This document shows, one piece after another, positions 1-64,000 of a DNA stretch of 64,000 nucleotides. Position 1 is the stretch's first letter, and the number at the start of each line of letters is the position of its first letter. The position numbers and the translations under genes were made by a program. The notes beneath the pieces were generated by a model. It was not told the DNA's origin. It made no database searches and was given only the letters and a program-made list of their open reading frames with translations. This DNA is from Streptomyces sp. HUAS ZL42 (GTDB taxonomy: Bacteria > Actinomycetota > Actinomycetes > Streptomycetales > Streptomycetaceae): positions 9,087,001 to 9,151,000 of the forward strand of contig NZ_CP160403.1 of NCBI RefSeq assembly GCF_040782645.1. The letters are read 5' to 3'.

Positions 1-672
1 GGTGACCGGCCCCGTGCCGGCGAGGCGCTCTCCCGGGCGGCCCGCCAGATGGTGCACCTAGGCCGGCCCGACGAGGCACTCGACCTCATGAAGCTCGCCC
101 AGTCCGGCTCCGGTGACGACGTGCTGCCGCGCACCAGGGCCATGCTCTTCACCATCGAGGCCTGGGCACAGGCGTCGATGGGCAAGGGCCAGGCGATGCG
201 CCGCACCCTCGGGCAGGCGGAGGACCTCTTCGTCTCGGACAAGGGTGACGTGCCGCCACCGAGCTGGATGCAGACCTTCAAGGAGGAGGACCTGTACGGC
301 ATGCAGGCCCTCGCCTACCGCACGCTGGCGGAGTTCGAACCGGGCGCGGCAGCGCACGCCCAGCACTACGCGGAGAAGGCCCTGGCCCTGCGGATCGACG
401 GGCGGCAGCGGTCGAAGATCTTCGACTTCCTGTCGATGGCGTCGGCCTGCTTCATCGCCGACGACCCCGAACAGGCGGACCGCTACGCACGGCTGGCCCT
501 GGTGTCGATGGGCTCGAACTCGTCCCACCGCACCTGGGACCGGCTGCGCCAGATGTACCGGCTCACCGCCGAGTACGCGAGCTATCCGAAGATCCACGAA
601 CTGCGGGAGGAGATCATGCTGGCGCTGCCGAAGGCGAAGGGCGGCAAGGGAGGGAGCAGCGCACAGGTATAG
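1..672 (+). CDS. C-terminal part of a TPR-containing regulatory protein (5' truncated)
   Basis: The reading frame is open from base 1, so the gene begins before the window; 223 residues are visible. They are helical and Ala/Leu/Arg-rich, with repeating helix pairs of tetratricopeptide type (for example around GRPDEALDLMKLA and DDPEQADRYARLAL). The tail is Lys/Gly-rich (PKAKGGKGG) and looks disordered. In Streptomyces, TPR halves like this usually follow an N-terminal helix-turn-helix in regulators of the NsdA or sporulation-associated type, but no DNA-binding domain is visible here, so that assignment is inference from the missing half. It converges on the phosphatase gene downstream, with a small hairpin in the gap. 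Confidence 0.6.
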   Translation, partial: GDRPRAGEALSRAARQMVHLGRPDEALDLMKLAQSGSGDDVLPRTRAMLFTIEAWAQASMGKGQAMRRTLGQAEDLFVSDKGDVPPPSWMQTFKEEDLYGMQALAYRTLAEFEPGAAAHAQHYAEKALALRIDGRQRSKIFDFLSMASACFIADDPEQADRYARLALVSMGSNSSHRTWDRLRQMYRLTAEYASYPKIHELREEIMLALPKAKGGKGGSSAQV

Positions 673-698
673 GGGTCTGTGCCGCTGATTCCTGTTCC

Positions 699-718
699 GG
701 AGACTTGTTGCCGTCTCC
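699..718. terminator. Short hairpin between convergent genes
   Basis: GGAGAC and GTCTCC form a 6-bp stem with an 8-base loop in the 45-base gap between the convergent TPR-protein and phosphatase genes. The stem is short and there is no T tract, so a terminator role is only suggested by position. Confidence 0.3.
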
Positions 719-2148
719 TATGAGGTCACCCTGGCGATGAGCACGCAGGCGTCGTCCGCACGCTCGGTCGCGCCGAACTCCTCCACGACCATCCGAATGC
801 AGTCCGCTGCGGCGGGCGCCTCGTCGAAGTGCGGGGCAAGGTCCAGGAGTCCGTCCGCGGCCGCCGTTCTGTCGCTGTGCCCGGGCACCAGCCCGTCGGT
901 GTGCAGCAGGAGCAGGTCGCCCACCTCGAGGGTCTCTTCGGCCTGCCCGTAGACGGCACCCGAGGTCGCGCCGAGCAGGACGCCGTCCGGTGCTGCCAGC
1001 CTGCGCCCCGTCCCGTTGCGGTACAGCAGCGGGGCGGGGTGTCCGGCCTGCGCCCACAGCAGTGTGCGGGTGCCGGGCCGGTAGCGGCAGCAGACGGCGC
1101 CGGCCAGGGCCGGCTGGACGGAGTTGTCGAGTAACTGGTTGAGCAGCGTCATCAACCGGCCGGGCCGGGTGCCCGCCATCGCCATGCCGCGCAGCGCGCC
1201 GAGCAGCATCGCCATGCCCGAGGCCACGGTGGGACCGTGTCCGGTCAGGTCGCCGACGCTGAGCAGTGTCTCGCCGTCGGACAGGGCCACCGCGTCGTAC
1301 CAGTCGCCGCCGATCAGCGGGCTCGTCGAGGCGGGCAGATGATGTGCGGCCAGGTCCAGGGTCTCCCGGCCGTGGTGCGGGAGTCGCAGGGAGCCGCGCC
1401 ACGGCGGCAGCACGGCCTCCTGCAACTCGACCGCCAGCCGGTGCTCGGTCTGCGCGCGCTGCTGGTGGCGGTGGAGCGAGTCACGGGTCTCGCGCACCGT
1501 CCGCTGGCTGCGGCGCAGTTCGCTGACGTCCCGCAGCACGGCCCACATCGAGGCGGTGCTGCCGTCGGCGTCGAGCACGGGCTCGCCCATCATGTGCACG
1601 GTGCGGACCTCTCCGTCCGGGTGCACGACGCGGAACTCCCCGTCGATCGGCTTGGCGTCGACCAGGCAGTCCGTGACCATCACGGTCAGCTTCGGACGGT
1701 CCTCGTCGAGCACGAGGGACGGCAGTTCGTCGAGGGTGAGCGCGGGAGTGGCGGGGTCGCGGCCGAGGATGGGGTAGAGCTCAGCGGACCAACTGGCCTC
1801 GTCCGTCAGCAGGTTCCACTCGGCACTGCCGACCCGGCTGAGCAGCGAGCCCCGCCCGGGTACGGCCGGCACGGCACGGCCGAGGGGGTCCGTCGCTGTC
1901 GCCGACGGCAGCGAGGGACCGTCCTTCAGCTGTGCCAAGTGCTCGTCGAGGTCGTTGAGTTGGTGCAGTGCGAGGTCGTACACCGCGCGCTGCCAGCGTC
2001 CCTGCGGATCCGTTTCGTCGTCCTCGGCGTCCCGTCGTACGGCGTCCACGTCGCCCTTGAGCCGTCGCGTCTGCGATATCAGCGCGTCGACCGAACCGCG
2101 TCCTGGCGGCTGGGCGGCTGGGTGGTCCGCGGAGAGGTGGGACGGCAT
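718..2148 (-). CDS. PAS-domain SpoIIE/PP2C serine phosphatase
   Basis: This 476-residue protein is predicted to dephosphorylate a Ser/Thr-phosphorylated anti-anti-sigma factor in a partner-switching pathway. An N-terminal helical segment (about residues 20-75) is followed by a PAS-like domain (about 100-210, ending in a PAC-like strand WAVLRDVSELRRSQ). A short coiled-coil linker (215-245) leads to the PP2C/SpoIIE domain (about 270-474). Metal-binding motifs are visible: GGDWYDA, VGDLTGHG, LLLHTDGLV and the C-terminal DDACVL. There is no transmembrane segment, so it should be cytosolic. It stands alone as a minus-strand unit. An RsbW-like kinase and a SigB-type sigma factor lie near 51-52 kb, but a direct link is not shown. 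Confidence 0.9.
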   Translation of the reverse strand: MPSHLSADHPAAQPPGRGSVDALISQTRRLKGDVDAVRRDAEDDETDPQGRWQRAVYDLALHQLNDLDEHLAQLKDGPSLPSATATDPLGRAVPAVPGRGSLLSRVGSAEWNLLTDEASWSAELYPILGRDPATPALTLDELPSLVLDEDRPKLTVMVTDCLVDAKPIDGEFRVVHPDGEVRTVHMMGEPVLDADGSTASMWAVLRDVSELRRSQRTVRETRDSLHRHQQRAQTEHRLAVELQEAVLPPWRGSLRLPHHGRETLDLAAHHLPASTSPLIGGDWYDAVALSDGETLLSVGDLTGHGPTVASGMAMLLGALRGMAMAGTRPGRLMTLLNQLLDNSVQPALAGAVCCRYRPGTRTLLWAQAGHPAPLLYRNGTGRRLAAPDGVLLGATSGAVYGQAEETLEVGDLLLLHTDGLVPGHSDRTAAADGLLDLAPHFDEAPAAADCIRMVVEEFGATERADDACVLIARVTS

Positions 2149-2556
2149 GACGCACTCCGATGCGGGGACAGTACGGCCAAGGTTGTGGCGGAAGGACCGT
2201 TACGACTGTTGCACAGCCCGCGACGCCGTGTAAGGGATTTGGCAACACACGATACGGTGGTGCTTCTGGCATATGCCACAGTCTTCACGGAGTGGTTGCG
2301 GTGCGTAAGTGGTGTACGCCTGGGGGCAGGTCAAGTCGTAGGTGGCGTACGTGACTTGACGGATCGGTGCGGAGTTTGTCCCGGCGTTCATTCGGGTGTT
2401 CGACGGTCGCTTGTTCACATGGGCGGTGCGGGCATGATGAGTGATGCAGATCACAGCAAATTGTTGCGGTTTCGCGTAATGCAAACCGCCTCTGCGAGCT
2501 CGTAAAGGTACAGCGCCAAAACGGCCGACCTCTCGCCCGCAGTGGAGACCCATCGT
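2149..2556. promoter_or_regulatory. Divergent intergenic region between phosphatase and SsgA-like gene
   Basis: About 400 bases separate the two divergent genes. The stretch is less GC-rich than its surroundings, especially 2440-2520. I see no coding frame with good codon use; the long frames crossing it are shadows. It must hold the promoters of both genes and it contains one CRP-like palindrome, listed separately. I cannot place -35 and -10 boxes with confidence. Confidence 0.4.
2441..2454. promoter_or_regulatory. CRP-like palindrome GTGA-N6-TCAC upstream of the SsgA-like gene
   Basis: The core GTGA(TGCAGA)TCAC is perfectly symmetric. Extended by one base on each side it reads AGTGA-N6-TCACA, one mismatch from the classical CRP half-sites TGTGA/TCACA. 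It lies about 105 bases before the SsgA-like start codon. CRP is a known developmental regulator in Streptomyces; binding here is inference. Confidence 0.35.
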
Positions 2557-2970
2557 ATGGAGATCACGCTCGAACAGCAGGCCCGCGGATGCCTGATCAC
2601 GGCGGAGGAGCAGGAGCTCCCCGCTCCCGCCACCTTCCGCTACTCGTCCGCCGATCCGCTGGCCGTGCACATCGACTTCCCGCCCGAGGTCTCCCTCGAC
2701 GGCACCGGAGCCACCTGGACCTTCGCCCGCGCCCTGCTGGAGGAGGGGCTGGGCGGTCCGGCCGGGGGCGGGGACGTGCACATCTGGCCGTGCGGCCGCG
2801 CCCGTACGGTCCTGGAGTTCCACTCGCAGTTCGGGCTGGCCCTGCTCCAGTTCGACACGGCCGCCCTGCGCGGCTTCCTGCTGCGGACGTACGCGGTCGT
2901 CGCGGCCGGCCAGGAGGACGTCTCCGCAGCTGTCGACCGGGGGCTGAGCTCGCTGTTCGGGAGCGTCTGA
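2557..2970 (+). CDS. SsgA-like sporulation and cell division protein (SALP)
   Basis: This 137-residue protein belongs to the SsgA-like family, actinomycete-specific small proteins that control septum placement and spore wall events. The family pattern is visible: a beta-rich N-terminus (EITLEQQARGCLI), a central WTFARALLEEGL block, GGGDVHIWP, then the C-terminal LLQFDTAALRGFLLRT and a final acidic/helical tail. ATG 2557 is preferred over GTG 2542 because GGAG lies about 10 bases before it; the upstream GTG overlaps that ribosome-binding site. Which SALP paralogue this is cannot be decided here. It is a single gene convergent with the next unit. Confidence 0.85.
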   Translation: MEITLEQQARGCLITAEEQELPAPATFRYSSADPLAVHIDFPPEVSLDGTGATWTFARALLEEGLGGPAGGGDVHIWPCGRARTVLEFHSQFGLALLQFDTAALRGFLLRTYAVVAAGQEDVSAAVDRGLSSLFGSV

Positions 2971-2978
2971 CCAGCGGC

Positions 2979-3470
2979 TCAGACGCGGTCCGTCGGCTCC
3001 TTGCCCAGGCCCACCCGGACCCCGGGCGGCGCCAGTTTGCGGAGGGTCTCCCGGACTTCGGCCATGTCGACGCCGTTCCCGAAGGGACACAGCAGTACGG
3101 CGCCCTCGCTGGTGCGGCGCCAGCGGGCGAGCCGTTTCACGCCGTCGACGGTGACTCCGCTCACCACCCACAGGCGCAGCCAGCCGGGAGGATGCTCGAC
3201 GAAGGGGCGGCCGTATTCGATGCGGCCGACATCGAGGCGGCGGACGTACCGCCAGGGCAACTGGATCGGCGTCCGGCCGTCGCAGCGGGCGAACATGCCC
3301 GTCTCGTCGAACCCGACCACGTCCGGGCGTGCCCTGTCGTTGCCGAAGCGGCGCCTGCGGTTGCGCAGGAGCGGTGAGCCGCGGGGCGGGGCGGCCGTGC
3401 ACACGAACACGGCGCCGGGGCCGAAACCCGCCGGCGGCTCGAAGGGCGGTGGCTGGGGCGTCTGCTCCAC
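2979..3470 (-). CDS. Hypothetical basic protein, possible PH-like fold
   Basis: This 163-residue protein has a Pro-rich N-terminus, then a beta-rich core with an Arg cluster (LLRNRRRRFG) and the pattern VVGFDETGMFARCDGR followed by PWRYVRRLDV, as seen in PH-like bacterial domains. No signal peptide or membrane segment is visible. It lies 48 bases downstream of the baeRF gene on the same strand and could be co-transcribed with it. I do not recognise a function. Confidence 0.55.
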   Translation of the reverse strand: MEQTPQPPPFEPPAGFGPGAVFVCTAAPPRGSPLLRNRRRRFGNDRARPDVVGFDETGMFARCDGRTPIQLPWRYVRRLDVGRIEYGRPFVEHPPGWLRLWVVSGVTVDGVKRLARWRRTSEGAVLLCPFGNGVDMAEVRETLRKLAPPGVRVGLGKEPTDRV

Positions 3471-3518
3471 GACGACCAGGGTTTCACGGTCGTCAAGAGG
3501 CCCCGCGGGCCCGCCCGT

Positions 3519-4613
3519 TCAGTAGCGCAGCACCCCCGCGATCCCGTGCGCGTCGCCGAGTGTGCCGTCCGGTACGAAGCGCACGTCGGCGCCGGTCTCC
3601 AGGCACTGCTCGACGATCTCGTCCACGATGTCCTCGCGGGCGTCGAGGTCGCCGCTATCGGCCGGGACCAGGTGGTCGCCGTCGTCGCGCACCGTGACGC
3701 GATAGTTCTCCTCGACGGCGAGCAGCCGGATGCGTGCCTCGCGGGCGCTGCGCCAGACCTCGTCCACACCGGCCGCGAACTCCTTGCGTCCGAGGGCCGC
3801 TTCGAGCTCGCGGCCGACCGAGTCCACGTTCTTGCGGGCCTCCGCGGCGACGAGCGGCCGCACGGCCTGCCACACCGCCTCCGGAGTGGCGTGCGTCAGC
3901 CCGCCGTGCGCGATGTGCACCGCGTCCTTCGTGACAGTGCCCACCTCGTCCAGCGCCGACAGTGCCGCCTGCTCACCGGTGACGTACAGCGGCCGCGGAT
4001 CCTGGCGGAGCAGACGGCCCAGGGTCGCGTCCGCCTCGCGCAGGAAGTGACGGATGCCCTCGTCGCGGAACGCGCTCGGCATGTCGCCGATCTGTTCCTG
4101 GCGCTCGGGGTCGAAGTTCTCCCGTCTCCTGGTCAGCGGGAAGCCGCCGGAGCGCTGCTCGGTGACGCGGTCGAGGCCCCCGTTCCAGAGCGTGACGCGG
4201 TCGGCGGAGACCGAGAACACCCAGAACGGCCGCTCGGCCGCCTGTGCGGAGACCAGATTGCGGGTGAGGAACGTGTCCGAGAGGACCACGCGCTCGGGCA
4301 CGGGGCGGGCCAGCGACCACACCTGGTGCTCCCCCGGAGCGGCGAAGATCACCAGACCGTCCTCGGCGTGCGCGAGGTCGACCTCGGTGAGGGCACGGTC
4401 GAGCTGTGCGGCGACATCGGCGCGCCGCTCCCGGGTGACCGCGGGATCTGCCTCCAGCTGCCGCTTGGCCTCGGCCACCACATTGCGCAGCCGGACCGGA
4501 TCCTGGGCGTTCTCGGGCTCCCTGCGGTGCGTCGGCGTCAGCACGGAGACCGCGGGATAGGGGCGCGGGCGGCGCAGCTCGATGAGGGTCGTGGGGCTGA
4601 GTGCGTGCTCCAT
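3519..4613 (-). CDS. baeRF-domain protein (bacterial/archaeal eRF1-like family)
   Basis: This 364-residue protein resembles the baeRF families related to the catalytic domain of the eukaryotic/archaeal release factor eRF1 and Vms1. It starts with the typical SVLTPTHRREPENAQDP block. It continues through an all-alpha segment with DVAAQLDRAL, the LVIFAAPGEHQVWSL and LPVP-like strands, and a C-terminal domain with HIAHGGLTHATPEAVWQ and a long helix ending AALGRKEFAAGVDEVW. A peptidyl-tRNA hydrolase or ribosome-rescue role has been proposed for the family but is not shown for this protein. ATG 4613 is chosen because the preceding residues have non-native, Arg/Ser-rich composition. It is divergent from the gene at 4717. 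Confidence 0.75.
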   Translation of the reverse strand: MEHALSPTTLIELRRPRPYPAVSVLTPTHRREPENAQDPVRLRNVVAEAKRQLEADPAVTRERRADVAAQLDRALTEVDLAHAEDGLVIFAAPGEHQVWSLARPVPERVVLSDTFLTRNLVSAQAAERPFWVFSVSADRVTLWNGGLDRVTEQRSGGFPLTRRRENFDPERQEQIGDMPSAFRDEGIRHFLREADATLGRLLRQDPRPLYVTGEQAALSALDEVGTVTKDAVHIAHGGLTHATPEAVWQAVRPLVAAEARKNVDSVGRELEAALGRKEFAAGVDEVWRSAREARIRLLAVEENYRVTVRDDGDHLVPADSGDLDAREDIVDEIVEQCLETGADVRFVPDGTLGDAHGIAGVLRY

Positions 4614-4716
4614 AACAGAACGATAGGACCGATTCGCGGATCGGGCATTTGGTAAATTCAGTGGTTGGTGTCGCGTATGTGGCCACTGCCGACAAGCGGG
4701 GTAGGGGGTGACATCG

Positions 4717-5064
4717 ATGGCTCGGCTCGTCGTCGACGGCGACGACGTGGTCGTCAGGCTGACTCCCCGGGAGCGGCTGCTCGCCCTGCGTCGCGACGTG
4801 CGGGTGCCGGCGGCCGCGATCACGCAGGTGCGGATCGAGCCGGACTGGTGGCGCGCCCTGCGCGGCACCCGACGGTCCGGACTGTACGTTCCCGACCGGT
4901 ACTGCGCGGGCGAACGGCAGCATCCCGGGGGAGTGGACTTCGCCGCCGTGCGCGAGGGCGGGCCCGTCGTGGTCGTCGAACTGCGGCCGTCCGCACCGTA
5001 CGCCCGCCTGGCGGTGTCCGTGGCCGATCCCGAGCGGACCGTGGAGGAGATCCGCCGGCGGTGA
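4717..5064 (+). CDS. Small hypothetical protein with PH-like pattern
   Basis: This 115-residue protein starts ARLVVDGDDVVVRLTPRERLLALR and contains VRVPAAAITQVRIEPDWW and GPVVVVELRPSAPYARLAVSVADPE. The alternating beta strands and one C-terminal helix fit a PH-like fold found in many uncharacterised actinobacterial proteins. ATG 4717 has an AGGGGG ribosome-binding site 8 bases upstream; GTG 4708 overlaps it and is rejected. No catalytic residues are recognisable. Confidence 0.65.
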   Translation: MARLVVDGDDVVVRLTPRERLLALRRDVRVPAAAITQVRIEPDWWRALRGTRRSGLYVPDRYCAGERQHPGGVDFAAVREGGPVVVVELRPSAPYARLAVSVADPERTVEEIRRR

Positions 5065-5307
5065 GAACCGGATGCGCGCTTCTTCACGAAGCGTCAGTTT
5101 CGTCAACTGCCATGGACACGAAGGGTTTACATACGTTCGACCCGTCGTACTGACGGACTGCTATGGTCTACCCGTTGGTAGCACGCCGAACGGGGGACGC
5201 GTGGAGCCCGCGGCGTATCGCCGCAGCTCCGCTGTGGGTCGTCGAGACGGACGATCTGGCAAGGGGGCGAGGTCGGCCAAGAGTTCCGCACCGTCGCAGC
5301 ATGCGGC

Positions 5308-5336
5308 TATCGAACTCCAGTTCCCCTACTTATGAT
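5308..5336 (+). promoter_or_regulatory. Candidate promoter of the acyl-AMP ligase/PKS cluster
   Basis: A near-consensus -10 hexamer TATGAT occurs at 5331-5336, 24 bases before the ligase start codon. The -35 region about 18 bases upstream (near ATCGAAC) is weak. The 295-base gap 5065-5359 contains no convincing gene and is the only sizeable untranslated region before the cluster. Confidence 0.4.
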
Positions 5337-5359
5337 CCCGGACAGGTGAGAGTCTTCAC

Positions 5360-7063
5360 ATGGTTCGTTCCCTGGTCGATTCACTGACCGCGCACGCCTG
5401 GCAGCAGCCCGACCGGACCGCATACCGATACCTCGTCACGGGCGACTGCGACGGACAGATCCAGGACATCAGCTATGCGCGGCTCGCCCGCCGGTCCCGA
5501 GCCGTCGCCGCCTGGCTGCAGGAGCGCGGGCTGGCCGGTTCCCGCGCCATGCTGCTCCATCCGCCCGGCCTCGAGTTCATCTGCGGTTACCTCGGATGTC
5601 TCTCGGCCGGTGTCGTAGCCGTACCGGGCGTGCCCCCGCAGGGCCGGGCGCAGAACCACCGTGCGCTGACCCGGATGAAGCGCCTCATCGCCGACGCCGA
5701 CGCCAAGGTGATCCTCGGCGGCCGCGAGGTTGTCGCCGCTCTGGGCGCCATGGCGGAGCACCTGCCCGAACTCGCCGAGATCACCTGCGTCGCCACCGAG
5801 GACATACCCGACGAGGCCGCCGACGCCTGGCGCGAACCCGATCTCACCGCCGACTCGGTCGCCTTCCTGCAGTACACCTCCGGCTCCACCTCCGCCCCCA
5901 AGGGGGTGGTCGTCACGCATGGAAACCTGCTCGACAACGAGCGGGTCATCACCGAGCGGATGGGCCACACGCCGGAAGTGATCGCGCAGTACGACCATGA
6001 ACTGGTCGTCAGCTGGCTGCCCGTGTACCACGACATGGGTCTCATCGGCCCCGTACTGAACACGGTGTATCTCGGCCTCACCGCCACCCTCTTCTCCCCG
6101 CTGCACTTCCTGCAGCGGCCGGACCGCTGGCTGACCGCGATCAGCCGTTACCGCCCGCACACCAGCGGCGGCCCCAACTTCGCGTACGAACTGGCCCTGA
6201 AGCACGCCACGCCCGAACTCCTCGAAGGTCTCGACCTGAGCTCGTGGAGGGTCGCCTTTAACGGCGCCGAACCCGTGCGTGCCGCCACACTGCGCCGGTT
6301 CGCCGAGACGTTCGGGGTGGCGGGCTTCCGACGCGAGGCCTTCTATCCGTGCTACGGGCTGGCCGAGGCCACCGTCATGGTCACCGGCGGCACGGTGGAC
6401 ACCGCGCCCACCCTCCTCCAGGCCGGCGAGGCGGACGCTGCCGCCGTCGGCTGCGGGCGGCCCGGACCCGGAGTGACACTGGTCGTCGCCGATCCCGAAC
6501 GGGGTGAGCAACTGCCCGAGGGCGAGGTCGGCGAGATCTGGGTCCGCGGCGCGAGCGTCGCCAAGGGCTACTGGCGCAACACCCTCGCCACCCGCGAGAC
6601 CTTCCGCGCCACCCTGCCCGGCCACGACGGCCGCTTCCTGCGCACCGGAGACCTCGGATTCCTGCGCGACGGCGAACTGTTCGTCACCGGGCGGCTGAAG
6701 GACCTGATGGTCATCGACGGCCGCAACCACTACCCGCAGGACCTGGAGGTCTCCGCCGAGATGGCCCACCCGGCGCTGCGGCCCGGCTGCACCGCCGCGT
6801 TCTCCGTGGACAGCGGCGTGGAGGGTGAACTGCCCGTCCTCGTCGCCGAGTTGGACCCGAGTGTGGCCGGGGAGACCGAGAAGATCACCGACCTGGTCCG
6901 CGCCGCCGTCGGCGAGGGCCACGGTCTCTCCGTGCACGACGTCGTCCTGGTCCACCCCGGCACGATCCCCAAGACCTCCAGCGGGAAGATCCAGCGCCGC
7001 GCCACCCGGGCGGCGTACCTCGACGGCGCCCTCTCGCCCGTCGGCGTACCCGCCGCGACATGA
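5360..7063 (+). CDS. Fatty acyl-AMP ligase (FAAL) that loads the PKS
   Basis: This 567-residue ANL-superfamily enzyme is predicted to activate a fatty acid as acyl-AMP and pass it to the N-terminal ACP of the following PKS. Visible motifs are the P-loop YTSGSTSAPKGVVVTH (about residue 172-187), WLPVYHDMGLIG (about 218), the core motif YGLAEATVMVTGG, RTGDLGF and the C-terminal catalytic Lys block PKTSSGKIQR. The family's typical KDLMVIDGRNHYPQDLE is also present and favours a FAAL over a CoA ligase. An AGGTGAG ribosome-binding site precedes ATG 5360. It is the first gene of the cluster, with a 181-base gap before the PKS. The chain length of the substrate cannot be read from sequence. Confidence 0.93.
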   Translation: MVRSLVDSLTAHAWQQPDRTAYRYLVTGDCDGQIQDISYARLARRSRAVAAWLQERGLAGSRAMLLHPPGLEFICGYLGCLSAGVVAVPGVPPQGRAQNHRALTRMKRLIADADAKVILGGREVVAALGAMAEHLPELAEITCVATEDIPDEAADAWREPDLTADSVAFLQYTSGSTSAPKGVVVTHGNLLDNERVITERMGHTPEVIAQYDHELVVSWLPVYHDMGLIGPVLNTVYLGLTATLFSPLHFLQRPDRWLTAISRYRPHTSGGPNFAYELALKHATPELLEGLDLSSWRVAFNGAEPVRAATLRRFAETFGVAGFRREAFYPCYGLAEATVMVTGGTVDTAPTLLQAGEADAAAVGCGRPGPGVTLVVADPERGEQLPEGEVGEIWVRGASVAKGYWRNTLATRETFRATLPGHDGRFLRTGDLGFLRDGELFVTGRLKDLMVIDGRNHYPQDLEVSAEMAHPALRPGCTAAFSVDSGVEGELPVLVAELDPSVAGETEKITDLVRAAVGEGHGLSVHDVVLVHPGTIPKTSSGKIQRRATRAAYLDGALSPVGVPAAT

Positions 7064-7244
7064 CGACCTCCGCCGCCGGCCCGCCCGGGCGCGTCGGCGG
7101 TGCGGCGACGGCCGAGTCCGTCGTACGCCGACACCGGTCACCACGGGCCGTTCCGGGCCCGTTCCCTCGCCGTACGCCCCCGGTCCCGCGTACCGCTCGT
7201 ACGGACACCGCCTGAGCCCGAGTTCACGAGGACACCTTTTCCAG

Positions 7245-10200
7245 ATGCCTGCGAACGAGTCTTCGAAGCAGTCCCCCGAGCCCTCCGTGACGAGCGCCGA
7301 GGGCGCCCGGGCCTGGCTGGCGGCGGCCGTCGCCGAGGCGGCCGGGCTCGATCCGCTCACCGTCGACCCGCACCGGCCGATCGCCGAATTCGGCCTGGGA
7401 TCAAGGCAGTTGGTCACCCTGGCCGCAGAGCTCTCCACGGAGACCGGACGGGCCCTGGAACCGTCCCTCGTCTTCAACCACCCCACCGTCGCGGCGATCT
7501 CCGAGGCCATCTTCGAGGAGCGGCCCGCGACACCGGCTCCCGCCGCCGAGCCGGCCGCGCGGCCCGGCGACGACATCGCGATCATCTCCATGGCCTGTCG
7601 TTTCCCGGGCGGCGCCGACAACCCCGAGGCACTGTGGCGGCTGCTCGCCGCCGGTGAGGACGCCATCTCCGAGGTACCCGCGGGCCGTTGGGACACGAAC
7701 GGGCTCTACGACCCCGACCCGGAGGCCACCGGCACGGCGTACACCCTGCGCGGCGGCTTCCTCTCCGGCATCGACCGCTTCGACGCGCCCTTCTTCGGCA
7801 TCTCCCCCCGGGAGGCCGCGGCCATGGACCCGCAGCAGCGGCTGCTGCTGCAGACCAGCTGGGAGACGCTCGAACGCGCAGGCATCGTCCCGGAGACCTT
7901 GAACGGCAGCTCCACGGGCGTCTACATCGGCCTGTACGACAGCGGATACCTGTCCTCCGCCTCCCTCGGCCAACTCGACGGGCACGTCGGCACGGGCTCG
8001 GCGTCCAGCGTGGCCTCCGGGCGCATCGCCTACACCCTCGGCCTCCAGGGCCCCGCGGTGACCGTCGACACGGCGTGCTCCTCCTCCCTCGTCGCGCTGC
8101 ACCTGGCGGCACGCGCGCTGGCGGCCGGCGAGTGCGACCTGGCGCTGGCGGGTGGCGCCACGCTCCTCGTGACGCCGCGCGGGCACGTGGAGTTCAGCAG
8201 GCTGCGCGGTCTGTCGCCGTCCGGGCGGTGCAGCCCCTTCTCCGCGGACGCCGACGGGGTGGTGTGGGCCGAGGGCTGCGGTCTGGTGCTGCTGAAGCGG
8301 CTCGCGGACGCGCGGCGTGACGGCGACCGGGTCCTCGCCGTCGTCAAGGGATCGGCCGTCAACCAGGACGGCCGCAGTCAGGGGCTGAGCGCCCCGAACG
8401 GGCTCGCGCAGGAGCGCGTGCTGCGCGCCGCGCTGGACGCGGCGGGACTGCGGCCGGACGACATCGACCACGTCGAGGCACACGGCACCGGCACCCGGCT
8501 CGGCGACCCCGTCGAGGGCGGCGCACTGGCCGCCGTCTTCGGACCGGGCCGCCCGGCGCACCGTCCGCTCGGTGTCGGCTCGCTGAAGTCCAACATCGGC
8601 CACACGCAGGCCGCCGCGGGCATCGGCGGTGTCATCAAGACCGTCCTCGCCCTCGGCCACGAGCGGATACCGGCGTCCCTGCACGCCGAGACCCCCACCG
8701 AGCACATCGACTGGGACGGCGGCGGGCTGCGTGTGCAGACAGGCGCCCTGGCGTGGCCGCGGGGCGGTGACCGGGTGCGGCGGGCCGGGGTGAGCGCCTT
8801 CGGGATCAGCGGCACCAACGCGCACGTGGTCCTGGAGGAGGCGCCGGGGGAAGCGGTTCGGCCGCAGGCGGCGGAGCCTTCCGGCAGGGCTCTCTTCCCG
8901 CTCTCCGCGCGCAACGCCACCGCCCTCCAGGCACAGGCCGGCCGGCTCCTCGAAACCCTGCAGGAGCAGCCGCAGTTGTGTCTTCCCGCCGCAGCGGCCA
9001 CTCTCACCCACCACCGCACCCATTTCGAGCACCGGGCCGTCGTCCAGGCCGCGGACCGCGACGAACTGCTCACCGCGCTGCACGCACTCGCCGGCGGACG
9101 GCCCGACACCGGCCGCACCGTCGGCCCCCGGCCGACCCTGCCGGAAGGCAAGTTGGCCTTCGTCTTCCCCGGCCAGGGTGCCCAGTGGGCCGGCATGGCC
9201 CGCGATCTGCTCGACAGCGACCCGGTGTTCGCCGACGAACTCGACCGCTGCGACGGCGCCCTGCGCCCGTTCACCGACTGGTCCGTGACGGCCGTCCTGC
9301 GCTGCGCCGCGGGCGCCCCCTCCCTGGATCGCGTGGACGTCGTACAGCCTGTCCTGTTCGCCGTGATGGTGGCGTTGGCCGCGGTGTGGCGGGCCCGGGG
9401 CGTGCGCCCGGACGCCGTGATCGGGCACAGCCAGGGCGAGGTGGCCGCGGCCTGTGTCGCCGGAGCCCTCAGCCTCAACGACGCGGCCGCCGTGGTCGCG
9501 CTGCGCAGCCGGGCCCTGACCCGGCTGTCCGGCACCGGCACCATGGCCGTCGTCGCCCTGCCGCACACCGAGGTCGAGGCCCGTCTGGGCGACCGCGTCT
9601 TCGTCGCGGCCGTCAACAGCGGCCGCTCCACGGTCGTCGCCGGTGACGTCGAGCCCCTGGAAGCGCTGCTCGCCGAGCTCGAACGCGAACAGGTCTTCGT
9701 CCGCCGCCTCGACGTCGACTACGCCTCCCACACCGACCGCGTCGAGCCGATCCGCACGACGATCCTCGACGAACTCGACGGTGTCACCACGCACCCGGCC
9801 TCCGTCGCCTGGTACTCCACCGTCACCGGTCAGCCGGTCACCGAGGAGCTGGAAGCCGACTACTGGTACGCCAACCTCCGCGAGCCGGTCCGTTTCGCGC
9901 CGGCCGTGGAGCACATGGCGGCCGACGGCTACCGGTACTTCGTCGAGCTCGGCCCCCACCCGTCCCTGCTCACCGCCCTGCGCACCGTCGACGAGGACCT
10001 GGTGGCCGTCGGCTCGCTCCGGCGCGAGGAGGACGGCTGCGCCTGCCTGGACCGGGCCGCGGCCGAACTCCACGTCCACGGACGGCGGATCGACTGGCGC
10101 CGGATCGTCCCCGACAGGCCGCTCGCCGACCTGCCGACGTACGCCTGGGACGCCCAGCGCCACTGGATCGAGCCCGAGGCCGGCGCAGGCGCCCCGAGCC

Positions 10201-13200
10201 TCTTCGACCGCGCCGCGCACCCGCTGCTGGGCATCCAGCTGCAGTCCGCGGACGAGACCCGCTGGACCTTCCGCAACGAGTGGTCGACGGCCACCGCCGA
10301 CTGGCTGCCCGGCCACGCCGTGTTCGGCCGGACCGTCGTGTCCGGAACCACCCTGCTGGAGCTGTGCCGAGCCGCCCTCGCGGCGGCCCGCCCGGACACA
10401 CCCGCCGACGTCTGCGGTCTGCTCCTCCTGACGCCGCTCACACTGCCCGCCTCGGGCACGGTCGAGGTGTCCGTCGAGGTGACCACAGACGGTCCCGCGG
10501 CCGAGGTCACGGTGCACGGCCGCCCGCGCGGCCTGGAGGGCGCGGGCTGGGCACTGCACGCCACCGCGTCGGCTGCCGAGCCCGCGCCTGCCACGACCGG
10601 ACCGGCCCCCACGTGGCCGGAGGCCGCCGAACAGGCATGGAGTCCCGAGACGTACGAGCGGCTCAGCGGCCTCGGTCTCGGCTACGGTCCGGCCTTCCAG
10701 GGCGTACGGGAAGCGGTGCTGACCGGCGACGGCGGGTTGCTGGCCCGGCTGTCGCTGCCGCCCGTGGCCCGCGACCTGACCGATCCGTACCCCGTCCATC
10801 CGGCCCTCCTCGACGCCGCGCTGCACGTGACCGCCGCGTTCGACGCGTCCGACGGGCGGGTACTGCTGCCGGTCGCGGTGGGCCGGTGCACGCTGCCGCC
10901 CGGTGGTGCGACGGACCTCGTCGCGGCCGTGCGGCGCACGGGTGGCTCGGCGTCGGACGTCACGCTGGACGTGACGCTGTGGGACGCCGACGGCTTCCCG
11001 GCCGGCCGCCTGGAGGACGTACGGCTGCGGGCGGTGAGCCCCGCCGATCTGAGCAGCGGCTCGGCGAACGCACGGCACCTGTACGAGGTGGCGTGGACGG
11101 CCGTGGCCGAGCAGCCCGCGCGGACGCCCTCCGGCGGGTGGACCGTGCTCGGTGACCACTCGGACCCGCAGGTCGCGGCCACCGTGAGCGAACCGGGCGC
11201 CGACGTGGTCGTACGGTTCTGGCCGCGCCCCGCGCCGGACGCGGCCGAGGTGCGGCAGCTGGCCGCCACCGCCCTGGACGAACTGCAGGCGCTGATCGCG
11301 CTCCCGCCCGGCGAGGCCCCCGGCCGGACCGTCTGGGTGACACGGGGCGCGGTCGCGGCCGATGACGGCGACCGCGTGCCGGGGCTCGCCCAGTCGGTGC
11401 TGTGGGGTCTGGCCCGCAGCGCCCGCACCGAACACCCGGCCCTCGGGCTGACCCTTCTGGACCTTGACGACACCAACGCTCCCACGGATGCCCTGCGGGC
11501 GGCCCTGTCGGTTGAGAACGAGCCCGAACTCGCCTTCCGCGCGGGGGCGTTGCTCGCTCCCCGACTGGTGCGCGCCCGGGGCGCGGTGCAGGAGGGTGCG
11601 GTGCCCACCGAGGGCACCGTCCTGATCACCGGCGGCCTTGGCGCCGTCGGCCTTCACATCGCCCGGCTCCTCGCCGAACGCGGAGTCGCCCGGCTGCTCC
11701 TGACGTCACGTCAGGGACCGGCCGATCCACGCACTCCGGAAGTGATCGCGGAACTGTCCGCACTGGGCGCCGAGGTCCAGGTGGCCGCCTGTGACGTGGC
11801 GGACGCCGCCGCGCTGGCCGGCCTGCTCACCGGTGTGCGGCTGAGCGGAGTCGTGCACTGCGCCGGGATCCTGGACGACGGAGTGGTCGCCGAGCTGACG
11901 CCCGAACGTCTCGCGCGCGTGCTGCGCCCCAAGGTCGACGGGGCCCTCCACCTGCACCGCCTCACCGCCGACCAGCCGCTCGATGTGTTCCTGCTGGTCT
12001 CCTCGGCCGCCGGTGTCGTCGGCAACGCGGGACAGGGCAACTACGCGGCGGCCAACGTCTTCCTCGACCAACTGGCCCACCACCGGCGCGCCTCGGGCCT
12101 GCCGGGTGTGGCCGTCTCCTTCGGTGCGTGGGCCGGCGAGGGACTGGCCGCCGAGCACGCCGACCTGCAGCGGATGGCCCGCCTCGGGCATCGCGCCCTC
12201 AGCCCCGACCAGGGCCGCGACCTCGTCGAACTCGCCCTGCGGCGCGGCACACCGCACCAGGTCGCCTGGTCCCTGGACCTGGCCCGCCTGCGGGAGACCA
12301 CGACGGGGGCCCTGTGGCGTTCGCTGCTCCCCGCGCCCCGCGGCGGCGCACAGAACGCCGGCCTTGCGGACCGTCTTGCGCGCCTCCCCGAGGCCGAACG
12401 AGCCGAACGTGTCCTCGCCCTGATCCGCGAGGAGGCCTCCCGCGCCCTGGGCCTGCGCTCGGCGGAGTCCGTCCGCCCCGACCAGCCGCTGCGCGAGCTC
12501 GGCATGGACTCCGTGACGGCGGTCGAACTGCGCAACCGCATCGGCGCGCGCATCGGCGCCAAGCTCCCCGCCACCCTCCTGTTCGACCACCCCACCCCGG
12601 CCCGCCTCACCGAGTACCTGCTGACCACGACGCCGGCCACAGGCGGCCGCACGACGCGCCGCGCGGACACGCGCCCCGCCCGCACCCAGGCACCGTCCGA
12701 CGAGCCGATCGCCGTCGTGGCCATGGCCTGCCGACTGCCCGGCGGCGTGGGCGATCCCGAGGACCTGTGGCACCTCCTCGCCGAGGGCCAGGACGCCGTG
12801 GGCCCCTTCCCGGCCCGCCGCTGGGACGTGGAGTCGCTGTACGACCCCGACCCGGACGCCCTGGGCAAGTCGTACGCCCGTGAAGGCGGGTTCCTCGATG
12901 ACATCGAGTCCTTCGACGCGGGCTTCTTCGGGATCACTCCGAAGGAGGCGGCCGCGATGGACCCCCAGCAGCGCCTGCTGCTGGAGACCGCGTGGGAGGC
13001 GCTGGAGCGCGCCGGAATCGTGCCCGCCCGCCTCGCGGGCAGCACCACCGGCGTCTACGTCGGCATGTTCGGCAGCGACTACCTGGCGGGCTCCCGGCTC
13101 GACCAGCTCGACGGGTACGTCGGTACGGGCTCCGCGCTCAGCGTCGCCTCCGGCCGGCTCGCATACGCGCTCGGACTGCACGGCCCGGCGCTGACCGTCG

Positions 13201-16200
13201 ACACCGCGTGCTCGTCGTCCCTGGTGGCGACGCATCTCGCGGCTCAGGCGCTGCGCTCGGGCGAGTGCGACCTGGCGCTCGCAGGCGGTGTGACGCTGAT
13301 GGTGACCCCGCAGACCTTCGTCGAGTTCAGCCGCCTGCGCGGCCTGTCCGCGACGGGCCGCTGCCGTTCCTTCTCCGACGACGCCGACGGCGCCGTCTGG
13401 GCCGAGGGCGCCGGCATGCTCGTACTGAAGCGACTGAGCGACGCACGACGTGACGGGGACGAGGTACTGGCGGTGCTGCGCGGCACGGCCGTCAACCAGG
13501 ACGGGCGCAGCCAGGGCCTGTCCGCGCCGAACGGCCCCGCCCAGGAGCAGGTGATCCGCCGGGCGCTGGAACTGTCCGGCCTCGCACCCGCCGACATCGA
13601 CTACATCGAGGCCCACGGCACGGGCACCACCCTCGGAGACCCGATCGAGGCCAACGCGCTCGCGCAGGTCTTCGGCGACTCGCGACCCAAAGACCGGCCC
13701 CTCCACCTGGGGTCGCTCAAGTCCAACGTCGGGCACACGCAGGCCGCTTCGGGCGTCGCCGGGCTGATCAAGGTGATCCAGTCGCTGCGCCACCAGACCC
13801 TCCCGCGCACCCTGCACGCCGGCACGCCCAGCCGGCATGTCGACTGGGAGGACAGCGGGCTGCGGCTGCTGCAGCAGGACGTGGCCTGGCCGTCGGCGGG
13901 GGAGCGGGTCAGGCGGGCCGGCGTCAGCGCCTTCGGGATCAGCGGGACGAACGCGCATGTGATCGTCGAGGAGGCCCCGCCGGCAGAGGCGGAGCCGCGA
14001 GCCGAACGGGCCACGGGCAAGCGGCTGTTCGTACTGTCCGCGCGCAGCGAGCCCGCCCTGCGCGGCCAGGCCGCGCGGCTCGCCCGGCACGTCGGCGACG
14101 AGGCCACGCTGCCGGACGTCGCCCACACTCTCGCCCTGCACCGCAGCCACTTCGAGCGGCGCGCCGCGCTCGTGGCGGGCGACCCGGACGAACTGCGTGC
14201 TCAGTTGGACGGGTTGGCGGCAGGCCGTAGGCCCCTCGCACCGCCACGTGAGGAGCAGGCCGGCAAGGTCGCGTTCGTCTTCGCCGGGCACGGCGGCCAA
14301 TGGCCCGGTATGGGCGTCGAGTTGATGAGCGACTCCGACGCCTTCCGCGAGGAGCTGACCCGGATCGACGAGGCAGTGCAGCGGCACGTCGGCTGGTCCG
14401 TGCTCAACGTGCTGCGGGCACCGGAGGAGTTCTCGCCGCTCGACCGCACCGAATACCTGCAGCCGGTGCTGTTCGCCGTCAACGCGGCCCTGGCCGCCGC
14501 CTGGCGGGCCTTCGGCGTCGCCCCCGACGCCGTGGCCGGACACAGCCTGGGCGAGATCGCCGCCGCGTACTGCGCGGGGGCCCTCACTCTCGACGAGGCG
14601 GTCGCCGTGGTGACCGCGCGTGCGCACTCGGTCGTCCCGCTCGTCGGACGGGGCGGCATGCTGGCCGTCGAGCTGCCGCACGCCGAGGCCGGGGAACTGC
14701 TCGCGCCCTACGCGGACCGGCTGTTCGTCGGCGCGGTCAACAGCGCCGCCTCCACGGCCCTGTCCGGCGACGCCGTCGCGCTCGCCGAACTCCGCCGCCA
14801 CCTGGAGGTACAGGGCATCACCGCCCGCCCCCTCTCGACGCCGTTCGCCTCGCACACCCCGTTGATGGAACCCCTGCGCGCCGAGCTCCTCGGCCGCTTC
14901 TCCGGGATCCGGGGCACGCGCACGGCGACCCCGCTGTACTCGGCGGTGACGGCCGAACCCGTCGCGGGCGACCGCCTGGACGCCGAGTACTGGTTCGCCA
15001 ACCTCCGTCAGCCCGTCCGCTTCGCAGACACCGTCCGGCGCATGCTGGACGACGGCTACCGCTACTTCGTCGAACTCAGCCCGCACCCCTCGCTCGTCCC
15101 GTCGATAGAGGCGGTGGCCGCCGAGGCCGGGATCGACGCCGTCGGCATCGGTTCACTGCGCCGAGGCCAGGACACGCACGACGTACTCCTCCGCAGGCTG
15201 GGCGAGTTGTACGAGGCCGGGCACACCCCGAACTGGCAGGCCTTGTTCCCGGCCGGGCGCCGAGTCGACCTGCCGACGTACGCCTTCGCCCGCGAACGCC
15301 ACTGGCTGGCCCCGGCTCCCGACACGGGGACCGTCGGCGGCTCACCGCTCCTCGGCACTCACATCGAGGCCAGTGACGAACCGGACCGGCACGTCTTCGA
15401 GACCCGGCTCGACCTGCGCGACAGCCGCTTCACCTACCTCACCGACCACCGGGTCACCGGGGAGGTCTGGCTGCCCGGCGCCGCCTTCCTCGACATGGCC
15501 CTGGGTGCCGCGTCGGCGGTGCAGGAAGGGGACGAAGTCCGGCTCGTCGATGTCAGGTTCGTCCAGCCGCTGCGGCTGGACGCGGATCGGCCGGTGCGCC
15601 TGCAGCTGGTGCTGCGGCCCGTCCAGGGCGGCTTCCGGGAGTTCACCATCGCCTCCGCCGCCGTCGGCTCCCGATGGGAGCGGCACGTCACCGGGCGGAT
15701 CGACATGACGGGCGGGGCAGCCCCTGTCGAGGCCGGGCTCGGCGCGCTGCGGGCGACGTGCACCGAAGCGGTCGACGTCCCGGCCGTCTACGCCGGACTC
15801 GCGGCCCTCGGTATCGAGTACGGCCCCGCCTTCCGCGGCCTGGAGACGGGCCACCGCACCGACGCCGCCGCGTTCGCCCGCCTCACCGGACGGCCCGCCG
15901 CCGGTCACCTGCTGCACCCCGCCCTCCTCGACGCCTCCTTCCACGCGGCCGCACTGCCGGGCAACGCACCGGAGGGACGCGCGTTCGTACCGGCGGGCTT
16001 CGGGCGGCTTCACTTCACCGGGCGGCGTACGACCCCCGTATGGGTGAGCTGCGAGCTGAGGTCCCCGCACGGCGACACCGCCACCCTCGACCTGCGGCTC
16101 TGGGACCAGGACGAGCAACTCGTGCTGGAGGCGAAGGACTTCACACTTGCCGCGCTCTCGCCGCTGGACGGCGCCCTCTTCGAGACCCGCTGGCAGCCGC

Positions 16201-19200
16201 GCCCGGCCGCCCAGGAGCCCCCTGCCACGGGCAGCTGGCTGATCCTGGCGGACGAGACGGGCGTGGCCGCCGAGCTAGGCGAGCGGCTGGGCGCGTCGGT
16301 GCCGCACGTGATCGCCCGCAGGGGTGAGGCGTTCCGCGTCGAAGGCCCAGGACGATACGTCCTCGACCCGGCCGATCCGGAGCAGTTGACCCGGCTGCTG
16401 GACGAGGCCTTCCCGGGCGGGCTGCCCGAGCGGGTTGTCCAGTTGACGGCCCTCGACGCCCCGCCCGTCACCGACGACCGTACGGCCGAGGAGGCGGCGC
16501 GGCTCGCCTGTCTGAGCACCCTGCACCTGGTCCGGACGCTCGCCGACCGCCCGCGGGGCCGGGCCCCCCGGCTCTTCGTCGTCGTCCGCGGCAGCCAGGC
16601 CGCCGGCGACAGCACCCAGGTGACGCACCCTCAGCAGGCGCTCGCCTGGGGCTTCGGGCTAGCGGTGGCGCAGGAGTACCCGGAGCTGGGCACCACCCTG
16701 ATCGACCTGCCTGCCGAGGGTGGCGCAGACGCCCTGTGGACACAGTTGTGGCACGCGGACGACGAACGGCTCGTCGCGCTGCGGGAGTCGGGCCGTCTGG
16801 TGCCGCGCCTTGCCCGCACCCGCCCGGACGACGCGGGCCACATGGCGATCACCCCGGACGGCGTGTACCTGATCACCGGCGGTCTGGGCGGCCTCGGCCG
16901 GGTCGTGGCCGACCGGCTGGTGCGCCTCGGTGCGCGCAGGCTCGCCCTGATGAGCCGGAGTGCGCCCGGCCCGGAGGCCGCGAACTGGATCGCGGGCCTC
17001 GAAGCGCGCGGCGTGCACGTGCTGCTCGCCCGCGCCGACGTCGCCGACCGTGCCGGTCTGACGGCCGCCCTCGACGGGGTACGGCGCGAAGCCGGGCCGA
17101 TCGCCGGCGTCGTCCACGCGGCGGGCGTGCTCGACGACGCGACAGTGGCGAACCTGACCGACGAACGCGTCCTGCGCGTCCTCGCCCCCAAGGTCCTCGG
17201 CACCGCCCTGCTCACCGAACTCACCCCGGAAGCGGGGACCTTGGTGCTGTTCGCCTCGGCCGCCGGCCTGCTCGGCTCCGCAGGACAGAGCCCGTACTCC
17301 GCGGCCAACGCCTTCCTCGACGCCTGGGCGCACCACCTCTCCCGCACAGGGCGGCGGGCGCTCAGCCTGGACTGGGGCGCCTGGGCCGGCGTCGGCATGG
17401 TGGCGGAGTCCGGGACGCGCCGTGCGGAAACCAGCCGCTCGGGTCTGATCGCCTTCTCCCCGCGGGAGGGCGGTGAGCTGTTCGAGCGGGTGCTCGCCAC
17501 GTCCCGACGCCAGCTCGCGCCGCTCGCCCTGGACCGGGACATGCTGTCGCTCGCTCCGGACGTGGCGCGCACCCGCCCGATCCTGGGCGACCTCGTCACG
17601 GTCCCGACCGGCACGGCGGACTCCGACGGCCTGGTGCGGAAGGTGTTCGCCGCGACGACCGAACAGGACCGCACCGCATGGCTCGAGGCGTACGTCAGGG
17701 CCCGCGTCGGCGAGGTCTCCGGAGGCGTCGTCGACGTCTCCGCGGCCACGGCCCTGAAGGAACTCGGCCTGGACTCCCTGATGCTGGTACGGCTGCGCAA
17801 CGCCTTCGCCCGCGAACTCGGCGTGGAACTCCCCACCGCCGAGGTGTTCTCCGCGTCCGACATCCGCGGCCTCGCCCGCGCCCTCGGCGAGGCCCTGCCC
17901 GAGAGCGCCGCCCAGGAGCAGGTCACCGACCCGGTACAGGAGGTACCGGAGACCGAGCTGCTGCCCGCTACCCGCGACGTCGTACGACTGCTGCGCAGCG
18001 CCCGGCCGGGCATGCCCGACGCGGCCCACGGCGTCGGCCTCGCCGTACGGCTCACCACGCCGACCACCCGCGAAACGCTCACGGACATCGTCACCCGTCT
18101 CGCGGCACGGCATGCCGCCCTGCGCACGGCAGTTGTCACCGGCAGCGAAGGCGGTCGGCAGCTGCGCGTGGACCGGTCGTTGCCGGAGCCGGTGCTGCGG
18201 TGGACGCAGACGGCCGAACCCGAGGCCCCTCGCGCGCTGCGGGAGCTCCTGGAGCCGCCGTTCGACCTGGGGACGCCGCCCCTGTGGCGGTTCGAGTTGC
18301 TGGACGGCGGCGCGAGCGGCCAGCTTTTGGTGTTCGGTGCCCACCACGCGGTCAGCGACCTCCAGTCGCTGCTGCTGGTGGCGCGTGAGATCGACGCAGA
18401 ACTGTCCGGCACGCCGCTCGGCTCCGACGTCACCAACCGGGACGTCCATCTCCTCGTCGAGGCCCAGCAGACGGGCGAGGGCTTCGGCGCGGCCGAATGG
18501 CGCGAGTCCTTCCGGGGCAGCGAGCGGCTCGACCTGACGCTCGCCCACCCGCGCCCGCAGCAGCGTTCGTACCGGGCAGGCAGCGTGACCGTGGCCCTCC
18601 CGGACGGGCTCATGGAACGCGTCTCTGCGGCCGCGAGCAGGCTCGCCGTCACGCCCGCCGCGTTCTGCCTCGGCACACTGACCGTCCTGCTGGCCAGGAA
18701 GCGGCGACGGGAGCGCTTCGTGCTCGCCGTGCCCGTGGACACCCGCATCCACGCCGACGCGTTCGACGCGGTGGGCTTCTACGGCGTCCCCGTTCCGTTC
18801 CCGGCCGAGGCCCGGGCGGGCGAATCCGTCGAGGAGGTGCTGCGCCGTACCGACGGCCGCCTGGAGCGGATCCTGAGGAAGGGCGCCATGTTCTCGGACG
18901 TCCTGGCCACGCTGGCCCGGCAGGGGCTGCACCGCGCGAACGCGCCGCTCGTCGAGGTGTACTTCAACTTCGTACGGCACGGCGGGCACCTGGCCAACCT
19001 GGAAGTACTGCCCGCCGGGACGGGCTACACCGACCTGGACCTGATGATCACCATGACCCCGGACGCGGGCCGCATCCGGTTCGACCACAACCTCGACATC
19101 CTGGACGAGGCGACGACGGCCGGGCTGGGGGAGGAGTTCCTGGCGCTGCTGGCGGAGGTGGCCGAAGACGGGTCAACGGTGGTGCGGCAGGAGGAGACGG

Positions 19201-20792
19201 CGGTGCGGCCGGGTTCCCTCGCCCTTGCCGCCACCTTCGCCCTCGGCAACCTCCCGCTGATGTGTGAGGCGGCCCTCGGTGAGGGCGCGCCGGACGGCGG
19301 CCTGACCGTCGCCGAAGCCCCGTACCACCAGGTCCTCGCGAGCGTGCAGGACCCGTCCGGCGTGTTCGCCGACCCGGCCACGGCCGTCGGCGTGGTGCTG
19401 CTGCGGGCGGCGGACCTGGAACGGTTCGGCCCGGTGGACGACGCCCTGCTCGCCGAACTGCGCACCGCCTACCCGGCCGCGCTGCGGTCCCTGTCGGAGC
19501 GGACCCGCAAGCCGCTGATCGTAGGCTTCCTGCCCACCTCCGGCGGCGACGACCGCCTGCGGCGCTGGGATCGCGGGATCAGGGACGAGCTGGACGGCCT
19601 GCCCGGCATCGCCGTGCTCGGCCCCGACGAGTGGACCCGGCACCACACCGTCGAGGAACCCTTCGACGAGCGGACCGAGCGGCTGGCCCACCTCCCCTTC
19701 ACCCCGCCCTTCCAGGCGGCGGTCGCCCTGCGCCTCGCCGAGGCCGTACGGGCGGTACGGCGCCCCGCGCCCAAGGTGATCGCCGTCGACGGCGACGAGA
19801 CCCTGTGGGGCGGGGTGGCCGGCGAGATCGGCCCCGAGGCCGTCGACCTGGCCGGTGCGCGGGCGCTGCTGGCGCGCAGGTTGCTGCAGTGGCGGGAGGC
19901 GGGAGCCCTGCTCGCGCTTGTCAGCAACAACGACGAGGCGACCGTACGAGCCGTGCTGGACCGGCCCGACAGCCTGCTCAAGGCCGAGCACTTCAGTGTG
20001 CTCTCCGCCGAGTGGGGCCCGAAGCCCGCCCGCCTGGCGGAGGCGGCGCGCACGCTCAACCTGGGCGTCGACAGCTTCCTCTTCCTGGACGACAACCCGG
20101 CCGAGATCGGCAAGATGAGGTCGGCGCTTCCCCGGGTACTGTCGGTGACCTGCCCGGCCGCGACCGAACTCGAGGAGTTCCTGGGCCGGTTGTGGCCCCT
20201 GGTCCCGGCGGCCGCGACCGCCGAGGACACGCTGCGGGCGCGCTTCTACGAGCAGGAACGGGAGCGGGACGCGGCCCGCGCACGGGCAGGCTTCGAGGAG
20301 TTCCTCGACGGGCTGCGGCTGGAGGTCGACATCCGCGTCCTGTCCGGGGACGACCTCCAGCGGGCCGAGCAACTCGTCTGCCGCACCAACCAGTTCACCC
20401 TGCGCGCCCGGTCCGCCGACGGCGGCGATCTCCCCCGCTGGCGGGAGCGGGGCGAGGTGTGGACGGCCGCCGCCCGGGACCGGTTCGGCGACTACGGCCA
20501 GATCGGCCTGCTCGCGATCCGGGCGGACGGCGATCAACTCGAGGTCCTGGGCTGGCTGATGAGCTGCCGGGCGCTCGGCCGCGGTGTCGAGGAAGCACTG
20601 CTGCGATGGCTGGCCGACCGGGCCGATGAACTGGGCTGCACAAAGGTGCTGCTGACCGCGGAGCGCACCCCGCGCAACGTGCCCGCCCGTCGGCTGGTGG
20701 CCGCCCTCGGCGTTGGCCACCAGGACGACGAGCTCCTCGAGACCGTGACCACGCCGGACCGCCTGCGGGCGTTCCGGTCCTGGGAGCGATAG
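7245..20792 (+). CDS. Type I PKS: ACP-(KS-AT-DH-KR-ACP)x2-C-FkbH
   Basis: A 4,515-residue modular synthase. Approximate domains: ACP 16-92 (FGLGSRQL); KS1 110-535 (DTACSSS, EAHGTGT, SNIGHTQ); AT1 635-920 (GHSQGE, YASH: methylmalonyl type); DH1 985-1270 (GHAVFGRTVVSG, LLDAALH); KR1 1455-1640 (GGLGAVG, LDD, GQGNY); ACP 1720-1795 (LGMDS); KS2 1820-2245; AT2 2340-2620 (GHSLGE, FASH); DH2 2700-2975 (DHRVTGEVWLPG, LLDASFH); KR2 3205-3393 (LDD, GQSPY); ACP 3476-3552 (LGLDS); condensation domain 3570-3975 (HHAVSD); FkbH-like HAD/acyltransferase 3990-4510 (DGDETLWGG, LDDNPAE). There is no ER. Both KRs have the B-type LDD motif, so each module should give a trans-enoyl unit. ATG 7245 gives a complete ACP. 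A 47-base gap separates it from the ACP-reductase gene, so translation as one operon is likely. Confidence 0.93.
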   Translation: MPANESSKQSPEPSVTSAEGARAWLAAAVAEAAGLDPLTVDPHRPIAEFGLGSRQLVTLAAELSTETGRALEPSLVFNHPTVAAISEAIFEERPATPAPAAEPAARPGDDIAIISMACRFPGGADNPEALWRLLAAGEDAISEVPAGRWDTNGLYDPDPEATGTAYTLRGGFLSGIDRFDAPFFGISPREAAAMDPQQRLLLQTSWETLERAGIVPETLNGSSTGVYIGLYDSGYLSSASLGQLDGHVGTGSASSVASGRIAYTLGLQGPAVTVDTACSSSLVALHLAARALAAGECDLALAGGATLLVTPRGHVEFSRLRGLSPSGRCSPFSADADGVVWAEGCGLVLLKRLADARRDGDRVLAVVKGSAVNQDGRSQGLSAPNGLAQERVLRAALDAAGLRPDDIDHVEAHGTGTRLGDPVEGGALAAVFGPGRPAHRPLGVGSLKSNIGHTQAAAGIGGVIKTVLALGHERIPASLHAETPTEHIDWDGGGLRVQTGALAWPRGGDRVRRAGVSAFGISGTNAHVVLEEAPGEAVRPQAAEPSGRALFPLSARNATALQAQAGRLLETLQEQPQLCLPAAAATLTHHRTHFEHRAVVQAADRDELLTALHALAGGRPDTGRTVGPRPTLPEGKLAFVFPGQGAQWAGMARDLLDSDPVFADELDRCDGALRPFTDWSVTAVLRCAAGAPSLDRVDVVQPVLFAVMVALAAVWRARGVRPDAVIGHSQGEVAAACVAGALSLNDAAAVVALRSRALTRLSGTGTMAVVALPHTEVEARLGDRVFVAAVNSGRSTVVAGDVEPLEALLAELEREQVFVRRLDVDYASHTDRVEPIRTTILDELDGVTTHPASVAWYSTVTGQPVTEELEADYWYANLREPVRFAPAVEHMAADGYRYFVELGPHPSLLTALRTVDEDLVAVGSLRREEDGCACLDRAAAELHVHGRRIDWRRIVPDRPLADLPTYAWDAQRHWIEPEAGAGAPSLFDRAAHPLLGIQLQSADETRWTFRNEWSTATADWLPGHAVFGRTVVSGTTLLELCRAALAAARPDTPADVCGLLLLTPLTLPASGTVEVSVEVTTDGPAAEVTVHGRPRGLEGAGWALHATASAAEPAPATTGPAPTWPEAAEQAWSPETYERLSGLGLGYGPAFQGVREAVLTGDGGLLARLSLPPVARDLTDPYPVHPALLDAALHVTAAFDASDGRVLLPVAVGRCTLPPGGATDLVAAVRRTGGSASDVTLDVTLWDADGFPAGRLEDVRLRAVSPADLSSGSANARHLYEVAWTAVAEQPARTPSGGWTVLGDHSDPQVAATVSEPGADVVVRFWPRPAPDAAEVRQLAATALDELQALIALPPGEAPGRTVWVTRGAVAADDGDRVPGLAQSVLWGLARSARTEHPALGLTLLDLDDTNAPTDALRAALSVENEPELAFRAGALLAPRLVRARGAVQEGAVPTEGTVLITGGLGAVGLHIARLLAERGVARLLLTSRQGPADPRTPEVIAELSALGAEVQVAACDVADAAALAGLLTGVRLSGVVHCAGILDDGVVAELTPERLARVLRPKVDGALHLHRLTADQPLDVFLLVSSAAGVVGNAGQGNYAAANVFLDQLAHHRRASGLPGVAVSFGAWAGEGLAAEHADLQRMARLGHRALSPDQGRDLVELALRRGTPHQVAWSLDLARLRETTTGALWRSLLPAPRGGAQNAGLADRLARLPEAERAERVLALIREEASRALGLRSAESVRPDQPLRELGMDSVTAVELRNRIGARIGAKLPATLLFDHPTPARLTEYLLTTTPATGGRTTRRADTRPARTQAPSDEPIAVVAMACRLPGGVGDPEDLWHLLAEGQDAVGPFPARRWDVESLYDPDPDALGKSYAREGGFLDDIESFDAGFFGITPKEAAAMDPQQRLLLETAWEALERAGIVPARLAGSTTGVYVGMFGSDYLAGSRLDQLDGYVGTGSALSVASGRLAYALGLHGPALTVDTACSSSLVATHLAAQALRSGECDLALAGGVTLMVTPQTFVEFSRLRGLSATGRCRSFSDDADGAVWAEGAGMLVLKRLSDARRDGDEVLAVLRGTAVNQDGRSQGLSAPNGPAQEQVIRRALELSGLAPADIDYIEAHGTGTTLGDPIEANALAQVFGDSRPKDRPLHLGSLKSNVGHTQAASGVAGLIKVIQSLRHQTLPRTLHAGTPSRHVDWEDSGLRLLQQDVAWPSAGERVRRAGVSAFGISGTNAHVIVEEAPPAEAEPRAERATGKRLFVLSARSEPALRGQAARLARHVGDEATLPDVAHTLALHRSHFERRAALVAGDPDELRAQLDGLAAGRRPLAPPREEQAGKVAFVFAGHGGQWPGMGVELMSDSDAFREELTRIDEAVQRHVGWSVLNVLRAPEEFSPLDRTEYLQPVLFAVNAALAAAWRAFGVAPDAVAGHSLGEIAAAYCAGALTLDEAVAVVTARAHSVVPLVGRGGMLAVELPHAEAGELLAPYADRLFVGAVNSAASTALSGDAVALAELRRHLEVQGITARPLSTPFASHTPLMEPLRAELLGRFSGIRGTRTATPLYSAVTAEPVAGDRLDAEYWFANLRQPVRFADTVRRMLDDGYRYFVELSPHPSLVPSIEAVAAEAGIDAVGIGSLRRGQDTHDVLLRRLGELYEAGHTPNWQALFPAGRRVDLPTYAFARERHWLAPAPDTGTVGGSPLLGTHIEASDEPDRHVFETRLDLRDSRFTYLTDHRVTGEVWLPGAAFLDMALGAASAVQEGDEVRLVDVRFVQPLRLDADRPVRLQLVLRPVQGGFREFTIASAAVGSRWERHVTGRIDMTGGAAPVEAGLGALRATCTEAVDVPAVYAGLAALGIEYGPAFRGLETGHRTDAAAFARLTGRPAAGHLLHPALLDASFHAAALPGNAPEGRAFVPAGFGRLHFTGRRTTPVWVSCELRSPHGDTATLDLRLWDQDEQLVLEAKDFTLAALSPLDGALFETRWQPRPAAQEPPATGSWLILADETGVAAELGERLGASVPHVIARRGEAFRVEGPGRYVLDPADPEQLTRLLDEAFPGGLPERVVQLTALDAPPVTDDRTAEEAARLACLSTLHLVRTLADRPRGRAPRLFVVVRGSQAAGDSTQVTHPQQALAWGFGLAVAQEYPELGTTLIDLPAEGGADALWTQLWHADDERLVALRESGRLVPRLARTRPDDAGHMAITPDGVYLITGGLGGLGRVVADRLVRLGARRLALMSRSAPGPEAANWIAGLEARGVHVLLARADVADRAGLTAALDGVRREAGPIAGVVHAAGVLDDATVANLTDERVLRVLAPKVLGTALLTELTPEAGTLVLFASAAGLLGSAGQSPYSAANAFLDAWAHHLSRTGRRALSLDWGAWAGVGMVAESGTRRAETSRSGLIAFSPREGGELFERVLATSRRQLAPLALDRDMLSLAPDVARTRPILGDLVTVPTGTADSDGLVRKVFAATTEQDRTAWLEAYVRARVGEVSGGVVDVSAATALKELGLDSLMLVRLRNAFARELGVELPTAEVFSASDIRGLARALGEALPESAAQEQVTDPVQEVPETELLPATRDVVRLLRSARPGMPDAAHGVGLAVRLTTPTTRETLTDIVTRLAARHAALRTAVVTGSEGGRQLRVDRSLPEPVLRWTQTAEPEAPRALRELLEPPFDLGTPPLWRFELLDGGASGQLLVFGAHHAVSDLQSLLLVAREIDAELSGTPLGSDVTNRDVHLLVEAQQTGEGFGAAEWRESFRGSERLDLTLAHPRPQQRSYRAGSVTVALPDGLMERVSAAASRLAVTPAAFCLGTLTVLLARKRRRERFVLAVPVDTRIHADAFDAVGFYGVPVPFPAEARAGESVEEVLRRTDGRLERILRKGAMFSDVLATLARQGLHRANAPLVEVYFNFVRHGGHLANLEVLPAGTGYTDLDLMITMTPDAGRIRFDHNLDILDEATTAGLGEEFLALLAEVAEDGSTVVRQEETAVRPGSLALAATFALGNLPLMCEAALGEGAPDGGLTVAEAPYHQVLASVQDPSGVFADPATAVGVVLLRAADLERFGPVDDALLAELRTAYPAALRSLSERTRKPLIVGFLPTSGGDDRLRRWDRGIRDELDGLPGIAVLGPDEWTRHHTVEEPFDERTERLAHLPFTPPFQAAVALRLAEAVRAVRRPAPKVIAVDGDETLWGGVAGEIGPEAVDLAGARALLARRLLQWREAGALLALVSNNDEATVRAVLDRPDSLLKAEHFSVLSAEWGPKPARLAEAARTLNLGVDSFLFLDDNPAEIGKMRSALPRVLSVTCPAATELEEFLGRLWPLVPAAATAEDTLRARFYEQERERDAARARAGFEEFLDGLRLEVDIRVLSGDDLQRAEQLVCRTNQFTLRARSADGGDLPRWRERGEVWTAAARDRFGDYGQIGLLAIRADGDQLEVLGWLMSCRALGRGVEEALLRWLADRADELGCTKVLLTAERTPRNVPARRLVAALGVGHQDDELLETVTTPDRLRAFRSWER

Positions 20793-20839
20793 GGCGGCAG
20801 TGGCGAAGGAAAGGACAGTTGACAGGGTGAAGGGCTCTC

Positions 20840-23461
20840 ATGCGTGACATGAACGAGGACAGCGGACAGCGGGCGACCGCCGAGTCGATCGAGCGGGGCG
20901 GCGGTGGCCTCAGCGTGACGGACCTGCTGGCCAAGGTCATGACGGCCGGGACCGCTGAGGAGCCCACGGCCACCGCCCCGGCGGCAGGGGTCGGGGTGGA
21001 GTCCACGCGTACCGCCTCGGCGGCGGGGGTCGGGGTGGAGTCCACGCGTACCGCCTCGGCGGCGGGGGTCGGGGTGGAGTCCACGCGTACCGCCTCGGCG
21101 GCGGGGGTCGGGGTGGAGTCCACGCGTACCGCCTCGGCGGCGGGGGTCGGGGTGGAGTCCACGCGTACCGCCTCGGCGGCGGGGGTCGGGGTGGAGTCCA
21201 CGCGTACCGCCTCGGCGGCGGGGGTCGGGGTGGAGTCCACGGCCACCGCCCCGGCGGCCTGGAGCCCGGAGAGCCTGGCCGCCGCCATCGCGGAGACGGC
21301 GGGCCGCTTTCTGCCCGCCGGCCGGCTCTCGCCCGACGCCGACTTCTTCGACGCCGGAGGCTCCTCCGTGCACGCCGTGGAACTCGCGGCCGAGCTGGAG
21401 AGCGAGCTAGGCGTAATGCTCGACCTGGACGACGTGTTCGCGGACGCGCGCCCCGTCAGCCTGGCCCGGAAGTGGCTGTCGGCCAACGGGGCAGAGGCCG
21501 CCGCTCGGACCCCGTCGGCTCCGGCGATCTCACGGACGTCCGGCATCCTCCCCGTTCCGTCCCCGCGCACCCCACCCGCGGTGACCACCGTCCCTCTCCC
21601 CGACGGCACGATCGACCCGTACTCCACCGCCCGCCGCGAGGACCTCGACCAGATCCTCGCCGACCTCGCGCTGGCCGACCGCCTGCCCTTCACCCGCTCG
21701 CCCGAGCCGCTGCCGCCGCGCCGGATCCTGCTGACCGGCGCCACCGGCTTCCTCGGCAGCCACATGCTCCTCGACCTGCTGCGGCACAGCGACGCGCACG
21801 TCCACTGCCTGGTCCGCGCGGCCGACGAGGAGGCGGCCGCGGCCCGCCTCGGTGAGCAGCTGCGCAGCTACCGGCTGCCCTGGTCCTCGGAGGTCCGCCG
21901 CCGGGTGACCGTGCTGCCCGGCGACATACGGCAGCCGCGCCTCGGCCTCTCCGACGAGCTGTGGCACACCCTCGCCCACGAACTGGACAGCATCGTCGGC
22001 GTCGCCGCCGCCGTGGACTTCCTGCGCGGCTACCGGTCACTGCGGTCGAGCAACGTCCTGGGCGCGCTCACCCTGGCCGAGCTCGCCGCGACCGGCCGAC
22101 CCAAGCCGCTGCACCACATCTCCTCGATCGCCGTCTTCAACGAGGTCGGCATCACGTCCATGGGCGAGGACGACCCGCTCGCCCACGCCGACCGCCTCAT
22201 CGCGGGTTACGACCAGACCAAGTGGGCCGCCGAGGTCGCCCTGCGCCGCGCACGCGACCACGGCCTCGTCGTCACCGCCCTGCGCCCCGGCGGCATCAGC
22301 GGCCACAGCAGGACCGGCGCCTACAACCCCCAGGACCTCAGCAGCGGTCTCATCTCGGCCTTCGGCCGCTTCCGCACCGTCCCCGCCTTCCGCTACCTCA
22401 ACGCGGCGCCGGTGGACTGGGTGAGCAGGGTGGCCAGCGCGGTCGTCTGCGAGCCCGACGCCTGGGGGTACGACTACAACCTCACCGGCGTGCCCAACAC
22501 CCTCGACGACGTCGTACGGGACATGGCGTTCGGCGGCATGCACGTCCGCGTACAGGACTGGGAGGAGTGGCGCACCGGCGCCCTGGCCCGCCTCGAGGCC
22601 GAACCGATCCCCGAACTGGCCTTCCTCAGCCGGGTGTTGCAGAGCCCCACCGCCCTGAAGCTGTGCGAGGCGACACTCAAGGGACCGGCCGCCCTCGGGG
22701 AGCGCACCGACGCGCTCGCCGAGGCACTCGGACTGCCGCCCGCCGCCCGCTACGACGCCCGGGCGCAGCTGAGGACGTTCGAGAAGCTCGCCGACGACGG
22801 CCTCGCCAGGCTGCCGCACAAGGACGACCAGCCCTACCTGTGGTTCGCCGAGACGACCGAGGGCAGCGTGCACCCCATCGGCAACGCCACCGCCGGCGTG
22901 CCCTGCTCGATGGCGCTGACCCTGTCCATCGCGAGCATGTACCAGCTGGTGAAGGAGCGGCGGATGGACGTCACCGGCGAGGTGACCTGCCCGGCGATCC
23001 ACCCCCGGCCACTGACCGTCGAGCACGGCGACGTCTGGGTCCGTCCCGACGAGGGCATCCCGCAGCAGCACGGCCTCAGGCACCAACTCCTGCGCTACCG
23101 GCTGCGGTTGCGCGACGCCGACGGCGCGGGCTGGTGGCTGGAGGGCCACAAGTACGCCCGCGCCCGCCGCGACCTGTGGCGGCAGACCCGCGCCCTGACC
23201 GTCGAGATCGGCCGCGAGGGAGAACCCGCGAGCCTGGCCGGCGAGGTCGTCGTCCCGGCCGGCTCCTACGTCCGCGACCAGATCGACGGCATCAAGGTCG
23301 CCGCCCACCTGACCAGCCAGGAGAAGCGCGCCGCCAAGCTGACCTGGCTCGCCTGGTTCGGCCTGGAGATGGGCCGCGGCCTGCTCGGCCCGTTCGCCCG
23401 GGCCGCCGCGGACCTGCTCGACCTGCGCCGCACCCCGACCCTCACGGAGCACCACCGATGA
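20840..23461 (+). CDS. ACP-thioester reductase with C-terminal GMC-linker-like domain
   Basis: An 873-residue protein that probably receives the last intermediate and releases it reductively. After a low-complexity N-terminus with seven 13-residue repeats (about 50-140) comes a carrier domain (about 141-213, FFDAGGSSVHAVEL). The NADPH-dependent thioester reductase domain follows (about 293-600) with LTGATGFLGSH, HHISSIAVF and the Tyr/Lys pair in YDQTKWAAE. The last 200 residues (about 663-850) are not part of standard reductases; the blocks RPLTVEHGDVWV, GHKYARARRDLWRQT and GEVVVPAGSY resemble the segment linking GMC oxidoreductase and hydrolase modules in cholesterol-oxidase-like proteins. 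Its stop codon overlaps the next start (ATGA). Product could be an aldehyde or, after a second reduction, an alcohol. Confidence 0.88.
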   Translation: MRDMNEDSGQRATAESIERGGGGLSVTDLLAKVMTAGTAEEPTATAPAAGVGVESTRTASAAGVGVESTRTASAAGVGVESTRTASAAGVGVESTRTASAAGVGVESTRTASAAGVGVESTRTASAAGVGVESTATAPAAWSPESLAAAIAETAGRFLPAGRLSPDADFFDAGGSSVHAVELAAELESELGVMLDLDDVFADARPVSLARKWLSANGAEAAARTPSAPAISRTSGILPVPSPRTPPAVTTVPLPDGTIDPYSTARREDLDQILADLALADRLPFTRSPEPLPPRRILLTGATGFLGSHMLLDLLRHSDAHVHCLVRAADEEAAAARLGEQLRSYRLPWSSEVRRRVTVLPGDIRQPRLGLSDELWHTLAHELDSIVGVAAAVDFLRGYRSLRSSNVLGALTLAELAATGRPKPLHHISSIAVFNEVGITSMGEDDPLAHADRLIAGYDQTKWAAEVALRRARDHGLVVTALRPGGISGHSRTGAYNPQDLSSGLISAFGRFRTVPAFRYLNAAPVDWVSRVASAVVCEPDAWGYDYNLTGVPNTLDDVVRDMAFGGMHVRVQDWEEWRTGALARLEAEPIPELAFLSRVLQSPTALKLCEATLKGPAALGERTDALAEALGLPPAARYDARAQLRTFEKLADDGLARLPHKDDQPYLWFAETTEGSVHPIGNATAGVPCSMALTLSIASMYQLVKERRMDVTGEVTCPAIHPRPLTVEHGDVWVRPDEGIPQQHGLRHQLLRYRLRLRDADGAGWWLEGHKYARARRDLWRQTRALTVEIGREGEPASLAGEVVVPAGSYVRDQIDGIKVAAHLTSQEKRAAKLTWLAWFGLEMGRGLLGPFARAAADLLDLRRTPTLTEHHR
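20987..21259 (+). repeat. Seven in-frame 39-bp tandem repeats
   Basis: Seven copies of a 39-bp unit encode GVGVESTRTASAA; the last copy differs (GVGVESTATAPAA) and the bases just before the array encode a matching partial EEPTATAPAA. The first six copies are essentially identical at DNA level, including synonymous positions, which points to recent expansion by slippage or unequal recombination. Since 39 is divisible by 3, copy-number changes keep the frame and alter only the linker before the carrier domain. Confidence 0.97.
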
Positions 23462-24597
23462 TCTTCAGGACGACCTCCTCCCGGACCACCGGGCCGGCGC
23501 TCCGCAGAGTCAGGACCACCCCCGCCCTGCGCCCCCTCCACCACCGCCTCGACCCGGCCCGCGTCGAGGAGATCCCCTTCCACGCGGCCGACGGCGTCCG
23601 CCTCGGACTGACCCGCATCGACGCGGGCGACGCCGACCGGCCCGCCGTACTGCTCCTGCACGGGCACACCGCGTCAGCCGACATGTTCCTGCTCCCCGAG
23701 ACCCGCAACCTCGTCGACGCCCTCCTCGACGACGGCTACGAGCCCTGGCTCCTCGACTGGCGGGGCAGCTGCCGGCTGCCGTACAACGAGACCGCACAGC
23801 GCTACACCTACGACGACGTGGCGCTGTACGACATCCCCGCGGCCGTCTCCCACATCCGCGAGCGCATCGGCGAGCGGCCGCTGTTCGTGGTCGCCCACTG
23901 CATCGGCTCCCTCACCCTGTCGCTGAGCATGGCGGCGGGGCTGGTGCCGGGCCTCGCGGGCGTGGTGTCCCAGGGCGTGTTCCTGACGCCGAAGCTCGCG
24001 GGCCGCACCTCCCTGCGCATGTCGGTGGCCGGGGAGCTGCTGAAGACCCGGATCGACCACATCCCGGTCGACTTCCGCAAGGTGGGCCTGTGGTCGAAGT
24101 ACACGCCGCTGTTCGCGCTCGCCTCCCGCAGGGCGGACTGCCCCGACCCGACCTGCCAGATCCTGCACAACTCGGCCTGGGGCACGGGCGCGTCCCTCTT
24201 CGTCCACGAGAACCTGTCCGAGGCCACTCACGACCGGCTCGCCGAGCTGCTCGGCCCGGCGCCGCTGTGGATCCTGCCGCACCTGCGCCGCATCGAGCTG
24301 GCCCGCAGCGTGGTGCGCTGGCACGACACCGACCACCGCTACCGCGCCCTGCCGCCCAACGCGCTGGACGCCGCCGGCCGCATCGACACACCCGTCCTGC
24401 TGCTCGCGGGCAGCGAGAACGGGCTCTGGCTGGACTCACAGAAGCTCTGCCACGAGGTCCTCGCGCACCGGCAGCCCCAGCTGGACGTGACGTACACCGA
24501 GATCCCCGGCTACGGCCACCTCGACACCTTCCTCGGCCGGGGCGCCGCCCTCGACGTGTTCGGCCACATCCTCGATTTCCTCGGCGAGCGACGGTGA
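23458..24597 (+). CDS. Alpha/beta hydrolase with cysteine nucleophile, PKS-cluster member
   Basis: This 379-residue alpha/beta hydrolase starts inside the reductase stop codon (ATGA overlap), so the two are translationally coupled. The oxyanion region is LLLHGHTASADMF and the nucleophile elbow is VVAHCIGSL, where Cys replaces the usual Ser. The catalytic His is in YGHLDTF; the acid is likely in GSENGLW, where the common Asp is not seen. The segment EPWLLDWRGSCRLPYNE resembles the hydrolase halves of GMC oxidoreductase-hydrolase fusions. Cys-type elbows are known from PHA synthases, where they carry acyl groups, so acyl transfer is as likely as hydrolysis. Acting on the PKS product is inference from the overlap. 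Confidence 0.85.
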   Translation: MIFRTTSSRTTGPALRRVRTTPALRPLHHRLDPARVEEIPFHAADGVRLGLTRIDAGDADRPAVLLLHGHTASADMFLLPETRNLVDALLDDGYEPWLLDWRGSCRLPYNETAQRYTYDDVALYDIPAAVSHIRERIGERPLFVVAHCIGSLTLSLSMAAGLVPGLAGVVSQGVFLTPKLAGRTSLRMSVAGELLKTRIDHIPVDFRKVGLWSKYTPLFALASRRADCPDPTCQILHNSAWGTGASLFVHENLSEATHDRLAELLGPAPLWILPHLRRIELARSVVRWHDTDHRYRALPPNALDAAGRIDTPVLLLAGSENGLWLDSQKLCHEVLAHRQPQLDVTYTEIPGYGHLDTFLGRGAALDVFGHILDFLGERR

Positions 24598-24606
24598 CGC
24601 AGGGGT

Positions 24607-24646
24607 GCGCGGCCGGTTACCGTACCGGGCAGTAACCGGACCGCGC
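24607..24646 (+). terminator. Long hairpin after the PKS operon
   Basis: GCGCGG-CCGGTTAC pairs with GTAACCGG-ACCGCGC with one bulged base, giving about 14 bp of stem and an 11-base loop. It sits between the two hydrolase genes and ends 3 bases before the GGAGG ribosome-binding site of the second. It may end the PKS transcript or modulate read-through into the next gene. Confidence 0.55.
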
Positions 24647-24660
24647 TCCAGGAGGCACCC

Positions 24661-25440
24661 ATGCCGCAGCTCGAAGTCGACGGCGCAGCACTGACGTACG
24701 ACGACGAGGGCCCCCGCGACGGCGGCGGCGTGCCCTTGGTGTTCGTCCACGGCTGGACGGCGAACCGGCACCGCTGGGACCACCAGGTGGCGCACTTCGC
24801 CGAGAAGCGGCGGGTGATCCGGCTCGACCTGCGCGGCCACGGCGAGAGCAGCGGGGCGGGCGTACGGACGATCGAGGAGCTGGCGAAGGACGTTCTGGCC
24901 CTCCTCGACCATCTGAAGATCGAGCGGTGCGTCCTCGTCGGCCACTCGATGGGCGGGATGATCTCGCAGACCATCGCCCTCACCCACCCCGAGCGGGTGG
25001 AGCGGATGGTGCTGGTGAACTCGATCGGCCGCATGACCTACAACCGGGGCCGCGGCCTGCTGATGGGGGTCTCCACGCTCGTTCCCTTCAAGCTGTTCGT
25101 CGCCGCCAACATCCAGCGCGCCTTCGCCCCGGGCTACCCGCGCGAGGAGATCAGGGAGTACGTCAAGGCCTCCGCGGACACCCCGCGCGAGGTCGTCATG
25201 ACGCTCTACGGCGCCATGCGGGCCTTCGACGTCCTGGACCGGGTCGGCGAGATCGGCGTGCCCACCCTGATGGTTCACGGCTACCACGACATCCAGCTCC
25301 CGGTGAAGCAGATGCTGCGCATGGCGAAGGCGTACCCGGACGCCACGGTCCGCATCATCGACGCCGGCCACGAACTGCCGGTGGAGAAGCCCGCGGAACT
25401 GACGGCGGCGATCGACGCGTTCGTGACCAGCGCGGCCTGA
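24661..25440 (+). CDS. Alpha/beta fold hydrolase
   Basis: This 259-residue cytosolic alpha/beta hydrolase has the complete classical set: HGWTANRHRWDHQ oxyanion strand, Ser nucleophile in LVGHSMGGM (about residue 98), Asp in HGYHDIQLP and His in DAGHELPVEK. It is of the esterase/haloperoxidase-like type. A CCAGGAGG ribosome-binding site precedes ATG 24661. A strong hairpin lies between it and the PKS operon, so it may be a separate or attenuated unit. Its location makes it a candidate thioesterase or product esterase of the cluster, but nothing in its sequence proves this. Confidence 0.82.
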   Translation: MPQLEVDGAALTYDDEGPRDGGGVPLVFVHGWTANRHRWDHQVAHFAEKRRVIRLDLRGHGESSGAGVRTIEELAKDVLALLDHLKIERCVLVGHSMGGMISQTIALTHPERVERMVLVNSIGRMTYNRGRGLLMGVSTLVPFKLFVAANIQRAFAPGYPREEIREYVKASADTPREVVMTLYGAMRAFDVLDRVGEIGVPTLMVHGYHDIQLPVKQMLRMAKAYPDATVRIIDAGHELPVEKPAELTAAIDAFVTSAA

Positions 25441-25449
25441 GGCCGCTCC

Positions 25450-27072
25450 TCAGGATCCTTCGTCGTTCTCAGGCCCGCAGGAGCTGCCGCTGGGAGGCAG
25501 GGAGCCGTACAGCAGGAAGGCGTCGATCTTGCGGTGCACGCACTTGGAGGACGCGTAGCCGGTGTGGCCCTCGCCCTTGTTGTCGAGCACGACGGCCGAC
25601 GAGCCCAGGCGCTCGGCCGTCTCCTCGGTCCAGCGGTACGGCGTCGCCGGGTCGCCGCGCGTTCCGACGAGCAGCATCTTCGGCGTGTCGACGTCCTTCA
25701 CCTTGTCGCGTATGAAGTCGGTGCCCTTGGGGCGGCCGTAGCACATCAGCACCTGGGTGAGCCGGTACTGCCCGAAGACCGGCGACGCCTCCTCGTACTC
25801 GGCTCGCAGCCGCCGGAGATCCTCGGTGATCCGCCCGGCGGTCGGGCGGTCCGGGTCGTCCGCGCAGTTGATCGCCATCAGCGCCGCCGGGAGGTTGTCC
25901 AGGGGGACGTCCTCCCCGTCGACGAGACCGCCGTCGCTCTCGTCCGGGCTGCCACCGTTCGGGCTCGGACTCGGGCTCGGGCCGGGGCTCGTGCGCAAGA
26001 CGCCGCTGTTCGTGAACGTCAGGATGCCACTGGCGTCGCCGTCCTCGACGAGCTGGGCGAGGGCCCGCTCCAGCGAGGGCCACCACTCCTTGCTGTAGAG
26101 CGCCGAGCCGATGGCGCCGACGAGGTCCTGGCCGGAGAGCCGGTTGCCGAATTCCGTCGGCACGGGATCCTCGTCGAGCGAACGGATGAGCCGTACGACC
26201 GACTCCCTGGCCTTGCGGGCATCCTGCCCGAACGGGCAGGCGACGTCCTTCACGCACCAGTCGACGAAGGCCTCCAGCGCCACCTGCTGCCCCCGGGCAC
26301 CGGCCACGCCCTGCTCGGTCAGCGGTTCGGTCAGCGTGTCCACACCGTCGAAGACCATCCGGCCCACCTTGTCCGGGAACTGGGCCGCGTACACCGCGCC
26401 GAGCCGGGACCCGTAGGAGAAACCGAGGTAGTTGAGCTTCTTGTCGCCGAGTGCCTGGCGCATCACGTCCAGGTCCCGCGAGGCGTTCACCGTGCCGATG
26501 TGCGGCAGCACCGCCCCGGAGTGCTCGGCGCAGAGGTCGGCCGCCTTCTTCAACTTCTCGAGTGCGTCCTGCGGATGACTGAGATCGGCCGAGGGGTCGT
26601 CCGTCACCGCGGCGGCCTCGTCCTCACCTTCACCACAACTGACGGGGGAGGAGCGGCCGACGCCCCGGGGGTCGAAGGTCACCACGTCGTACTCGTCCGT
26701 GAGGTCCATGAACTCCTTGCCGCCGAAGGCGAGTTCGGGCACGCCCGCGCCGCCCGGGCCGCCGAAGTTCAGCACCACCGAGCCACGTTTCCCGGCCGTG
26801 GCCCGGTAGCGGGCGAGAGCGAGTTCGAGTGTGCCCGCGGCGGGTCTGGCGTAGTCGAGCGGTACGGTGATCTTGCCGCACTGCAGGTCCCTCGGCATAC
26901 CGTCGCTCTCGCACGCCGACCAGGTGATCTTCTGGCGGTAGAACCGGGACAGGGTGGACTCGTCCCCGCCGCCGCCCGCGGCCGGTGGCGCCGTGCCGAG
27001 CAGGGTCAGCGCGGCGGCTCCGGCGAGCGCACAGCGCCGGAGCGCGGGGCGCTTCGACAGCTTGGCCAGCAT
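25450..27072 (-). CDS. Secreted alpha/beta hydrolase, S33 tripeptidyl-aminopeptidase type
   Basis: This 540-residue exported enzyme resembles Streptomyces tripeptidyl aminopeptidases (S33 family). An N-terminal signal peptide is visible: KLSKRP then a hydrophobic stretch ALAGAAALTLLG and a cleavage region near PPAAGG. The mature part carries NFGGPGGAGV (oxyanion), DVVTFDPRGVGRS, the nucleophile elbow GFSYGSRLG, Asp in LVGTRGDPATPY and His in GEGHTGY, followed by the C-terminal Cys region typical of the family (SSKCVHRKID). A Ser/Pro-rich insertion (GPSPSPSPNGG) near residue 370 is probably a surface loop. It converges on the hydrolase gene at 24661 with a 9-base gap. Confidence 0.9.
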   Translation of the reverse strand: MLAKLSKRPALRRCALAGAAALTLLGTAPPAAGGGGDESTLSRFYRQKITWSACESDGMPRDLQCGKITVPLDYARPAAGTLELALARYRATAGKRGSVVLNFGGPGGAGVPELAFGGKEFMDLTDEYDVVTFDPRGVGRSSPVSCGEGEDEAAAVTDDPSADLSHPQDALEKLKKAADLCAEHSGAVLPHIGTVNASRDLDVMRQALGDKKLNYLGFSYGSRLGAVYAAQFPDKVGRMVFDGVDTLTEPLTEQGVAGARGQQVALEAFVDWCVKDVACPFGQDARKARESVVRLIRSLDEDPVPTEFGNRLSGQDLVGAIGSALYSKEWWPSLERALAQLVEDGDASGILTFTNSGVLRTSPGPSPSPSPNGGSPDESDGGLVDGEDVPLDNLPAALMAINCADDPDRPTAGRITEDLRRLRAEYEEASPVFGQYRLTQVLMCYGRPKGTDFIRDKVKDVDTPKMLLVGTRGDPATPYRWTEETAERLGSSAVVLDNKGEGHTGYASSKCVHRKIDAFLLYGSLPPSGSSCGPENDEGS

Positions 27073-27323
27073 CAGTGCCTCCCGGGACGCCCCGCGGCGG
27101 ACCGCGGGATTCGGTGCCCTCGAACACGATAAGCGGCACCCGGAAGCCGCGCCTCCGGACGTGTGCGGTTCCCACGGGGCGCCTCGTTCTCCTTTGCCGG
27201 CAGTTCGATGAGCCTGTCACTCGATGGGGTGAAAGGCCGATTAGCCATAACTCCGATGGTTCGCCCGCGTTCTATCCGGTGCGGGTGAGGGCCCGCGACC
27301 GATGTCTGGAAGGCAGGGAACCT

Positions 27324-27962
27324 ATGAGACGGGTAACCCGGAACGGGATGATCGCCGTCGCTGCCGCGTCCGGCGCGATGGCCGTGGCGATGCCGGCCCA
27401 CGCCGACTCCGCGGTGGACGGCTCGGCCGCCGGCTCGCCCGGACTGATCTCCGGCAACACCGTCCAGGTGCCGGTGCACGTGCCGGTGAACGTGTGCGGG
27501 AACACCGTGAACGTGGCCGGGCTCCTGAATCCGGCGGCGGGCAACACATGCGTCAACGAGGCCGCTGGCAAGGGCGACGGGCCGTCGTCGTCGCCGGGCG
27601 GCGGAGCGGTCGCGCACGGCAGCGGGACGGCCTCCGGGGTGATCTCCGGCAACGGGGTGCAGATTCCCGTCGATCTCCCGGTCGACATCAGCGGCAACAC
27701 GGTGAGCGGGGTCGGCATCGGCAACGCGGCCACCGGCAACGAGTCCGTGAACGCACCGGGTGACCACCCGAGGACCACGCCGACGCGATCGGTGCCTCGC
27801 GAGAGGCACCTGGGCCGGGAGACCGCCCCGCGCCAGCACCGCGTGGCGGCCCTGGCGAGCACGGGAGCGGACCACACGCTGCCCGCCGTGGCCGGGAGCG
27901 CGGCGCTGCTGCTGAGCGGAGCCGTCCTGTACCGGCGCTTCCGCCCGGGGGCGCGGGCCTGA
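27324..27962 (+). CDS. Long chaplin with two chaplin domains and LASTG sorting signal
   Basis: This 212-residue secreted protein has a signal peptide ending near PAHADSA and two chaplin domains. Domain 1 (about residues 38-75) has SPGLISGNTVQVPVHVPVN, CGNTVNVAG and GNTCVN, so both conserved cysteines are present. Domain 2 (about 110-150) has the same spacing but the cysteines are replaced (DISGNTVSG, GNESVN). A Pro/Arg linker is followed by LASTG, a hydrophobic helix and RRFRPGARA: a class E sortase substrate that would be anchored to peptidoglycan. Chaplins coat aerial hyphae. AGGGA precedes ATG 27324. It is probably monocistronic. Confidence 0.92.
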   Translation: MRRVTRNGMIAVAAASGAMAVAMPAHADSAVDGSAAGSPGLISGNTVQVPVHVPVNVCGNTVNVAGLLNPAAGNTCVNEAAGKGDGPSSSPGGGAVAHGSGTASGVISGNGVQIPVDLPVDISGNTVSGVGIGNAATGNESVNAPGDHPRTTPTRSVPRERHLGRETAPRQHRVAALASTGADHTLPAVAGSAALLLSGAVLYRRFRPGARA

Positions 27963-28144
27963 CGGGGCGGCCCGACCGTCGCCGAGCGGCACCAGGAGAC
28001 ACAGGACCGCCGCACTTCGAACCGCGGCCCGCCCGGAGGGCCGGGTGCCCGCATGTCGCGCCCGCACCCGGCCGCCTTGCCGGAGGCGCAGCGCCGCTCC
28101 GTAAATCCGTTGCCCCCGTCATGGACCGATGCTGCGATGAACGC

Positions 28145-28921
28145 ATGGATCATGCCGCGGTACTCGCCCTCTACGACCGGGACATGCGCGAAGACGCACG
28201 GCCCGACGGCCCCGACTCCAGGATCGAGCGGACGGGGAACGTCGTCCGCCAGATCGCGTCCGCGCACGGCTGGAACGGCGTCCTCTGGTCCGGTCTGGAC
28301 ACGGCGGGCGCCGACGCGGCGATCGCCGAGCAGGTCGCCTGCTTCACCGAACTCGACCGGGACTTCGAGTGGAAGCTCTACGGCCACGACGGGCCGGCGG
28401 ATCTCGGTCGGCGGCTGAGGTCGGCCGGATTCGTGCCCGAGCCCGAAGAGACGCTGATGATCGGCGAGGTCGCCGGTCTGCCCCTGGACGCCGAGCCACC
28501 GGAGGGCGTCCGCGTCCTCGCCGTCAGTGACGCTCAGGGCGTCGACCTCGTGGCCGTCGTACACGAGAAGGCCTTCGGCACGGACAGTTCACGGCTGCGG
28601 CAACAGCTGCTCGCCCGGCTCGCCGCCGACCCGGACACGGTCGTCGCCGTCGTCGCTCTCGCCGGTGACCAGCCGGTCGGCTCGGCCCGCATGGAACTCG
28701 TGCCCGGCACCAGGTTCGCGGGTCTGTGGGGCGGCGGCACCGTCGAGGGCTGGCGCGGCCGCGGGATCTACCGCGCGCTGGTCGCCCACCGCGCACGCGT
28801 CGCCGTCGCACGTGGCTACCGCTACCTCCAGGTCGACGCCTCCGACCAGAGCCGCCCCATCCTCGAACGCCTCGGATTCGCGCCGCTGACCACCACGACG
28901 CCGTACGTGTACGTGCAGTAG
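28145..28921 (+). CDS. GNAT-family N-acetyltransferase
   Basis: This 258-residue protein has a GNAT C-terminal half: VVAVVALAGDQPVGSARMEL, GLWGGGTVEGWRGRGIYRAL (acetyl-CoA pyrophosphate loop R/QxxGxG/A as GWRGRGIY) and DASDQSRPILERLGF. The N-terminal half (about 1-120) has a divergent fold-related segment, so a tandem GNAT architecture is possible. ATG 28145 is chosen over 28121 because related proteins begin DHAAVLALYDRDMRE, although neither has a good ribosome-binding site. The substrate is unknown. Confidence 0.8.
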   Translation: MDHAAVLALYDRDMREDARPDGPDSRIERTGNVVRQIASAHGWNGVLWSGLDTAGADAAIAEQVACFTELDRDFEWKLYGHDGPADLGRRLRSAGFVPEPEETLMIGEVAGLPLDAEPPEGVRVLAVSDAQGVDLVAVVHEKAFGTDSSRLRQQLLARLAADPDTVVAVVALAGDQPVGSARMELVPGTRFAGLWGGGTVEGWRGRGIYRALVAHRARVAVARGYRYLQVDASDQSRPILERLGFAPLTTTTPYVYVQ

Positions 28922-29040
28922 GACCGCGGTGCCGGCTCAGCCCGGGCCGAACGCGTCCGCCGGCGCGTCTGCTCGCGGGCACGGTGGCGGCCACCCTGTC
29001 CCGGTAGGGCGACTGGCCGGCGACCATGCGAGGCGCGGGC

Positions 29041-29922
29041 TCACAGATCGAGCTGGTACTCCACCGCCTTGTGCGTGGGTACGTACCCGAGCGCGTCGTT
29101 GACCGCGAGCATCGGCGCGTTGCTGTCCGCGGTGTCGGTGAGCAGCCCCGCGAGGCGGGGATGCCGCTTCCGCACTCCCGCGACCGTGGCCGCCTTCATC
29201 CAGCGGGCGAGGCCGCGGCCCCGGTGCTCGGGGAGCACCGCCGTGCCGTAGTGCTGTCCGTCGCCCAGTCCGTCGCCCGGTACGACGAGTTCGGAGAAGC
29301 CGACGACGGAGCCGTCCGCGCCGTCCAGTACGGCGGCGGTGTGCAGCAGGTCCCCGCGACGCGCGATCGCTTCAGCGGCCGCGGCGACCCGTTCCAGGTC
29401 CCACACGACCGTGCCGAAGTCCGTGTCCTCCATCGGCATGTCGTCCATGGCGCGCCGGGAATCGGCATACGACTGCGCCAGTTCGGCCGGGGGGACGCCG
29501 TCCCACTCTGTCAACCGATAGCCGGGACGCGGCAGTTGGACGAGTTTGTCGAGCTCCGCGAAGTCGGCGTCGGCCAGCGACAGCCTGGCGTACGTCAGCG
29601 TCAGCACCCGGCGAAAGCCGCGCGCAGCCAGGAACAGGTCGGCGGGGGAGCCCAGTTCGGCCTGGGCGAGGACCGAGCGCCGGCTCTCCGCCCGGGCCGC
29701 GGCCTCGGCGGTCTGCAGCAGCCGGGTGCCGACGCCCTGTCGCCGCTCGGCGCCGTGCACCGCGATCTCGAGCTCGGCGAGGTGCCTCTGGCCCTCCCCG
29801 GTGAACAACCGCAGGAAGGCGGACCCGACCGGAGCCCCGTCGGTTCCGGAGGCCAGCCAGGCCAGTCGGCGGCTCGAGGCTGCGGCCTCGGGGTCGGCGA
29901 GCGGGGTGATGCGCAGGGACAA
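29041..29922 (-). CDS. GNAT-family acetyltransferase, tandem-domain type
   Basis: This 293-residue protein contains two GNAT-like domains. The first (about 1-135) includes HLAELEIAVHGAERRQGVGTRLLQ, a clear acetyl-CoA motif. The second (about 150-290) includes LVVPGDGLGDGQHYGTAVLPEH and RGRGLARWMKAATV, then DSNAPMLAVNDALGYVP. This matches the mycothiol-synthase-like double-GNAT architecture of actinomycetes, but the substrate is unknown. TTG 29922 is chosen because GGAG lies 6 bases upstream and the protein then begins SLRITPLADPEA; residues further upstream are Arg-rich and unlike the gene. Confidence 0.75.
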   Translation of the reverse strand: MSLRITPLADPEAAASSRRLAWLASGTDGAPVGSAFLRLFTGEGQRHLAELEIAVHGAERRQGVGTRLLQTAEAAARAESRRSVLAQAELGSPADLFLAARGFRRVLTLTYARLSLADADFAELDKLVQLPRPGYRLTEWDGVPPAELAQSYADSRRAMDDMPMEDTDFGTVVWDLERVAAAAEAIARRGDLLHTAAVLDGADGSVVGFSELVVPGDGLGDGQHYGTAVLPEHRGRGLARWMKAATVAGVRKRHPRLAGLLTDTADSNAPMLAVNDALGYVPTHKAVEYQLDL

Positions 29923-30038
29923 GAGGGCTCCGTCACGGTCGGATCGGTGCAGTGCGACCTGCGAAGCCAAGCGGAGCCCGGTGGGGTGCGCAACGGAATT
30001 TGTCCCGCACAGCGCCGGGCCCGCACACCCCTGCCTCG

Positions 30039-30314
30039 TCAATGACGCAACCGCCCCCGTCCCTTGCTCCGGTCCAGCGCAGCGACCCCGAGCGCGGCCA
30101 GGGCGATCTGGATCAGCCACTCGACCCAGTCCACTCCGTTGGTGTCGGCCACGTCGAGCCCGGCGGCAATCGCCGACCCGATCAGTGCGGCCACGATGCC
30201 GACGAGGATCGTCCACAGGATGCCGATCCGCTGGCGCCCCGGGACGACGAGCCGTCCCAGCACACCGATGATGATGCCGATGAAAATGGCACTGATGATG
30301 CCTGAGATCTCCAT
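30039..30314 (-). CDS. GlsB/YeaQ/YmgE-family small membrane protein
   Basis: This 91-residue protein belongs to the transglycosylase-associated/GlsB family of stress-associated membrane proteins. It begins MEISGIISAIFIGIIIGVL, has the conserved GRLVVPGRQ loop, a second membrane helix (ILVGIVAALIGSAIAAGL) and a third near the C-terminus (IQIALAALGVAAL), ending in a basic tail. ATG 30314 is preceded by a purine-rich stretch and matches the family start. It lies downstream of no other gene on this strand. Confidence 0.85.
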   Translation of the reverse strand: MEISGIISAIFIGIIIGVLGRLVVPGRQRIGILWTILVGIVAALIGSAIAAGLDVADTNGVDWVEWLIQIALAALGVAALDRSKGRGRLRH

Positions 30315-30529
30315 CTCTGCCCCTCTTTGTCGAGACCCCGTTGCTGTCCGTGTTCCCCCTGCGGGCCGGGGCACTCCGTTCCGGTTATTGCCCGCGTTTG
30401 ATGTTCACGGCCCGGTCATGCCATGTACCTTTCAATCGGTCCACGCGTGTAGAACTCTCGATCGGGTCTACGCGCGCAGATTCAGCGCCCCGCACCGCCT
30501 CTTTCCCCACCCCTCAGGAGGTTCGCCGG

Positions 30530-31978
30530 ATGCTCGGATCAAGAAGATCCCGTCACAGACTCACCACGGCCCTGGCCGGTCTCGGACTGCTCGTCACGGG
30601 GATCGCCCTCCAGGTGAGCACCAGCGCCACGCCCGCGGTCGCAGCCACTCCGCACCGCATCCTGTTCGACAACGCACACGCGGAGACGGCCGGCAACGCC
30701 GACTGGATCATCTCCACCAGCCAGCCGGACCCGCTGGGCCAGGACTCCTCCCCGTCCGCCGAGACCGACTGGACCGGCGCGCTGTCGGCCTGGGGCGTGG
30801 CCCTGCAGAAGACCGGCGACTACAGCCTGAAGACACTGCCCTCGGGCTCCAGCCTCAGCTACGGCGGCTCGTCCACGACCGACCTGTCGAACTTCGACAC
30901 GCTGGTTCTGCCGGAGCCGAACACCCTCTTCACCACCGCCGAGAAGACGGCGATCATGAACTTCGTCAAGAACGGCGGCGGCCTGTTCATGGTCTCCGAC
31001 CACACCGGCGCCGACCGCAACAACGACGGCGAGGACGCGGTCGAGATCCTCAACGACCTGATGACGAACAACAGCATCGACTCCACCGACCCGTTCGGCT
31101 TCTCGATCGACTCGCTCAGCATCGGCTCCGGTTACCCGGCGGCGATCAGCGACAGCACCGACCCGGTGCTGCACGGCTCCTTCGGCACCGTCACCAAGAG
31201 CCTCATCGCCAGCGGTACCACCGCCACGCTCAAGCCGTCCGACAACTCCAGCGTCAAGGGCCTGCTCTACCGCAGCGGTTACTCCGGCAACACCGGAGTC
31301 TTCTTCGCCACCAGCACGTTCGGCAGCGGACGGGTCGCCTTCTGGGGCGACAGCTCTCCCATCGACGACGGCACCGGCCAGTCCGGCAACACGCTGTACG
31401 ACGGCTGGAACGACTCCGGAGCCACCAACGCCGCCCTCGCCCTCAACGCCACCGAGTGGCTGTCCGGCGTGAGCGGTGACGGCGGGGGCGGGGGCGGCGG
31501 CACCTGCACCGCCGCGCAGCTGCTTGCCAACCCCGGCTTCGAGTCCGGCGGCAGCTCCTGGACCGCGACGAGCGGCGTCATCACGAACGACTCCGGCGAA
31601 GCGGCCCGCACGGGCTCCTACAAGGCCTGGCTGAACGGCTACGGCTCCGCCCACACCGACACACTCGCGCAGTCCGTGACCATCCCGTCCGGCTGCACCG
31701 CGGCCACGCTGAGTTTCTACCTCCACGTGGACACGGCCGAGACGACAACCTCCACGGCGTACGACACGCTCAAGGCACAGGTCCTCAACAGCAGCGGAAC
31801 GGTCCTGTCCACGCTCGCGACCTACTCGAACCTCAGCGCCGCGAGCGGATTCACGCAGCGCAACTTCAGCCTGGCGAGCTACGCGGGCCAGACGGTCACG
31901 ATCAAGTTCACCGGTACGGAGGGCTCCACCCTGCAGACCTCGTTCGTCATCGACGACACGGCGCTCAACGTGAGCTGA
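30530..31978 (+). CDS. Secreted two-domain protein, ThuA/DUF4350-like plus C-terminal CBM-like domain
   Basis: This 482-residue exported protein has a signal peptide (RSRHRLTTALAGLGLLVTG, cleavage near TPAVAATPH). The N-terminal domain (about 40-315) has the pattern HRILFDNAHAETAGNADW, FDTLVLPEPN, NGGGLFMVSDHTGADRNNDG and GSGRVAFWGDSSPIDDG, like Class I glutamine-amidotransferase-fold (ThuA/DUF4350) domains. A Gly run joins it to a beta-sandwich domain (about 330-482: LLANPGFESGGSSWTATSG, TLSFYLHVDT, TFVIDD-like end) as found in extracellular hydrolases and proteases. An AGGAGG ribosome-binding site lies 9 bases before ATG 30530. Enzymatic activity is unclear. Confidence 0.78.
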   Translation: MLGSRRSRHRLTTALAGLGLLVTGIALQVSTSATPAVAATPHRILFDNAHAETAGNADWIISTSQPDPLGQDSSPSAETDWTGALSAWGVALQKTGDYSLKTLPSGSSLSYGGSSTTDLSNFDTLVLPEPNTLFTTAEKTAIMNFVKNGGGLFMVSDHTGADRNNDGEDAVEILNDLMTNNSIDSTDPFGFSIDSLSIGSGYPAAISDSTDPVLHGSFGTVTKSLIASGTTATLKPSDNSSVKGLLYRSGYSGNTGVFFATSTFGSGRVAFWGDSSPIDDGTGQSGNTLYDGWNDSGATNAALALNATEWLSGVSGDGGGGGGGTCTAAQLLANPGFESGGSSWTATSGVITNDSGEAARTGSYKAWLNGYGSAHTDTLAQSVTIPSGCTAATLSFYLHVDTAETTTSTAYDTLKAQVLNSSGTVLSTLATYSNLSAASGFTQRNFSLASYAGQTVTIKFTGTEGSTLQTSFVIDDTALNVS

Positions 31979-31986
31979 CACGTTGC

Positions 31987-32021
31987 GGGGTGGGCCTGCC
32001 CCCGCGGGGCAGGCCCACCCC
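31987..32021 (+). terminator. Perfect 15-bp stem terminator
   Basis: GGGGTGGGCCTGCCC and its exact complement GGGCAGGCCCACCCC are separated by five bases, beginning 8 bases after the stop of the secreted-protein gene. This is a typical actinomycete hairpin terminator without a T tract. Confidence 0.85.
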
Positions 32022-32118
32022 GGGGCGGCCGGCACGTGACCCGCGATGCCGATCGCCCTCCGGCGCCGAATGCAGTTGCCCATACGGTTCCCGTCGATGA
32101 GCGGCACCTCCGCACGCG

Positions 32119-32148
32119 TTGACATGCAGGTAATCACCTGCATAACGT
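32119..32148 (+). promoter_or_regulatory. Promoter with palindromic operator in the -35/-10 spacer
   Basis: TTGACA at 32119-32124 and TAACGT at 32143-32148 (18-base spacer) form a plausible promoter. The palindrome ATGCAGGT-AATC-ACCTGCAT (32124-32143) fills the spacer exactly. It lies 30-55 bases before the ArsR-SRPBCC start. Placement inside the promoter suggests repression of the regulator's own gene. Confidence 0.65.
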
Positions 32149-32177
32149 TGAGTGTGCGATCAGAGGGCGACTCCGGG

Positions 32178-32945
32178 ATGGACAAGGTCTTCAAGGCGCT
32201 GGCCGACGACACGCGCAGGCTCCTCCTCGACCGGCTGCACGAGCAGAACGGCCAGACGCTGGGCGAGCTGTGCGAGCGCATCGACATGACCCGTCAGTCG
32301 GTCACCCAGCACCTCGCCGTCCTGGAGGCCGCCAACCTGGTCGGCACGGTGCGACGGGGGCGGGAGAAGCTGCACTACCTCAATCCGGTCCCGCTCCACG
32401 AGATCCAGGAGCGGTGGATCGACAAGTTCGAGCGTCCGCGCCTGCGCGCGCTCGGCGCCGTGAAGAGACGAGCCGAGGAAGCCATGACCGACAAGCCGAC
32501 CTATGTCTACGTCATCTACATCGCGAGCACACCCGAGAAGGTCTGGGACGCGCTCACCGACGCCGACCTGACCGCCGCCTACTGGGGCCACAGCAACGTC
32601 TCGGACTGGCAGCCCGGCTCACGCTGGGAACACGTCCGTACGGACGGCTCCGGCATCGCCGACGTGGTCGGCACGGTCGTGCTGAGCGAGCGCCCCACCC
32701 GCCTGGTCACCAACTGGGCCTCGCCCGACGACGAGGGGCAGGAGGACAAGTACTCCCGCGTCACCTTCGACATCCAGCCGCACGGCGACATCGTCCGCCT
32801 CACGGTGACCCACGAAGACCTCCCCGACGAAGGCGCGCTCGCCGAGGTCTCCTTGGGCTGGCCGGCAGTGCTCTCCAACCTCAAGTCGCTCCTCGAGACC
32901 GGCAGCCCGCTGCCGCAGGAGCCGTGGCTGGTGCCGAACGGCTGA
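32178..32945 (+). CDS. ArsR-family HTH fused to SRPBCC (AHSA1-like) domain
   Basis: This 255-residue protein joins two domains. Residues 1-90 are an ArsR-type winged helix (FKALADDTRRLLLDRLHEQN, LGELCERIDMTRQSVTQHLAVLEAANLV), with no obvious metal-binding Cys cluster. Residues 105-250 are an SRPBCC/AHSA1 domain (YIASTPEKVWDALTDADLTAAYWGHSN, WQPGSRWEHVRTDG, GWPAVLSNLKSLLETG), a hydrophobic ligand pocket. Such fusions are probably one-component sensors. ATG 32178 is used because the HTH begins there. The palindrome in its promoter suggests autoregulation. It converges on the SPW gene with a hairpin between them. Confidence 0.85.
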   Translation: MDKVFKALADDTRRLLLDRLHEQNGQTLGELCERIDMTRQSVTQHLAVLEAANLVGTVRRGREKLHYLNPVPLHEIQERWIDKFERPRLRALGAVKRRAEEAMTDKPTYVYVIYIASTPEKVWDALTDADLTAAYWGHSNVSDWQPGSRWEHVRTDGSGIADVVGTVVLSERPTRLVTNWASPDDEGQEDKYSRVTFDIQPHGDIVRLTVTHEDLPDEGALAEVSLGWPAVLSNLKSLLETGSPLPQEPWLVPNG

Positions 32946-32952
32946 AGGGCGC

Positions 32953-32994
32953 GAGAAGGCCGGCCCGCGGGGCGCGGACCGGCCGGACCTTCTC
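32953..32994. terminator. Bidirectional hairpin terminator
   Basis: GAGAAGG-CCGGCC pairs with GGCCGG-ACCTTCTC with one bulged base, giving about 13 bp of stem. It lies in the 65-base gap between two convergent genes, so it can serve both. Confidence 0.7.
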
Positions 32995-33010
32995 CTTTGC
33001 CGGAGGATCG

Positions 33011-33454
33011 TTACGGCTGGGGGGCGCTCTTCGCCGCCGTACCGGCGCACATCAGCCCCAGGATCACAGCCAGGGCGCCGACGATGATGTTGTTGAGGGC
33101 GACACCGGCGTCGGGGCTGTCACCGACGACCCAGGGCGCGATGATCATCCAGACGCCGACCGCACAGAAGGCCCAGCTGAGGCCGTACATGCGCTCGGGA
33201 GCCCTGGTGAACCCGAGGGCCAGCATGCCGATCGCGATGCCGACGATCAGGTTGTGCGTTACGAGCGCGGGCTGGCTCGTCGTGTAGTGGAGTATCCACG
33301 GGGATACGGCGCAGTACAGACCGAGCAGGAACACCGGTCCGTCCACGAGCGCCACATCGCGACCACCGAGCATGCGGTCGTACCGTGCCCGCATTTCGGA
33401 TACATCAGGGTGAGTGGTTATGTCACCTCTGCTGGTGGGCGAGACGTTGGCCAT
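33011..33454 (-). CDS. SPW-repeat membrane protein
   Basis: This 147-residue integral membrane protein has four hydrophobic helices arranged as two repeats, each with the SPW-type motif (AVSPWILHY and IAPWVVGDS). The N-terminal 40 residues are polar and cytosolic (ISPTSRGDITTHPDVSEM-like). The function of the SPW family is unknown. AAAGGAG lies 8 bases before ATG 33454. The AT-richer region just upstream probably carries its promoter. Confidence 0.85.
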   Translation of the reverse strand: MANVSPTSRGDITTHPDVSEMRARYDRMLGGRDVALVDGPVFLLGLYCAVSPWILHYTTSQPALVTHNLIVGIAIGMLALGFTRAPERMYGLSWAFCAVGVWMIIAPWVVGDSPDAGVALNNIIVGALAVILGLMCAGTAAKSAPQP

Positions 33455-33938
33455 GACTTGTCTCCTTTGACTAGCAGGCCTGACCGCGTCTGGTGCGGTA
33501 TGCGGTAAGCGCCGCGTACGCATATTCTGCGCTTATTTCGCCTTTATGTGTAGAGGTCAGGGCGGTGCCGAGGGGCAGCCGCAACGAAGACGACCGCACC
33601 GAGCCGCGCCACGCCGATCAACGGCTCGTCGAGCGGTCGTCACTGTCGCGGGGTATTCCAGCCGTTCCGTCCGCACACCCCGCGTAACACGGCCTGTCTC
33701 ACGGCCCGTTCAAGGCTTTCACCGCCAACCTCGGTGCAATGCAGTGGTCCGGGGGCGCGGCAAGCAGCATGCAGGGTGGGTATCCGGGGACACGGCCTTC
33801 TCCCGGCGTTCGTGAGTGGCGGAAGGAGACCCCGACCCCGGGGGGACATTTGGAGGGTGTCGTCGCGCGGTGTGTCGATCCGGGGCCCGGCCGTTCGTGT
33901 AGGAGGTGAGGGAACCCCACGACGCCAAGGAGGCCGTC
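33455..33938. promoter_or_regulatory. Non-coding stretch between SPW gene and DGPF/YCII gene
   Basis: These 484 bases lie between divergent genes. The part next to the SPW gene (33500-33550) is relatively AT-rich and likely promoter DNA. The rest (33560-33900) has several short overlapping frames, none with a ribosome-binding site or convincing composition. A sigma-dependent promoter for the DGPF-sigma pair is expected near 33880 but I cannot identify it. Confidence 0.3.
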
Positions 33939-34289
33939 ATGAAGTACTACCTGCTCAGCGTGGTCACTCCGAGTGAAGGGCAGATGCCCTCTCCCGACGC
34001 GCTCGCCGAGATCAACCGCAACCTCGAGACCTTCCACCAGGAGCTGCGCGAGGCCGGAGCCTGGGTCTTCGCCGGGGGTCTGCACGGACCGGAGACGGCC
34101 ACCGTGCTGCGACCCCGGGACGGCGACGTACTGATCACCGACGGACCGTACGCCGAGGGCAAGGAGTATCTGGGCGGCATCTGTCTGATCAAGGCACCCG
34201 ATCTGGACGCGGCCCTGCACTGGGGCCGCCGGGCGACCTGGGCCACCACGCTTCCCATCGAGGTGCGCCCGTTCATGGGCGAGGCGTGA
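33939..34289 (+). CDS. YCII-related DGPF-domain protein, partner of ECF sigma factor
   Basis: This 116-residue protein is of the YCII/DGPF type: [15 protein letters not shown] start, [20 protein letters not shown] and the signature [14 protein letters not shown] (DGPF motif read as DGPY). Members are regularly encoded beside ECF42 sigma factors and are thought to take part in signalling, without a proven activity. AAGGAGG precedes ATG 33939. Its TGA overlaps the sigma start (TGATG), so the two are translationally coupled. Confidence 0.85.
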
Positions 34290-35479
34290 TGCCCCTCGAC
34301 ATCGAGGCCGTCTTCCGCGCGGAGTACGGCCGCGCCGTCGCCGTCCTGGTCCGCCGCCTCGGCGACATCGACCTCGCCGAGGAGGCGGTCCAGGACGCCT
34401 TCGCCACGGCCGTACGGCGCTGGCCGGAGACCGGCGTGCCACCGAGCCCGGCCGGCTGGATCATCACCACCGCGCGCAACCGGGCGATCGACCGGCTGCG
34501 CCGGGAGTCGGGCCGCGACGCCCGGCACGCCGAGGCCGCCCGGCTGTACGCGCCCGGCGCGCCGGTGGAGGAGGGCCCCGTGCACGACGACCGGCTCCGG
34601 CTGATCTTCACGTGCTGTCACCCCGCGCTCGCCACCCAGGCCCAGGTCGCCCTGACCCTGCGTCTCCTCGGCGGGCTCACCACCGCTCAGATCGCCCGCG
34701 CCTTCCTGGTGCCCGAGCCGACCATGGCACAACGGCTCGTGCGGGCGAAGTCGAAGATCCGCCATGCCCGCATCCCGTACCGCGTGCCCCGGGACGCCGA
34801 CCTGCCGGACCGGCTCGAGGGGGTCCTGGCCGTCATCTACCTGATCTTCAACCAGGGATACGAGGGGGAGGCGGGCCTGTGCGCGGAGGCCGTACGCCTC
34901 GGTCGCCTCCTGACGGAACTCATGCCGGACGAGCCCGAGGCCACCGGCCTGCTCGCGCTGATGCTCCTCGTCGAGTCGAGACGGCCCGCCCGCCGGAACG
35001 AGCGAGGCGAACTCGTTCCGCTGCCGGAGCAGGATCGCCGACGCTGGGAGCACGACCTGATGGCCGAGGGTCAGGCGCTCGTCCGCCGCTGCCTGCGCCG
35101 CAACCGGCCCGGGCCGTACCAGATCCAGGCGGCGATCCAGGCCGTGCACAGTGATGCGCCGGCGCCTGCGGTCACGGACTGGGGACAGATCCTGCAGTTG
35201 TACGACCACCTCATGACCATCGCCCCCAGTCCCGTCGTGGCCCTGAACCGGGCTGTTGCCGTGGCCGAGGTGGAGGGCCCGCGTCACGCGCTCGACCTCG
35301 TGGACACGCTGGACCTCGACACCTACCACGTCTTCCACGCCGTCCGCGCCGATCTTCTCCGCCGCCTCGGCCGTGACACGGAGGCCGTAAGGGCGTACGA
35401 GACGGCCATGGCGCTCACCGAGAGCCCGGCGGAGCACGCCTACCTCGAACGCCGACGGCTCGAGCTCGTCCGCGCGTGA
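34289..35479 (+). CDS. ECF42-type RNA polymerase sigma factor
   Basis: This 396-residue sigma factor has region 2 (about 8-75: [46 protein letters not shown]) and region 4 (about 105-160: [42 protein letters not shown]). A C-terminal extension of over 200 residues (about 170-396) contains [27 protein letters not shown] and [16 protein letters not shown]. That TPR-like extension and the adjacent DGPF gene define ECF42, which has no anti-sigma factor; the extension is needed for activity in studied members. The ATG at 34289 overlaps the upstream stop codon and is preferred to GTG 34286. Confidence 0.92.
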
Positions 35480-35679
35480 GGCCGCGAGCGGCACGGCGCG
35501 CTACGCGTCACCGCGCGCTACGCGTCACCGAGTACGGCTCGGTATATGGGCCACCTCCTTCGTCGACGACGATCTGGAGCTGCCCCTTCCCTCCGGGAGA
35601 CGCTGCGCAAGTGCGAGCAGACCGTGGCCTGTTGAAGCGATGGCGTGCCGGTGCCCACGGCATGTGCGAGACTCCGCCG

Positions 35680-36585
35680 ATGACCTCGGACACCATCACC
35701 GCGGACGCCGCGGGCACCTGGAAGCTCGGTGACCGAACCGTCAGCCGCATCGGCTTCGGCGCGATGCGGCTGACGGGCAGCGCGGCCTTCCACCACGGCA
35801 CGCCGAGCGACCGCGCCCGCTCGATCGCCGTACTGCGCAGGGCAGTCGAACTCGGCGTGAACCACATCGACACGGCTGCCTTCTACTTCTCCTCCCTGCG
35901 CTCCGCCAACGAACTCATCAACACCGCGCTGGCCCCGTACCCCGAGGACCTGCTCATCGCCACGAAGGTCGGCCCGTTCCGCAACTACTCGGGGGAGTGG
36001 GCGACTTCGGCCCGGCCCGAAGACCTGCGCGGCCATGTCGAGGAGAACCTGCGCCAGCTGGGCCGCGACCACCTCGATCTCGTCTACCTGCGCCGGATGC
36101 GCCAGGATTCGATCGCCGAGCACTTCGGGGCGCTCGCCGAACTGCGCGAGGCCGGCCTGATCCGGCACCTGGGCATTTCCGACGTGGAGCCCCGGCATCT
36201 GGCTGAGGCGCAGGCCATCGCACCCGTGGTCAGCGTGCAGAACCGCTACGGACTCGACTTCGACGCCCCCGTGACCGACGACGTCCTGCGGATCTGCGGC
36301 GAACAGGGCATCGCCTTCGTGCCGTTCTTCGCCATCGCCGGCGAGGGCGGGGCGCAGGGGGCGGACACGAACCACGACGCGGAACTGCTCACCATCGCCC
36401 GCACACACGGCGCGAGCCCCGCCCAGGTCCGCCTCGCCTGGACCCTGCGCCAGGGCCCGCACGTCCTCGCCATCCCCGGCACCGGCAACCCCGACCACCT
36501 CGCCGAGAACGTGGCCGCGGGCGGGCTGCACCTCACGGACGAGGAGATGCAGCGGCTGGACGGACTGCGAAGGACGGCGGGTTGA
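35680..36585 (+). CDS. Aldo/keto reductase
   Basis: This 301-residue NADPH-dependent oxidoreductase has a TIM-barrel AKR pattern: RIGFGAMRLTG, VNHIDTAAFY (catalytic Asp and Tyr), IATKVG (catalytic Lys), then HLDLVYLRRM, where the usual catalytic His is replaced by Arg, and the cofactor block LAIPGTGNPDHLAENV. The His-to-Arg change also occurs in related bacterial AKRs, so activity may persist. The 200 bases before it contain a 17-bp direct duplication and no gene. ATG 35680 is chosen; ATG 35662 is an alternative. Confidence 0.85.
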   Translation: MTSDTITADAAGTWKLGDRTVSRIGFGAMRLTGSAAFHHGTPSDRARSIAVLRRAVELGVNHIDTAAFYFSSLRSANELINTALAPYPEDLLIATKVGPFRNYSGEWATSARPEDLRGHVEENLRQLGRDHLDLVYLRRMRQDSIAEHFGALAELREAGLIRHLGISDVEPRHLAEAQAIAPVVSVQNRYGLDFDAPVTDDVLRICGEQGIAFVPFFAIAGEGGAQGADTNHDAELLTIARTHGASPAQVRLAWTLRQGPHVLAIPGTGNPDHLAENVAAGGLHLTDEEMQRLDGLRRTAG

Positions 36586-36651
36586 AGCGGCGGGCCGGCT
36601 CGCCCCTGACCCTCGACGACCGGCCGCCGGTTTCGAGTTGCGGTGCGTTGT

Positions 36652-37008
36652 TCAGGACTTGCCTCGGCTGCGGGCCTCGGCTCCGGAGATCGCCTCGGCT
36701 TCGGTCTCGGCCAGCGCGATGGCGAAGCCGAGCGCCTCGGCTATGTGACCGGCGGCCGCCATGACGCGTGCCGTGCCCACCACGGGGGCGATCGCGACGA
36801 GTACGTCCTGCACCCTCTCGGCCGTCAGGTTGGCCTTGATGGCGGGGTCGACGTGGGCGAGGTAGGAGATCGCCGGTGCGTCCATGGCCACGAGCGCGGC
36901 GATACGGGTGAGGATGAGCGTGCGCTCGTCCAGTCCGCAGCGCTCGAGGGAGTCGACCGTCATGGCGGCGAGCGTCTCGAGAACGGGGGCGTCTGACGTT
37001 TTGGGCAT
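36652..37008 (-). CDS. Carboxymuconolactone decarboxylase-family protein lacking the CxxC motif
   Basis: This 118-residue all-alpha protein resembles the CMD/AhpD-like fold: LIRIAALVAMDAPAISYLAHVDPAIKANLTAERVQDV-type helices with GTARVMAAAGHIAEALG. AhpD-like members have a redox CxxC and a nearby His; here the corresponding stretch (AMDAPAISYLAHV) has no cysteine, so peroxidase activity is unlikely. A role is unknown. ATG 37008 is chosen as the first Met with normal composition downstream of an Arg/Gly-rich stretch. Confidence 0.7.
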   Translation of the reverse strand: MPKTSDAPVLETLAAMTVDSLERCGLDERTLILTRIAALVAMDAPAISYLAHVDPAIKANLTAERVQDVLVAIAPVVGTARVMAAAGHIAEALGFAIALAETEAEAISGAEARSRGKS

Positions 37009-37528
37009 GTCCGAACCGCCTTGCTGTGCTGGGTGGGGGCCGCCACGCTTCACCCGCTGAACACGGGCGTACCTCACGTGTCGGCGGCTTGCCCTTCAAC
37101 CGTAAGAGTGTCCCGGGGCCTGCGCATTTCGGTCGGCCGCGGCCCTCCCTGGTAACTCTGGGAGTGCATCTGAGTGGCCGCCGACCTCCCGCCGGGTGAT
37201 CACCGACGGTGGGTGAGGTGAAAGGTGGTCAGGAGGTCAGCGGTGACGACGGACACGTCCTCGTCGGCGTGGGACTGACGTGCGTCCTCGCCCCGTCGGT
37301 TCACGGCTCACCGCCGTCCGCGCGGCATGCCGTTGCCCACCGGTACGTGCAGGGGGCGCGCATCTTGACGCGGCGCATCGAGCAGACGGCCGGCACTCTC
37401 CCGCGCCCCCACCACCGCCCGGCGACATCATCGTGATGCGCGGACCGGTACCGACCCGATGAGGCGGTCCTCCGCTTCGCGCTGCGCCGCTCTCACGTCC
37501 TCGATATGGTCGAGAGAAAGCCCAAACC
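37009..37528. other. 520-base stretch without a supported gene
   Basis: Between divergent genes 36652 and 37529. Several short frames exist on both strands, but all are Pro/Arg-rich shadows without ribosome-binding sites. Part of the stretch should hold the promoters of the two flanking genes; I see no clear hexamers and no strong repeat. Confidence 0.35.
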
Positions 37529-37900
37529 ATGCCAGAACGCATCACCGACGGGCCGATGTTCCGGTCGTCGACGATGGAACGGATGGCGACCATGACCGCA
37601 GCGACTGTCAGCTCACAGGAAGCGCAATCCGTCCTGCCCGACGCCTCGGTCACGAAGACCGCGGGCGTGGCGGCCGACCGCGCCGTTGCCCGCAACGCGG
37701 TCACTCTCGACGTATTCGGCACGCACCTCGAACTGCCCCCTCCCGAACAGCTCGCCTTTCTGGCCGGTGTCGGCGTACTGGCCGCCCTGGAGATCCTGGA
37801 ATGGCCGATCGCGCTCGTCCTGGCGGTCGGACACCAGCTCGCCCACAGCCATCACGGCCGGATGCTCCGTGAGTTCGGTGAGGCCCTGGAAGAAGCCTGA
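37529..37900 (+). CDS. Hypothetical protein with one hydrophobic helix
   Basis: This 123-residue protein has a polar N-terminus and a hydrophobic segment (LAFLAGVGVLAALEILEWPIALVLAVGHQLA, about residues 77-107) followed by HSHHGRMLREFGEALEEA. The pattern P-P-E-Q-L-A followed by a helix and a His-rich tail recurs in uncharacterised actinobacterial proteins. ATG 37529 is preceded by AGAGAAAG; ATG 37574 is an alternative start. No function can be assigned. Confidence 0.55.
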   Translation: MPERITDGPMFRSSTMERMATMTAATVSSQEAQSVLPDASVTKTAGVAADRAVARNAVTLDVFGTHLELPPPEQLAFLAGVGVLAALEILEWPIALVLAVGHQLAHSHHGRMLREFGEALEEA

Positions 37901-37912
37901 GGCAGTCTTTGC

Positions 37913-38374
37913 CTACTGGGCGCCCCAGATCCCGTCCCGCATGAGGTGCCGGCGCGGCAGTTCATGCGCCTCGTGCCAGGCCTGCACCGCTCGCGGCCGC
38001 ACGCGGAAGTAGGCGTACGACGCGCTGTCCTCGCGCGGATCCCATCCCGTCTTCGCGAGGAAGACCTCGGCCGCCGGCGCGGGGACCTCCCCCAGGGTGT
38101 ACGTCGCCACCTCGCCGTCGATGAGCACGACGTCCCGCGTGTCACCGAACGCCAGCCTGGCCCGGCCGCTGTCCCGCAGGTTGCGACCGGTCGGATTGGT
38201 CAGCCGGGTCGACAGCCACAGGGCCTCGCCGTCCCAGGCGAACCACAGCGGGACCAGACACGGCACGCCTTCGGCGTCCGCCGACGCCACCCAGATGTCG
38301 ATCTCCCGCTCGAGGCGCCGCAGGACGTCGTGCTTGCGCTGCCCGGGATCGCGGGGCGGTTCGGTGATCTTCAT
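37913..38374 (-). CDS. Pyridoxamine 5'-phosphate oxidase-family (split-barrel FMN) protein
   Basis: This 153-residue protein fits the FMN- or F420-binding split-barrel family: DIWVASADAEGVPCLVPLWFAWDGEALWLST, NPTGRNLRDSGRARLAFG and DVVLIDGEVATY. Such proteins reduce or oxidise small molecules or bind F420/heme-related ligands. It is not the PdxH enzyme of vitamin B6 synthesis. ATG 38374 is chosen because the preceding residues (APGPPTTVPS) are outside the fold. Convergent with the gene at 37529. Confidence 0.8.
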   Translation of the reverse strand: MKITEPPRDPGQRKHDVLRRLEREIDIWVASADAEGVPCLVPLWFAWDGEALWLSTRLTNPTGRNLRDSGRARLAFGDTRDVVLIDGEVATYTLGEVPAPAAEVFLAKTGWDPREDSASYAYFRVRPRAVQAWHEAHELPRRHLMRDGIWGAQ

Positions 38375-38525
38375 GGACGGGACGGTAGTGGGTGGGCCCG
38401 GGGCCACGCCTCGGGCCCGGGGTCCGGTCCCACCGGGTCGCGAGACCTAGGTCCCCGAGGCGACTGGCGTCCTTGACGTTTTACGTATAACCTCTCCCGT
38501 CAATCGCCCGTCCCGAAAGGTTTCG

Positions 38526-38924
38526 ATGAGACGCATCGCCCTGGTCACCCTCGTCGTCGACGACTACGACGAGGCGATCCGCTTCTACACCGAGGCGCTC
38601 GGTTTCCGGCTCGTCGAGGACACCCCGCGCCCGGACGGCTCCCGCTGGGTCGTCGTACGGCCCGGCGCCGAGGGCGGGGCCACGGATCTCCTGCTCGCCC
38701 GCGCCAGGAACGAGGCCCAGCACGGCCGGGTCGGCGACCAGACAGGCGGGCGGGTCGGGTTCTTCCTGCACACCGACGACTTCGCCCGCGACCACGCCCG
38801 CATGCTCGCGACGGGCGTGACCTTCCTGGAGGAGCCGCGCCACGAGCCCTACGGCTCCGTCGCCGTCTTCCAGGACCTCTACGGAAACCGCTGGGACCTC
38901 CTTCAGCCCGCCGCCGAGCGGTAA
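38526..38924 (+). CDS. VOC-superfamily (glyoxalase/bleomycin resistance-like) protein
   Basis: This 132-residue protein has the two beta-alpha-beta-beta-beta modules of the VOC fold: [28 protein letters not shown] with a metal-ligand-like spacing, then [19 protein letters not shown] and [22 protein letters not shown] with the conserved terminal Glu position replaced by Asp-Leu. GAAAGG precedes ATG 38526. It is upstream of and on the same strand as add, separated by 71 bases. Confidence 0.85.
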
Positions 38925-38995
38925 GCCACTTCGCTCCCGCCGAACCACCGCACCCCCGCGAACCACCGCACACCTTGCCGAGAAAGACCCCGCCC

Positions 38996-40066
38996 ATGAC
39001 CGCGCCCCGCACAGCCACAGACACCCTCCGCCGGCTTCCCAAGGCCGTCCTGCACGACCACCTCGACGGCGGCCTGCGCCCCGCCACCGTCGTCGAACTC
39101 GCGGACGCGGTCGGCCACACCCTGCCCACCACCGACCCTGACGAGCTGGCCGCCTGGTACTTCGACGCCGCCAACTCCGGTGACCTGGTGCGCTACATCG
39201 GCACGTTCGAGCACACCCTCGCCGTCATGCAGAGCCGTGAGGGCCTGCTGCGCACGGCCGAGGAGTACGTCCTCGACCTGGCCGCCGACGGCGTCGTCTA
39301 CGGCGAGGTGCGCTACGCCCCCGAGCTGATGCTCGCGGGCGGACTGACCCTGCCGGAGGTCGTCGAGACCGTGCAGGAGGGCCTCGCGGCGGGCATGGCG
39401 AAGGCCGCGGCGGCCGGTACGCCCGTCCGGGTGGGCACCCTGCTGTGCGGCATGCGGATGTTCGACCGCACCAAGGAGACCGCGGACCTGGCGGTCGCCT
39501 TCCGTGACGCCGGTGTCGTCGGCTTCGACATCGCCGGCGCCGAGGACGGCTTCCCGGCCGCCGACCACCTGGCCGCCTTCGAGCACCTGCGCCGCGAGAG
39601 CGTGCCGTTCACCATCCACGCCGGCGAGGCGTACGGCCTGCCCAGCATCCACCAGGCCCTGCAGGTGTGCGGCGCCCAGCGCATCGGTCACGGCGTGCGC
39701 ATCACCGACGACATCGTGGACGGCAAGCTCGGCCGTCTCGCGGGCTGGGTGCGCGACCGCCGTGTCGCACTGGAGATGTGCCCGACGTCCAACCTGCAGA
39801 CCGGCGCCGCCACCTCGATCGTCGAGCACCCGATCACGGCCCTGAAGGACCTCGGCTTCCGCGTCACGCTCAACACCGACAACCGTCTGGTGTCCGGCAC
39901 GACGATGACCCGGGAGATGTCCCTGCTGGTCGAGGAGGCGGGCTGGACGGTCGAGGACCTGCGCACGGTCACGGTGAACGCAGTGAAGAGCGCGTTCCTC
40001 CCGTTCGACGAGCGCAAGGCCCTCATCGAGGACGTCGTCCTGCCGGGCTACGCGGCCGCGCTCTGA
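38996..40066 (+). CDS. add: Adenosine deaminase
   Basis: This 356-residue enzyme hydrolyses adenosine or deoxyadenosine to inosine in purine salvage. Zinc and catalytic motifs are visible: [11 protein letters not shown] (first His pair), [34 protein letters not shown] and the Asp in [11 protein letters not shown]. Overall order and length match bacterial Add. ATG 38996 is preferred to TTG 38975 because the segment between them is Pro/Lys-rich. The stop overlaps the end of the convergent DinB gene by 19 bases. Confidence 0.93.
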
Positions 40067-40563
40067 AGCAGCCCGCGCACGTAGGCGGCCTGTCCGACGT
40101 GCTGCAGATCGTCGGACAGGACGCTGACCAGCCGTACGCCGAGAGTGACCGGCGGATCCCAGCGCTCGTCGACGACGCGCTCCAGCTCCGCCGCGGTCAG
40201 CGCGCGCAGGGCCGTCAGCGTCTGCTCGTGCACCGCGTCGTAGTAGCCGGTCAGCAGGTCCGCCGAGTCGACCCGCACCTTGGCGACCTTCGCCGGGCTG
40301 TGGCCGTATCCCGTGTCGTGGCGCGGCAGGTCGAGCCCGAAGGTCTTCTGCCAGTCCTGCGCCAGCCACACCTGGTCGAGCTCGAAGGCGTCCCCGACGT
40401 GGTCGTCCTGGACCCGGGTGAGATGCCAGACCAGCCAGGCGATGGAGTTGGCGTCGGGGGCGGGGCGGGCGTGCAGATCGTCGGGGCCGAGGCCCTCGAC
40501 CGTGGCATGGACTTCTTCGTGGATGCGGCTGAAACCGTCGATGAGGATGTCCTTCGCATGCAT
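40048..40563 (-). CDS. DinB-like four-helix protein
   Basis: This 171-residue protein belongs to the DinB/maleylpyruvate-isomerase-like superfamily, metal-binding four-helix bundles often dependent on mycothiol in actinomycetes. Expected metal ligands appear in [17 protein letters not shown] and [14 protein letters not shown]. It starts [18 protein letters not shown]. It sits at the 3' end of add on the opposite strand. The thiol substrate and reaction are unknown. Confidence 0.82.
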
Positions 40564-40588
40564 ACGTCCACCATCGCTCAGCCCGCGC

Positions 40589-41473
40589 TCACGCGCTTCC
40601 TGTTTCCAGCAGTGCCATGAGGGCCCGGGCGGCCGGGCTGGTGGCCTGCGGGGGCGGCAGCAGCGCGACCGTCTCGTACACGGCCTCGCCCGTGCCCTTC
40701 AGCGGCAGGGCGGTGAGGGCCTCGCGCTTGTGGCGGAAGTGCCGCGGCACGACGGCGATCCCCAGGTCCTCGTCCACCAGGTCGAGGAGGCTGTGCACGT
40801 CGTTGACCTCCAGGGCGACCGTACGGCGTACGCCCGCGGCGGCGAACGCGGCGTCGGTGGCGCGGCGCGGGCCCCAGTCCGGGTGGAAGTCGACGAAGGC
40901 CTCGCCCTCCAGGTCGTCCGGGGTGACGGCCGCGCCGGCGGTCGCGAGCCGGTGCGTGGGATGGCAGAGCACGGTGATCGGTTCGCTGGCCAGCGGGGCC
41001 GAGCGCAGCTGGTCCGTGTCGGCCTGGGTCCGGTAGGCGAAGGCCAGGTCGAGCCGCCCGGCCGCGACCTCCTCCGCCAGAGCGCCCGAGCCCGCCTGCC
41101 GCAGCCGTATCTCGACATCAGGATGGAGCCGCCGGAACGCCGCGAGCAGCCCCGCGACATGCACCCCCGCGATGCACTGCTCGGTGCCCACCGAGAGCGT
41201 GCCGCGCAGCACGCCCTGCACCGCGGCCACCGCCTCGTGCGCGGCCCTGACCTGCGCCAGGATCCGCTCCGCCTCGCCGAGGAGCGCCCGCCCCGCCTCC
41301 GTCAGCGTCACCCGGCGGGTGGTCCGTACGAACAGCGGTGTCTGCAACTCCCGCTCCAGCGCCCGGATCGAGGCGGACAGGCCCGACTGGGACACCATCA
41401 GGCGTTCGGCGGCCCGGGTGAAGTGCTGGTCCTCGGCGACCGCGACGAAGTGCTGGAGATGGCGGAGTTCCAT
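40589..41473 (-). CDS. LysR-family transcriptional regulator
   Basis: This 294-residue regulator has an N-terminal winged helix (MELRHLQHFVAVAEDQHFTR, AERLMVSQSGLSASIRALE, TPLFVRTTRRVTLTEAG) and a LysR substrate-binding domain (about 90-290: LRGTLSVGTEQCIAGVHVAG, AFAYRTQADTDQLRSAPL, VDEDLGIAVVPRHF). It is transcribed divergently from the aldo/keto reductase gene at 41601, which is the most likely target by the usual LysR arrangement. The effector is unknown. Confidence 0.92.
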   Translation of the reverse strand: MELRHLQHFVAVAEDQHFTRAAERLMVSQSGLSASIRALERELQTPLFVRTTRRVTLTEAGRALLGEAERILAQVRAAHEAVAAVQGVLRGTLSVGTEQCIAGVHVAGLLAAFRRLHPDVEIRLRQAGSGALAEEVAAGRLDLAFAYRTQADTDQLRSAPLASEPITVLCHPTHRLATAGAAVTPDDLEGEAFVDFHPDWGPRRATDAAFAAAGVRRTVALEVNDVHSLLDLVDEDLGIAVVPRHFRHKREALTALPLKGTGEAVYETVALLPPPQATSPAARALMALLETGSA

Positions 41474-41493
41474 GATTGAGCACCCTAGCCGCT

Positions 41494-41509
41494 GAATTCC
41501 ATCGGATTC
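41494..41509. promoter_or_regulatory. Possible LysR operator between divergent genes
   Basis: GAAT-N8-ATTC forms a small dyad in the 127-base gap between the LysR gene and the aldo/keto reductase. It fits loosely with the T-N11-A pattern of LysR sites. The dyad is short and the assignment tentative. Confidence 0.25.
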
Positions 41510-41600
41510 TTCTGTTGGACCGGTCGGCGCAGGTCGCGCGAGAGTGGGTACCGGTTCCCGTGAACCTGATCGCCTGTGCCCACATCCTCCTGGAGTCGCG

Positions 41601-42593
41601 TTGTACACCGCACACCCCGACCGCTACGCGGACATGCCCTACCGGCGCACCGGACGCAGCGGCCTGAAGCTCCCCGCGCTGTCGCTCGGACTGTGGCACA
41701 ACTTCGGCCCGGACCGCCCGGTCGAGACCCAGCGGGCCATCCTGCGCCGCGCCTTCGACCTCGGCGTCACCCATTTCGACCTGGCCAACAACTACGGCCC
41801 GCCGCCCGGCGCCGCCGAGTCGGCGCTGGGCGAGGCGCTGACGGCGGACTTCGCGCCCTACCGGGACGAGCTGATCATCTCCACGAAGGCCGGCTACCTG
41901 ATGTGGCCCGGACCGTACGGCGAATGGGGCTCCCGCAAGTACCTGCTGTCGTCGCTGGACCAGAGCCTGAAGCGGATGGGCCTGGACTACGTGGACATCT
42001 TCTACTCGCACCGCCCCGACCCGCAGACGCCCCTCGAGGAGACGATGGGCGCCCTGCACTCGGCGGTCCAGCAGGGCAAGGCGCTCTACGTCGGCATCTC
42101 CAACTATTCGGCCGAGCAGACCCGGGAGGCCGCCCGCATCCTCGGCGAACTGGGCACCCCGCTCCTCATCCACCAGCCGCGCTACTCGATGCTCGACCGC
42201 CGCCCCGAGGACGAGGGCCTGCTGGACGCGCTGGACGAACTCCAGGTCGGCTCCATCGTCTTCTCCCCGCTGGAGCAGGGGCTGCTGACCACCCGCTACC
42301 TCGACGGCATCCCGGAGGACTCGCGGGCCGCGAGCGACAGCCCGTTCCTGAACTCCGACGCGGTCACCGGGGAACTGGTCGGCAGGCTGCGTGCCCTCGA
42401 CGAGATCGCCAAGTCCCGCGGCCAGACCCTGGCGCAGCTGGCCCTCGCCTGGGTGCTGCGCGGCGGCCGGGTGACCTCCGCCCTCGTCGGCGCGAGCAGC
42501 CCGCAGCAGATCGAGGACAGCGTCGGTGCGATCCGCAACCTGGACTTCGACGCGGAGGAGCTGGCGCGGATCGACGCGATCGTCAAGTCGTAG
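41601..42593 (+). CDS. Aldo/keto reductase, YghZ/glyceraldehyde-3-phosphate reductase-like
   Basis: This 330-residue enzyme matches the YghZ/Kv-beta-like AKR group: YADMPYRRTGRSGLKLPALSLGLWHNFG, THFDLANNYGPPPGAAE (Asp and Tyr), ISTKAGYLMWPGPYGEWGSRK (Lys), IFYSHRPD (His) and VGASSPQQIEDSVGA. Those enzymes reduce methylglyoxal or L-glyceraldehyde 3-phosphate with NADPH. TTG 41601 is chosen because GGAG lies 5 bases upstream and the protein then begins YTAHPDRYADMPYRR. Divergent from LysR. Confidence 0.9.
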   Translation: MYTAHPDRYADMPYRRTGRSGLKLPALSLGLWHNFGPDRPVETQRAILRRAFDLGVTHFDLANNYGPPPGAAESALGEALTADFAPYRDELIISTKAGYLMWPGPYGEWGSRKYLLSSLDQSLKRMGLDYVDIFYSHRPDPQTPLEETMGALHSAVQQGKALYVGISNYSAEQTREAARILGELGTPLLIHQPRYSMLDRRPEDEGLLDALDELQVGSIVFSPLEQGLLTTRYLDGIPEDSRAASDSPFLNSDAVTGELVGRLRALDEIAKSRGQTLAQLALAWVLRGGRVTSALVGASSPQQIEDSVGAIRNLDFDAEELARIDAIVKS

Positions 42594-42670
42594 GGTCCGG
42601 CGGGTCTGGCCCGTGAGGCGGCCGCTCACCTCGATGAGGCGGGCGGCCGCGTCCGGGCCCCTCGCAGCGG

Positions 42671-42958
42671 CTACGCGCCCAGCCGCTCCTCCAGGTGCAC
42701 GGTCACGGTGTCGCCCTCCTCCTTGCCGATCGCCTTGCGGACGTCGGCCCTGACGGGCAGCTTGTGGGTGCCGTCGCCCAGAGCCATGAACGAGCTGCGG
42801 AAAGGGCGGCCGTCGATCGTGCCGCGGATCTTCACCAGTCCGCGGGTGCCGAAGAACGCGACGGATTCCGGCCAGATCACATATGTCCACCCGCCTTTTT
42901 CCGGGCTCTTGCGCAGCACCGCGGTGAATTCCGCGTCCACCTTTCCGGTCGTACCCAT
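42671..42958 (-). CDS. DUF1905-family small protein
   Basis: This 95-residue single-domain beta protein has the DUF1905 pattern: [73 protein letters not shown]. The fold is a small beta barrel and the function is unknown; in other genomes it is sometimes fused to YdeI-like domains. Convergent with the aldo/keto reductase gene. Confidence 0.85.
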
Positions 42959-43033
42959 GACGTTCTCCGTTCGCGGTGATCTCTCATCATGCGGTGGTTC
43001 TTCATTTCAGGAGACCACCGCGAACGCGAGAAC

Positions 43034-43180
43034 TCATCGGTGACGCCGGTTCTCACGCCCCGGCGGGCACTCGGTCCAGGAGAACTGCTCGCGGGCCGCG
43101 GCGATCACGGACGCGATCTGCTCGTGTCCGGCCACGTCGGTGAGCGGGTCGGTGTAGCTCATGGCGCTCGGTGCAGACAT
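43034..43180 (-). CDS. Putative 48-residue small protein
   Basis: An ATG at 43180 is preceded by GGAGGG nine bases upstream and opens a 49-codon frame with high third-position GC. The peptide is MSAPSAMSYTDPLTDVAGHE then a helical, charged stretch and an Arg/His-rich end. It lies in a region with no other gene. I do not recognise it; it may be a real small protein or chance. Confidence 0.35.
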   Translation of the reverse strand: MSAPSAMSYTDPLTDVAGHEQIASVIAAAREQFSWTECPPGRENRRHR

Positions 43181-43492
43181 GGAAGATCACCCTCCGAATT
43201 GGCCGTGATTGCTGGTCGGGACCGGAACTCGGGATGCGCCGATCCGGTGTGACCGCCGTGCCCGGGTCCGCGGTGGGGTCGATTACGCCTCGGGCGATGG
43301 CGGCCGACATCGCAAAACGATGTGTTCTGGCCAATGTGCGCGGTGAATATGCCAGGAGACTGGCCGGAAAGACATGGTGACAGTGATTCAAGAGTGAAGA
43401 TACTCAACGTGAGGGGTAGTCAACGCACAGGAGCCGCACGGAAAGCGAGGCCGCACCGGCACACGACGAACGAGGTAACGGGGGAGTGAGAC
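43181..43492. other. 312-base gap without a clear gene
   Basis: The stretch between the 48-residue frame and the gene at 43493 carries short open frames on both strands but none with a convincing start. Around 43390-43430 it is less GC-rich (TTGACT read on the minus strand), which may mark promoters for either neighbour. Confidence 0.3.
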
Positions 43493-43903
43493 GTGCACGA
43501 CGAATTCCTGTGTCATGTCACGGCGTACGGCATGTGCGACGGCAGGCGCATCGGCGTACCGCTGGGCACCTATCGGGCGCCCACCCTGGCGCTGGCCCTG
43601 TGGTGGCTGCGCGACCGGGCCTCCTGGATCGCGGAGCGGCTCGATCCGCAGCCGGAGAGCGCCCACTTCCCGCAGAGTGCGCTCGTTCCGGTCGCCGACA
43701 CCGTGCCCGACGTGCCCGGGGTGCTGCGCGCCTGGTGCGCCGACGTGAGGCAGCAGGAACTGGTGGCCGACGAGCTGGCCGTCGGACGGCTGGTGCGGAT
43801 CGCCGCCAGCGACGACACCACCGAGTACGAGCTGCTCGCCGAGTCCGTCGACGCCCTGCGTATGCAGCGCACCGTCCCGGCCCTCGTCGTACCCGTCGCC
43901 TGA
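43493..43903 (+). CDS. Hypothetical protein, beta/alpha, 136 residues
   Basis: Starts at GTG 43493 behind GGGGGAG. The sequence MHDEFLCHVTAYGMCDGRR, LALALWWLRDRASWIAERL and RAWCADVRQQELVADELAV suggests a small alpha/beta cytosolic protein with no membrane segment or signal peptide. It lies upstream of the FHA-ABC operon on the same strand but 78 bases away, across a promoter. I do not recognise the family. Confidence 0.6.
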   Translation: MHDEFLCHVTAYGMCDGRRIGVPLGTYRAPTLALALWWLRDRASWIAERLDPQPESAHFPQSALVPVADTVPDVPGVLRAWCADVRQQELVADELAVGRLVRIAASDDTTEYELLAESVDALRMQRTVPALVVPVA

Positions 43904-43969
43904 CACGTGACACCAGGACGTGACCGCCCGGACCTCCGACTTCACCGAGTGCGCATTCGGGCGAATCGG

Positions 43970-43975
43970 TAGAAT
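43970..43975 (+). promoter_or_regulatory. -10 element of a leaderless FHA-ABC transcript
   Basis: TAGAAT ends 6 bases before the ATG of the transporter gene, the classical spacing for a transcript that starts at the start codon. No Shine-Dalgarno sequence precedes the ATG, which agrees. The -35 region is weak. Confidence 0.5.
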
Positions 43976-43981
43976 TCTGGC

Positions 43982-46321
43982 ATGGCGGAGCGCCCGGTCG
44001 CCTCGACTGCGCCCGAACTCGTGCTGGTGACCGAGTCGGGCTCCACGGTGATGACGCCTGGCCACGACTACCACGTCGGACGCGACCCGGTCAGCGACAT
44101 CGTCCTCGACGACAGCCGGGTCTCCTGGCACCACGCGGTGCTGCGGCCCGCGGGTGACCACTGGACCATCGAGGACGAGCAGAGCACCAACGGCACCTAC
44201 GCCGACGGCCGCCGCGTCTACGAATGGGACGTGGGCCCCGGCACGGTCATCCGCTTCGGCAACCCCCTCGACGGCCCGCGCGCCGTCCTGGCGGGGCTCC
44301 CCCCGCCGTCCCCGGAACGCCCGTCCGCGGTCTCGATGCCCGCGCTGACCGGCACCTACCGGCGGCCGACGACGGTACGGCCGCTGCCCACCCGCACCTT
44401 CAGCATCGGCAGAGCCGCCGAGAACGACCTCGTCATCGAGGACCTCGTCGTCTCCCGACGGCACGCCGAACTGCGGGCCCTGCCGGACGGGACGTACGAG
44501 ATCGAGGACCTCGGCAGCCACAACGGCACCTATCTCAACGGGCAGCCCGTCACCCGGGCCACGATCGGCCCCGGCGACATCGTCGGCATCGGTCACTCGG
44601 CGTTCTCCCTGGTCGGCGACCAGTTGCAGGAGTACGTCGACACCGGGGAGATCTCCCTCGACGTGCAGGACCTCACCGTCGCCGTCGACCACGGCCGCAA
44701 GGCGCTGCTCGACCATGTGTCGTTCCCGGTGGGGGAGAAGTGCCTGCTCGCGGTCGTCGGCCCGAGCGGCGCCGGCAAGTCCACACTCCTCAACGCCCTG
44801 ACCGGGCAGCGCCCCGCCGGCCACGGCACGGTCCTGTACGACGGGCGCGACCTCTACCGCGACTACGCCGAACTGCGTCAGCGCATCGGCCTGGTGCCGC
44901 AGGACGACATCCTGCACGCCCGGCTGACCGTCCGCGACGCCCTCGCCTACGCCGCGGAACTGCGCTTCCCGCAGGACACCGCGAAGGCGGAACGCCGGGA
45001 ACGGGTCGACGAGGTGATCCGCGAGCTGGGTCTGGAACAGCGCGCCCTGCAGCGGGTGCACAGCCTGTCGGGTGGGCAGCGCAAGCGGGTCAGCGTGGCC
45101 CTGGAGTTGCTGACCAAGCCGTCGCTGCTCTTCCTCGACGAGCCCACCCCCGGCCTCGAACCCGGCACGGACCGCTCGGTGATGCACATGCTGCGCGGGC
45201 TCGCCGACGACGGCCGGACCGTCATCCTGGTCACCCACAGCGTCCTCGGCCTCGACATGTGCGACCGCCTCCTGGTCCTTGCGCCGGGCGGCACCGTCGC
45301 CTATTACGGCCCGGCCGACGACGCCCTCGCCTTTCTCGGCTTCGAGCAGTGGCCGGAGGCCTTCGAGGCCTTCGAACGGGACCAGTACCGGGACTGGGGG
45401 GAGGAGTACCGCGACTCGCCGTTCCACCGGCAGTACGTCGTCAACGCCAGCCCGCAGCCCCGCCTGCCACGCTCCGGCCCTGTGATCATGCTTCCGCCGA
45501 CCAGGCCGCGCAGCCGGGTGGCCCAGCTCGGCACCCTGGTCCGCCGTTGCAAGGCCGTGCTCGGCGCCGACCGCACCTTTCTGGCCATCATGATCGCCCT
45601 GCCGTTCGTCATGGGCGGAACGGCCCGTGCGCTCGCCGGTGACCGGCTGACCCGGGACACGGCGATGAACGTACTGCTCATCCTCTGCGTCGGCGGAGTG
45701 CTCACCGGCGCGGCCAACGCCGTGCGCGAGCTCGTCAAGGAACGCGTGATCTACCGGCGGGAGCGGGCCGTCGGCCTGTCCAGATCGGCGTATCTGATGT
45801 CCAAGGTCGTCGTGCTCGGCACGGTCACCGTTCTGCAGGCCGTCGTGCTGACCCTGGTCGCCCTGCTCGGCGTGGACCTCAACGCGCCCGGCGGGAACGG
45901 CGTGCTGATGCCGCCGCTGATCGAGATCACGATCGCCGTTGCCCTGCTGGCCTTCACCGCGATGATGCTCGGCCTGGTCGTGTCCGCGCTGGTGCGCAAG
46001 GAGGAGGTGACGATGCCGCTGCTGGTCCTGCTGGCCGTCGTCCAGGTCGTCTTCTGCGGCGCCCTGCTGAAGCTGGACGGTGTACCCGGTCTGGAGCAGC
46101 TGTCCTGGCTCGTGCCCTCCCGGTGGGCGCTGGCTGCGATGGCCGGCACCATCGGGCTGGCCCGCATCGTGCCCGGTGAGCTGGCCGACGACCCGCTGTT
46201 CCGGCACTCGACGGGCGTATGGCTGCTCGACATCGCCATGCTCGTCGTGCTGGCGGCGGTCTTCGGCTTCGTGGTGTCCCGGCTGCTGCGCCGGCACGAA
46301 CCGGCCGTGCTGCGGAAGTAG
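43982..46321 (+). CDS. ABC-2 exporter with two N-terminal FHA domains
   Basis: A 779-residue fusion: FHA domain 1 (about 20-90, GRDPVSDIVLDDSRVSWHH), FHA domain 2 (about 135-205, IGRAAENDLVIEDLVVSRRH, GSHNGTYLNG), an ABC ATPase (about 225-455) with Walker A GPSGAGKSTLL, signature LSGGQRKR and Walker B LLFLDEPT, then an ABC-2 membrane domain with six helices (about 525-770). FHA domains bind phosphothreonine, and the operon encodes a Ser/Thr kinase two genes later. This is the architecture of mycobacterial Rv1747, which is controlled by the adjacent kinase PknF. Substrate unknown; cell-envelope lipids or glycans are the usual guess. First gene of the operon. Confidence 0.92.
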   Translation: MAERPVASTAPELVLVTESGSTVMTPGHDYHVGRDPVSDIVLDDSRVSWHHAVLRPAGDHWTIEDEQSTNGTYADGRRVYEWDVGPGTVIRFGNPLDGPRAVLAGLPPPSPERPSAVSMPALTGTYRRPTTVRPLPTRTFSIGRAAENDLVIEDLVVSRRHAELRALPDGTYEIEDLGSHNGTYLNGQPVTRATIGPGDIVGIGHSAFSLVGDQLQEYVDTGEISLDVQDLTVAVDHGRKALLDHVSFPVGEKCLLAVVGPSGAGKSTLLNALTGQRPAGHGTVLYDGRDLYRDYAELRQRIGLVPQDDILHARLTVRDALAYAAELRFPQDTAKAERRERVDEVIRELGLEQRALQRVHSLSGGQRKRVSVALELLTKPSLLFLDEPTPGLEPGTDRSVMHMLRGLADDGRTVILVTHSVLGLDMCDRLLVLAPGGTVAYYGPADDALAFLGFEQWPEAFEAFERDQYRDWGEEYRDSPFHRQYVVNASPQPRLPRSGPVIMLPPTRPRSRVAQLGTLVRRCKAVLGADRTFLAIMIALPFVMGGTARALAGDRLTRDTAMNVLLILCVGGVLTGAANAVRELVKERVIYRRERAVGLSRSAYLMSKVVVLGTVTVLQAVVLTLVALLGVDLNAPGGNGVLMPPLIEITIAVALLAFTAMMLGLVVSALVRKEEVTMPLLVLLAVVQVVFCGALLKLDGVPGLEQLSWLVPSRWALAAMAGTIGLARIVPGELADDPLFRHSTGVWLLDIAMLVVLAAVFGFVVSRLLRRHEPAVLRK

Positions 46322-46329
46322 GGGGTGCC

Positions 46330-46887
46330 ATGACGATGACGAGTCCCGGCTTCCGGCCCACGCACGTCGTCCCCCAGCACGGCATGCCCGCCTGGGAGGC
46401 CCCCGATCCGGGCCGGCCCACGGTGCCCCTCGACCCGCTGCTGCCGGTCCAGCTGATCGAGCGGCGCGGCGACTGGGGGCAGATCCTGTGCGCCAACGGC
46501 TGGTCGGCCTGGGTCGACAGTCGCTTCCTGGTCGCCGTACCCAAGGACCCGCCCGCCCCGGGCGGCCCGCCCACGAATGCCGCCGACCCGCGCCCCCTGC
46601 TCGCCCGCGCCGAACGGGCCCTGGCCGACTACCGGGCGGCCGTCGAGGACCTGGCCGGCGGCGGACTCGACGGCGAGACCTTCCGGCGCCGCACACAGGG
46701 GCTCAGGATCGGCGTCGTCGTCGACGGGGAGTCCGTGTGGCTCTACGACCCCGCACAGGGCCGGTGGGCGTACGGCGACGGGACGCGGCTGGCCACGTAC
46801 GCCACGGACGCCGAGCCCAGCATGGCCCAGGACCAGGACCCGGGCCATGCACCCACTCAGGTCGTCGGCCACGACGGTGAACCCTGA
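46330..46887 (+). CDS. Small SH3-like protein in FHA-ABC/kinase operon
   Basis: This 185-residue protein begins 9 bases after the transporter stop. Residues 15-75 (LDPLLPVQLIERRGDWGQILCANGWSAWVDSRFLV) read like an SH3-type beta barrel, which in bacteria can bind peptidoglycan or protein ligands. The rest (about 85-165) is helical plus a WLYDPAQGRWAYGDGTRL segment. It has no signal peptide, so it is presumably cytosolic. Its stop overlaps the kinase start (TGATG), so it is coupled to it. It could adapt the kinase to the transporter. Confidence 0.65.
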   Translation: MTMTSPGFRPTHVVPQHGMPAWEAPDPGRPTVPLDPLLPVQLIERRGDWGQILCANGWSAWVDSRFLVAVPKDPPAPGGPPTNAADPRPLLARAERALADYRAAVEDLAGGGLDGETFRRRTQGLRIGVVVDGESVWLYDPAQGRWAYGDGTRLATYATDAEPSMAQDQDPGHAPTQVVGHDGEP

Positions 46888-47879
46888 TGGCACGCGACAC
46901 CAGCCTCTTCTCCGGCCGGCCGTCCGACCTGATCGGCAAGCAGGTCGCGAGCTACCGCGTCGAGCAGGAGATCGGCCGCGGCGGCATGGCCGTCGTCTAC
47001 CGCGCCCGGGACCTGCGTCTGGACCGCACGGTCGCCCTGAAGCTCCTCGCCCCGGAACTCGCCCGCAACGACACCTTCCGGCAGCGCTTCACCCACGAGT
47101 CCCGGGTGGCCGCCGCGATCGACCACCCGCACATCGTGCCGGTCTTCGAGGCCGGTGAGACCGACGGCATCCTGTACATCGCCATGCGGTACGTCTCCGG
47201 CAGCGACCTGCGCCATCTTCTCGACCAGCAGGGCCCGCTGCCGCTCGCGACCGCCGTCCGCATCGCCGCCCAGGTCGCCTCCGCGCTCGACGCGGCCCAC
47301 GAGCACGGTCTGGTGCACCGGGACGTGAAGCCCGGCAACATCCTGGTGTCCCGCGGCACCGACAGCGACCACCCCGAGCACGTCTACCTCACCGACTTCG
47401 GCCTCACGAAGAAGTCGCTGTCCCTGACCGGTTTCACGACGGTCGGACAGTTCGTCGGCACCCTGGACTATGTCGCCCCCGAACAGATCTCCGGCCGCCC
47501 GGTCGACGGCCGGTGCGACGTCTACAGCTTCGCCTGCGTGGTCTACGAGTCCCTGACGGGCCGGCCACCCTTCCGCCGTGAGGACGACATGGCCCTGCTG
47601 TGGGCCCACCAGTACGACGACCCGCCCCAGCTCACCGAGGACCGCCCCGACCTCACGCCCCGCCTCGACGCGGTGTTCGCCAAGGCCCTCGCCAAGATCC
47701 CCGACGACCGTCACGACTCCTGCCTCGAATTCGTCGCGGCCCTGCGCGCGGCGGGATCCGGTGCGCCCGAGGCCGGTCACCCGCCGACCGAGGTGGACGC
47801 GAGAGTCGCGGCAGCCCGCGAGGAGCAGCCCAAGCCACCGCCGCGGTGGGCGGAACCGGCGTTCGGACGGCGGCCCTGA
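46887..47879 (+). CDS. Ser/Thr protein kinase (PknF-operon-like, soluble)
   Basis: This 330-residue Hanks-type kinase has all key elements: IGRGGMAVVYRA (Gly loop), VALKLL (catalytic Lys), HRDVKPGNIL (catalytic loop), DFGL (Mg site) and VGTLDYVAPEQI (activation segment end). It ends in a Pro/Ala tail without a transmembrane helix or sensor domain, unlike most PknB-type kinases. Start codon overlaps the upstream stop. Its probable job is to phosphorylate threonines read by the FHA domains of the transporter; this follows from gene order and the Rv1747/PknF precedent. Confidence 0.92.
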   Translation: MARDTSLFSGRPSDLIGKQVASYRVEQEIGRGGMAVVYRARDLRLDRTVALKLLAPELARNDTFRQRFTHESRVAAAIDHPHIVPVFEAGETDGILYIAMRYVSGSDLRHLLDQQGPLPLATAVRIAAQVASALDAAHEHGLVHRDVKPGNILVSRGTDSDHPEHVYLTDFGLTKKSLSLTGFTTVGQFVGTLDYVAPEQISGRPVDGRCDVYSFACVVYESLTGRPPFRREDDMALLWAHQYDDPPQLTEDRPDLTPRLDAVFAKALAKIPDDRHDSCLEFVAALRAAGSGAPEAGHPPTEVDARVAAAREEQPKPPPRWAEPAFGRRP

Positions 47880-47907
47880 GGCCGGTCCCGGCCCGACGCC
47901 GTCGACC

Positions 47908-49182
47908 TCATCCCTGCCACTCCTTCGCCACCTCACCCCGTCGCCGCAGCCGGTGTGCCAGCAGCCCGCCCAGGAAGCCCGCCGCGAGCCCCCACAGCAC
48001 GGCGAAGCCCAGCGCCGTCCCCAGGTCGGGGCGCAGGAACAGGTCTCCGGACAGGCCGCCCAGGTCGCTGATGCCGAGCACGGACAGGCCGTAGTGCGCG
48101 GAGATGCGGCAGAGGAGACAGATCATGAGCACCGTGAGCGCGAGTGCGACCGCCATGTGCACGGCGTGCTGCCAGGCGCGTATCCGGGCCGGTGAGCGGG
48201 CCGCCATCACGAACGCGGCGGCAAGCAGCAGCAGCGCGTCGACGGCCATGAGCCACCACCACCGGCCGTCGTACTCGGTGATCGTGCTCAGGTTGAGGGT
48301 GGAGTCGTCCGGGCCGCGCAGCACCTCGTCGAGGACGTGCGGCATGGGCAGGCCGAACGGTCCCTCCACCCTGCCGTGCCAGGTGGCGCCCAGACCGATC
48401 GTGAGCGCCAGCCAGACGACGTTCGGCAGGCCGAGCAGGATCACCGCCAGGGTCTCCACGGGACGACCGCGCGTCGCCGCGGTGACGAGGGCGATGAGGA
48501 CGCCCAGGCCAACGCAAGCCAGGAGCAGCGCGACCATGACGTACGCGGCCGGCCGCACCGACTCCTGGAAGCGGAGCAGCCGGGCGGGCAGGGGGGCGCC
48601 GCTCGAGACCAGCAGGCTCAGCACGAGCACACCGGACAGCCACAGCAGGCCGACGAGCAGTGTCAGCGGTACGTCCGTGGTGAAGCCGACTTCGGGACTG
48701 ACGCCGAACACGTCGCCGAGGTCGTCGAGCATGTCGTTCCCGACGGAGATCGCGAACGTCTGGCGGGCCCCGAGGGCGAGGCCGAGCAGCCCGAGCAGCC
48801 ACAGCACGGCGATCCGGCCCGCCCACCCCGCCAGCTCCGTGGCGCCGGCCACCGCCCGGTGGCGCAGTGGCCGCAGAAACCCCGCGGCGACGACCAGGGC
48901 GCCGACGAGCGTGACGGACAGCGGAATCACGGTCAGCCCCGCCTGGGTTTCGGCGAGGTCCCCGGCGTTGCCGCTGAGTTCGACGGTGCCGCCGACGGCC
49001 GTGACGACGGTCGCCGCCACGACCCTCGGGAAAGCGCCGTCCGGCAGATCCGTCGCACCGGCCGCCCACAGTCCCAGGGCGGCCACGACGCCCATGGCGA
49101 CCAGCCCGGCCAGCGTCGTGACGGCGGCCTGGACCCAGCCGTGGCGGGCCGGGCCCTGGTCAGGAGGGCGGTGCGGGCTCAC
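47908..49182 (-). CDS. Polytopic membrane protein (streptophobe-like)
   Basis: This 424-residue integral membrane protein has about ten hydrophobic helices in a pattern seen in actinobacterial streptophobe-family proteins: AVTTLAGLVAMGVVAALGL, VIPLSVTLVGALVVAAG, IAVLWLLGLLGLALG, LLVGLLWLSGVLVLSLL, VMVALLLACVGLGVLIAL, with a large extracellular or cytosolic loop (NLSTITEYDGRWWWL). No catalytic motif is visible. It converges on the kinase gene with a 28-base gap and is divergent from the gene at 49346. Confidence 0.8.
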   Translation of the reverse strand: MSPHRPPDQGPARHGWVQAAVTTLAGLVAMGVVAALGLWAAGATDLPDGAFPRVVAATVVTAVGGTVELSGNAGDLAETQAGLTVIPLSVTLVGALVVAAGFLRPLRHRAVAGATELAGWAGRIAVLWLLGLLGLALGARQTFAISVGNDMLDDLGDVFGVSPEVGFTTDVPLTLLVGLLWLSGVLVLSLLVSSGAPLPARLLRFQESVRPAAYVMVALLLACVGLGVLIALVTAATRGRPVETLAVILLGLPNVVWLALTIGLGATWHGRVEGPFGLPMPHVLDEVLRGPDDSTLNLSTITEYDGRWWWLMAVDALLLLAAAFVMAARSPARIRAWQHAVHMAVALALTVLMICLLCRISAHYGLSVLGISDLGGLSGDLFLRPDLGTALGFAVLWGLAAGFLGGLLAHRLRRRGEVAKEWQG

Positions 49183-49345
49183 CCCGCCACGCTAAGCAGC
49201 CGGGGCAACGCGTGCCTGCCGGGAGGTCCGTCCGCGTGGGCTTGCGGTCGGAACGGAAATGGAGCACACAATAGGTGTATTGGATAACGAAGTGGTGCAA
49301 ATGGCATGACTTGCCGCGGGACATCCGCGACGGGAAGAAGACCTC

Positions 49346-50629
49346 GTGAGCGTCGAACCGCCGTCATCCGGCCGCCCCTCAGGGCCGCCCTCCGGCCCGC
49401 TGTCGGGTCCCTCCGAGCCGCCCTCGGTTCCGCCCTCCCAGCCTCCGCCTCCCGGCCCGCCCTCGCAGCCGACCGGCGGCGGGGAAGCGCCGGAGCCCGG
49501 CCGGCCGTGGTGGAAGTCAGCCCCGCGGGTCGCGGTCGTGTCCACGGCCGTGGTGGCGGCCGTCGTGCTCGCGGTCGTGTTCAGCAGCTCCGGCGGCGGT
49601 TCCGGCAGCGGCGGAGGCGAGGTCTTCCTGCAGGCCGCGGGCAAGAGCGGCCCGGACCCGTTCACCCCGTCCACGGCCACGGACAACACCGCCCCTCCGG
49701 TGTCGCCCTCCGCGACGGCCACCGAGTCCGCCCCGGCCAACGCGGTGCGCAGCGTCGGCGGCGGCACAGCCGGTCTGTACGGCGGCAGTCAGCGCGTCTC
49801 CAGCTGCGACGTGGAGAAGCAGGTCAAGTACATGCAGGCGGCCCCCTCGAAGAGCAAGGCGTTCGCCTCGGTCGCCGGCGTCGACACCGCCCAGGTCCCC
49901 TCGTATCTGCGCTCGCTCACCCCCGTACAGCTGCGTATGGACACCCGCGTCACCAACCACGGCTACAACGACGGCACCGCCACCGGCTACCAGGCCGTCC
50001 TGCAGACCGGCACGGCCGTCCTCGTGGACGGCCACGGTGTGCCCCGAGTCCGCTGCGCCTGCGGCAACCCGCTGACCCCGCCGGTCGCCCAGCAGGGGAC
50101 GCCGAAGCCGAAAGGCGACACCTGGGCGTCGTACCGCTCCTCCAACGTCGTCGTGGTCTCCCCGTCCGTGACGGTCATCAACGTCTTCGTCCTCTACGAC
50201 CACGACCACGACCACTGGTTCGCACGCCACCGCGGCGACACGGGCGGCAAGGACCAAAAGGCCAAGCCGCCGGTGAAGCCCACCCCGTCCGTGACGGTCA
50301 CCACGCCGCCGACGTCGTCGTCGCCGAGCTCCCACTCCCCGTCTCCGTGCGTCTCCTCGCCCAGCGGCAAGCCCAGCCCCTCCACGAAGCCCTGCCCGCC
50401 GACGTCGACCGCTCCGTCGTCGTCCCCGAGCTCCCAATCGCCGTCCTCGTCGCCTCCTTCGTCCCCCTCCGTGCCACCGCCGTCCGTGCCACCGCCGTCT
50501 GTGCCACCGCCGTCCGTGCCACCGCCGTCCGTGCCTCCTTCCTCCGTGCCTCCCTCCTCGGCGCCTCCGTCCTCGGTACCCGGCGTGAGCGAGGCGCCGG
50601 GGCCCTCGTCCCTGACAGCGGTGCCGTGA
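49346..50629 (+). CDS. Membrane-anchored Pro-rich protein, DUF6777-like
   Basis: This 427-residue protein starts at GTG 49346. A Pro/Ser-rich cytosolic N-terminus (about 1-55) is followed by one membrane helix (VAVVSTAVVAAVVLAVVF). The extracellular domain (about 85-290) has EVFLQAAGKSGPDPFTPST, the Cys-containing CDVEKQVKYMQ and VRCACGNPLTPP; the last 130 residues are Pro/Ser/Thr-rich with PPPSV repeats. It resembles the actinobacterial DUF6777 family. It may span the wall, the repeats acting as a rigid spacer. Function unknown. Confidence 0.75.
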   Translation: MSVEPPSSGRPSGPPSGPLSGPSEPPSVPPSQPPPPGPPSQPTGGGEAPEPGRPWWKSAPRVAVVSTAVVAAVVLAVVFSSSGGGSGSGGGEVFLQAAGKSGPDPFTPSTATDNTAPPVSPSATATESAPANAVRSVGGGTAGLYGGSQRVSSCDVEKQVKYMQAAPSKSKAFASVAGVDTAQVPSYLRSLTPVQLRMDTRVTNHGYNDGTATGYQAVLQTGTAVLVDGHGVPRVRCACGNPLTPPVAQQGTPKPKGDTWASYRSSNVVVVSPSVTVINVFVLYDHDHDHWFARHRGDTGGKDQKAKPPVKPTPSVTVTTPPTSSSPSSHSPSPCVSSPSGKPSPSTKPCPPTSTAPSSSPSSQSPSSSPPSSPSVPPPSVPPPSVPPPSVPPPSVPPSSVPPSSAPPSSVPGVSEAPGPSSLTAVP

Positions 50630-50727
50630 GGCGGTGGCCCGTGCTCACGGGGACTGCCCGGCCCGGCTCGGGGTAAGAGCACAGGTGCAGCAGCGTCCGG
50701 CCGGGCCGGCGTCCGAGAGAGAAACGC

Positions 50728-51201
50728 ATGATCGAGCACCTGGACGGGGCAGTGATGCCGACTGGCTTCGACGTGCCCGTGGAACCGCTACGACGGGCGG
50801 CGCACTTCACCGGCGAACCGGGATGCATCGCCCAGGCGCGGACCTTCGCCGCGCTCTTCGTCGACCAGCTCAGGACCGAGTGGTGCGCCACCGTCGACGG
50901 CCGCGTCGACGGCGAGGTGCTGCTGGTGGTCAGCGAACTGGTCACCAACGCCGACCGGCACAGCCACGGGCCCTACATCCTGGAACTCGAGGGCACCGAC
51001 GCCTCGGTGACGGTCAGCGTCTGGGACAGCAGCGCCGCGCTGCCCCTGCGATTCCCGCGCGACCCCGAACGCGTCGGCCGGCACGGCCTGGAGATCGTGC
51101 ACGCGCTGGCGGCGAAGGTCACCGCAGAGCGCGTGCCGGTCGGCAAGCGGGTGAGCGCGGTCGTCCGGCTGAGCGGCGAGCACGCCGCCCAGCCTTCCTG
51201 A
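50728..51201 (+). CDS. RsbW-like anti-sigma factor/HATPase serine kinase
   Basis: This 157-residue protein is a HATPase_c domain of the RsbW/SpoIIAB type, which binds a SigB-family sigma factor or phosphorylates its anti-anti-sigma. The N box LLVVSELVTNADRHS, the G1-like SVWDSSAALPL and the G2-like RVGRHGLEIVHAL are visible. A GAGAGAAAC stretch precedes ATG 50728. It converges with the SigB-type gene at 51226, which it may control; that pairing is inference. Confidence 0.85.
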   Translation: MIEHLDGAVMPTGFDVPVEPLRRAAHFTGEPGCIAQARTFAALFVDQLRTEWCATVDGRVDGEVLLVVSELVTNADRHSHGPYILELEGTDASVTVSVWDSSAALPLRFPRDPERVGRHGLEIVHALAAKVTAERVPVGKRVSAVVRLSGEHAAQPS

Positions 51202-51225
51202 CGCCGCGGTGTCAGGCCCGCCGTG

Positions 51226-52113
51226 TCAGGCGCAGCCGAGTTCTCCCAGCATTCCCCGGCGCAGCCGCATGATGATCCGCTTGATCAGACGGGACACGTG
51301 CATCTGGGAGCAGCCGAGCCGTTCACCTATCTCCGCCTGGGTGGCCTCCTCCACGAACCGCAGATGGATGATCTGCCGGTCGCGTTCACTGAGTTCGGCC
51401 ATGAGCGGCGCGAGCGACTGGAAGTCCTCGACGAGGCGCAGCCCGTCCTCCTCCACGCCGATGAAGTCGGCGAGGACCGCCTCGCCGTTCTCGGGACCGT
51501 CGCCGGTGAGAGCGGCGTCCAGCGACGAGGAGTTGTATCCGTTGGCGGCGACCTGCGCCTCCACGACCTCCTCCTCGGACAGGTTCATCAGCGTGGCCAG
51601 CTCCGCCACCGTCGGATCCCGGTCCAGCCGGGCGGCGAGTTCGTCGCGCGCCTTGGCCAGGTCCACGCGCAGCTCCTGAAGACGCCGCGGCACGTGCACC
51701 GCCCATGTGGTGTCCCGGAAGAACCGCTTGATCTCGCCGACGATGTACGGCAGGGCGAACGAGGTGAACTCGACTCCGCGCGCCAGCTCGAACCGGTCGA
51801 TGGCCTTGATGAGACCGATCATCCCGGTCTGGACCACGTCCTCCATGTCGTCCCCGCGGCCGCGGAACCGCCCGGCCGCGAACCGCACCAGCGAGATGTT
51901 CATCTCGATGAGCGTGTTGCGTGCGTACTGGTACTCGTACGTGCCTTCCTCGAGTTCCGTCAGGCGGCGGAAGAACTGGCGCGACAACTCCCGCGCGTCG
52001 CGCGGAGCGACGCTCCGCGGGTCCTCTACTCCCGGCAGTGGTCCGACACCCGTGCTGGCCCCGGCGGTCCCCTCGACGACCTCTGCCTCCGAACCGATCA
52101 CGGCGGTGTGCAT
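51226..52113 (-). CDS. SigB/SigF-family RNA polymerase sigma factor
   Basis: This 295-residue sigma factor has sigma-70 region 2 (about 70-140: YARNTLIEMNISLVRFAAGRF, DMEDVVQTGMIGLIKAIDRFE, FTSFALPYIVGEIKRFFRDT), region 3 (about 145-200) and region 4 (about 235-290: LSERDRQIIHLRFVEEATQAEIGERLGCSQMHVSRLIKRI). This is the SigB/F stress and sporulation group, of which Streptomyces has many. GAGAGGTA lies just before ATG 52113. Divergent from popR across 272 bases. From memory, S. coelicolor sigL lies in the same position beside the clpP3-clpP4 locus, so this may be its orthologue. Confidence 0.9.
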   Translation of the reverse strand: MHTAVIGSEAEVVEGTAGASTGVGPLPGVEDPRSVAPRDARELSRQFFRRLTELEEGTYEYQYARNTLIEMNISLVRFAAGRFRGRGDDMEDVVQTGMIGLIKAIDRFELARGVEFTSFALPYIVGEIKRFFRDTTWAVHVPRRLQELRVDLAKARDELAARLDRDPTVAELATLMNLSEEEVVEAQVAANGYNSSSLDAALTGDGPENGEAVLADFIGVEEDGLRLVEDFQSLAPLMAELSERDRQIIHLRFVEEATQAEIGERLGCSQMHVSRLIKRIIMRLRRGMLGELGCA

Positions 52114-52372
52114 TACCTCTCCCTCGAAAGTCACGGCGACCTGTACGTGTGCTGCGTGAAAGTGCGCTTCTTCGTGCGGGTACCCGGGGACCGGCGGCGC
52201 ATGCCCATGCGCCCTGCAGGCGGCGGAAATTGGGTGGTGGGCCGAACGCGTGTTCATCCACGCCGACTTCCTGCGCGCGGGGACCGACGGGCGGGCCGGT
52301 CAGGAGAGCGGGTGATTCGTCCGATTCCACCGAGGGCGGAACGCCGGACCCTTCCCGTGCCGCCGTGCGCTC

Positions 52373-52378
52373 CTAGGC
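52373..52378 (+). promoter_or_regulatory. -10 element of a possibly leaderless popR transcript
   Basis: TAGGCT ends 7 bases before the GTG start of popR, so transcription may begin at or next to the start codon. The ribosome-binding site before GTG is poor. Confidence 0.4.
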
Positions 52379-52385
52379 TGGGACG

Positions 52386-52805
52386 GTGAGCCGTCAAGCG
52401 CCGAACCAAGCCCGCGTCATCCCCCTGCGCCCGCAAGCCACACGCCCGGGGAAGGCCCGCCCAGTGTCCGAACGCCCGCCTGCCCAGGCACCCGCTCCCA
52501 AGGAACCCCTCTGGCGCGATCTGATCGGCGACGTCCTGCGCCGTGAACGCCTCGCCCAGGAACGCACGCTCAAGGACGTCGCCGACGCGGCTCGCATCTC
52601 CATGCCGTACCTCTCCGAGGTCGAGCGGGGCCGCAAGGAGGCCTCCTCGGAGGTCCTCGCGGCCGCCGCCCACGCCCTCGGCCTGGGCCTGGGCGACCTG
52701 CTGTCGCTGGCGCAGGGGGAGCTCACCCGGCTGACGAGCCGGCGGACCGACAGGAGCCGCACGCCGAGCGGTTCGCCGTACAACGGGCTCTGCCTGGCAG
52801 CCTGA
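52386..52805 (+). CDS. popR: PopR, XRE-type activator of clpP3-clpP4
   Basis: This 139-residue DNA-binding protein has a basic, Pro-rich N-terminus and an XRE helix-turn-helix (about 58-105: DVLRRERLAQERTLKDVADAARISMPYLSEVERGRKEASSEV). The C-terminus ends LCLAA. In S. lividans PopR activates the clpP3 clpP4 operon and is itself destroyed by ClpP1/ClpP2 through its two final alanines; both features are present here. The clpP operon lies immediately downstream on the other strand, with the tandem operator 1.5 kb away at 54315-54344. Expected state: silent while ClpP1P2 is active, switched on when it fails. Confidence 0.9.
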   Translation: MSRQAPNQARVIPLRPQATRPGKARPVSERPPAQAPAPKEPLWRDLIGDVLRRERLAQERTLKDVADAARISMPYLSEVERGRKEASSEVLAAAAHALGLGLGDLLSLAQGELTRLTSRRTDRSRTPSGSPYNGLCLAA

Positions 52806-52817
52806 CGAGCCGCGCGG

Positions 52818-52849
52818 GCCGGCGCCTCAGACCCCGGTGAGGCGCCGGC
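52818..52849. terminator. Perfect 12-bp hairpin between popR and clpP4
   Basis: GCCGGCGCCTCA and TGAGGCGCCGGC are separated by eight bases. The hairpin overlaps the last codons of clpP4 and lies 12 bases after popR, so it can end both convergent transcripts. Confidence 0.75.
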
Positions 52850-53569
52850 TCACCACCTCGTCGGCCAGCCCGTACGCCACCGCCTCCTGCGCGGTGAACA
52901 CCTTGTCGCGGTCCATGTCGGCGCGCAGCGTCGCGATGTCGTGGTGGGTGTGCCGGGAGAGCACCTCCTCGACCTGGGTGCGGATCCGGACCATCTCCCT
53001 GGCCTGCAGGGCGAGATCGGAGACCATGCCCCGGCTGCCGCCGCTGGCCGGCTGGCCGAGCAGTACGCGCGCGTGCTCGAGGACGAACCGCCGCCCGGGA
53101 TCCCCACCGGCCAGGAGCACGGCCGCCGTGGATGCCGCCTGACCGACGCAGAACGTCGAGATCGGAGCCTGTACGTACGTCATCGTGTCGTAGATCGCCA
53201 TGAGCGAGGTGAACGAGCCACGACGAACCGCCGCCCGGGATCCCCACCGGCCAGGAGCACGGCCGCCGTGGATGCCGCCTGACCGACGCAGAACGTCGAG
53301 ATCGGAGCCTGTACGTACGTCATCGTGTCGTAGATCGCCATGAGCGAGGTGAACGAGCCACCAGGGGAGTTGATGTAGATCGCGATCTCGTTCTCCGGGG
53401 CCGCCGACTCCAGATGGAGGAGTTGCGCGATGACGACGTTGGCGACGCCGTCGTCGATCTCGGTGCCGAGGAAGATGATCCGCTCCGACAGCAGCCGGCT
53501 GAACACGTCGTAGGACCGCTCGCCCTGCGGGGTCCGCTCGACGACGTTCGGAATCGTGTAGGTCCCCAT
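52827..53569 (-). pseudogene. clpP4: clpP4, frameshifted by a 140-bp tandem duplication
   Basis: ClpP-family serine protease subunit, second gene of the operon, starting 1 base after the clpP3 stop. From ATG 53569 the frame reads [36 protein letters not shown] and the catalytic elbow [16 protein letters not shown]. It then enters a second copy of the preceding 140 bp in the wrong frame and stops after 129 codons at 53180. The rest of the protein (through [10 protein letters not shown] and [16 protein letters not shown]) continues in the frame of the duplicate, open only as an N-truncated 124-residue piece from ATG 53201. The site of the catalytic His (normally HQP) is GQP here. Removing one copy restores a normal-length ClpP. 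Confidence 0.9.
53082..53361. repeat. Exact 140-bp tandem duplication inside clpP4
   Basis: Bases 53082-53221 and 53222-53361 are identical. The unit encodes the segment around the catalytic Ser (MAIYDTM to GDPGRRFV). Because 140 is not a multiple of three, it shifts the frame. No target repeats flank it, so it looks like a simple duplication or an assembly artefact. Confidence 0.97.
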
Positions 53570-53570
53570 G

Positions 53571-54224
53571 TCACAGCCCCATCCGTCGCCGGGTGGCGGC
53601 CGGGCGCACGTCGGCCAGTGACGTGACGACCCGGTCCACCATGCCGTATTCCTTGGCCTCCTCGGCCGTGAACCAGCGGTCGCGGTCGCCGTCCCGGGAG
53701 ATGGTCTCCGGGGTCTGGCCGGTGTGCTCGGCGGTGATCCGCTCGATGGTCCGCTTGGTGAACTCGAGGTTCTCCGCCTGGATTTCGATGTCCGCGGTGG
53801 TGCCGCCGATCCCGGCCGACGGCTGGTGCATCATGATGCGCGCGTTGGGCAGCGCGTACCGCTTGCCGGGCGCGCCCACGCTGAGCAGGAACTGGCCCAT
53901 GCTGGCGGCGAATCCCAGGGTGAGTGTCGAGACGTCGTTCGGGATGAGCTGCATCGTGTCGTAGACGGCGAGGCCCGCCGTCACCGACCCGCCCGGGCTG
54001 TTGATGTAGAGGCTGATGTCGGTGCGCGGGTCCTCCGCCGACAGGATCAGCAGCTGCGCGCAGACCCGGTTCGCGGAGACCTCGTCGACCTGGGTGCCGA
54101 GGAGGATGATGCGCTGCGCGAGCAGCTGGGCGGCCAGATGGTCGTCGAAGCGGGTGGGAGGCGTGTCGCCCTCCTCGGCCCGGGGCAGCAGCGCCGGCGC
54201 GAGACCGGCGGTGAGTGGAGACAT
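53571..54224 (-). CDS. clpP3: ClpP3 ATP-dependent protease proteolytic subunit
   Basis: This 217-residue protein is an intact ClpP-fold serine protease with the full triad: Ser in [11 protein letters not shown], His in [10 protein letters not shown] and Asp in DGDRDRWF. Other family marks are [23 protein letters not shown] and [16 protein letters not shown]. It would form a barrel with ClpP4 and be fed by a Clp ATPase. AGGAG lies about 8 bases before ATG 54224. It is the first gene of the operon regulated by PopR through the tandem site upstream. The partner subunit is broken in this genome, so the assembly state of the intact ClpP3 is open. Confidence 0.92.
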
Positions 54225-54314
54225 CGGTGCGCTCCTGGTCGTCGGGTGTCGTGGTGCGGCGGGCGTCGCCGCGATCTCCACTCTCGGCCGGGAACCGGGG
54301 CCCCAGGGGTTTTC

Positions 54315-54344
54315 TAGGCCCGCAGCAGATCTGCTGCGGGCAGA
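54315..54344 (-). promoter_or_regulatory. Tandem PopR operator of clpP3
   Basis: Read on the operon strand, TCTGCC-CGC-AGCAGA (54344-54330) is followed at once by TCTGCT-GCG-GGCCTA (54329-54315). The published PopR motif is a repeated TCTGCC-N3-GGCAGA, as I recall it. The same DNA also forms a 22-bp palindrome (54319-54340). It lies 90-120 bases before the clpP3 start and about 30 bases from the end of the TnpB element. Confidence 0.75.
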
Positions 54345-54348
54345 GCAC

Positions 54349-55629
54349 TCAGCCCTCGCCCTTCTCCACTCCGTCAACGACCCGGGACAGTCCCGGGCTT
54401 GCACAACGGGCGCCACTGGCTGTGGTGCTGCGTTTGCGTCTTGCCCCACGGCCCAGGTTCAGGGGTGGGTCTGGGACGGTTGACTGCGCCCCGCGTCGCC
54501 ACAATTGTTCCGCGCGAGCACGGATGTTGCGGGAGCCGTTCCGATCAGCGTGATCAACGAATCCGCATGACCGGCATGCGAACCAGGCCTGGGAGACCCG
54601 GTTCGCCTTGTCGATGTGGCCGCATTCGGCGCAGGTGCGGGAGGTGTACGCCGGATCGACGTGCACCACCGGCACTCCCGCCTTGCGGGCCTTGTACGCG
54701 ATGAACGCTCCCAGCTGGGCGAACGCCCAGGAGGAGTGGGTGGCCCGTTGGGGCTTGCGAAGCCGTACCCGTTCGCGGATGCCCGTCAGGTCTTCCAGGG
54801 CGATTCCGCGACCGGTGCGTTCTGCCTCGGCCACCACATGTTTCGCGATCTTGTGGTTGATGTCCTTCGCCCGTCGCGCCTCTTTACGACGCCGCTTCTT
54901 CAGTCGGCGTTTGGCGGACGGGGTGTTCTTGCGCTGGAGCTTGGTGCGCAGCGTACGTTCACGCAGGCGTCCCCGGTTGAGGTGACGCCCTGCCATGATC
55001 TCGCCGTCCGAGGTGGTGGCGATGTTCACGATCCCCATGTCGATCCCGAGGAACTCCTCCGCGCTGGTGTTGGGTTCGGCCTCGGGGACCTCGCAGGTCG
55101 CGTTCAGGAACCACATGCCGTCCCGGTACAGCAGGTCGGACTCGCCTTTGCGGTACAGGGCAAGACGGGCCAGATGTTCGGGTGAGGCGGTGAACGCCAC
55201 GTTCTTCACCCGGCCCGACAGGGTCCAGAGGGACACCGTGCGTTCGGTGATCTGCCAGGACAGCATCCGGTCGTCGTAGGGCTGCGCGCCCTCGGGGCGG
55301 AAGCGGATCGGTTTCTCAGCTGCCCGGCGGTAGCGCTTGGACCAGGGCTTGCCGAGGTTGCCCGCCTTCAGGTTTGCCTGCAGCGTCGTATACGCGTCGC
55401 AGGTTTTCTTGATGACGTGCTGGGCGGCCTGCGCGCCGAGCCCCCACCGCTCCTTGACCCGGCTGTAGGTGCGCTCGCGCAGGGCGAAGTTCCGCTTCAC
55501 ATCCTTGGAGAAGGCCACCTCGGACACCCAGGACGCGGCCTCGTTGCAGGCGTGCAGGGTCGCCTCAAATGCCGCCGCCTGCACGGGCGTCGGTAGGAGT
55601 CTGACCTGCACCACCAGCTTCACGATCAA
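54349..55629 (-). CDS. tnpB: TnpB RNA-guided nuclease of an IS605/IS1341-type element
   Basis: A 426-residue TnpB with an intact RuvC triad: Asp in FLGIDMGIVNIATT, Glu in IALEDLTGI and Asp in the final DHADRNGSRNI. It has a CxxC...CxxC zinc finger (CAECGHID, CRSCGF). The N-terminal domain starts IVKLVVQVRLLPTP. TTG 55629 or GTG 55623 is the likely start, since the longer frame adds unrelated residues. No tnpA transposase is nearby, so the element is tnpB-only. The last codons (from about CASPGLSRVVDG) lie over the predicted element end, a normal overlap with the omega RNA. The stop codon is 5 bases from the PopR operator. Confidence 0.93.
   Translation of the reverse strand: MIVKLVVQVRLLPTPVQAAAFEATLHACNEAASWVSEVAFSKDVKRNFALRERTYSRVKERWGLGAQAAQHVIKKTCDAYTTLQANLKAGNLGKPWSKRYRRAAEKPIRFRPEGAQPYDDRMLSWQITERTVSLWTLSGRVKNVAFTASPEHLARLALYRKGESDLLYRDGMWFLNATCEVPEAEPNTSAEEFLGIDMGIVNIATTSDGEIMAGRHLNRGRLRERTLRTKLQRKNTPSAKRRLKKRRRKEARRAKDINHKIAKHVVAEAERTGRGIALEDLTGIRERVRLRKPQRATHSSWAFAQLGAFIAYKARKAGVPVVHVDPAYTSRTCAECGHIDKANRVSQAWFACRSCGFVDHADRNGSRNIRARAEQLWRRGAQSTVPDPPLNLGRGARRKRSTTASGARCASPGLSRVVDGVEKGEG
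54373..54480 (-). ncRNA. Predicted omega RNA 3' end (right end of the TnpB element)
   Basis: On the tnpB strand the 3' part of the gene contains a hairpin CCCGGGA-CTG-TCCCGGG followed by TCGTTGAC, similar to the terminal hairpins of TnpB-associated omega RNAs. The predicted right end is at about 54373. The next bases downstream (GGAGTGGAGAAGGGCGAGGG) would be the guide. RNA boundaries cannot be fixed from sequence alone. Confidence 0.45.
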
Positions 55630-55805
55630 CGACGCTACACACCCGTGCGAGGCACCACCACTCGTTCGCATCCACTCACCACATCGAGGGAATCAATCGG
55701 TCACACGTTCGCCATCCGCCTCCTCCCCCGGCCCGGGCGGGACACCCGGCCGCTCCGCGGCCGAACAGACGCAGTGACGCTGCAACGCTCCGCGCCGCAG
55801 CCACG

Positions 55806-55850
55806 AGGATGCGATTCCTCCCGGGGCTGAAGGCCCCGGGGTTCCTCGCA
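55806..55850. repeat. Orphan hairpin resembling a TnpB-element end
   Basis: The stem around CCGGGGCTGAAGGCCCCGG with flanks GAGGATGCGATTCC and TTCCTCGCAAG is a motif often found at ends of actinobacterial IS605-type elements. Here it lies upstream of tnpB, either as the left end of this element or as the relic of another. Confidence 0.45.
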
Positions 55851-55877
55851 AGAATTCGCTGAACTTCTCGAAGAAAC

Positions 55878-56075
55878 CGGAGAGATGCTCGGCACCACGG
55901 CGTGGAACGCGTCGGCCGGATCGCCGCCGTGCGCGGCCGGGTCCGTCAACGGGCCCACGGCGTCCAGGAATTCGACGATCGACGCGGGCCGGCCGCGGGA
56001 GACGACCAGCGCGGTGGCGTCCGGTTCGGGGAGGCGGACGTGTGCGAAGTGGATGTGCGTGGTGTCGATCTGGTT
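55878..56075 (-). pseudogene. Remnant of an epoxide hydrolase N-terminal domain
   Basis: About 63 codons on the minus strand resemble bacterial epoxide hydrolases: IHFAHVRLPEPDATALVV, ASIVEFLDAVGPLTDP and GGDPADAFHAVVPS. The conserved oxyanion HGWPGS is degraded to RGRPAS and the reading frame breaks after VVPS, where related proteins continue PGFGFS. No start or C-terminus remains. It abuts the TnpB-element end, so the insertion or a later deletion probably cut the gene. Confidence 0.6.
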
Positions 56076-56191
56076 CGGGCCGGTACTGCGGCCACACGGG
56101 TCAATCCGCCTTGATGCGCCGCCCGACCGATGAGTTTCCCGGCGAGGATCGGTCGACAGGGATGACCGCGTCTCCACCCCAGGAGGTACTC

Positions 56192-56674
56192 ATGGCCACC
56201 GACGGACTCACCACGTGTCTCTGGTTCGACGACCAGGCCGAGGACGCCGCCCACTACTACGTGTCGATCTTCAAGAACTCCAGCGTCGGCAAGGTCGCCC
56301 GCTACCCCGAGGGAGCCCCCCGCCCGGCGGGTGCCGTGCTGACCGTCGAGTTCACGGCCAACGGCCACAAGTTCGTCGCACTCAACGGCGGGCCCGAGTT
56401 CAAGTTCAACGAGGCGATCTCCTTCCAGATCTTCTGCGAGAACCAGGAGGAGATCGACTACTACTGGACCAAGCTCACCGAGGGCGGCGGCGAGCCCGGC
56501 CCGTGCGGCTGGCTCAAGGACAGGTACGGCGTGTCCTGGCAGGTCATCCCGGACGGGCTCGACGACATGATCAGCGACCCGGACCCCGCGAAGGCGTCCC
56601 GCGCGACCCAGGCGATGCTGGCGATGCACAAACTCGACATCGCCGCCCTGGAGCGGGCGTATGCCGGGGAGTGA
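56192..56674 (+). CDS. PhnB-like VOC-family protein
   Basis: This 160-residue VOC protein matches the group annotated as PhnB or 3-demethylubiquinone methyltransferase-like: LTTCLWFDDQAEDAAHYYVSIF, SVGKVARYPEGAPRPAGAVLTVEF, FVALNGGPEFKFNEAISFQIFC and CGWLKDRYGVSWQVIP. No methyltransferase motif exists; the family name is historical. AGGAGG lies 6 bases before ATG 56192, which rules out the upstream Arg-rich start. Convergent with the next gene. Confidence 0.88.
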   Translation: MATDGLTTCLWFDDQAEDAAHYYVSIFKNSSVGKVARYPEGAPRPAGAVLTVEFTANGHKFVALNGGPEFKFNEAISFQIFCENQEEIDYYWTKLTEGGGEPGPCGWLKDRYGVSWQVIPDGLDDMISDPDPAKASRATQAMLAMHKLDIAALERAYAGE

Positions 56675-56684
56675 CACACCACCG

Positions 56685-56714
56685 GGGCAGGGCCGACCCC
56701 GCTCGGCCCTGCCC
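56685..56714. terminator. Perfect 12-bp hairpin terminator
   Basis: GGGCAGGGCCGA and TCGGCCCTGCCC are separated by six bases in the gap between convergent genes, 11 bases after the VOC stop. Confidence 0.8.
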
Positions 56715-57605
56715 TCATGCGCACTCGGTGAGGATCTCCCGGATCACATGCCGTGAGTTCTCCGCCACCGGCGGATTGGTCACCCAGTAGTACGGCAGCG
56801 CGATCAGCGCGATCGACAGCGCCCAGCCCCGGCCGCGTGCCCACTCGGCGTCGTCCGCGCCCACGGCCTCCCGGAAAGTGCCCCGGGCCCCGGCCGGCAG
56901 CAGGTTCCAGGCCACGATCAGGTCCGCGGCGGGGTCACCCACGCCTGCCGTGCCGAAGTCGATCACCGCGCTCAGCCGCCCGCCCCTGACCAGCACGTTC
57001 CCCGGCATCAGGTCCCCGTGGGCCCAGACGGGCGGCGCGGTGTGCCGCGGGAGCCGCAGCGCCTCGTCCCACAGCCGCGTCACGGCATCGGTGTCGATCC
57101 TCCCGTCCAGCTGCGCGATGGCCGCCCGGGTGAACTCGTCCCGGCTCGCGAGCGGGACGCCCCGGTAACCCGTGGGCCCGTCCTGCGGATCGGTCCGGCG
57201 CAGCGCCCGTACGAACGCCGCCAGGTCCTCGGCGAGCAGCTTGGGCTCCTCGACGGCCCCGACGACCGGGTTGTGACCGTCCAGCCATCGGTACACGGAC
57301 CAGGGCCACGGAAAGCCCGCGCCGGGCTCGCCCCGCCCCAGCGGCTCCGGCACGGGAACCGGCAGCCCGGACGCCAGCCGCGGCAGCCAGCGAAGTTCGT
57401 GGGCGACGTCGTCGACGGCGCCGGGGTGGCGCGGCAGTCGTACGACCAGGCCGGTACCGAGCCGGAACATGGCGTTCTCGGTCCCGGACGACTTCAGGCG
57501 CTCCACGGGCAGACCGGCCCATCGAGGGAACTGCCCGGCGACCAGACGGCCGACCGTGGTCGCGTCGATGTCCACCTCACCGGCGCGCATCTTCTGGGCA
57601 CACAT
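56715..57605 (-). CDS. Aminoglycoside phosphotransferase-family protein
   Basis: This 296-residue APH/choline-kinase-like enzyme has AHGDLMPGNVLV (catalytic loop with Asp and Asn) and SAVIDFGTAGVGDPAADL (Mg-binding Asp). The N-terminal lobe contains NAMFRLGTGLVVRLPR. Many Streptomyces genomes carry such genes; actual substrates range from antibiotics to sugars, and resistance is not implied. ATG 57605 (CAQKMRAGEVDIDA) is the chosen start, with 57590 as an alternative. It is 52 bases from the convergent-free upstream region of the lipoprotein gene stop. Confidence 0.85.
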   Translation of the reverse strand: MCAQKMRAGEVDIDATTVGRLVAGQFPRWAGLPVERLKSSGTENAMFRLGTGLVVRLPRHPGAVDDVAHELRWLPRLASGLPVPVPEPLGRGEPGAGFPWPWSVYRWLDGHNPVVGAVEEPKLLAEDLAAFVRALRRTDPQDGPTGYRGVPLASRDEFTRAAIAQLDGRIDTDAVTRLWDEALRLPRHTAPPVWAHGDLMPGNVLVRGGRLSAVIDFGTAGVGDPAADLIVAWNLLPAGARGTFREAVGADDAEWARGRGWALSIALIALPYYWVTNPPVAENSRHVIREILTECA

Positions 57606-57657
57606 GCGCCCCATTCCAGCGATCAACACTCGTGTTGTCGAACGAATTCAACGGTGC

Positions 57658-58569
57658 TCAACGCGAGCGGAGCGTCTCGCCGACGACCCGGGTGATCTCG
57701 CGCGCGATGCGCAGGATGCCCGGGGAGCGGACCGGGCACGGCTTCGGTGTGGACGTCGTGGGCGCCAGACAGAAGTGCAGGTAGTCGTCGTCGCGATGGA
57801 GAGCGGTGCGGTCGCTGCCGGATGCGGTGCAGTAGCCGGGGTGGGTGCGCTCGTACGGGGTGCACGGCAGGTACTGAACCCAGTTGAAGCGGGCCCCCGC
57901 GGCGCTCACCACCTTCCCGGCGTCGGCCAGCAGGTCGCCGGATGCGCCGGCGCGCAGTTCGTAGATGCCGTTCACCAGGCGCACCCGGTCCGGGGTGATC
58001 GGGTCCGGCCCCTGCAGCACCCACACGATCCGCGGCCGGTGCGCGCCTCCGGCCGCGGCGATCTGCTCGGTGAGCTCCTTCGCGTCGGACTCGTACCGCT
58101 TGTGGTAGCGCTCGCGGGACGCGTCGTAGGTGATCCCGTCCATGCACGGTGTGTAGCCCCAGGCGTTGCCCCAGAACTGCAGCACCACGAAGTCGGGCCG
58201 CAGCCTGCGCACCAGGGCGGCCGCCTTGTCCGCCGCCGGGACCAGGGACCGGTCCGCCCTGCCCTCCAGGTAGTCGCACAGGGTGGTTCCCGAGTACGGC
58301 GCGCTGGTGTACCGGGCCTTGAGGTCCTTGCGCAGCTCCTGGCCGAGCACCTTCTGGTTCTCCATGGCGAGCGAGTCACCGAGATAGAGCACGGTGGGTG
58401 CCTGCGCGGGCGCGGTGCTCGCGGGTGCGGCGGCCCGCTGGTGCGTGGCCGCCGAAGCCCCGGGCCCGGATGGCGAGGGAGGCGGGGCCTCCGGCGCCGA
58501 CGCCGGATCACCGCACGCTCCGAGCAGCACCCCGGCCAGCACCACGCCCACGACCCACGGCTTGCGCAT
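57658..58569 (-). CDS. SGNH-hydrolase-like lipoprotein
   Basis: This 303-residue lipoprotein has a signal peptide MRKPWVVGVVLAGVLLGACG with a lipobox LLGAC, so it is anchored to the membrane. A Pro/Ala-rich spacer (about 25-58) precedes an SGNH/GDSL fold: VLYLGDSLAMENQ (Ser nucleophile), FVVLQFWGNAWGY (Asn) and RDDDYLHFCLAP (Asp and His). Cys residues in CDYLEG, CMDG and TPCMD suggest disulfides. Similar proteins deacetylate cell-wall or polysaccharide esters. ATG 58569 is used because it starts the signal peptide. Confidence 0.85.
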   Translation of the reverse strand: MRKPWVVGVVLAGVLLGACGDPASAPEAPPPSPSGPGASAATHQRAAAPASTAPAQAPTVLYLGDSLAMENQKVLGQELRKDLKARYTSAPYSGTTLCDYLEGRADRSLVPAADKAAALVRRLRPDFVVLQFWGNAWGYTPCMDGITYDASRERYHKRYESDAKELTEQIAAAGGAHRPRIVWVLQGPDPITPDRVRLVNGIYELRAGASGDLLADAGKVVSAAGARFNWVQYLPCTPYERTHPGYCTASGSDRTALHRDDDYLHFCLAPTTSTPKPCPVRSPGILRIAREITRVVGETLRSR

Positions 58570-58674
58570 ACGGCAACTCCCGCCCCGGCCACCGAAAACG
58601 GCTCCCCAGGCAAGCACAGCCCGGCGCAAGGGGGAAGACGTCCGGCGGCCGGAGCGCGGCATCCCGCCAGGGGC

Positions 58675-59556
58675 TCAGACGCGGTCGGCGGCGATGAGCA
58701 GGTACTGGAAGCTGCCGTTCTGGTACGCCGTCAGGAACGTCTGCTCGATGCCCGTGACGAGATGGTCGGCCTCTTTGCGCAGCTCCCAGTAGGGGATGGC
58801 TGCGGCGGTGAGGTCCTCCACGTGGACCGGGACCAGCCGGTTGCGGGCCATGGCCCTGAAGTAGGCCGAGCGCGGGTGGATGTCGCAGATGTAGTGGGCG
58901 TTGATGAGGGACACCTCCCGGGAGGCCTGTCCGTAGGTGTCGTTGTAGCAGCCGGTGATCACGACGTAGCGTCCGCCGCGGCGCAGCAGGCGGGAGTGCT
59001 CGGCGAACAGCAGGTCCAGCTCGACGTACATGGTGGACTCGTTGTTCCACGAGGCCGCGTACGCGCCGGAGTCGAAGCCGGTGTCGAGCATGTTGCGGTG
59101 GTGGTAGCGCACCTTGTCGTCGATGCCCCGCTTGCGTGCCTGTGCGCGCGCGAACTCGGCCTGTTTGGCGGAGATCGTGACACCGTCCGCGTGGCAGCCG
59201 TAGCGCAGGTTCGCCACCACGCTGCCGCCGCCGCGGCCGCAGCCGGCGTCGAAGACGCGGTCGGCGGGGGAGAGGGGGCCGAGGTGGCCGGCGAGGAGTT
59301 CGGCCTGGGCGTGCTCCAGCCGGTGCAGTTCGGCGGTGATGCGCTCCCGGCGCAGGCCGGGGTCGGGTTCGTCGAGCACCGTCCAGTCGGCGGCGCCGAC
59401 GCCGTAGTGATGGTGGTAGAGGTCGTCGATCTTTCCGAGTTCGAGGTTGACCGGGTTCTCCTCGGCGTTCCAGTAGTCCGCGACGCGGGTCTGGTACGTG
59501 GACTGGGCCGGCACCGGTGCCGTCGTGATGCCGGCGTGGGGGGCGGTGGTGGTCAA
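58675..59556 (-). CDS. mtf: Geranyl diphosphate 2-C-methyltransferase
   Basis: This 293-residue SAM-dependent enzyme makes 2-methyl-GPP for 2-methylisoborneol. SAM-binding motifs are RVFDAGCGRGGGSVVANLR and YHHRNMLDTGFDSG; further blocks are YGVGAADW, ASWNNESTMYVELDLLFAEHSRLLRRGG and GCYNDTYG. The order and length fit the family from S. coelicolor. TTG 59556 is chosen: AGGAGGAG lies 6-8 bases upstream, while the longer frame reads through non-coding DNA. Third gene of the encapsulin operon; a 49-base gap separates it from the synthase. Confidence 0.92.
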   Translation of the reverse strand: MTTTAPHAGITTAPVPAQSTYQTRVADYWNAEENPVNLELGKIDDLYHHHYGVGAADWTVLDEPDPGLRRERITAELHRLEHAQAELLAGHLGPLSPADRVFDAGCGRGGGSVVANLRYGCHADGVTISAKQAEFARAQARKRGIDDKVRYHHRNMLDTGFDSGAYAASWNNESTMYVELDLLFAEHSRLLRRGGRYVVITGCYNDTYGQASREVSLINAHYICDIHPRSAYFRAMARNRLVPVHVEDLTAAAIPYWELRKEADHLVTGIEQTFLTAYQNGSFQYLLIAADRV

Positions 59557-59605
59557 CGGTGACTCCTCCTGGTGGTGCGTGTGACGGTGGGTGGTTCGGC
59601 GCGGA

Positions 59606-60667
59606 TCACCAGTAGTCGGGCAGGTGGTAGCGGTGGCTGTTGGTGGCGTGCCACTCGTGGTTGCCGGCCACCCAGTCGGACAGCCCCCGCGCATAGCGCT
59701 CGACGAGCGGTGAGGTGGCGGACAGGAGCGCGGACTCCTCCTCGAACGCCTCCATGATCTGGTTGTGGATCTCGACGGCCTTCAGATACGCGGCCTTCAG
59801 CCCGCACCGCTCGTTGGCGGCGACGACCTGCGGCAGGTTGAGGTGGGTCGGGTCGTTGGCCAGTTCCTTGGTGAACGAGTACAGGTCGTTGACGATCGTG
59901 GTGGCGTTGCCGGCGAGTGCGGTGATGCGCTGGATCTCGGGGCGGGCGTAGACCGCCTCGGGCAGTTCGTAGCCGTCCACGGCGTCGACGATCGACAGAC
60001 AGGGACGGAAGTTGTTGAACTGCCGCATCACCAGGTACTCCCACACCCGGGGCACGTACCGGGTCTCGCCCCATGCCGCCTCTCCGAGGTAGCCCAGGTG
60101 CAGCCGGGCGATGTCGTGCACGAACCGGTCGGTCTGGCTGGGGGTGGCGAGCGCGGCGTAGTCCTTCAGCGCCCAGTGGTACGAGCGCAGCGGGCCGTCG
60201 GCCTGCATGCCGTGCAGCCACTGCTCCTGCAGTTCGGGAGTGCCGTGGTACGGGTCGAGCGCCGCTTGGGCCAGGATCAGCCGTCCGCCGAGGCCGCGCC
60301 GCGAACCCCCCTTGTCGCCGTCCTCCTCGCAGTAGCAGTCGTCGACGATGTTCTCGGCCAGCAGCAGCTTGCCGGCCACGGTCAGGCGCTCCAGGTCGGC
60401 GGCACCCGGGTGCTGGAGCACCACCGCCCGGCCGAACTGGAACCCCGAGAAGTCGCCCGACCACGCATCGGGGAACAGGTCGAGGCGCCGCGCCCAGGTC
60501 TCCAGCCTGCGGTCGATCTCCCGGACCCGCTCGGGGTCGGCGGGGGCGACCTGCCGGTACCGCAGCCCTGGGATCGCCCCGCCGCGGCGGCTGCGCACGG
60601 TGCGGGCGAGGTTGGGTGGACCGGGCAGCGGCATCGAGGCGGCGCCGGCGGTCGGGGACGTGCTCAT
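59606..60667 (-). CDS. tpc: 2-Methylisoborneol synthase (terpene cyclase)
   Basis: This 353-residue class I terpene cyclase converts 2-methyl-GPP to the earthy-smelling 2-methylisoborneol. Mg-binding motifs are DDCYCEED (aspartate-rich) and NDLYSFTKE (NSE/DTE type). Typical blocks are WEYLVMRQFNNFRPCLSIVDAVDGYELP, GLGGRLILAQAALDP and the C-terminal DWVAGNHEWHATNSHRYHLPDYW. The N-terminal extension is short (about 35-40 residues, GAASMPLPGPPN) compared with about 110 in S. coelicolor. ATG 60667 is preceded by GGAG. It lies 16 bases after the encapsulin gene, which probably packages it. Confidence 0.95.
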   Translation of the reverse strand: MSTSPTAGAASMPLPGPPNLARTVRSRRGGAIPGLRYRQVAPADPERVREIDRRLETWARRLDLFPDAWSGDFSGFQFGRAVVLQHPGAADLERLTVAGKLLLAENIVDDCYCEEDGDKGGSRRGLGGRLILAQAALDPYHGTPELQEQWLHGMQADGPLRSYHWALKDYAALATPSQTDRFVHDIARLHLGYLGEAAWGETRYVPRVWEYLVMRQFNNFRPCLSIVDAVDGYELPEAVYARPEIQRITALAGNATTIVNDLYSFTKELANDPTHLNLPQVVAANERCGLKAAYLKAVEIHNQIMEAFEEESALLSATSPLVERYARGLSDWVAGNHEWHATNSHRYHLPDYW

Positions 60668-60683
60668 CGGGTGCTCCACGCGG

Positions 60684-62120
60684 TCACTCGGCCGTCCGGC
60701 CGATCTGGGCGTTCTCCAGGATTCCGACCGCGTCGGGGACGAGGATGGCCATCGAGTAGTAGGCGGTCACGAGGTAACGGATGATCGAGTTGGCGTCGAT
60801 GCCCATGAACCGCACGTTGAGGCCGGGCTGGTACTCCTCGGGGATGCCCGTCTGATAGAGGCCGACGGTGCCCTGGTCGCCCTCTCCGGTGCGCAGCGCG
60901 ATGATGCTGCTGGTGTGCTGCGGGCTGATCGGGATCTTGTTGCACGGGAAGATCGGGACGCCGCGCCAGGCGGGGATCTCGTGCCCCTCGACGCTCGCCG
61001 TGCCGGGCACCAGACCACGCCGGTTGCACTGCCGGAAGAAGGCCGCGATCGCCTTCGGATGGGCGAGGAACAGCTTGGTCTTGCGGCGCATCGACAGCAG
61101 CTCGTCCATGTCGTCGGGGGTGGGCGGCCCCGCGAAGGTGCTGATGCGCTGTCCGTAGTCGGCGTTGTGCAGCAGTCCGAACTCCCGGTTGTTGACCAGC
61201 TCCCACTCCTGGCGTTCCCGGATCTCCTCAACGGTGAGGCGGAGTTGCTGCTCGGTCTGGTTCATCGGGTCGTTGTAGAGGTCGGCGACCCGGGTGTGGA
61301 CGCGCAGCACGGTCTGGGTGAGGGACAACTCGTACTCGCGCGGCGCGAGTTCGTAGTCCACGTAGCCGCCGGTGATCGTGGGTTCGCCGACGTGGCCCGC
61401 CTGCACCGGGACATCGGCCTCACCCTTGCGGTTCATCGGCAGTCTCTGCCGCTCGGCGTACGTCTCGAGGTGGGCGGCGAGGGACGGTGCCCGTCCGGTG
61501 AGCTCCGTGACCACGCTCCAGGGGAGCACCAGGAGCACGCCCGCGGTCTCGGCCCGCACCGAGCTCAGCCACAGCGGGTCGGACTGGCCGATCGCCTCGT
61601 CGCCCATCTGGTCGCCGTCGGTGACGACCCCGACGATCTCCTCCTCGCCGTACTTGCCCTCGGTGAAGCGGGTGAACCGGCCGTGCACGACGAGATAGGT
61701 CTCGGTGACCGGCTGCCCGGCCGCGAAGAGGATCTGGCCGGCGCGGACCTGCCGGACCCGGAAACGGCCGGCGAGCTCCTTCAGGACGTCCGTGTCGGAG
61801 TAGCCGCGCAGCACGGGCAGTTCCGTGAGCGTCTGGGGGATGACCTTGATGTCGTCGGCGCCGTTCTGCTCGAACTGCACCCGGCCCCGGCCCACGCGGA
61901 GCTGGAGGCGCCGGTTCACCCGGTACGTGCCGCCCCTGACGTCCACCCACGGCAGCATCCGCAGCAGCCAGCGTGAGCTGATGGCCTGCATCTGCGGTTC
62001 GGACTTGGTGGTGGTGGCGAGCTGACGTGCCGCGTGGGTGCTGAGACTGGTGAGCCGACCGCCGGAACTGGGTTCGGGTTCGTCGATGGCGGGACCGGCG
62101 GCGCCGTCCGGTGTGGACAC
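60684..62120 (-). CDS. eshB: EshB-like family 2B encapsulin with cyclic-nucleotide domain
   Basis: This 478-residue protein is annotated in older work as a cyclic nucleotide-binding protein beside 2-MIB synthase. The region 1-110 and the region from about 225 ([62 protein letters not shown]) have the HK97-type encapsulin pattern; a CNB domain (about 115-215, [30 protein letters not shown]) is inserted. It should self-assemble into a protein shell around the synthase. The CNB phosphate cassette is degenerate, so ligand binding is uncertain. GTG 62120 follows GGGAGGGAAT. First gene of the operon. Confidence 0.92.
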
Positions 62121-62308
62121 ATTCCCTCCCGGGGAGATGAGCGGGCTGGTGCGCGTGTACAAGCGAAACAGCGCCGGTGACGGCCGGGGTAGGGCGTGAA
62201 GGAGGCGTTTTTGGTCCTTGGTGGTGCAAACCTGCCGTATGGGGCAGTGGGCGCACCGTGTGTGCTCGTGCTCCCCTCCCGTGCTCCCGCACGCTTGGGA
62301 AGCCGCGT

Positions 62309-63331
62309 TCAGGACAGGTCGTTCACCAGCACCGCGGCCCCGTCGAAGCGCCCGTCCTTGAGGTCCCGCAGCGCCTGAGCGGCCCGCGACAGCGGATAGG
62401 TGTGCGTGGTCGCGCGGACGCCGTGCCGGGCGGCCAGGGTCAGGAACTCCCGGGCGTCCGCACGTGTGTTGGAGGTGACGCTGCGGATCTCCTTCTCGTA
62501 GAACAGCTCGCTCTCGTAGTGCAGGGGCGGTACGTCGCTCAGGTGGATGCCGGCGATCGACAGCACCCCGCCCCGGTCGAGGGCCCGCAGCGCCACCGGC
62601 ACCAGGTCGCCGACGGGGGCGAACAGGATCGCGCTGTCCAGGGGCTCCGGGGGCGTCTCGTACGCGTCGCGGGCCGAGGCGGCCCCGAGCTCCAGCGCGA
62701 GACGGCGAGCGGCCGCACCCCGGGTCAGGACGTGCACGGTGGCGCCCTCGGCCAGCGCCACCTGCGCGCACAGATGGGCGCTGCCCCCGAAGCCGTACAG
62801 TCCGAGCCTCCCGCCCGGCGGCAGCGCGGCGCGCCGCAGTGCCCGGTAGCCGATGATGCCGGCGCACAGCAGCGGCGCGAGCGCCACGTCGTCGAGGCCG
62901 CCGGGCAGCCGGTGGGCGAACGCCGCCGGAACCGTCGTGTACTCCGCGTAGCCGCCGTCGGCGTCCCAGCCGGTGTACCGCGACCGCGGGCACAGGTTCT
63001 CCGCGCCCCGCGCGCAGTAGGCGCAGGTGCCGCAGGTGCCGCGCAGCCAGGCCACGCCCACCCGGTCGCCGACGGCGAAGCCGTTCACGTCCGCCCCGCG
63101 CCCCGCCACCACGCCCACCACCTCGTGCCCGGGCGTCACCCCGGACCGGTGCACCGGCAGGTCGCCCTCGGTGACGTGCAGATCCGTACGGCACACGCCG
63201 CACGCCCGCACGTGCACGAGCAGCTCATCGGCCTCGGGCACGGGCACCGGCCTCTCGACGAACCGGAGAGGCCCCTTCTCCACCGGTCCCGGCGCCGTCA
63301 CCGACCACGCGCGCATCGTCCCGTCCGCCAT
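62309..63331 (-). CDS. Zinc-dependent alcohol dehydrogenase
   Basis: This 340-residue medium-chain dehydrogenase has the catalytic zinc site ([20 protein letters not shown]), the structural zinc Cys cluster ([18 protein letters not shown]) and the NAD(P) motif YGFGGSAHL. It resembles bacterial alcohol dehydrogenases of the AdhA type, which oxidise primary alcohols or reduce aldehydes. ATG 63331 ([10 protein letters not shown]) is the first start with good family match. It is separated from the 2-MIB operon by 188 bases and is probably independent. Confidence 0.9.
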
Positions 63332-63468
63332 ACCGTGCCCCGTTCCGTCGCAGAGCAGACCGTGTCACTCCAGTGTGTAACGGCCGAAGGGTTCGGCGCG
63401 CGGTCCGACCGGCGCGTGACTAGCGTGAGGAATCGGACAACCCACCGATCCGGAAGAGGTCCGCAGTC

Positions 63469-64000
63469 ATGGCCGTGCAACCTGAGGGAACCCCCTGCTG
63501 GGCCGACGCGATGTTCAGCGACGTCGAGGGGGCCAAGAGCTTCTACGGCGACGTCCTCGGCTGGAGCTTCGGCGAGGCGTCGTCGGAGTACGGCAATTAC
63601 ACCCAGGCCTATGTGAACGGCAAGGCGGTCGCCGCGGTCGTACCGCCGATGCCGGGCCAGGAGGGCCAGTCGCAGTGGTGCCTCTACTTCGCCTCCGCCG
63701 ACGCCGCCGCCACCGCGGTGAAGATCCGCGAGAACGGCGGTGAGGTGCTGATGGAGCCGATGCAGGTCGGCGAGTTCGGCACCATGTGCCTGGGCCGCGA
63801 GCCCAGCGGCGCCGTGTTCGGGGTGTGGCAGGCGGGCACCCACGAGGGCTTCGAGGCGCCGCCCGAGCAACCCGGCGCGTTCTGCTGGGCCGAGGTCTTC
63901 ACGCGTGAGCCGGAGAAGACGGACGCGTTCCTCCCCGCGGTCTTCGGCTACTCGGCGAAGCAGCTGCAGGACGAAGCCGTCGACTTCCGCCTGTTCAACC
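63469..64000 (+). CDS. VOC-family protein, 3' truncated by window end
   Basis: The first 177 codons of a VOC/glyoxalase-like protein: GTPCWADAMFSDVEGAKSFYGDVLGWSFGE, QSQWCLYFASADAAATAVKI and FGTMCLGREPSGAVFGVWQAG, then the start of a second VOC module (GAFCWAEVFTREPEKTDAFLPAVFGY). This fits the CFP30B/hydroxylase-type two-module proteins. GGAAGAGG lies about 10 bases before ATG 63469. The frame is open at base 64000, so the C-terminus is missing. Confidence 0.85.
   Translation, partial: MAVQPEGTPCWADAMFSDVEGAKSFYGDVLGWSFGEASSEYGNYTQAYVNGKAVAAVVPPMPGQEGQSQWCLYFASADAAATAVKIRENGGEVLMEPMQVGEFGTMCLGREPSGAVFGVWQAGTHEGFEAPPEQPGAFCWAEVFTREPEKTDAFLPAVFGYSAKQLQDEAVDFRLFN

What the first reader, a model, noticed from the sequence alone, without database searches (positions are those of the whole stretch)
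17950..23461. PKS ending in a condensation-FkbH pair followed by ACP-reductase: predicted O-acyl glyceryl product
The PKS ends with a condensation domain (HHAVSD) and an FkbH domain (DGDETLWGG), with no carrier domain after them. The next gene begins with a carrier domain fused to a thioester reductase. FkbH domains are known to make glyceryl-S-ACP from 1,3-bisphosphoglycerate. A condensation domain can form an ester with the hydroxyl of such a unit, and the reductase would then release an acyl glyceraldehyde or glycerol. With FAAL loading, this would be an assembly line for a polyketide-glycerol lipid. No tetronate or methoxymalonyl genes are present, which argues against the usual fates of the glyceryl unit.
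Basis: partly seen in the sequence, partly recalled or inferred. Interest (0 to 1): 0.85.

Follow-up and report, generated by a model that had tools for sequence, protein, structure and literature searches.

The report
Glyceryl-ester releasing end of polyketide synthase
A Streptomyces assembly line appears to end by joining its fatty chain to a three-carbon glycerol-type unit from sugar metabolism and cutting it off as an aldehyde; the same ending recurs on quite different assembly lines, together with a barrel-like domain and a cysteine hydrolase whose jobs are unknown.

Summary
The PKS (7245-20792) ends ACP-C-[about 185 aa]-FkbH with no carrier after it; the next gene (20840-23461) is ACP-thioester reductase (TR). 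Of 295 Streptomyces genomes searched, 34 have this C-FkbH; 32 of these have X and 33 ABH1. None of the other 261 has X; ABH1 appears there only as two short fragments or distant relatives. In the loci read, the cassette sits on four kinds of front end: a portable chain-release unit.

Likely mechanism: FkbH makes glyceryl-S-ACP, C esterifies it with the polyketide, TR releases O-acyl-glyceraldehyde, X/ABH1 then act. Each half has precedent: vioprolide (C-FkbH-T glycerate ester) and malleicyprol (C-NEX-T-Red: ester, reductive release). Unlike malleicyprol, the final module keeps intact KR and DH motifs, so the chain should be an enoyl, not beta-keto, thioester. The product is unknown; a simple acylglycerol lipid is not shown. 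New variant of a known kind.

The parts
5360..7063 (+). fatty acyl-AMP ligase (FAAL), proposed to load a fatty acid on ACP1
   Evidence: Pfam AMP-binding and DIP2-like AMP domain; FAAL-type NCBIfam models, below their cut-offs; also directly upstream in G117 and G207, the two orthologous loci whose upstream side was fetched
7245..20792 (+). PKS, 4515 aa: ACP-KS-AT-DH-KR-ACP-KS-AT-DH-KR-ACP-C-NEX?-FkbH (start codon inferred, ATG MPANESS)
15345..17387 (+). DH2 and KR2 of the last module, motifs intact (HRVTGEVWLP / DASFH; GGLGGLG, K, S, Y, N)
17736..17915 (+). ACP3, donor carrier (LGLDSL at 17763)
18042..19199 (+). condensation domain, HHAVSDL, proposed ester-forming
   Evidence: 80 bits; matches to NRPS C domains of the PDB
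19215..19763 (+). region between C and FkbH, candidate NEX (N-terminal extension of FkbH-like proteins)
   Evidence: FkbH proteins of six other genomes align from this region on (query residue 420-423, 36-40% identity), most other FkbHs from about 538-595; against: phmmer with this region alone found nothing at E 1e-8 in the four of the six that I fetched
19764..20726 (+). FkbH domain (HAD glyceryltransferase/phosphatase)
   Evidence: TIGR01686 395 bits, cut-off 146.65; 402 bits in the genome search
20840..23461 (+). ACP-TR-X protein, 873 aa
20879..20938 (+). N-terminal motif (AESIERGG...LLAK) shared by relatives, possible docking element
   Evidence: family consensus; function inferred
20972..21258 (+). 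39-bp tandem repeat, 7.4 copies, in the linker before ACP4
21275..21469 (+). ACP4, proposed acceptor of the glyceryl unit
   Evidence: Pfam PP-binding; ACP with Ser also in six related cassettes
21725..22645 (+). thioester reductase domain
   Evidence: TIGR01746 above cut-off; closest solved sequence MxaA 4u7w
22646..23458 (+). domain X, no Pfam or NCBIfam family; model with eight antiparallel strands, a barrel by its structural matches
   Evidence: no family; pLDDT 81.5
23458..24597 (+). ABH1, alpha/beta hydrolase with Cys at the nucleophile elbow (AHC[IV]G)
   Evidence: Pfam Abhydrolase_1; Cys148 in 21 of 21 aligned
24661..25440 (+). ABH2, Ser-type alpha/beta hydrolase (PcaD/esterase-like); usual in this cluster type, not found in the six other cassettes
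   Evidence: 27 of 35 loci

Best explanation
This is a reductive glyceryl-ester release cassette on a FAAL-primed two-module PKS. A fatty acid is activated by FAAL and put on ACP1, then extended twice with KR and DH processing to a 2,4-dienoyl chain on ACP3. FkbH takes the three-carbon unit of 1,3-bisphosphoglycerate, dephosphorylates it and puts it on ACP4 of the next protein as glyceryl-S-ACP4. The C domain moves the dienoyl chain onto a hydroxyl of that unit (probably the 2-OH), giving O-acyl-glyceryl-S-ACP4. The reductase releases it as O-acyl-glyceraldehyde. X and ABH1 then act on the aldehyde or ester. Shown: domains, motifs, order, conservation, co-occurrence. Inferred from characterised relatives: glyceryl loading, ester, reductive release. 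Unknown: what X and ABH1 do, and the product.
For: Domains and motifs. Vioprolide and corramycin share FAAL-ACP-C-FkbH-T, with glycerate ester-linked to a fatty acid in vioprolide. Malleicyprol BurF: C makes the ester and the terminal Red releases an aldehyde, shown in vitro; its region between C and T is called an FkbH-type NEX domain. X lies 1.5-2.2 kb behind FkbH and ABH1 within 84 bases of X in the 11 loci that I measured. Of the 35 loci, the 29 not cut by a contig end or gap carry X and ABH1. Co-occurrence: 32 and 33 of 34 genomes with C-FkbH, against 0 of 261 for X and two short fragments in 261 for ABH1.
Against: No biochemistry. ACP4 is on a separate protein, unlike vioprolide and malleicyprol, so pairing is inferred from adjacency. 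C subtype (ester or amide) was not classified; SgcC5 is not among the 25 PDB matches. FkbH-like domains can carry other C3 units (lactyl in bryostatin, recalled). TR may reduce by two or four electrons. DH1 has S for P in its first motif, so the double bond of module 1 is less sure. Why a Cys hydrolase is needed is not explained.
Confidence: 0.62

Rival explanations
1. After release the O-acyl-glyceraldehyde is closed to a butenolide or gamma-lactone, so the product is a 5-hydroxymethyl lactone rather than an open lipid. X and/or ABH1 would be the cyclase. (A possible continuation of the best explanation, not its opposite.)
For: Malleicyprol precedent: the aldehyde closes to a butenolide. X and ABH1 accompany C-FkbH in 32 and 33 of 34 genomes. 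The X model has a barrel fold; barrel cyclases AbmU and PyrI4 are among the weak Foldseek rows.
Against: Malleicyprol closure uses a beta-keto chain; here KR2 and DH2 motifs are intact, and KR and DH motifs can be read in the last modules of G175, G280 and G014. Foldseek rows for X all have E above 0.001 and barrels are a common arrangement.
Confidence: 0.25
2. The reductase makes two reductions and the product is an O-acylglycerol lipid; ABH1 and ABH2 trim or remodel it.
For: Closest solved TR sequence is MxaA, studied for making primary alcohols (title in the reference list shown; paper not read).
Against: Sequence closeness does not fix two- or four-electron reduction. An acylglycerol could be made more simply from glycerol 3-phosphate (inference). 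X is not explained.
Confidence: 0.2
3. C does not make an ester: the chain moves from ACP3 to ACP4 and TR releases a plain dienal; FkbH is idle or serves another carrier.
For: TR domains can release ACP-bound chains without C-FkbH (general knowledge).
Against: C and FkbH motifs are kept, the genome has one FkbH match, and of the 34 genomes with C-FkbH only G001 (79% complete) lacks ABH1.
Confidence: 0.08
4. The FkbH supplies an unusual extender (methoxymalonyl-type) or a tetronate.
For: These are well-known fates of FkbH products in Streptomyces (general knowledge; listings).
Against: No KAS III and no acyl-CoA dehydrogenase match lies inside the window; FkbH is fused behind C; a reductase follows.
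Confidence: 0.03

Closest known systems
Vioprolide and corramycin first modules (FAAL-ACP-C-FkbH-T)
   Same: FAAL start, C next to FkbH in place of an A domain, glycerate joined to a fatty acyl chain by an ester in vioprolide (passages of PMC8949500 and PMC10099666; the primary vioprolide paper was not read)
   Different: There the unit starts a peptide and chain growth continues; here two PKS modules precede it and a reductase on a separate protein ends the chain, with X and ABH1
Malleicyprol BurF terminal module (C-NEX-T-Red)
   Same: Fatty acid plus two malonyl extensions, ester-forming C, FkbH-type region between C and T, terminal reductase giving an aldehyde (PMC12304814)
   Different: Acceptor there is trigonic acid loaded by BurJ/BurH and only the NEX part of FkbH remains; here FkbH is whole. 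The chain there is beta-keto, here by motifs enoyl. X and ABH1 were not mentioned in the parts I read.
Tetronate pathways (RK-682, tetromadurin type)
   Same: FkbH-made glyceryl-ACP joined to a polyketide chain (as told in PMC12304814, and abstracts listed)
   Different: Joining there is by a FabH-like enzyme to a beta-keto chain; here by C, followed by reduction
GMC oxidoreductase with X-like tail plus nearby ABH1-like hydrolase
   Same: Distant relatives of X (tail) and ABH1 (34-40% identity, Cys elbow) in 7 Streptomyces loci
   Different: The partner is an FAD oxidoreductase; adjacent to the hydrolase in 3 loci, within about 3 kb in 4; X match weak in the 3 adjacent ones. No KS, AT, C or FkbH hit was printed for these 20-kb loci

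Membership tests
FkbH (TIGR01686) | Full-length match above curated cut-off, with HAD DxDxT motif | tested here: met
   395 bits vs 146.65, positions 1-323 of 323; DGDETLW
FkbH (TIGR01686) | Loads glyceryl from 1,3-bisphosphoglycerate on a carrier protein | not testable with these tools
   needs an assay
Vioprolide-type C-FkbH-T ester module | Order C, FkbH, T | tested here: met
   C and FkbH in one protein, T at the start of the next gene; T is not in cis as it is described for vioprolide
Vioprolide-type C-FkbH-T ester module | C joins an acyl chain to a glyceryl hydroxyl | not testable with these tools
   HHxxxD present; bond type cannot be read
Malleicyprol-type reductive butenolide release | C, FkbH-derived region, T and terminal Red in this order | tested here: met
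   the FkbH part is whole here and T-Red are on a second protein
Malleicyprol-type reductive butenolide release | Beta-keto thioester as donor | tested here: not met
   KR2 and DH2 motifs intact in the window and orthologues; by motif, not by assay
Tetronate biosynthesis | FabH-like (KAS III) joining enzyme in the cluster | tested here: not met
   PF08541 has 5 places in the genome (4 above cut-off), none in the window
Methoxymalonyl-type extender pathway | Acyl-CoA dehydrogenase partner beside FkbH | tested here: not met
   PF02770 has 29 places in the genome, none in the window
PHA-synthase / acid-lipase-like alpha/beta hydrolases (ABH1) | Membership of the PHA synthase family, Cys nucleophile | tested here: inconclusive
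   Cys in 21 of 21; PHA_synth_I 20.6 bits, far below cut-off 622.65; gastric lipase E 2.4e-11; structure model failed
Spirotetronate beta-barrel cyclases (AbmU, PyrI4) | Same fold as X | tested here: inconclusive
   Foldseek E 0.066-0.14, probability 0.08-0.13; not among the rows shown

The most novel reading that the evidence does not exclude
X and ABH1 form a new kind of cyclase acting on O-(2-enoyl)glyceraldehyde: the ABH1 cysteine adds to the beta-carbon of the enoyl ester, the alpha-carbon closes on the tethered aldehyde, and the cysteine leaves (an enzymatic Morita-Baylis-Hillman or Rauhut-Currier-like reaction), giving alpha-alkylidene-beta-hydroxy-gamma-hydroxymethyl butyrolactones. 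This would explain why the last module makes an enoyl wherever it could be read, why an aldehyde is made, and why the hydrolase has a cysteine. Streptomyces would thus attach one lactone-forming ending to many polyketide chains.
Probability: 0.1. Interest if true: 0.9.

Novelty: new variant of a known kind. Interest (0 to 1): 0.62.

Why it matters
It defines a portable polyketide ending, found in about one in nine of the Streptomyces genomes searched and, by names, in other actinobacterial genera, that joins a glycolysis-derived C3 unit to a chain by an ester and cuts it off reductively. It points to a compound class that can be mined from genomes and gives two unassigned enzymes (a barrel domain and a Cys hydrolase) a concrete substrate hypothesis. 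It also offers a setting in which a whole FkbH, C and reductase work together, a plausible relative of the arrangement from which the malleicyprol module may have lost its FkbH.

Full report
What is there. The window lies at 9.087-9.151 Mb of a 9.87 Mb single-contig genome; its nearest named relatives are Streptomyces, so I take the genus to be Streptomyces. A compact run of plus-strand genes reads FAAL (5360-7063), PKS (7245-20792), ACP-TR-X (20840-23461), ABH1 (23458-24597) and ABH2 (24661-25440). The PKS reads ACP-KS-AT-DH-KR-ACP-KS-AT-DH-KR-ACP-C-[about 185 aa]-FkbH.

Conservation. A scan of named genomes with the C-FkbH stretch gave 35 Streptomyces loci at 67-81% identity in the best segment. 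Twenty-nine of the 35 carry X and ABH1 behind it; five of the other six end with their contig, and the sixth (L034) has an assembly gap shortly behind a shortened start of the reductase gene, with unrelated sequence after it. ABH2 is seen in 27 of the 35; L004 and L031 lack it although their DNA reaches further. Among 295 genomes of the genus (own included), 34 have C-FkbH at 54% identity or more (two candidates scored per genome); 32 of these have X and 33 have ABH1 at 67% or more. The exceptions are G001 (79% complete, neither found) and G063 (X not found). Outside the 34, X is not found at E 1e-10. ABH1 there gives seven distant relatives at 34-40% identity and two short fragments, in G239 (43 residues at 84%) and G285 (45 residues at 81%), which I did not count as ABH1 and did not look into. 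Fisher P values are below 1e-40 but relatedness makes them too small; the plain counts are the evidence. In the 11 loci that I measured, X starts 1.5-2.2 kb behind FkbH and ABH1 starts within 84 bases of X.

A portable ending. Eight genomes carry a second type of the cassette at 54-61% identity, two of them (G067, G282) beside the first type. I read six of these eight. In G175 the FAAL is fused to a two-module PKS. In G280, G180 and G014 longer modular PKSs precede C-FkbH. In G067 and G282 the last KS lies before C with no AT or KR hit between, and in both the HGTGT motif reads ANGT, as in non-elongating KSs (recalled). All six have an ACP with its serine, TR, X and ABH1 behind.

How it likely works. 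FkbH domains make a glyceryl unit on a carrier from 1,3-bisphosphoglycerate; in NRPS modules they stand in place of A domains (PMC8949500, passages). In vioprolide the order FAAL-ACP-C-FkbH-T joins glycerate to a fatty acid by an ester, and corramycin has the same order (PMC8949500 and PMC10099666, passages; the latter says the vioprolide FkbH was shown to activate 3-phosphoglycerate). In malleicyprol a C domain of BurF joins a PKS chain to an alpha-hydroxy acid by an ester and the Red domain releases an aldehyde, shown by in vitro reconstitution and mutation (PMC12304814: abstract, introduction, first part of results, passages, part of the references). The window combines these: whole FkbH, C, then ACP and TR. 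FkbH proteins of six other genomes align with the query from the region between C and FkbH onward, while most other FkbH hits start later; this fits a NEX region. Against it, phmmer with that region alone found nothing at E 1e-8 in the four of these six that I fetched, where FkbH lies within a PKS. Glyceryl loading, ester formation and reductive release are inferred; none was tested.

Why not simply malleicyprol chemistry. Malleicyprol closes its ring from a beta-keto chain. Here the last module has KR and DH with their motifs: DH2 keeps D...H in 35 of 35 rows, and the first DH motif begins with H in the 32 of 35 rows that the call printed; KR2 keeps GGLGGLG in 34 of 34, the serine in 33 of 34 (one gap), and Y and N in the 32 of 34 rows printed. 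KR and DH motifs can also be read in G175, G280 and G014; the KR of G180 is cut by an N gap, and the two KS-only types were not traced further upstream. So the chain offered to C should be a 2-enoyl, here probably 2,4-dienoyl, thioester. DH1 has S in place of P in its first motif (translation), so its activity is less sure.

Limits. No chemistry was done. C subtype, reduction level and regiochemistry cannot be read. The ABH1 model failed. The paper library has open-licence papers only, so 'not seen' means only that the listings named in Tried and rejected showed no such cassette.

Noticed in passing
window 58675-60679 (-): Geranyl diphosphate 2-C-methyltransferase (NF041943, above cut-off) beside a family 2 encapsulin cargo terpene cyclase (NF041167, above cut-off): looks like a 2-methylisoborneol-type pair (recalled).
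   Followed up: partly
window 54349-55671 (-): TnpB-family RNA-guided endonuclease (NF040570, 191.6 bits vs cut-off 100).
   Followed up: no
window 20972-21258: 39-bp tandem repeat, 7.4 copies at 97% match, coding a 13-aa repeat in the linker before ACP4; not seen in the first 75 residues of the seven other proteins printed.
   Followed up: partly
L080-L086: GMC oxidoreductase with an X-like C-terminal part near a Cys-type alpha/beta hydrolase, repeated in seven genomes of the genus; function not looked up.
   Followed up: partly
L050:13833-20000 and L058:2-4291: PKS ending whose last KS reads ANGT in place of HGTGT (probably non-elongating), directly before ACP-C-FkbH.
   Followed up: partly
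G239:C236:79452-79580 and G285:C1:689856-689981: Short stretches (43 and 45 residues) at 84 and 81% identity to ABH1 in genomes without C-FkbH of this type; perhaps remnants.
   Followed up: no
window 34286-35479 (+): ECF-type sigma factor with DUF6596 and a weak TPR match below cut-off.
   Followed up: no
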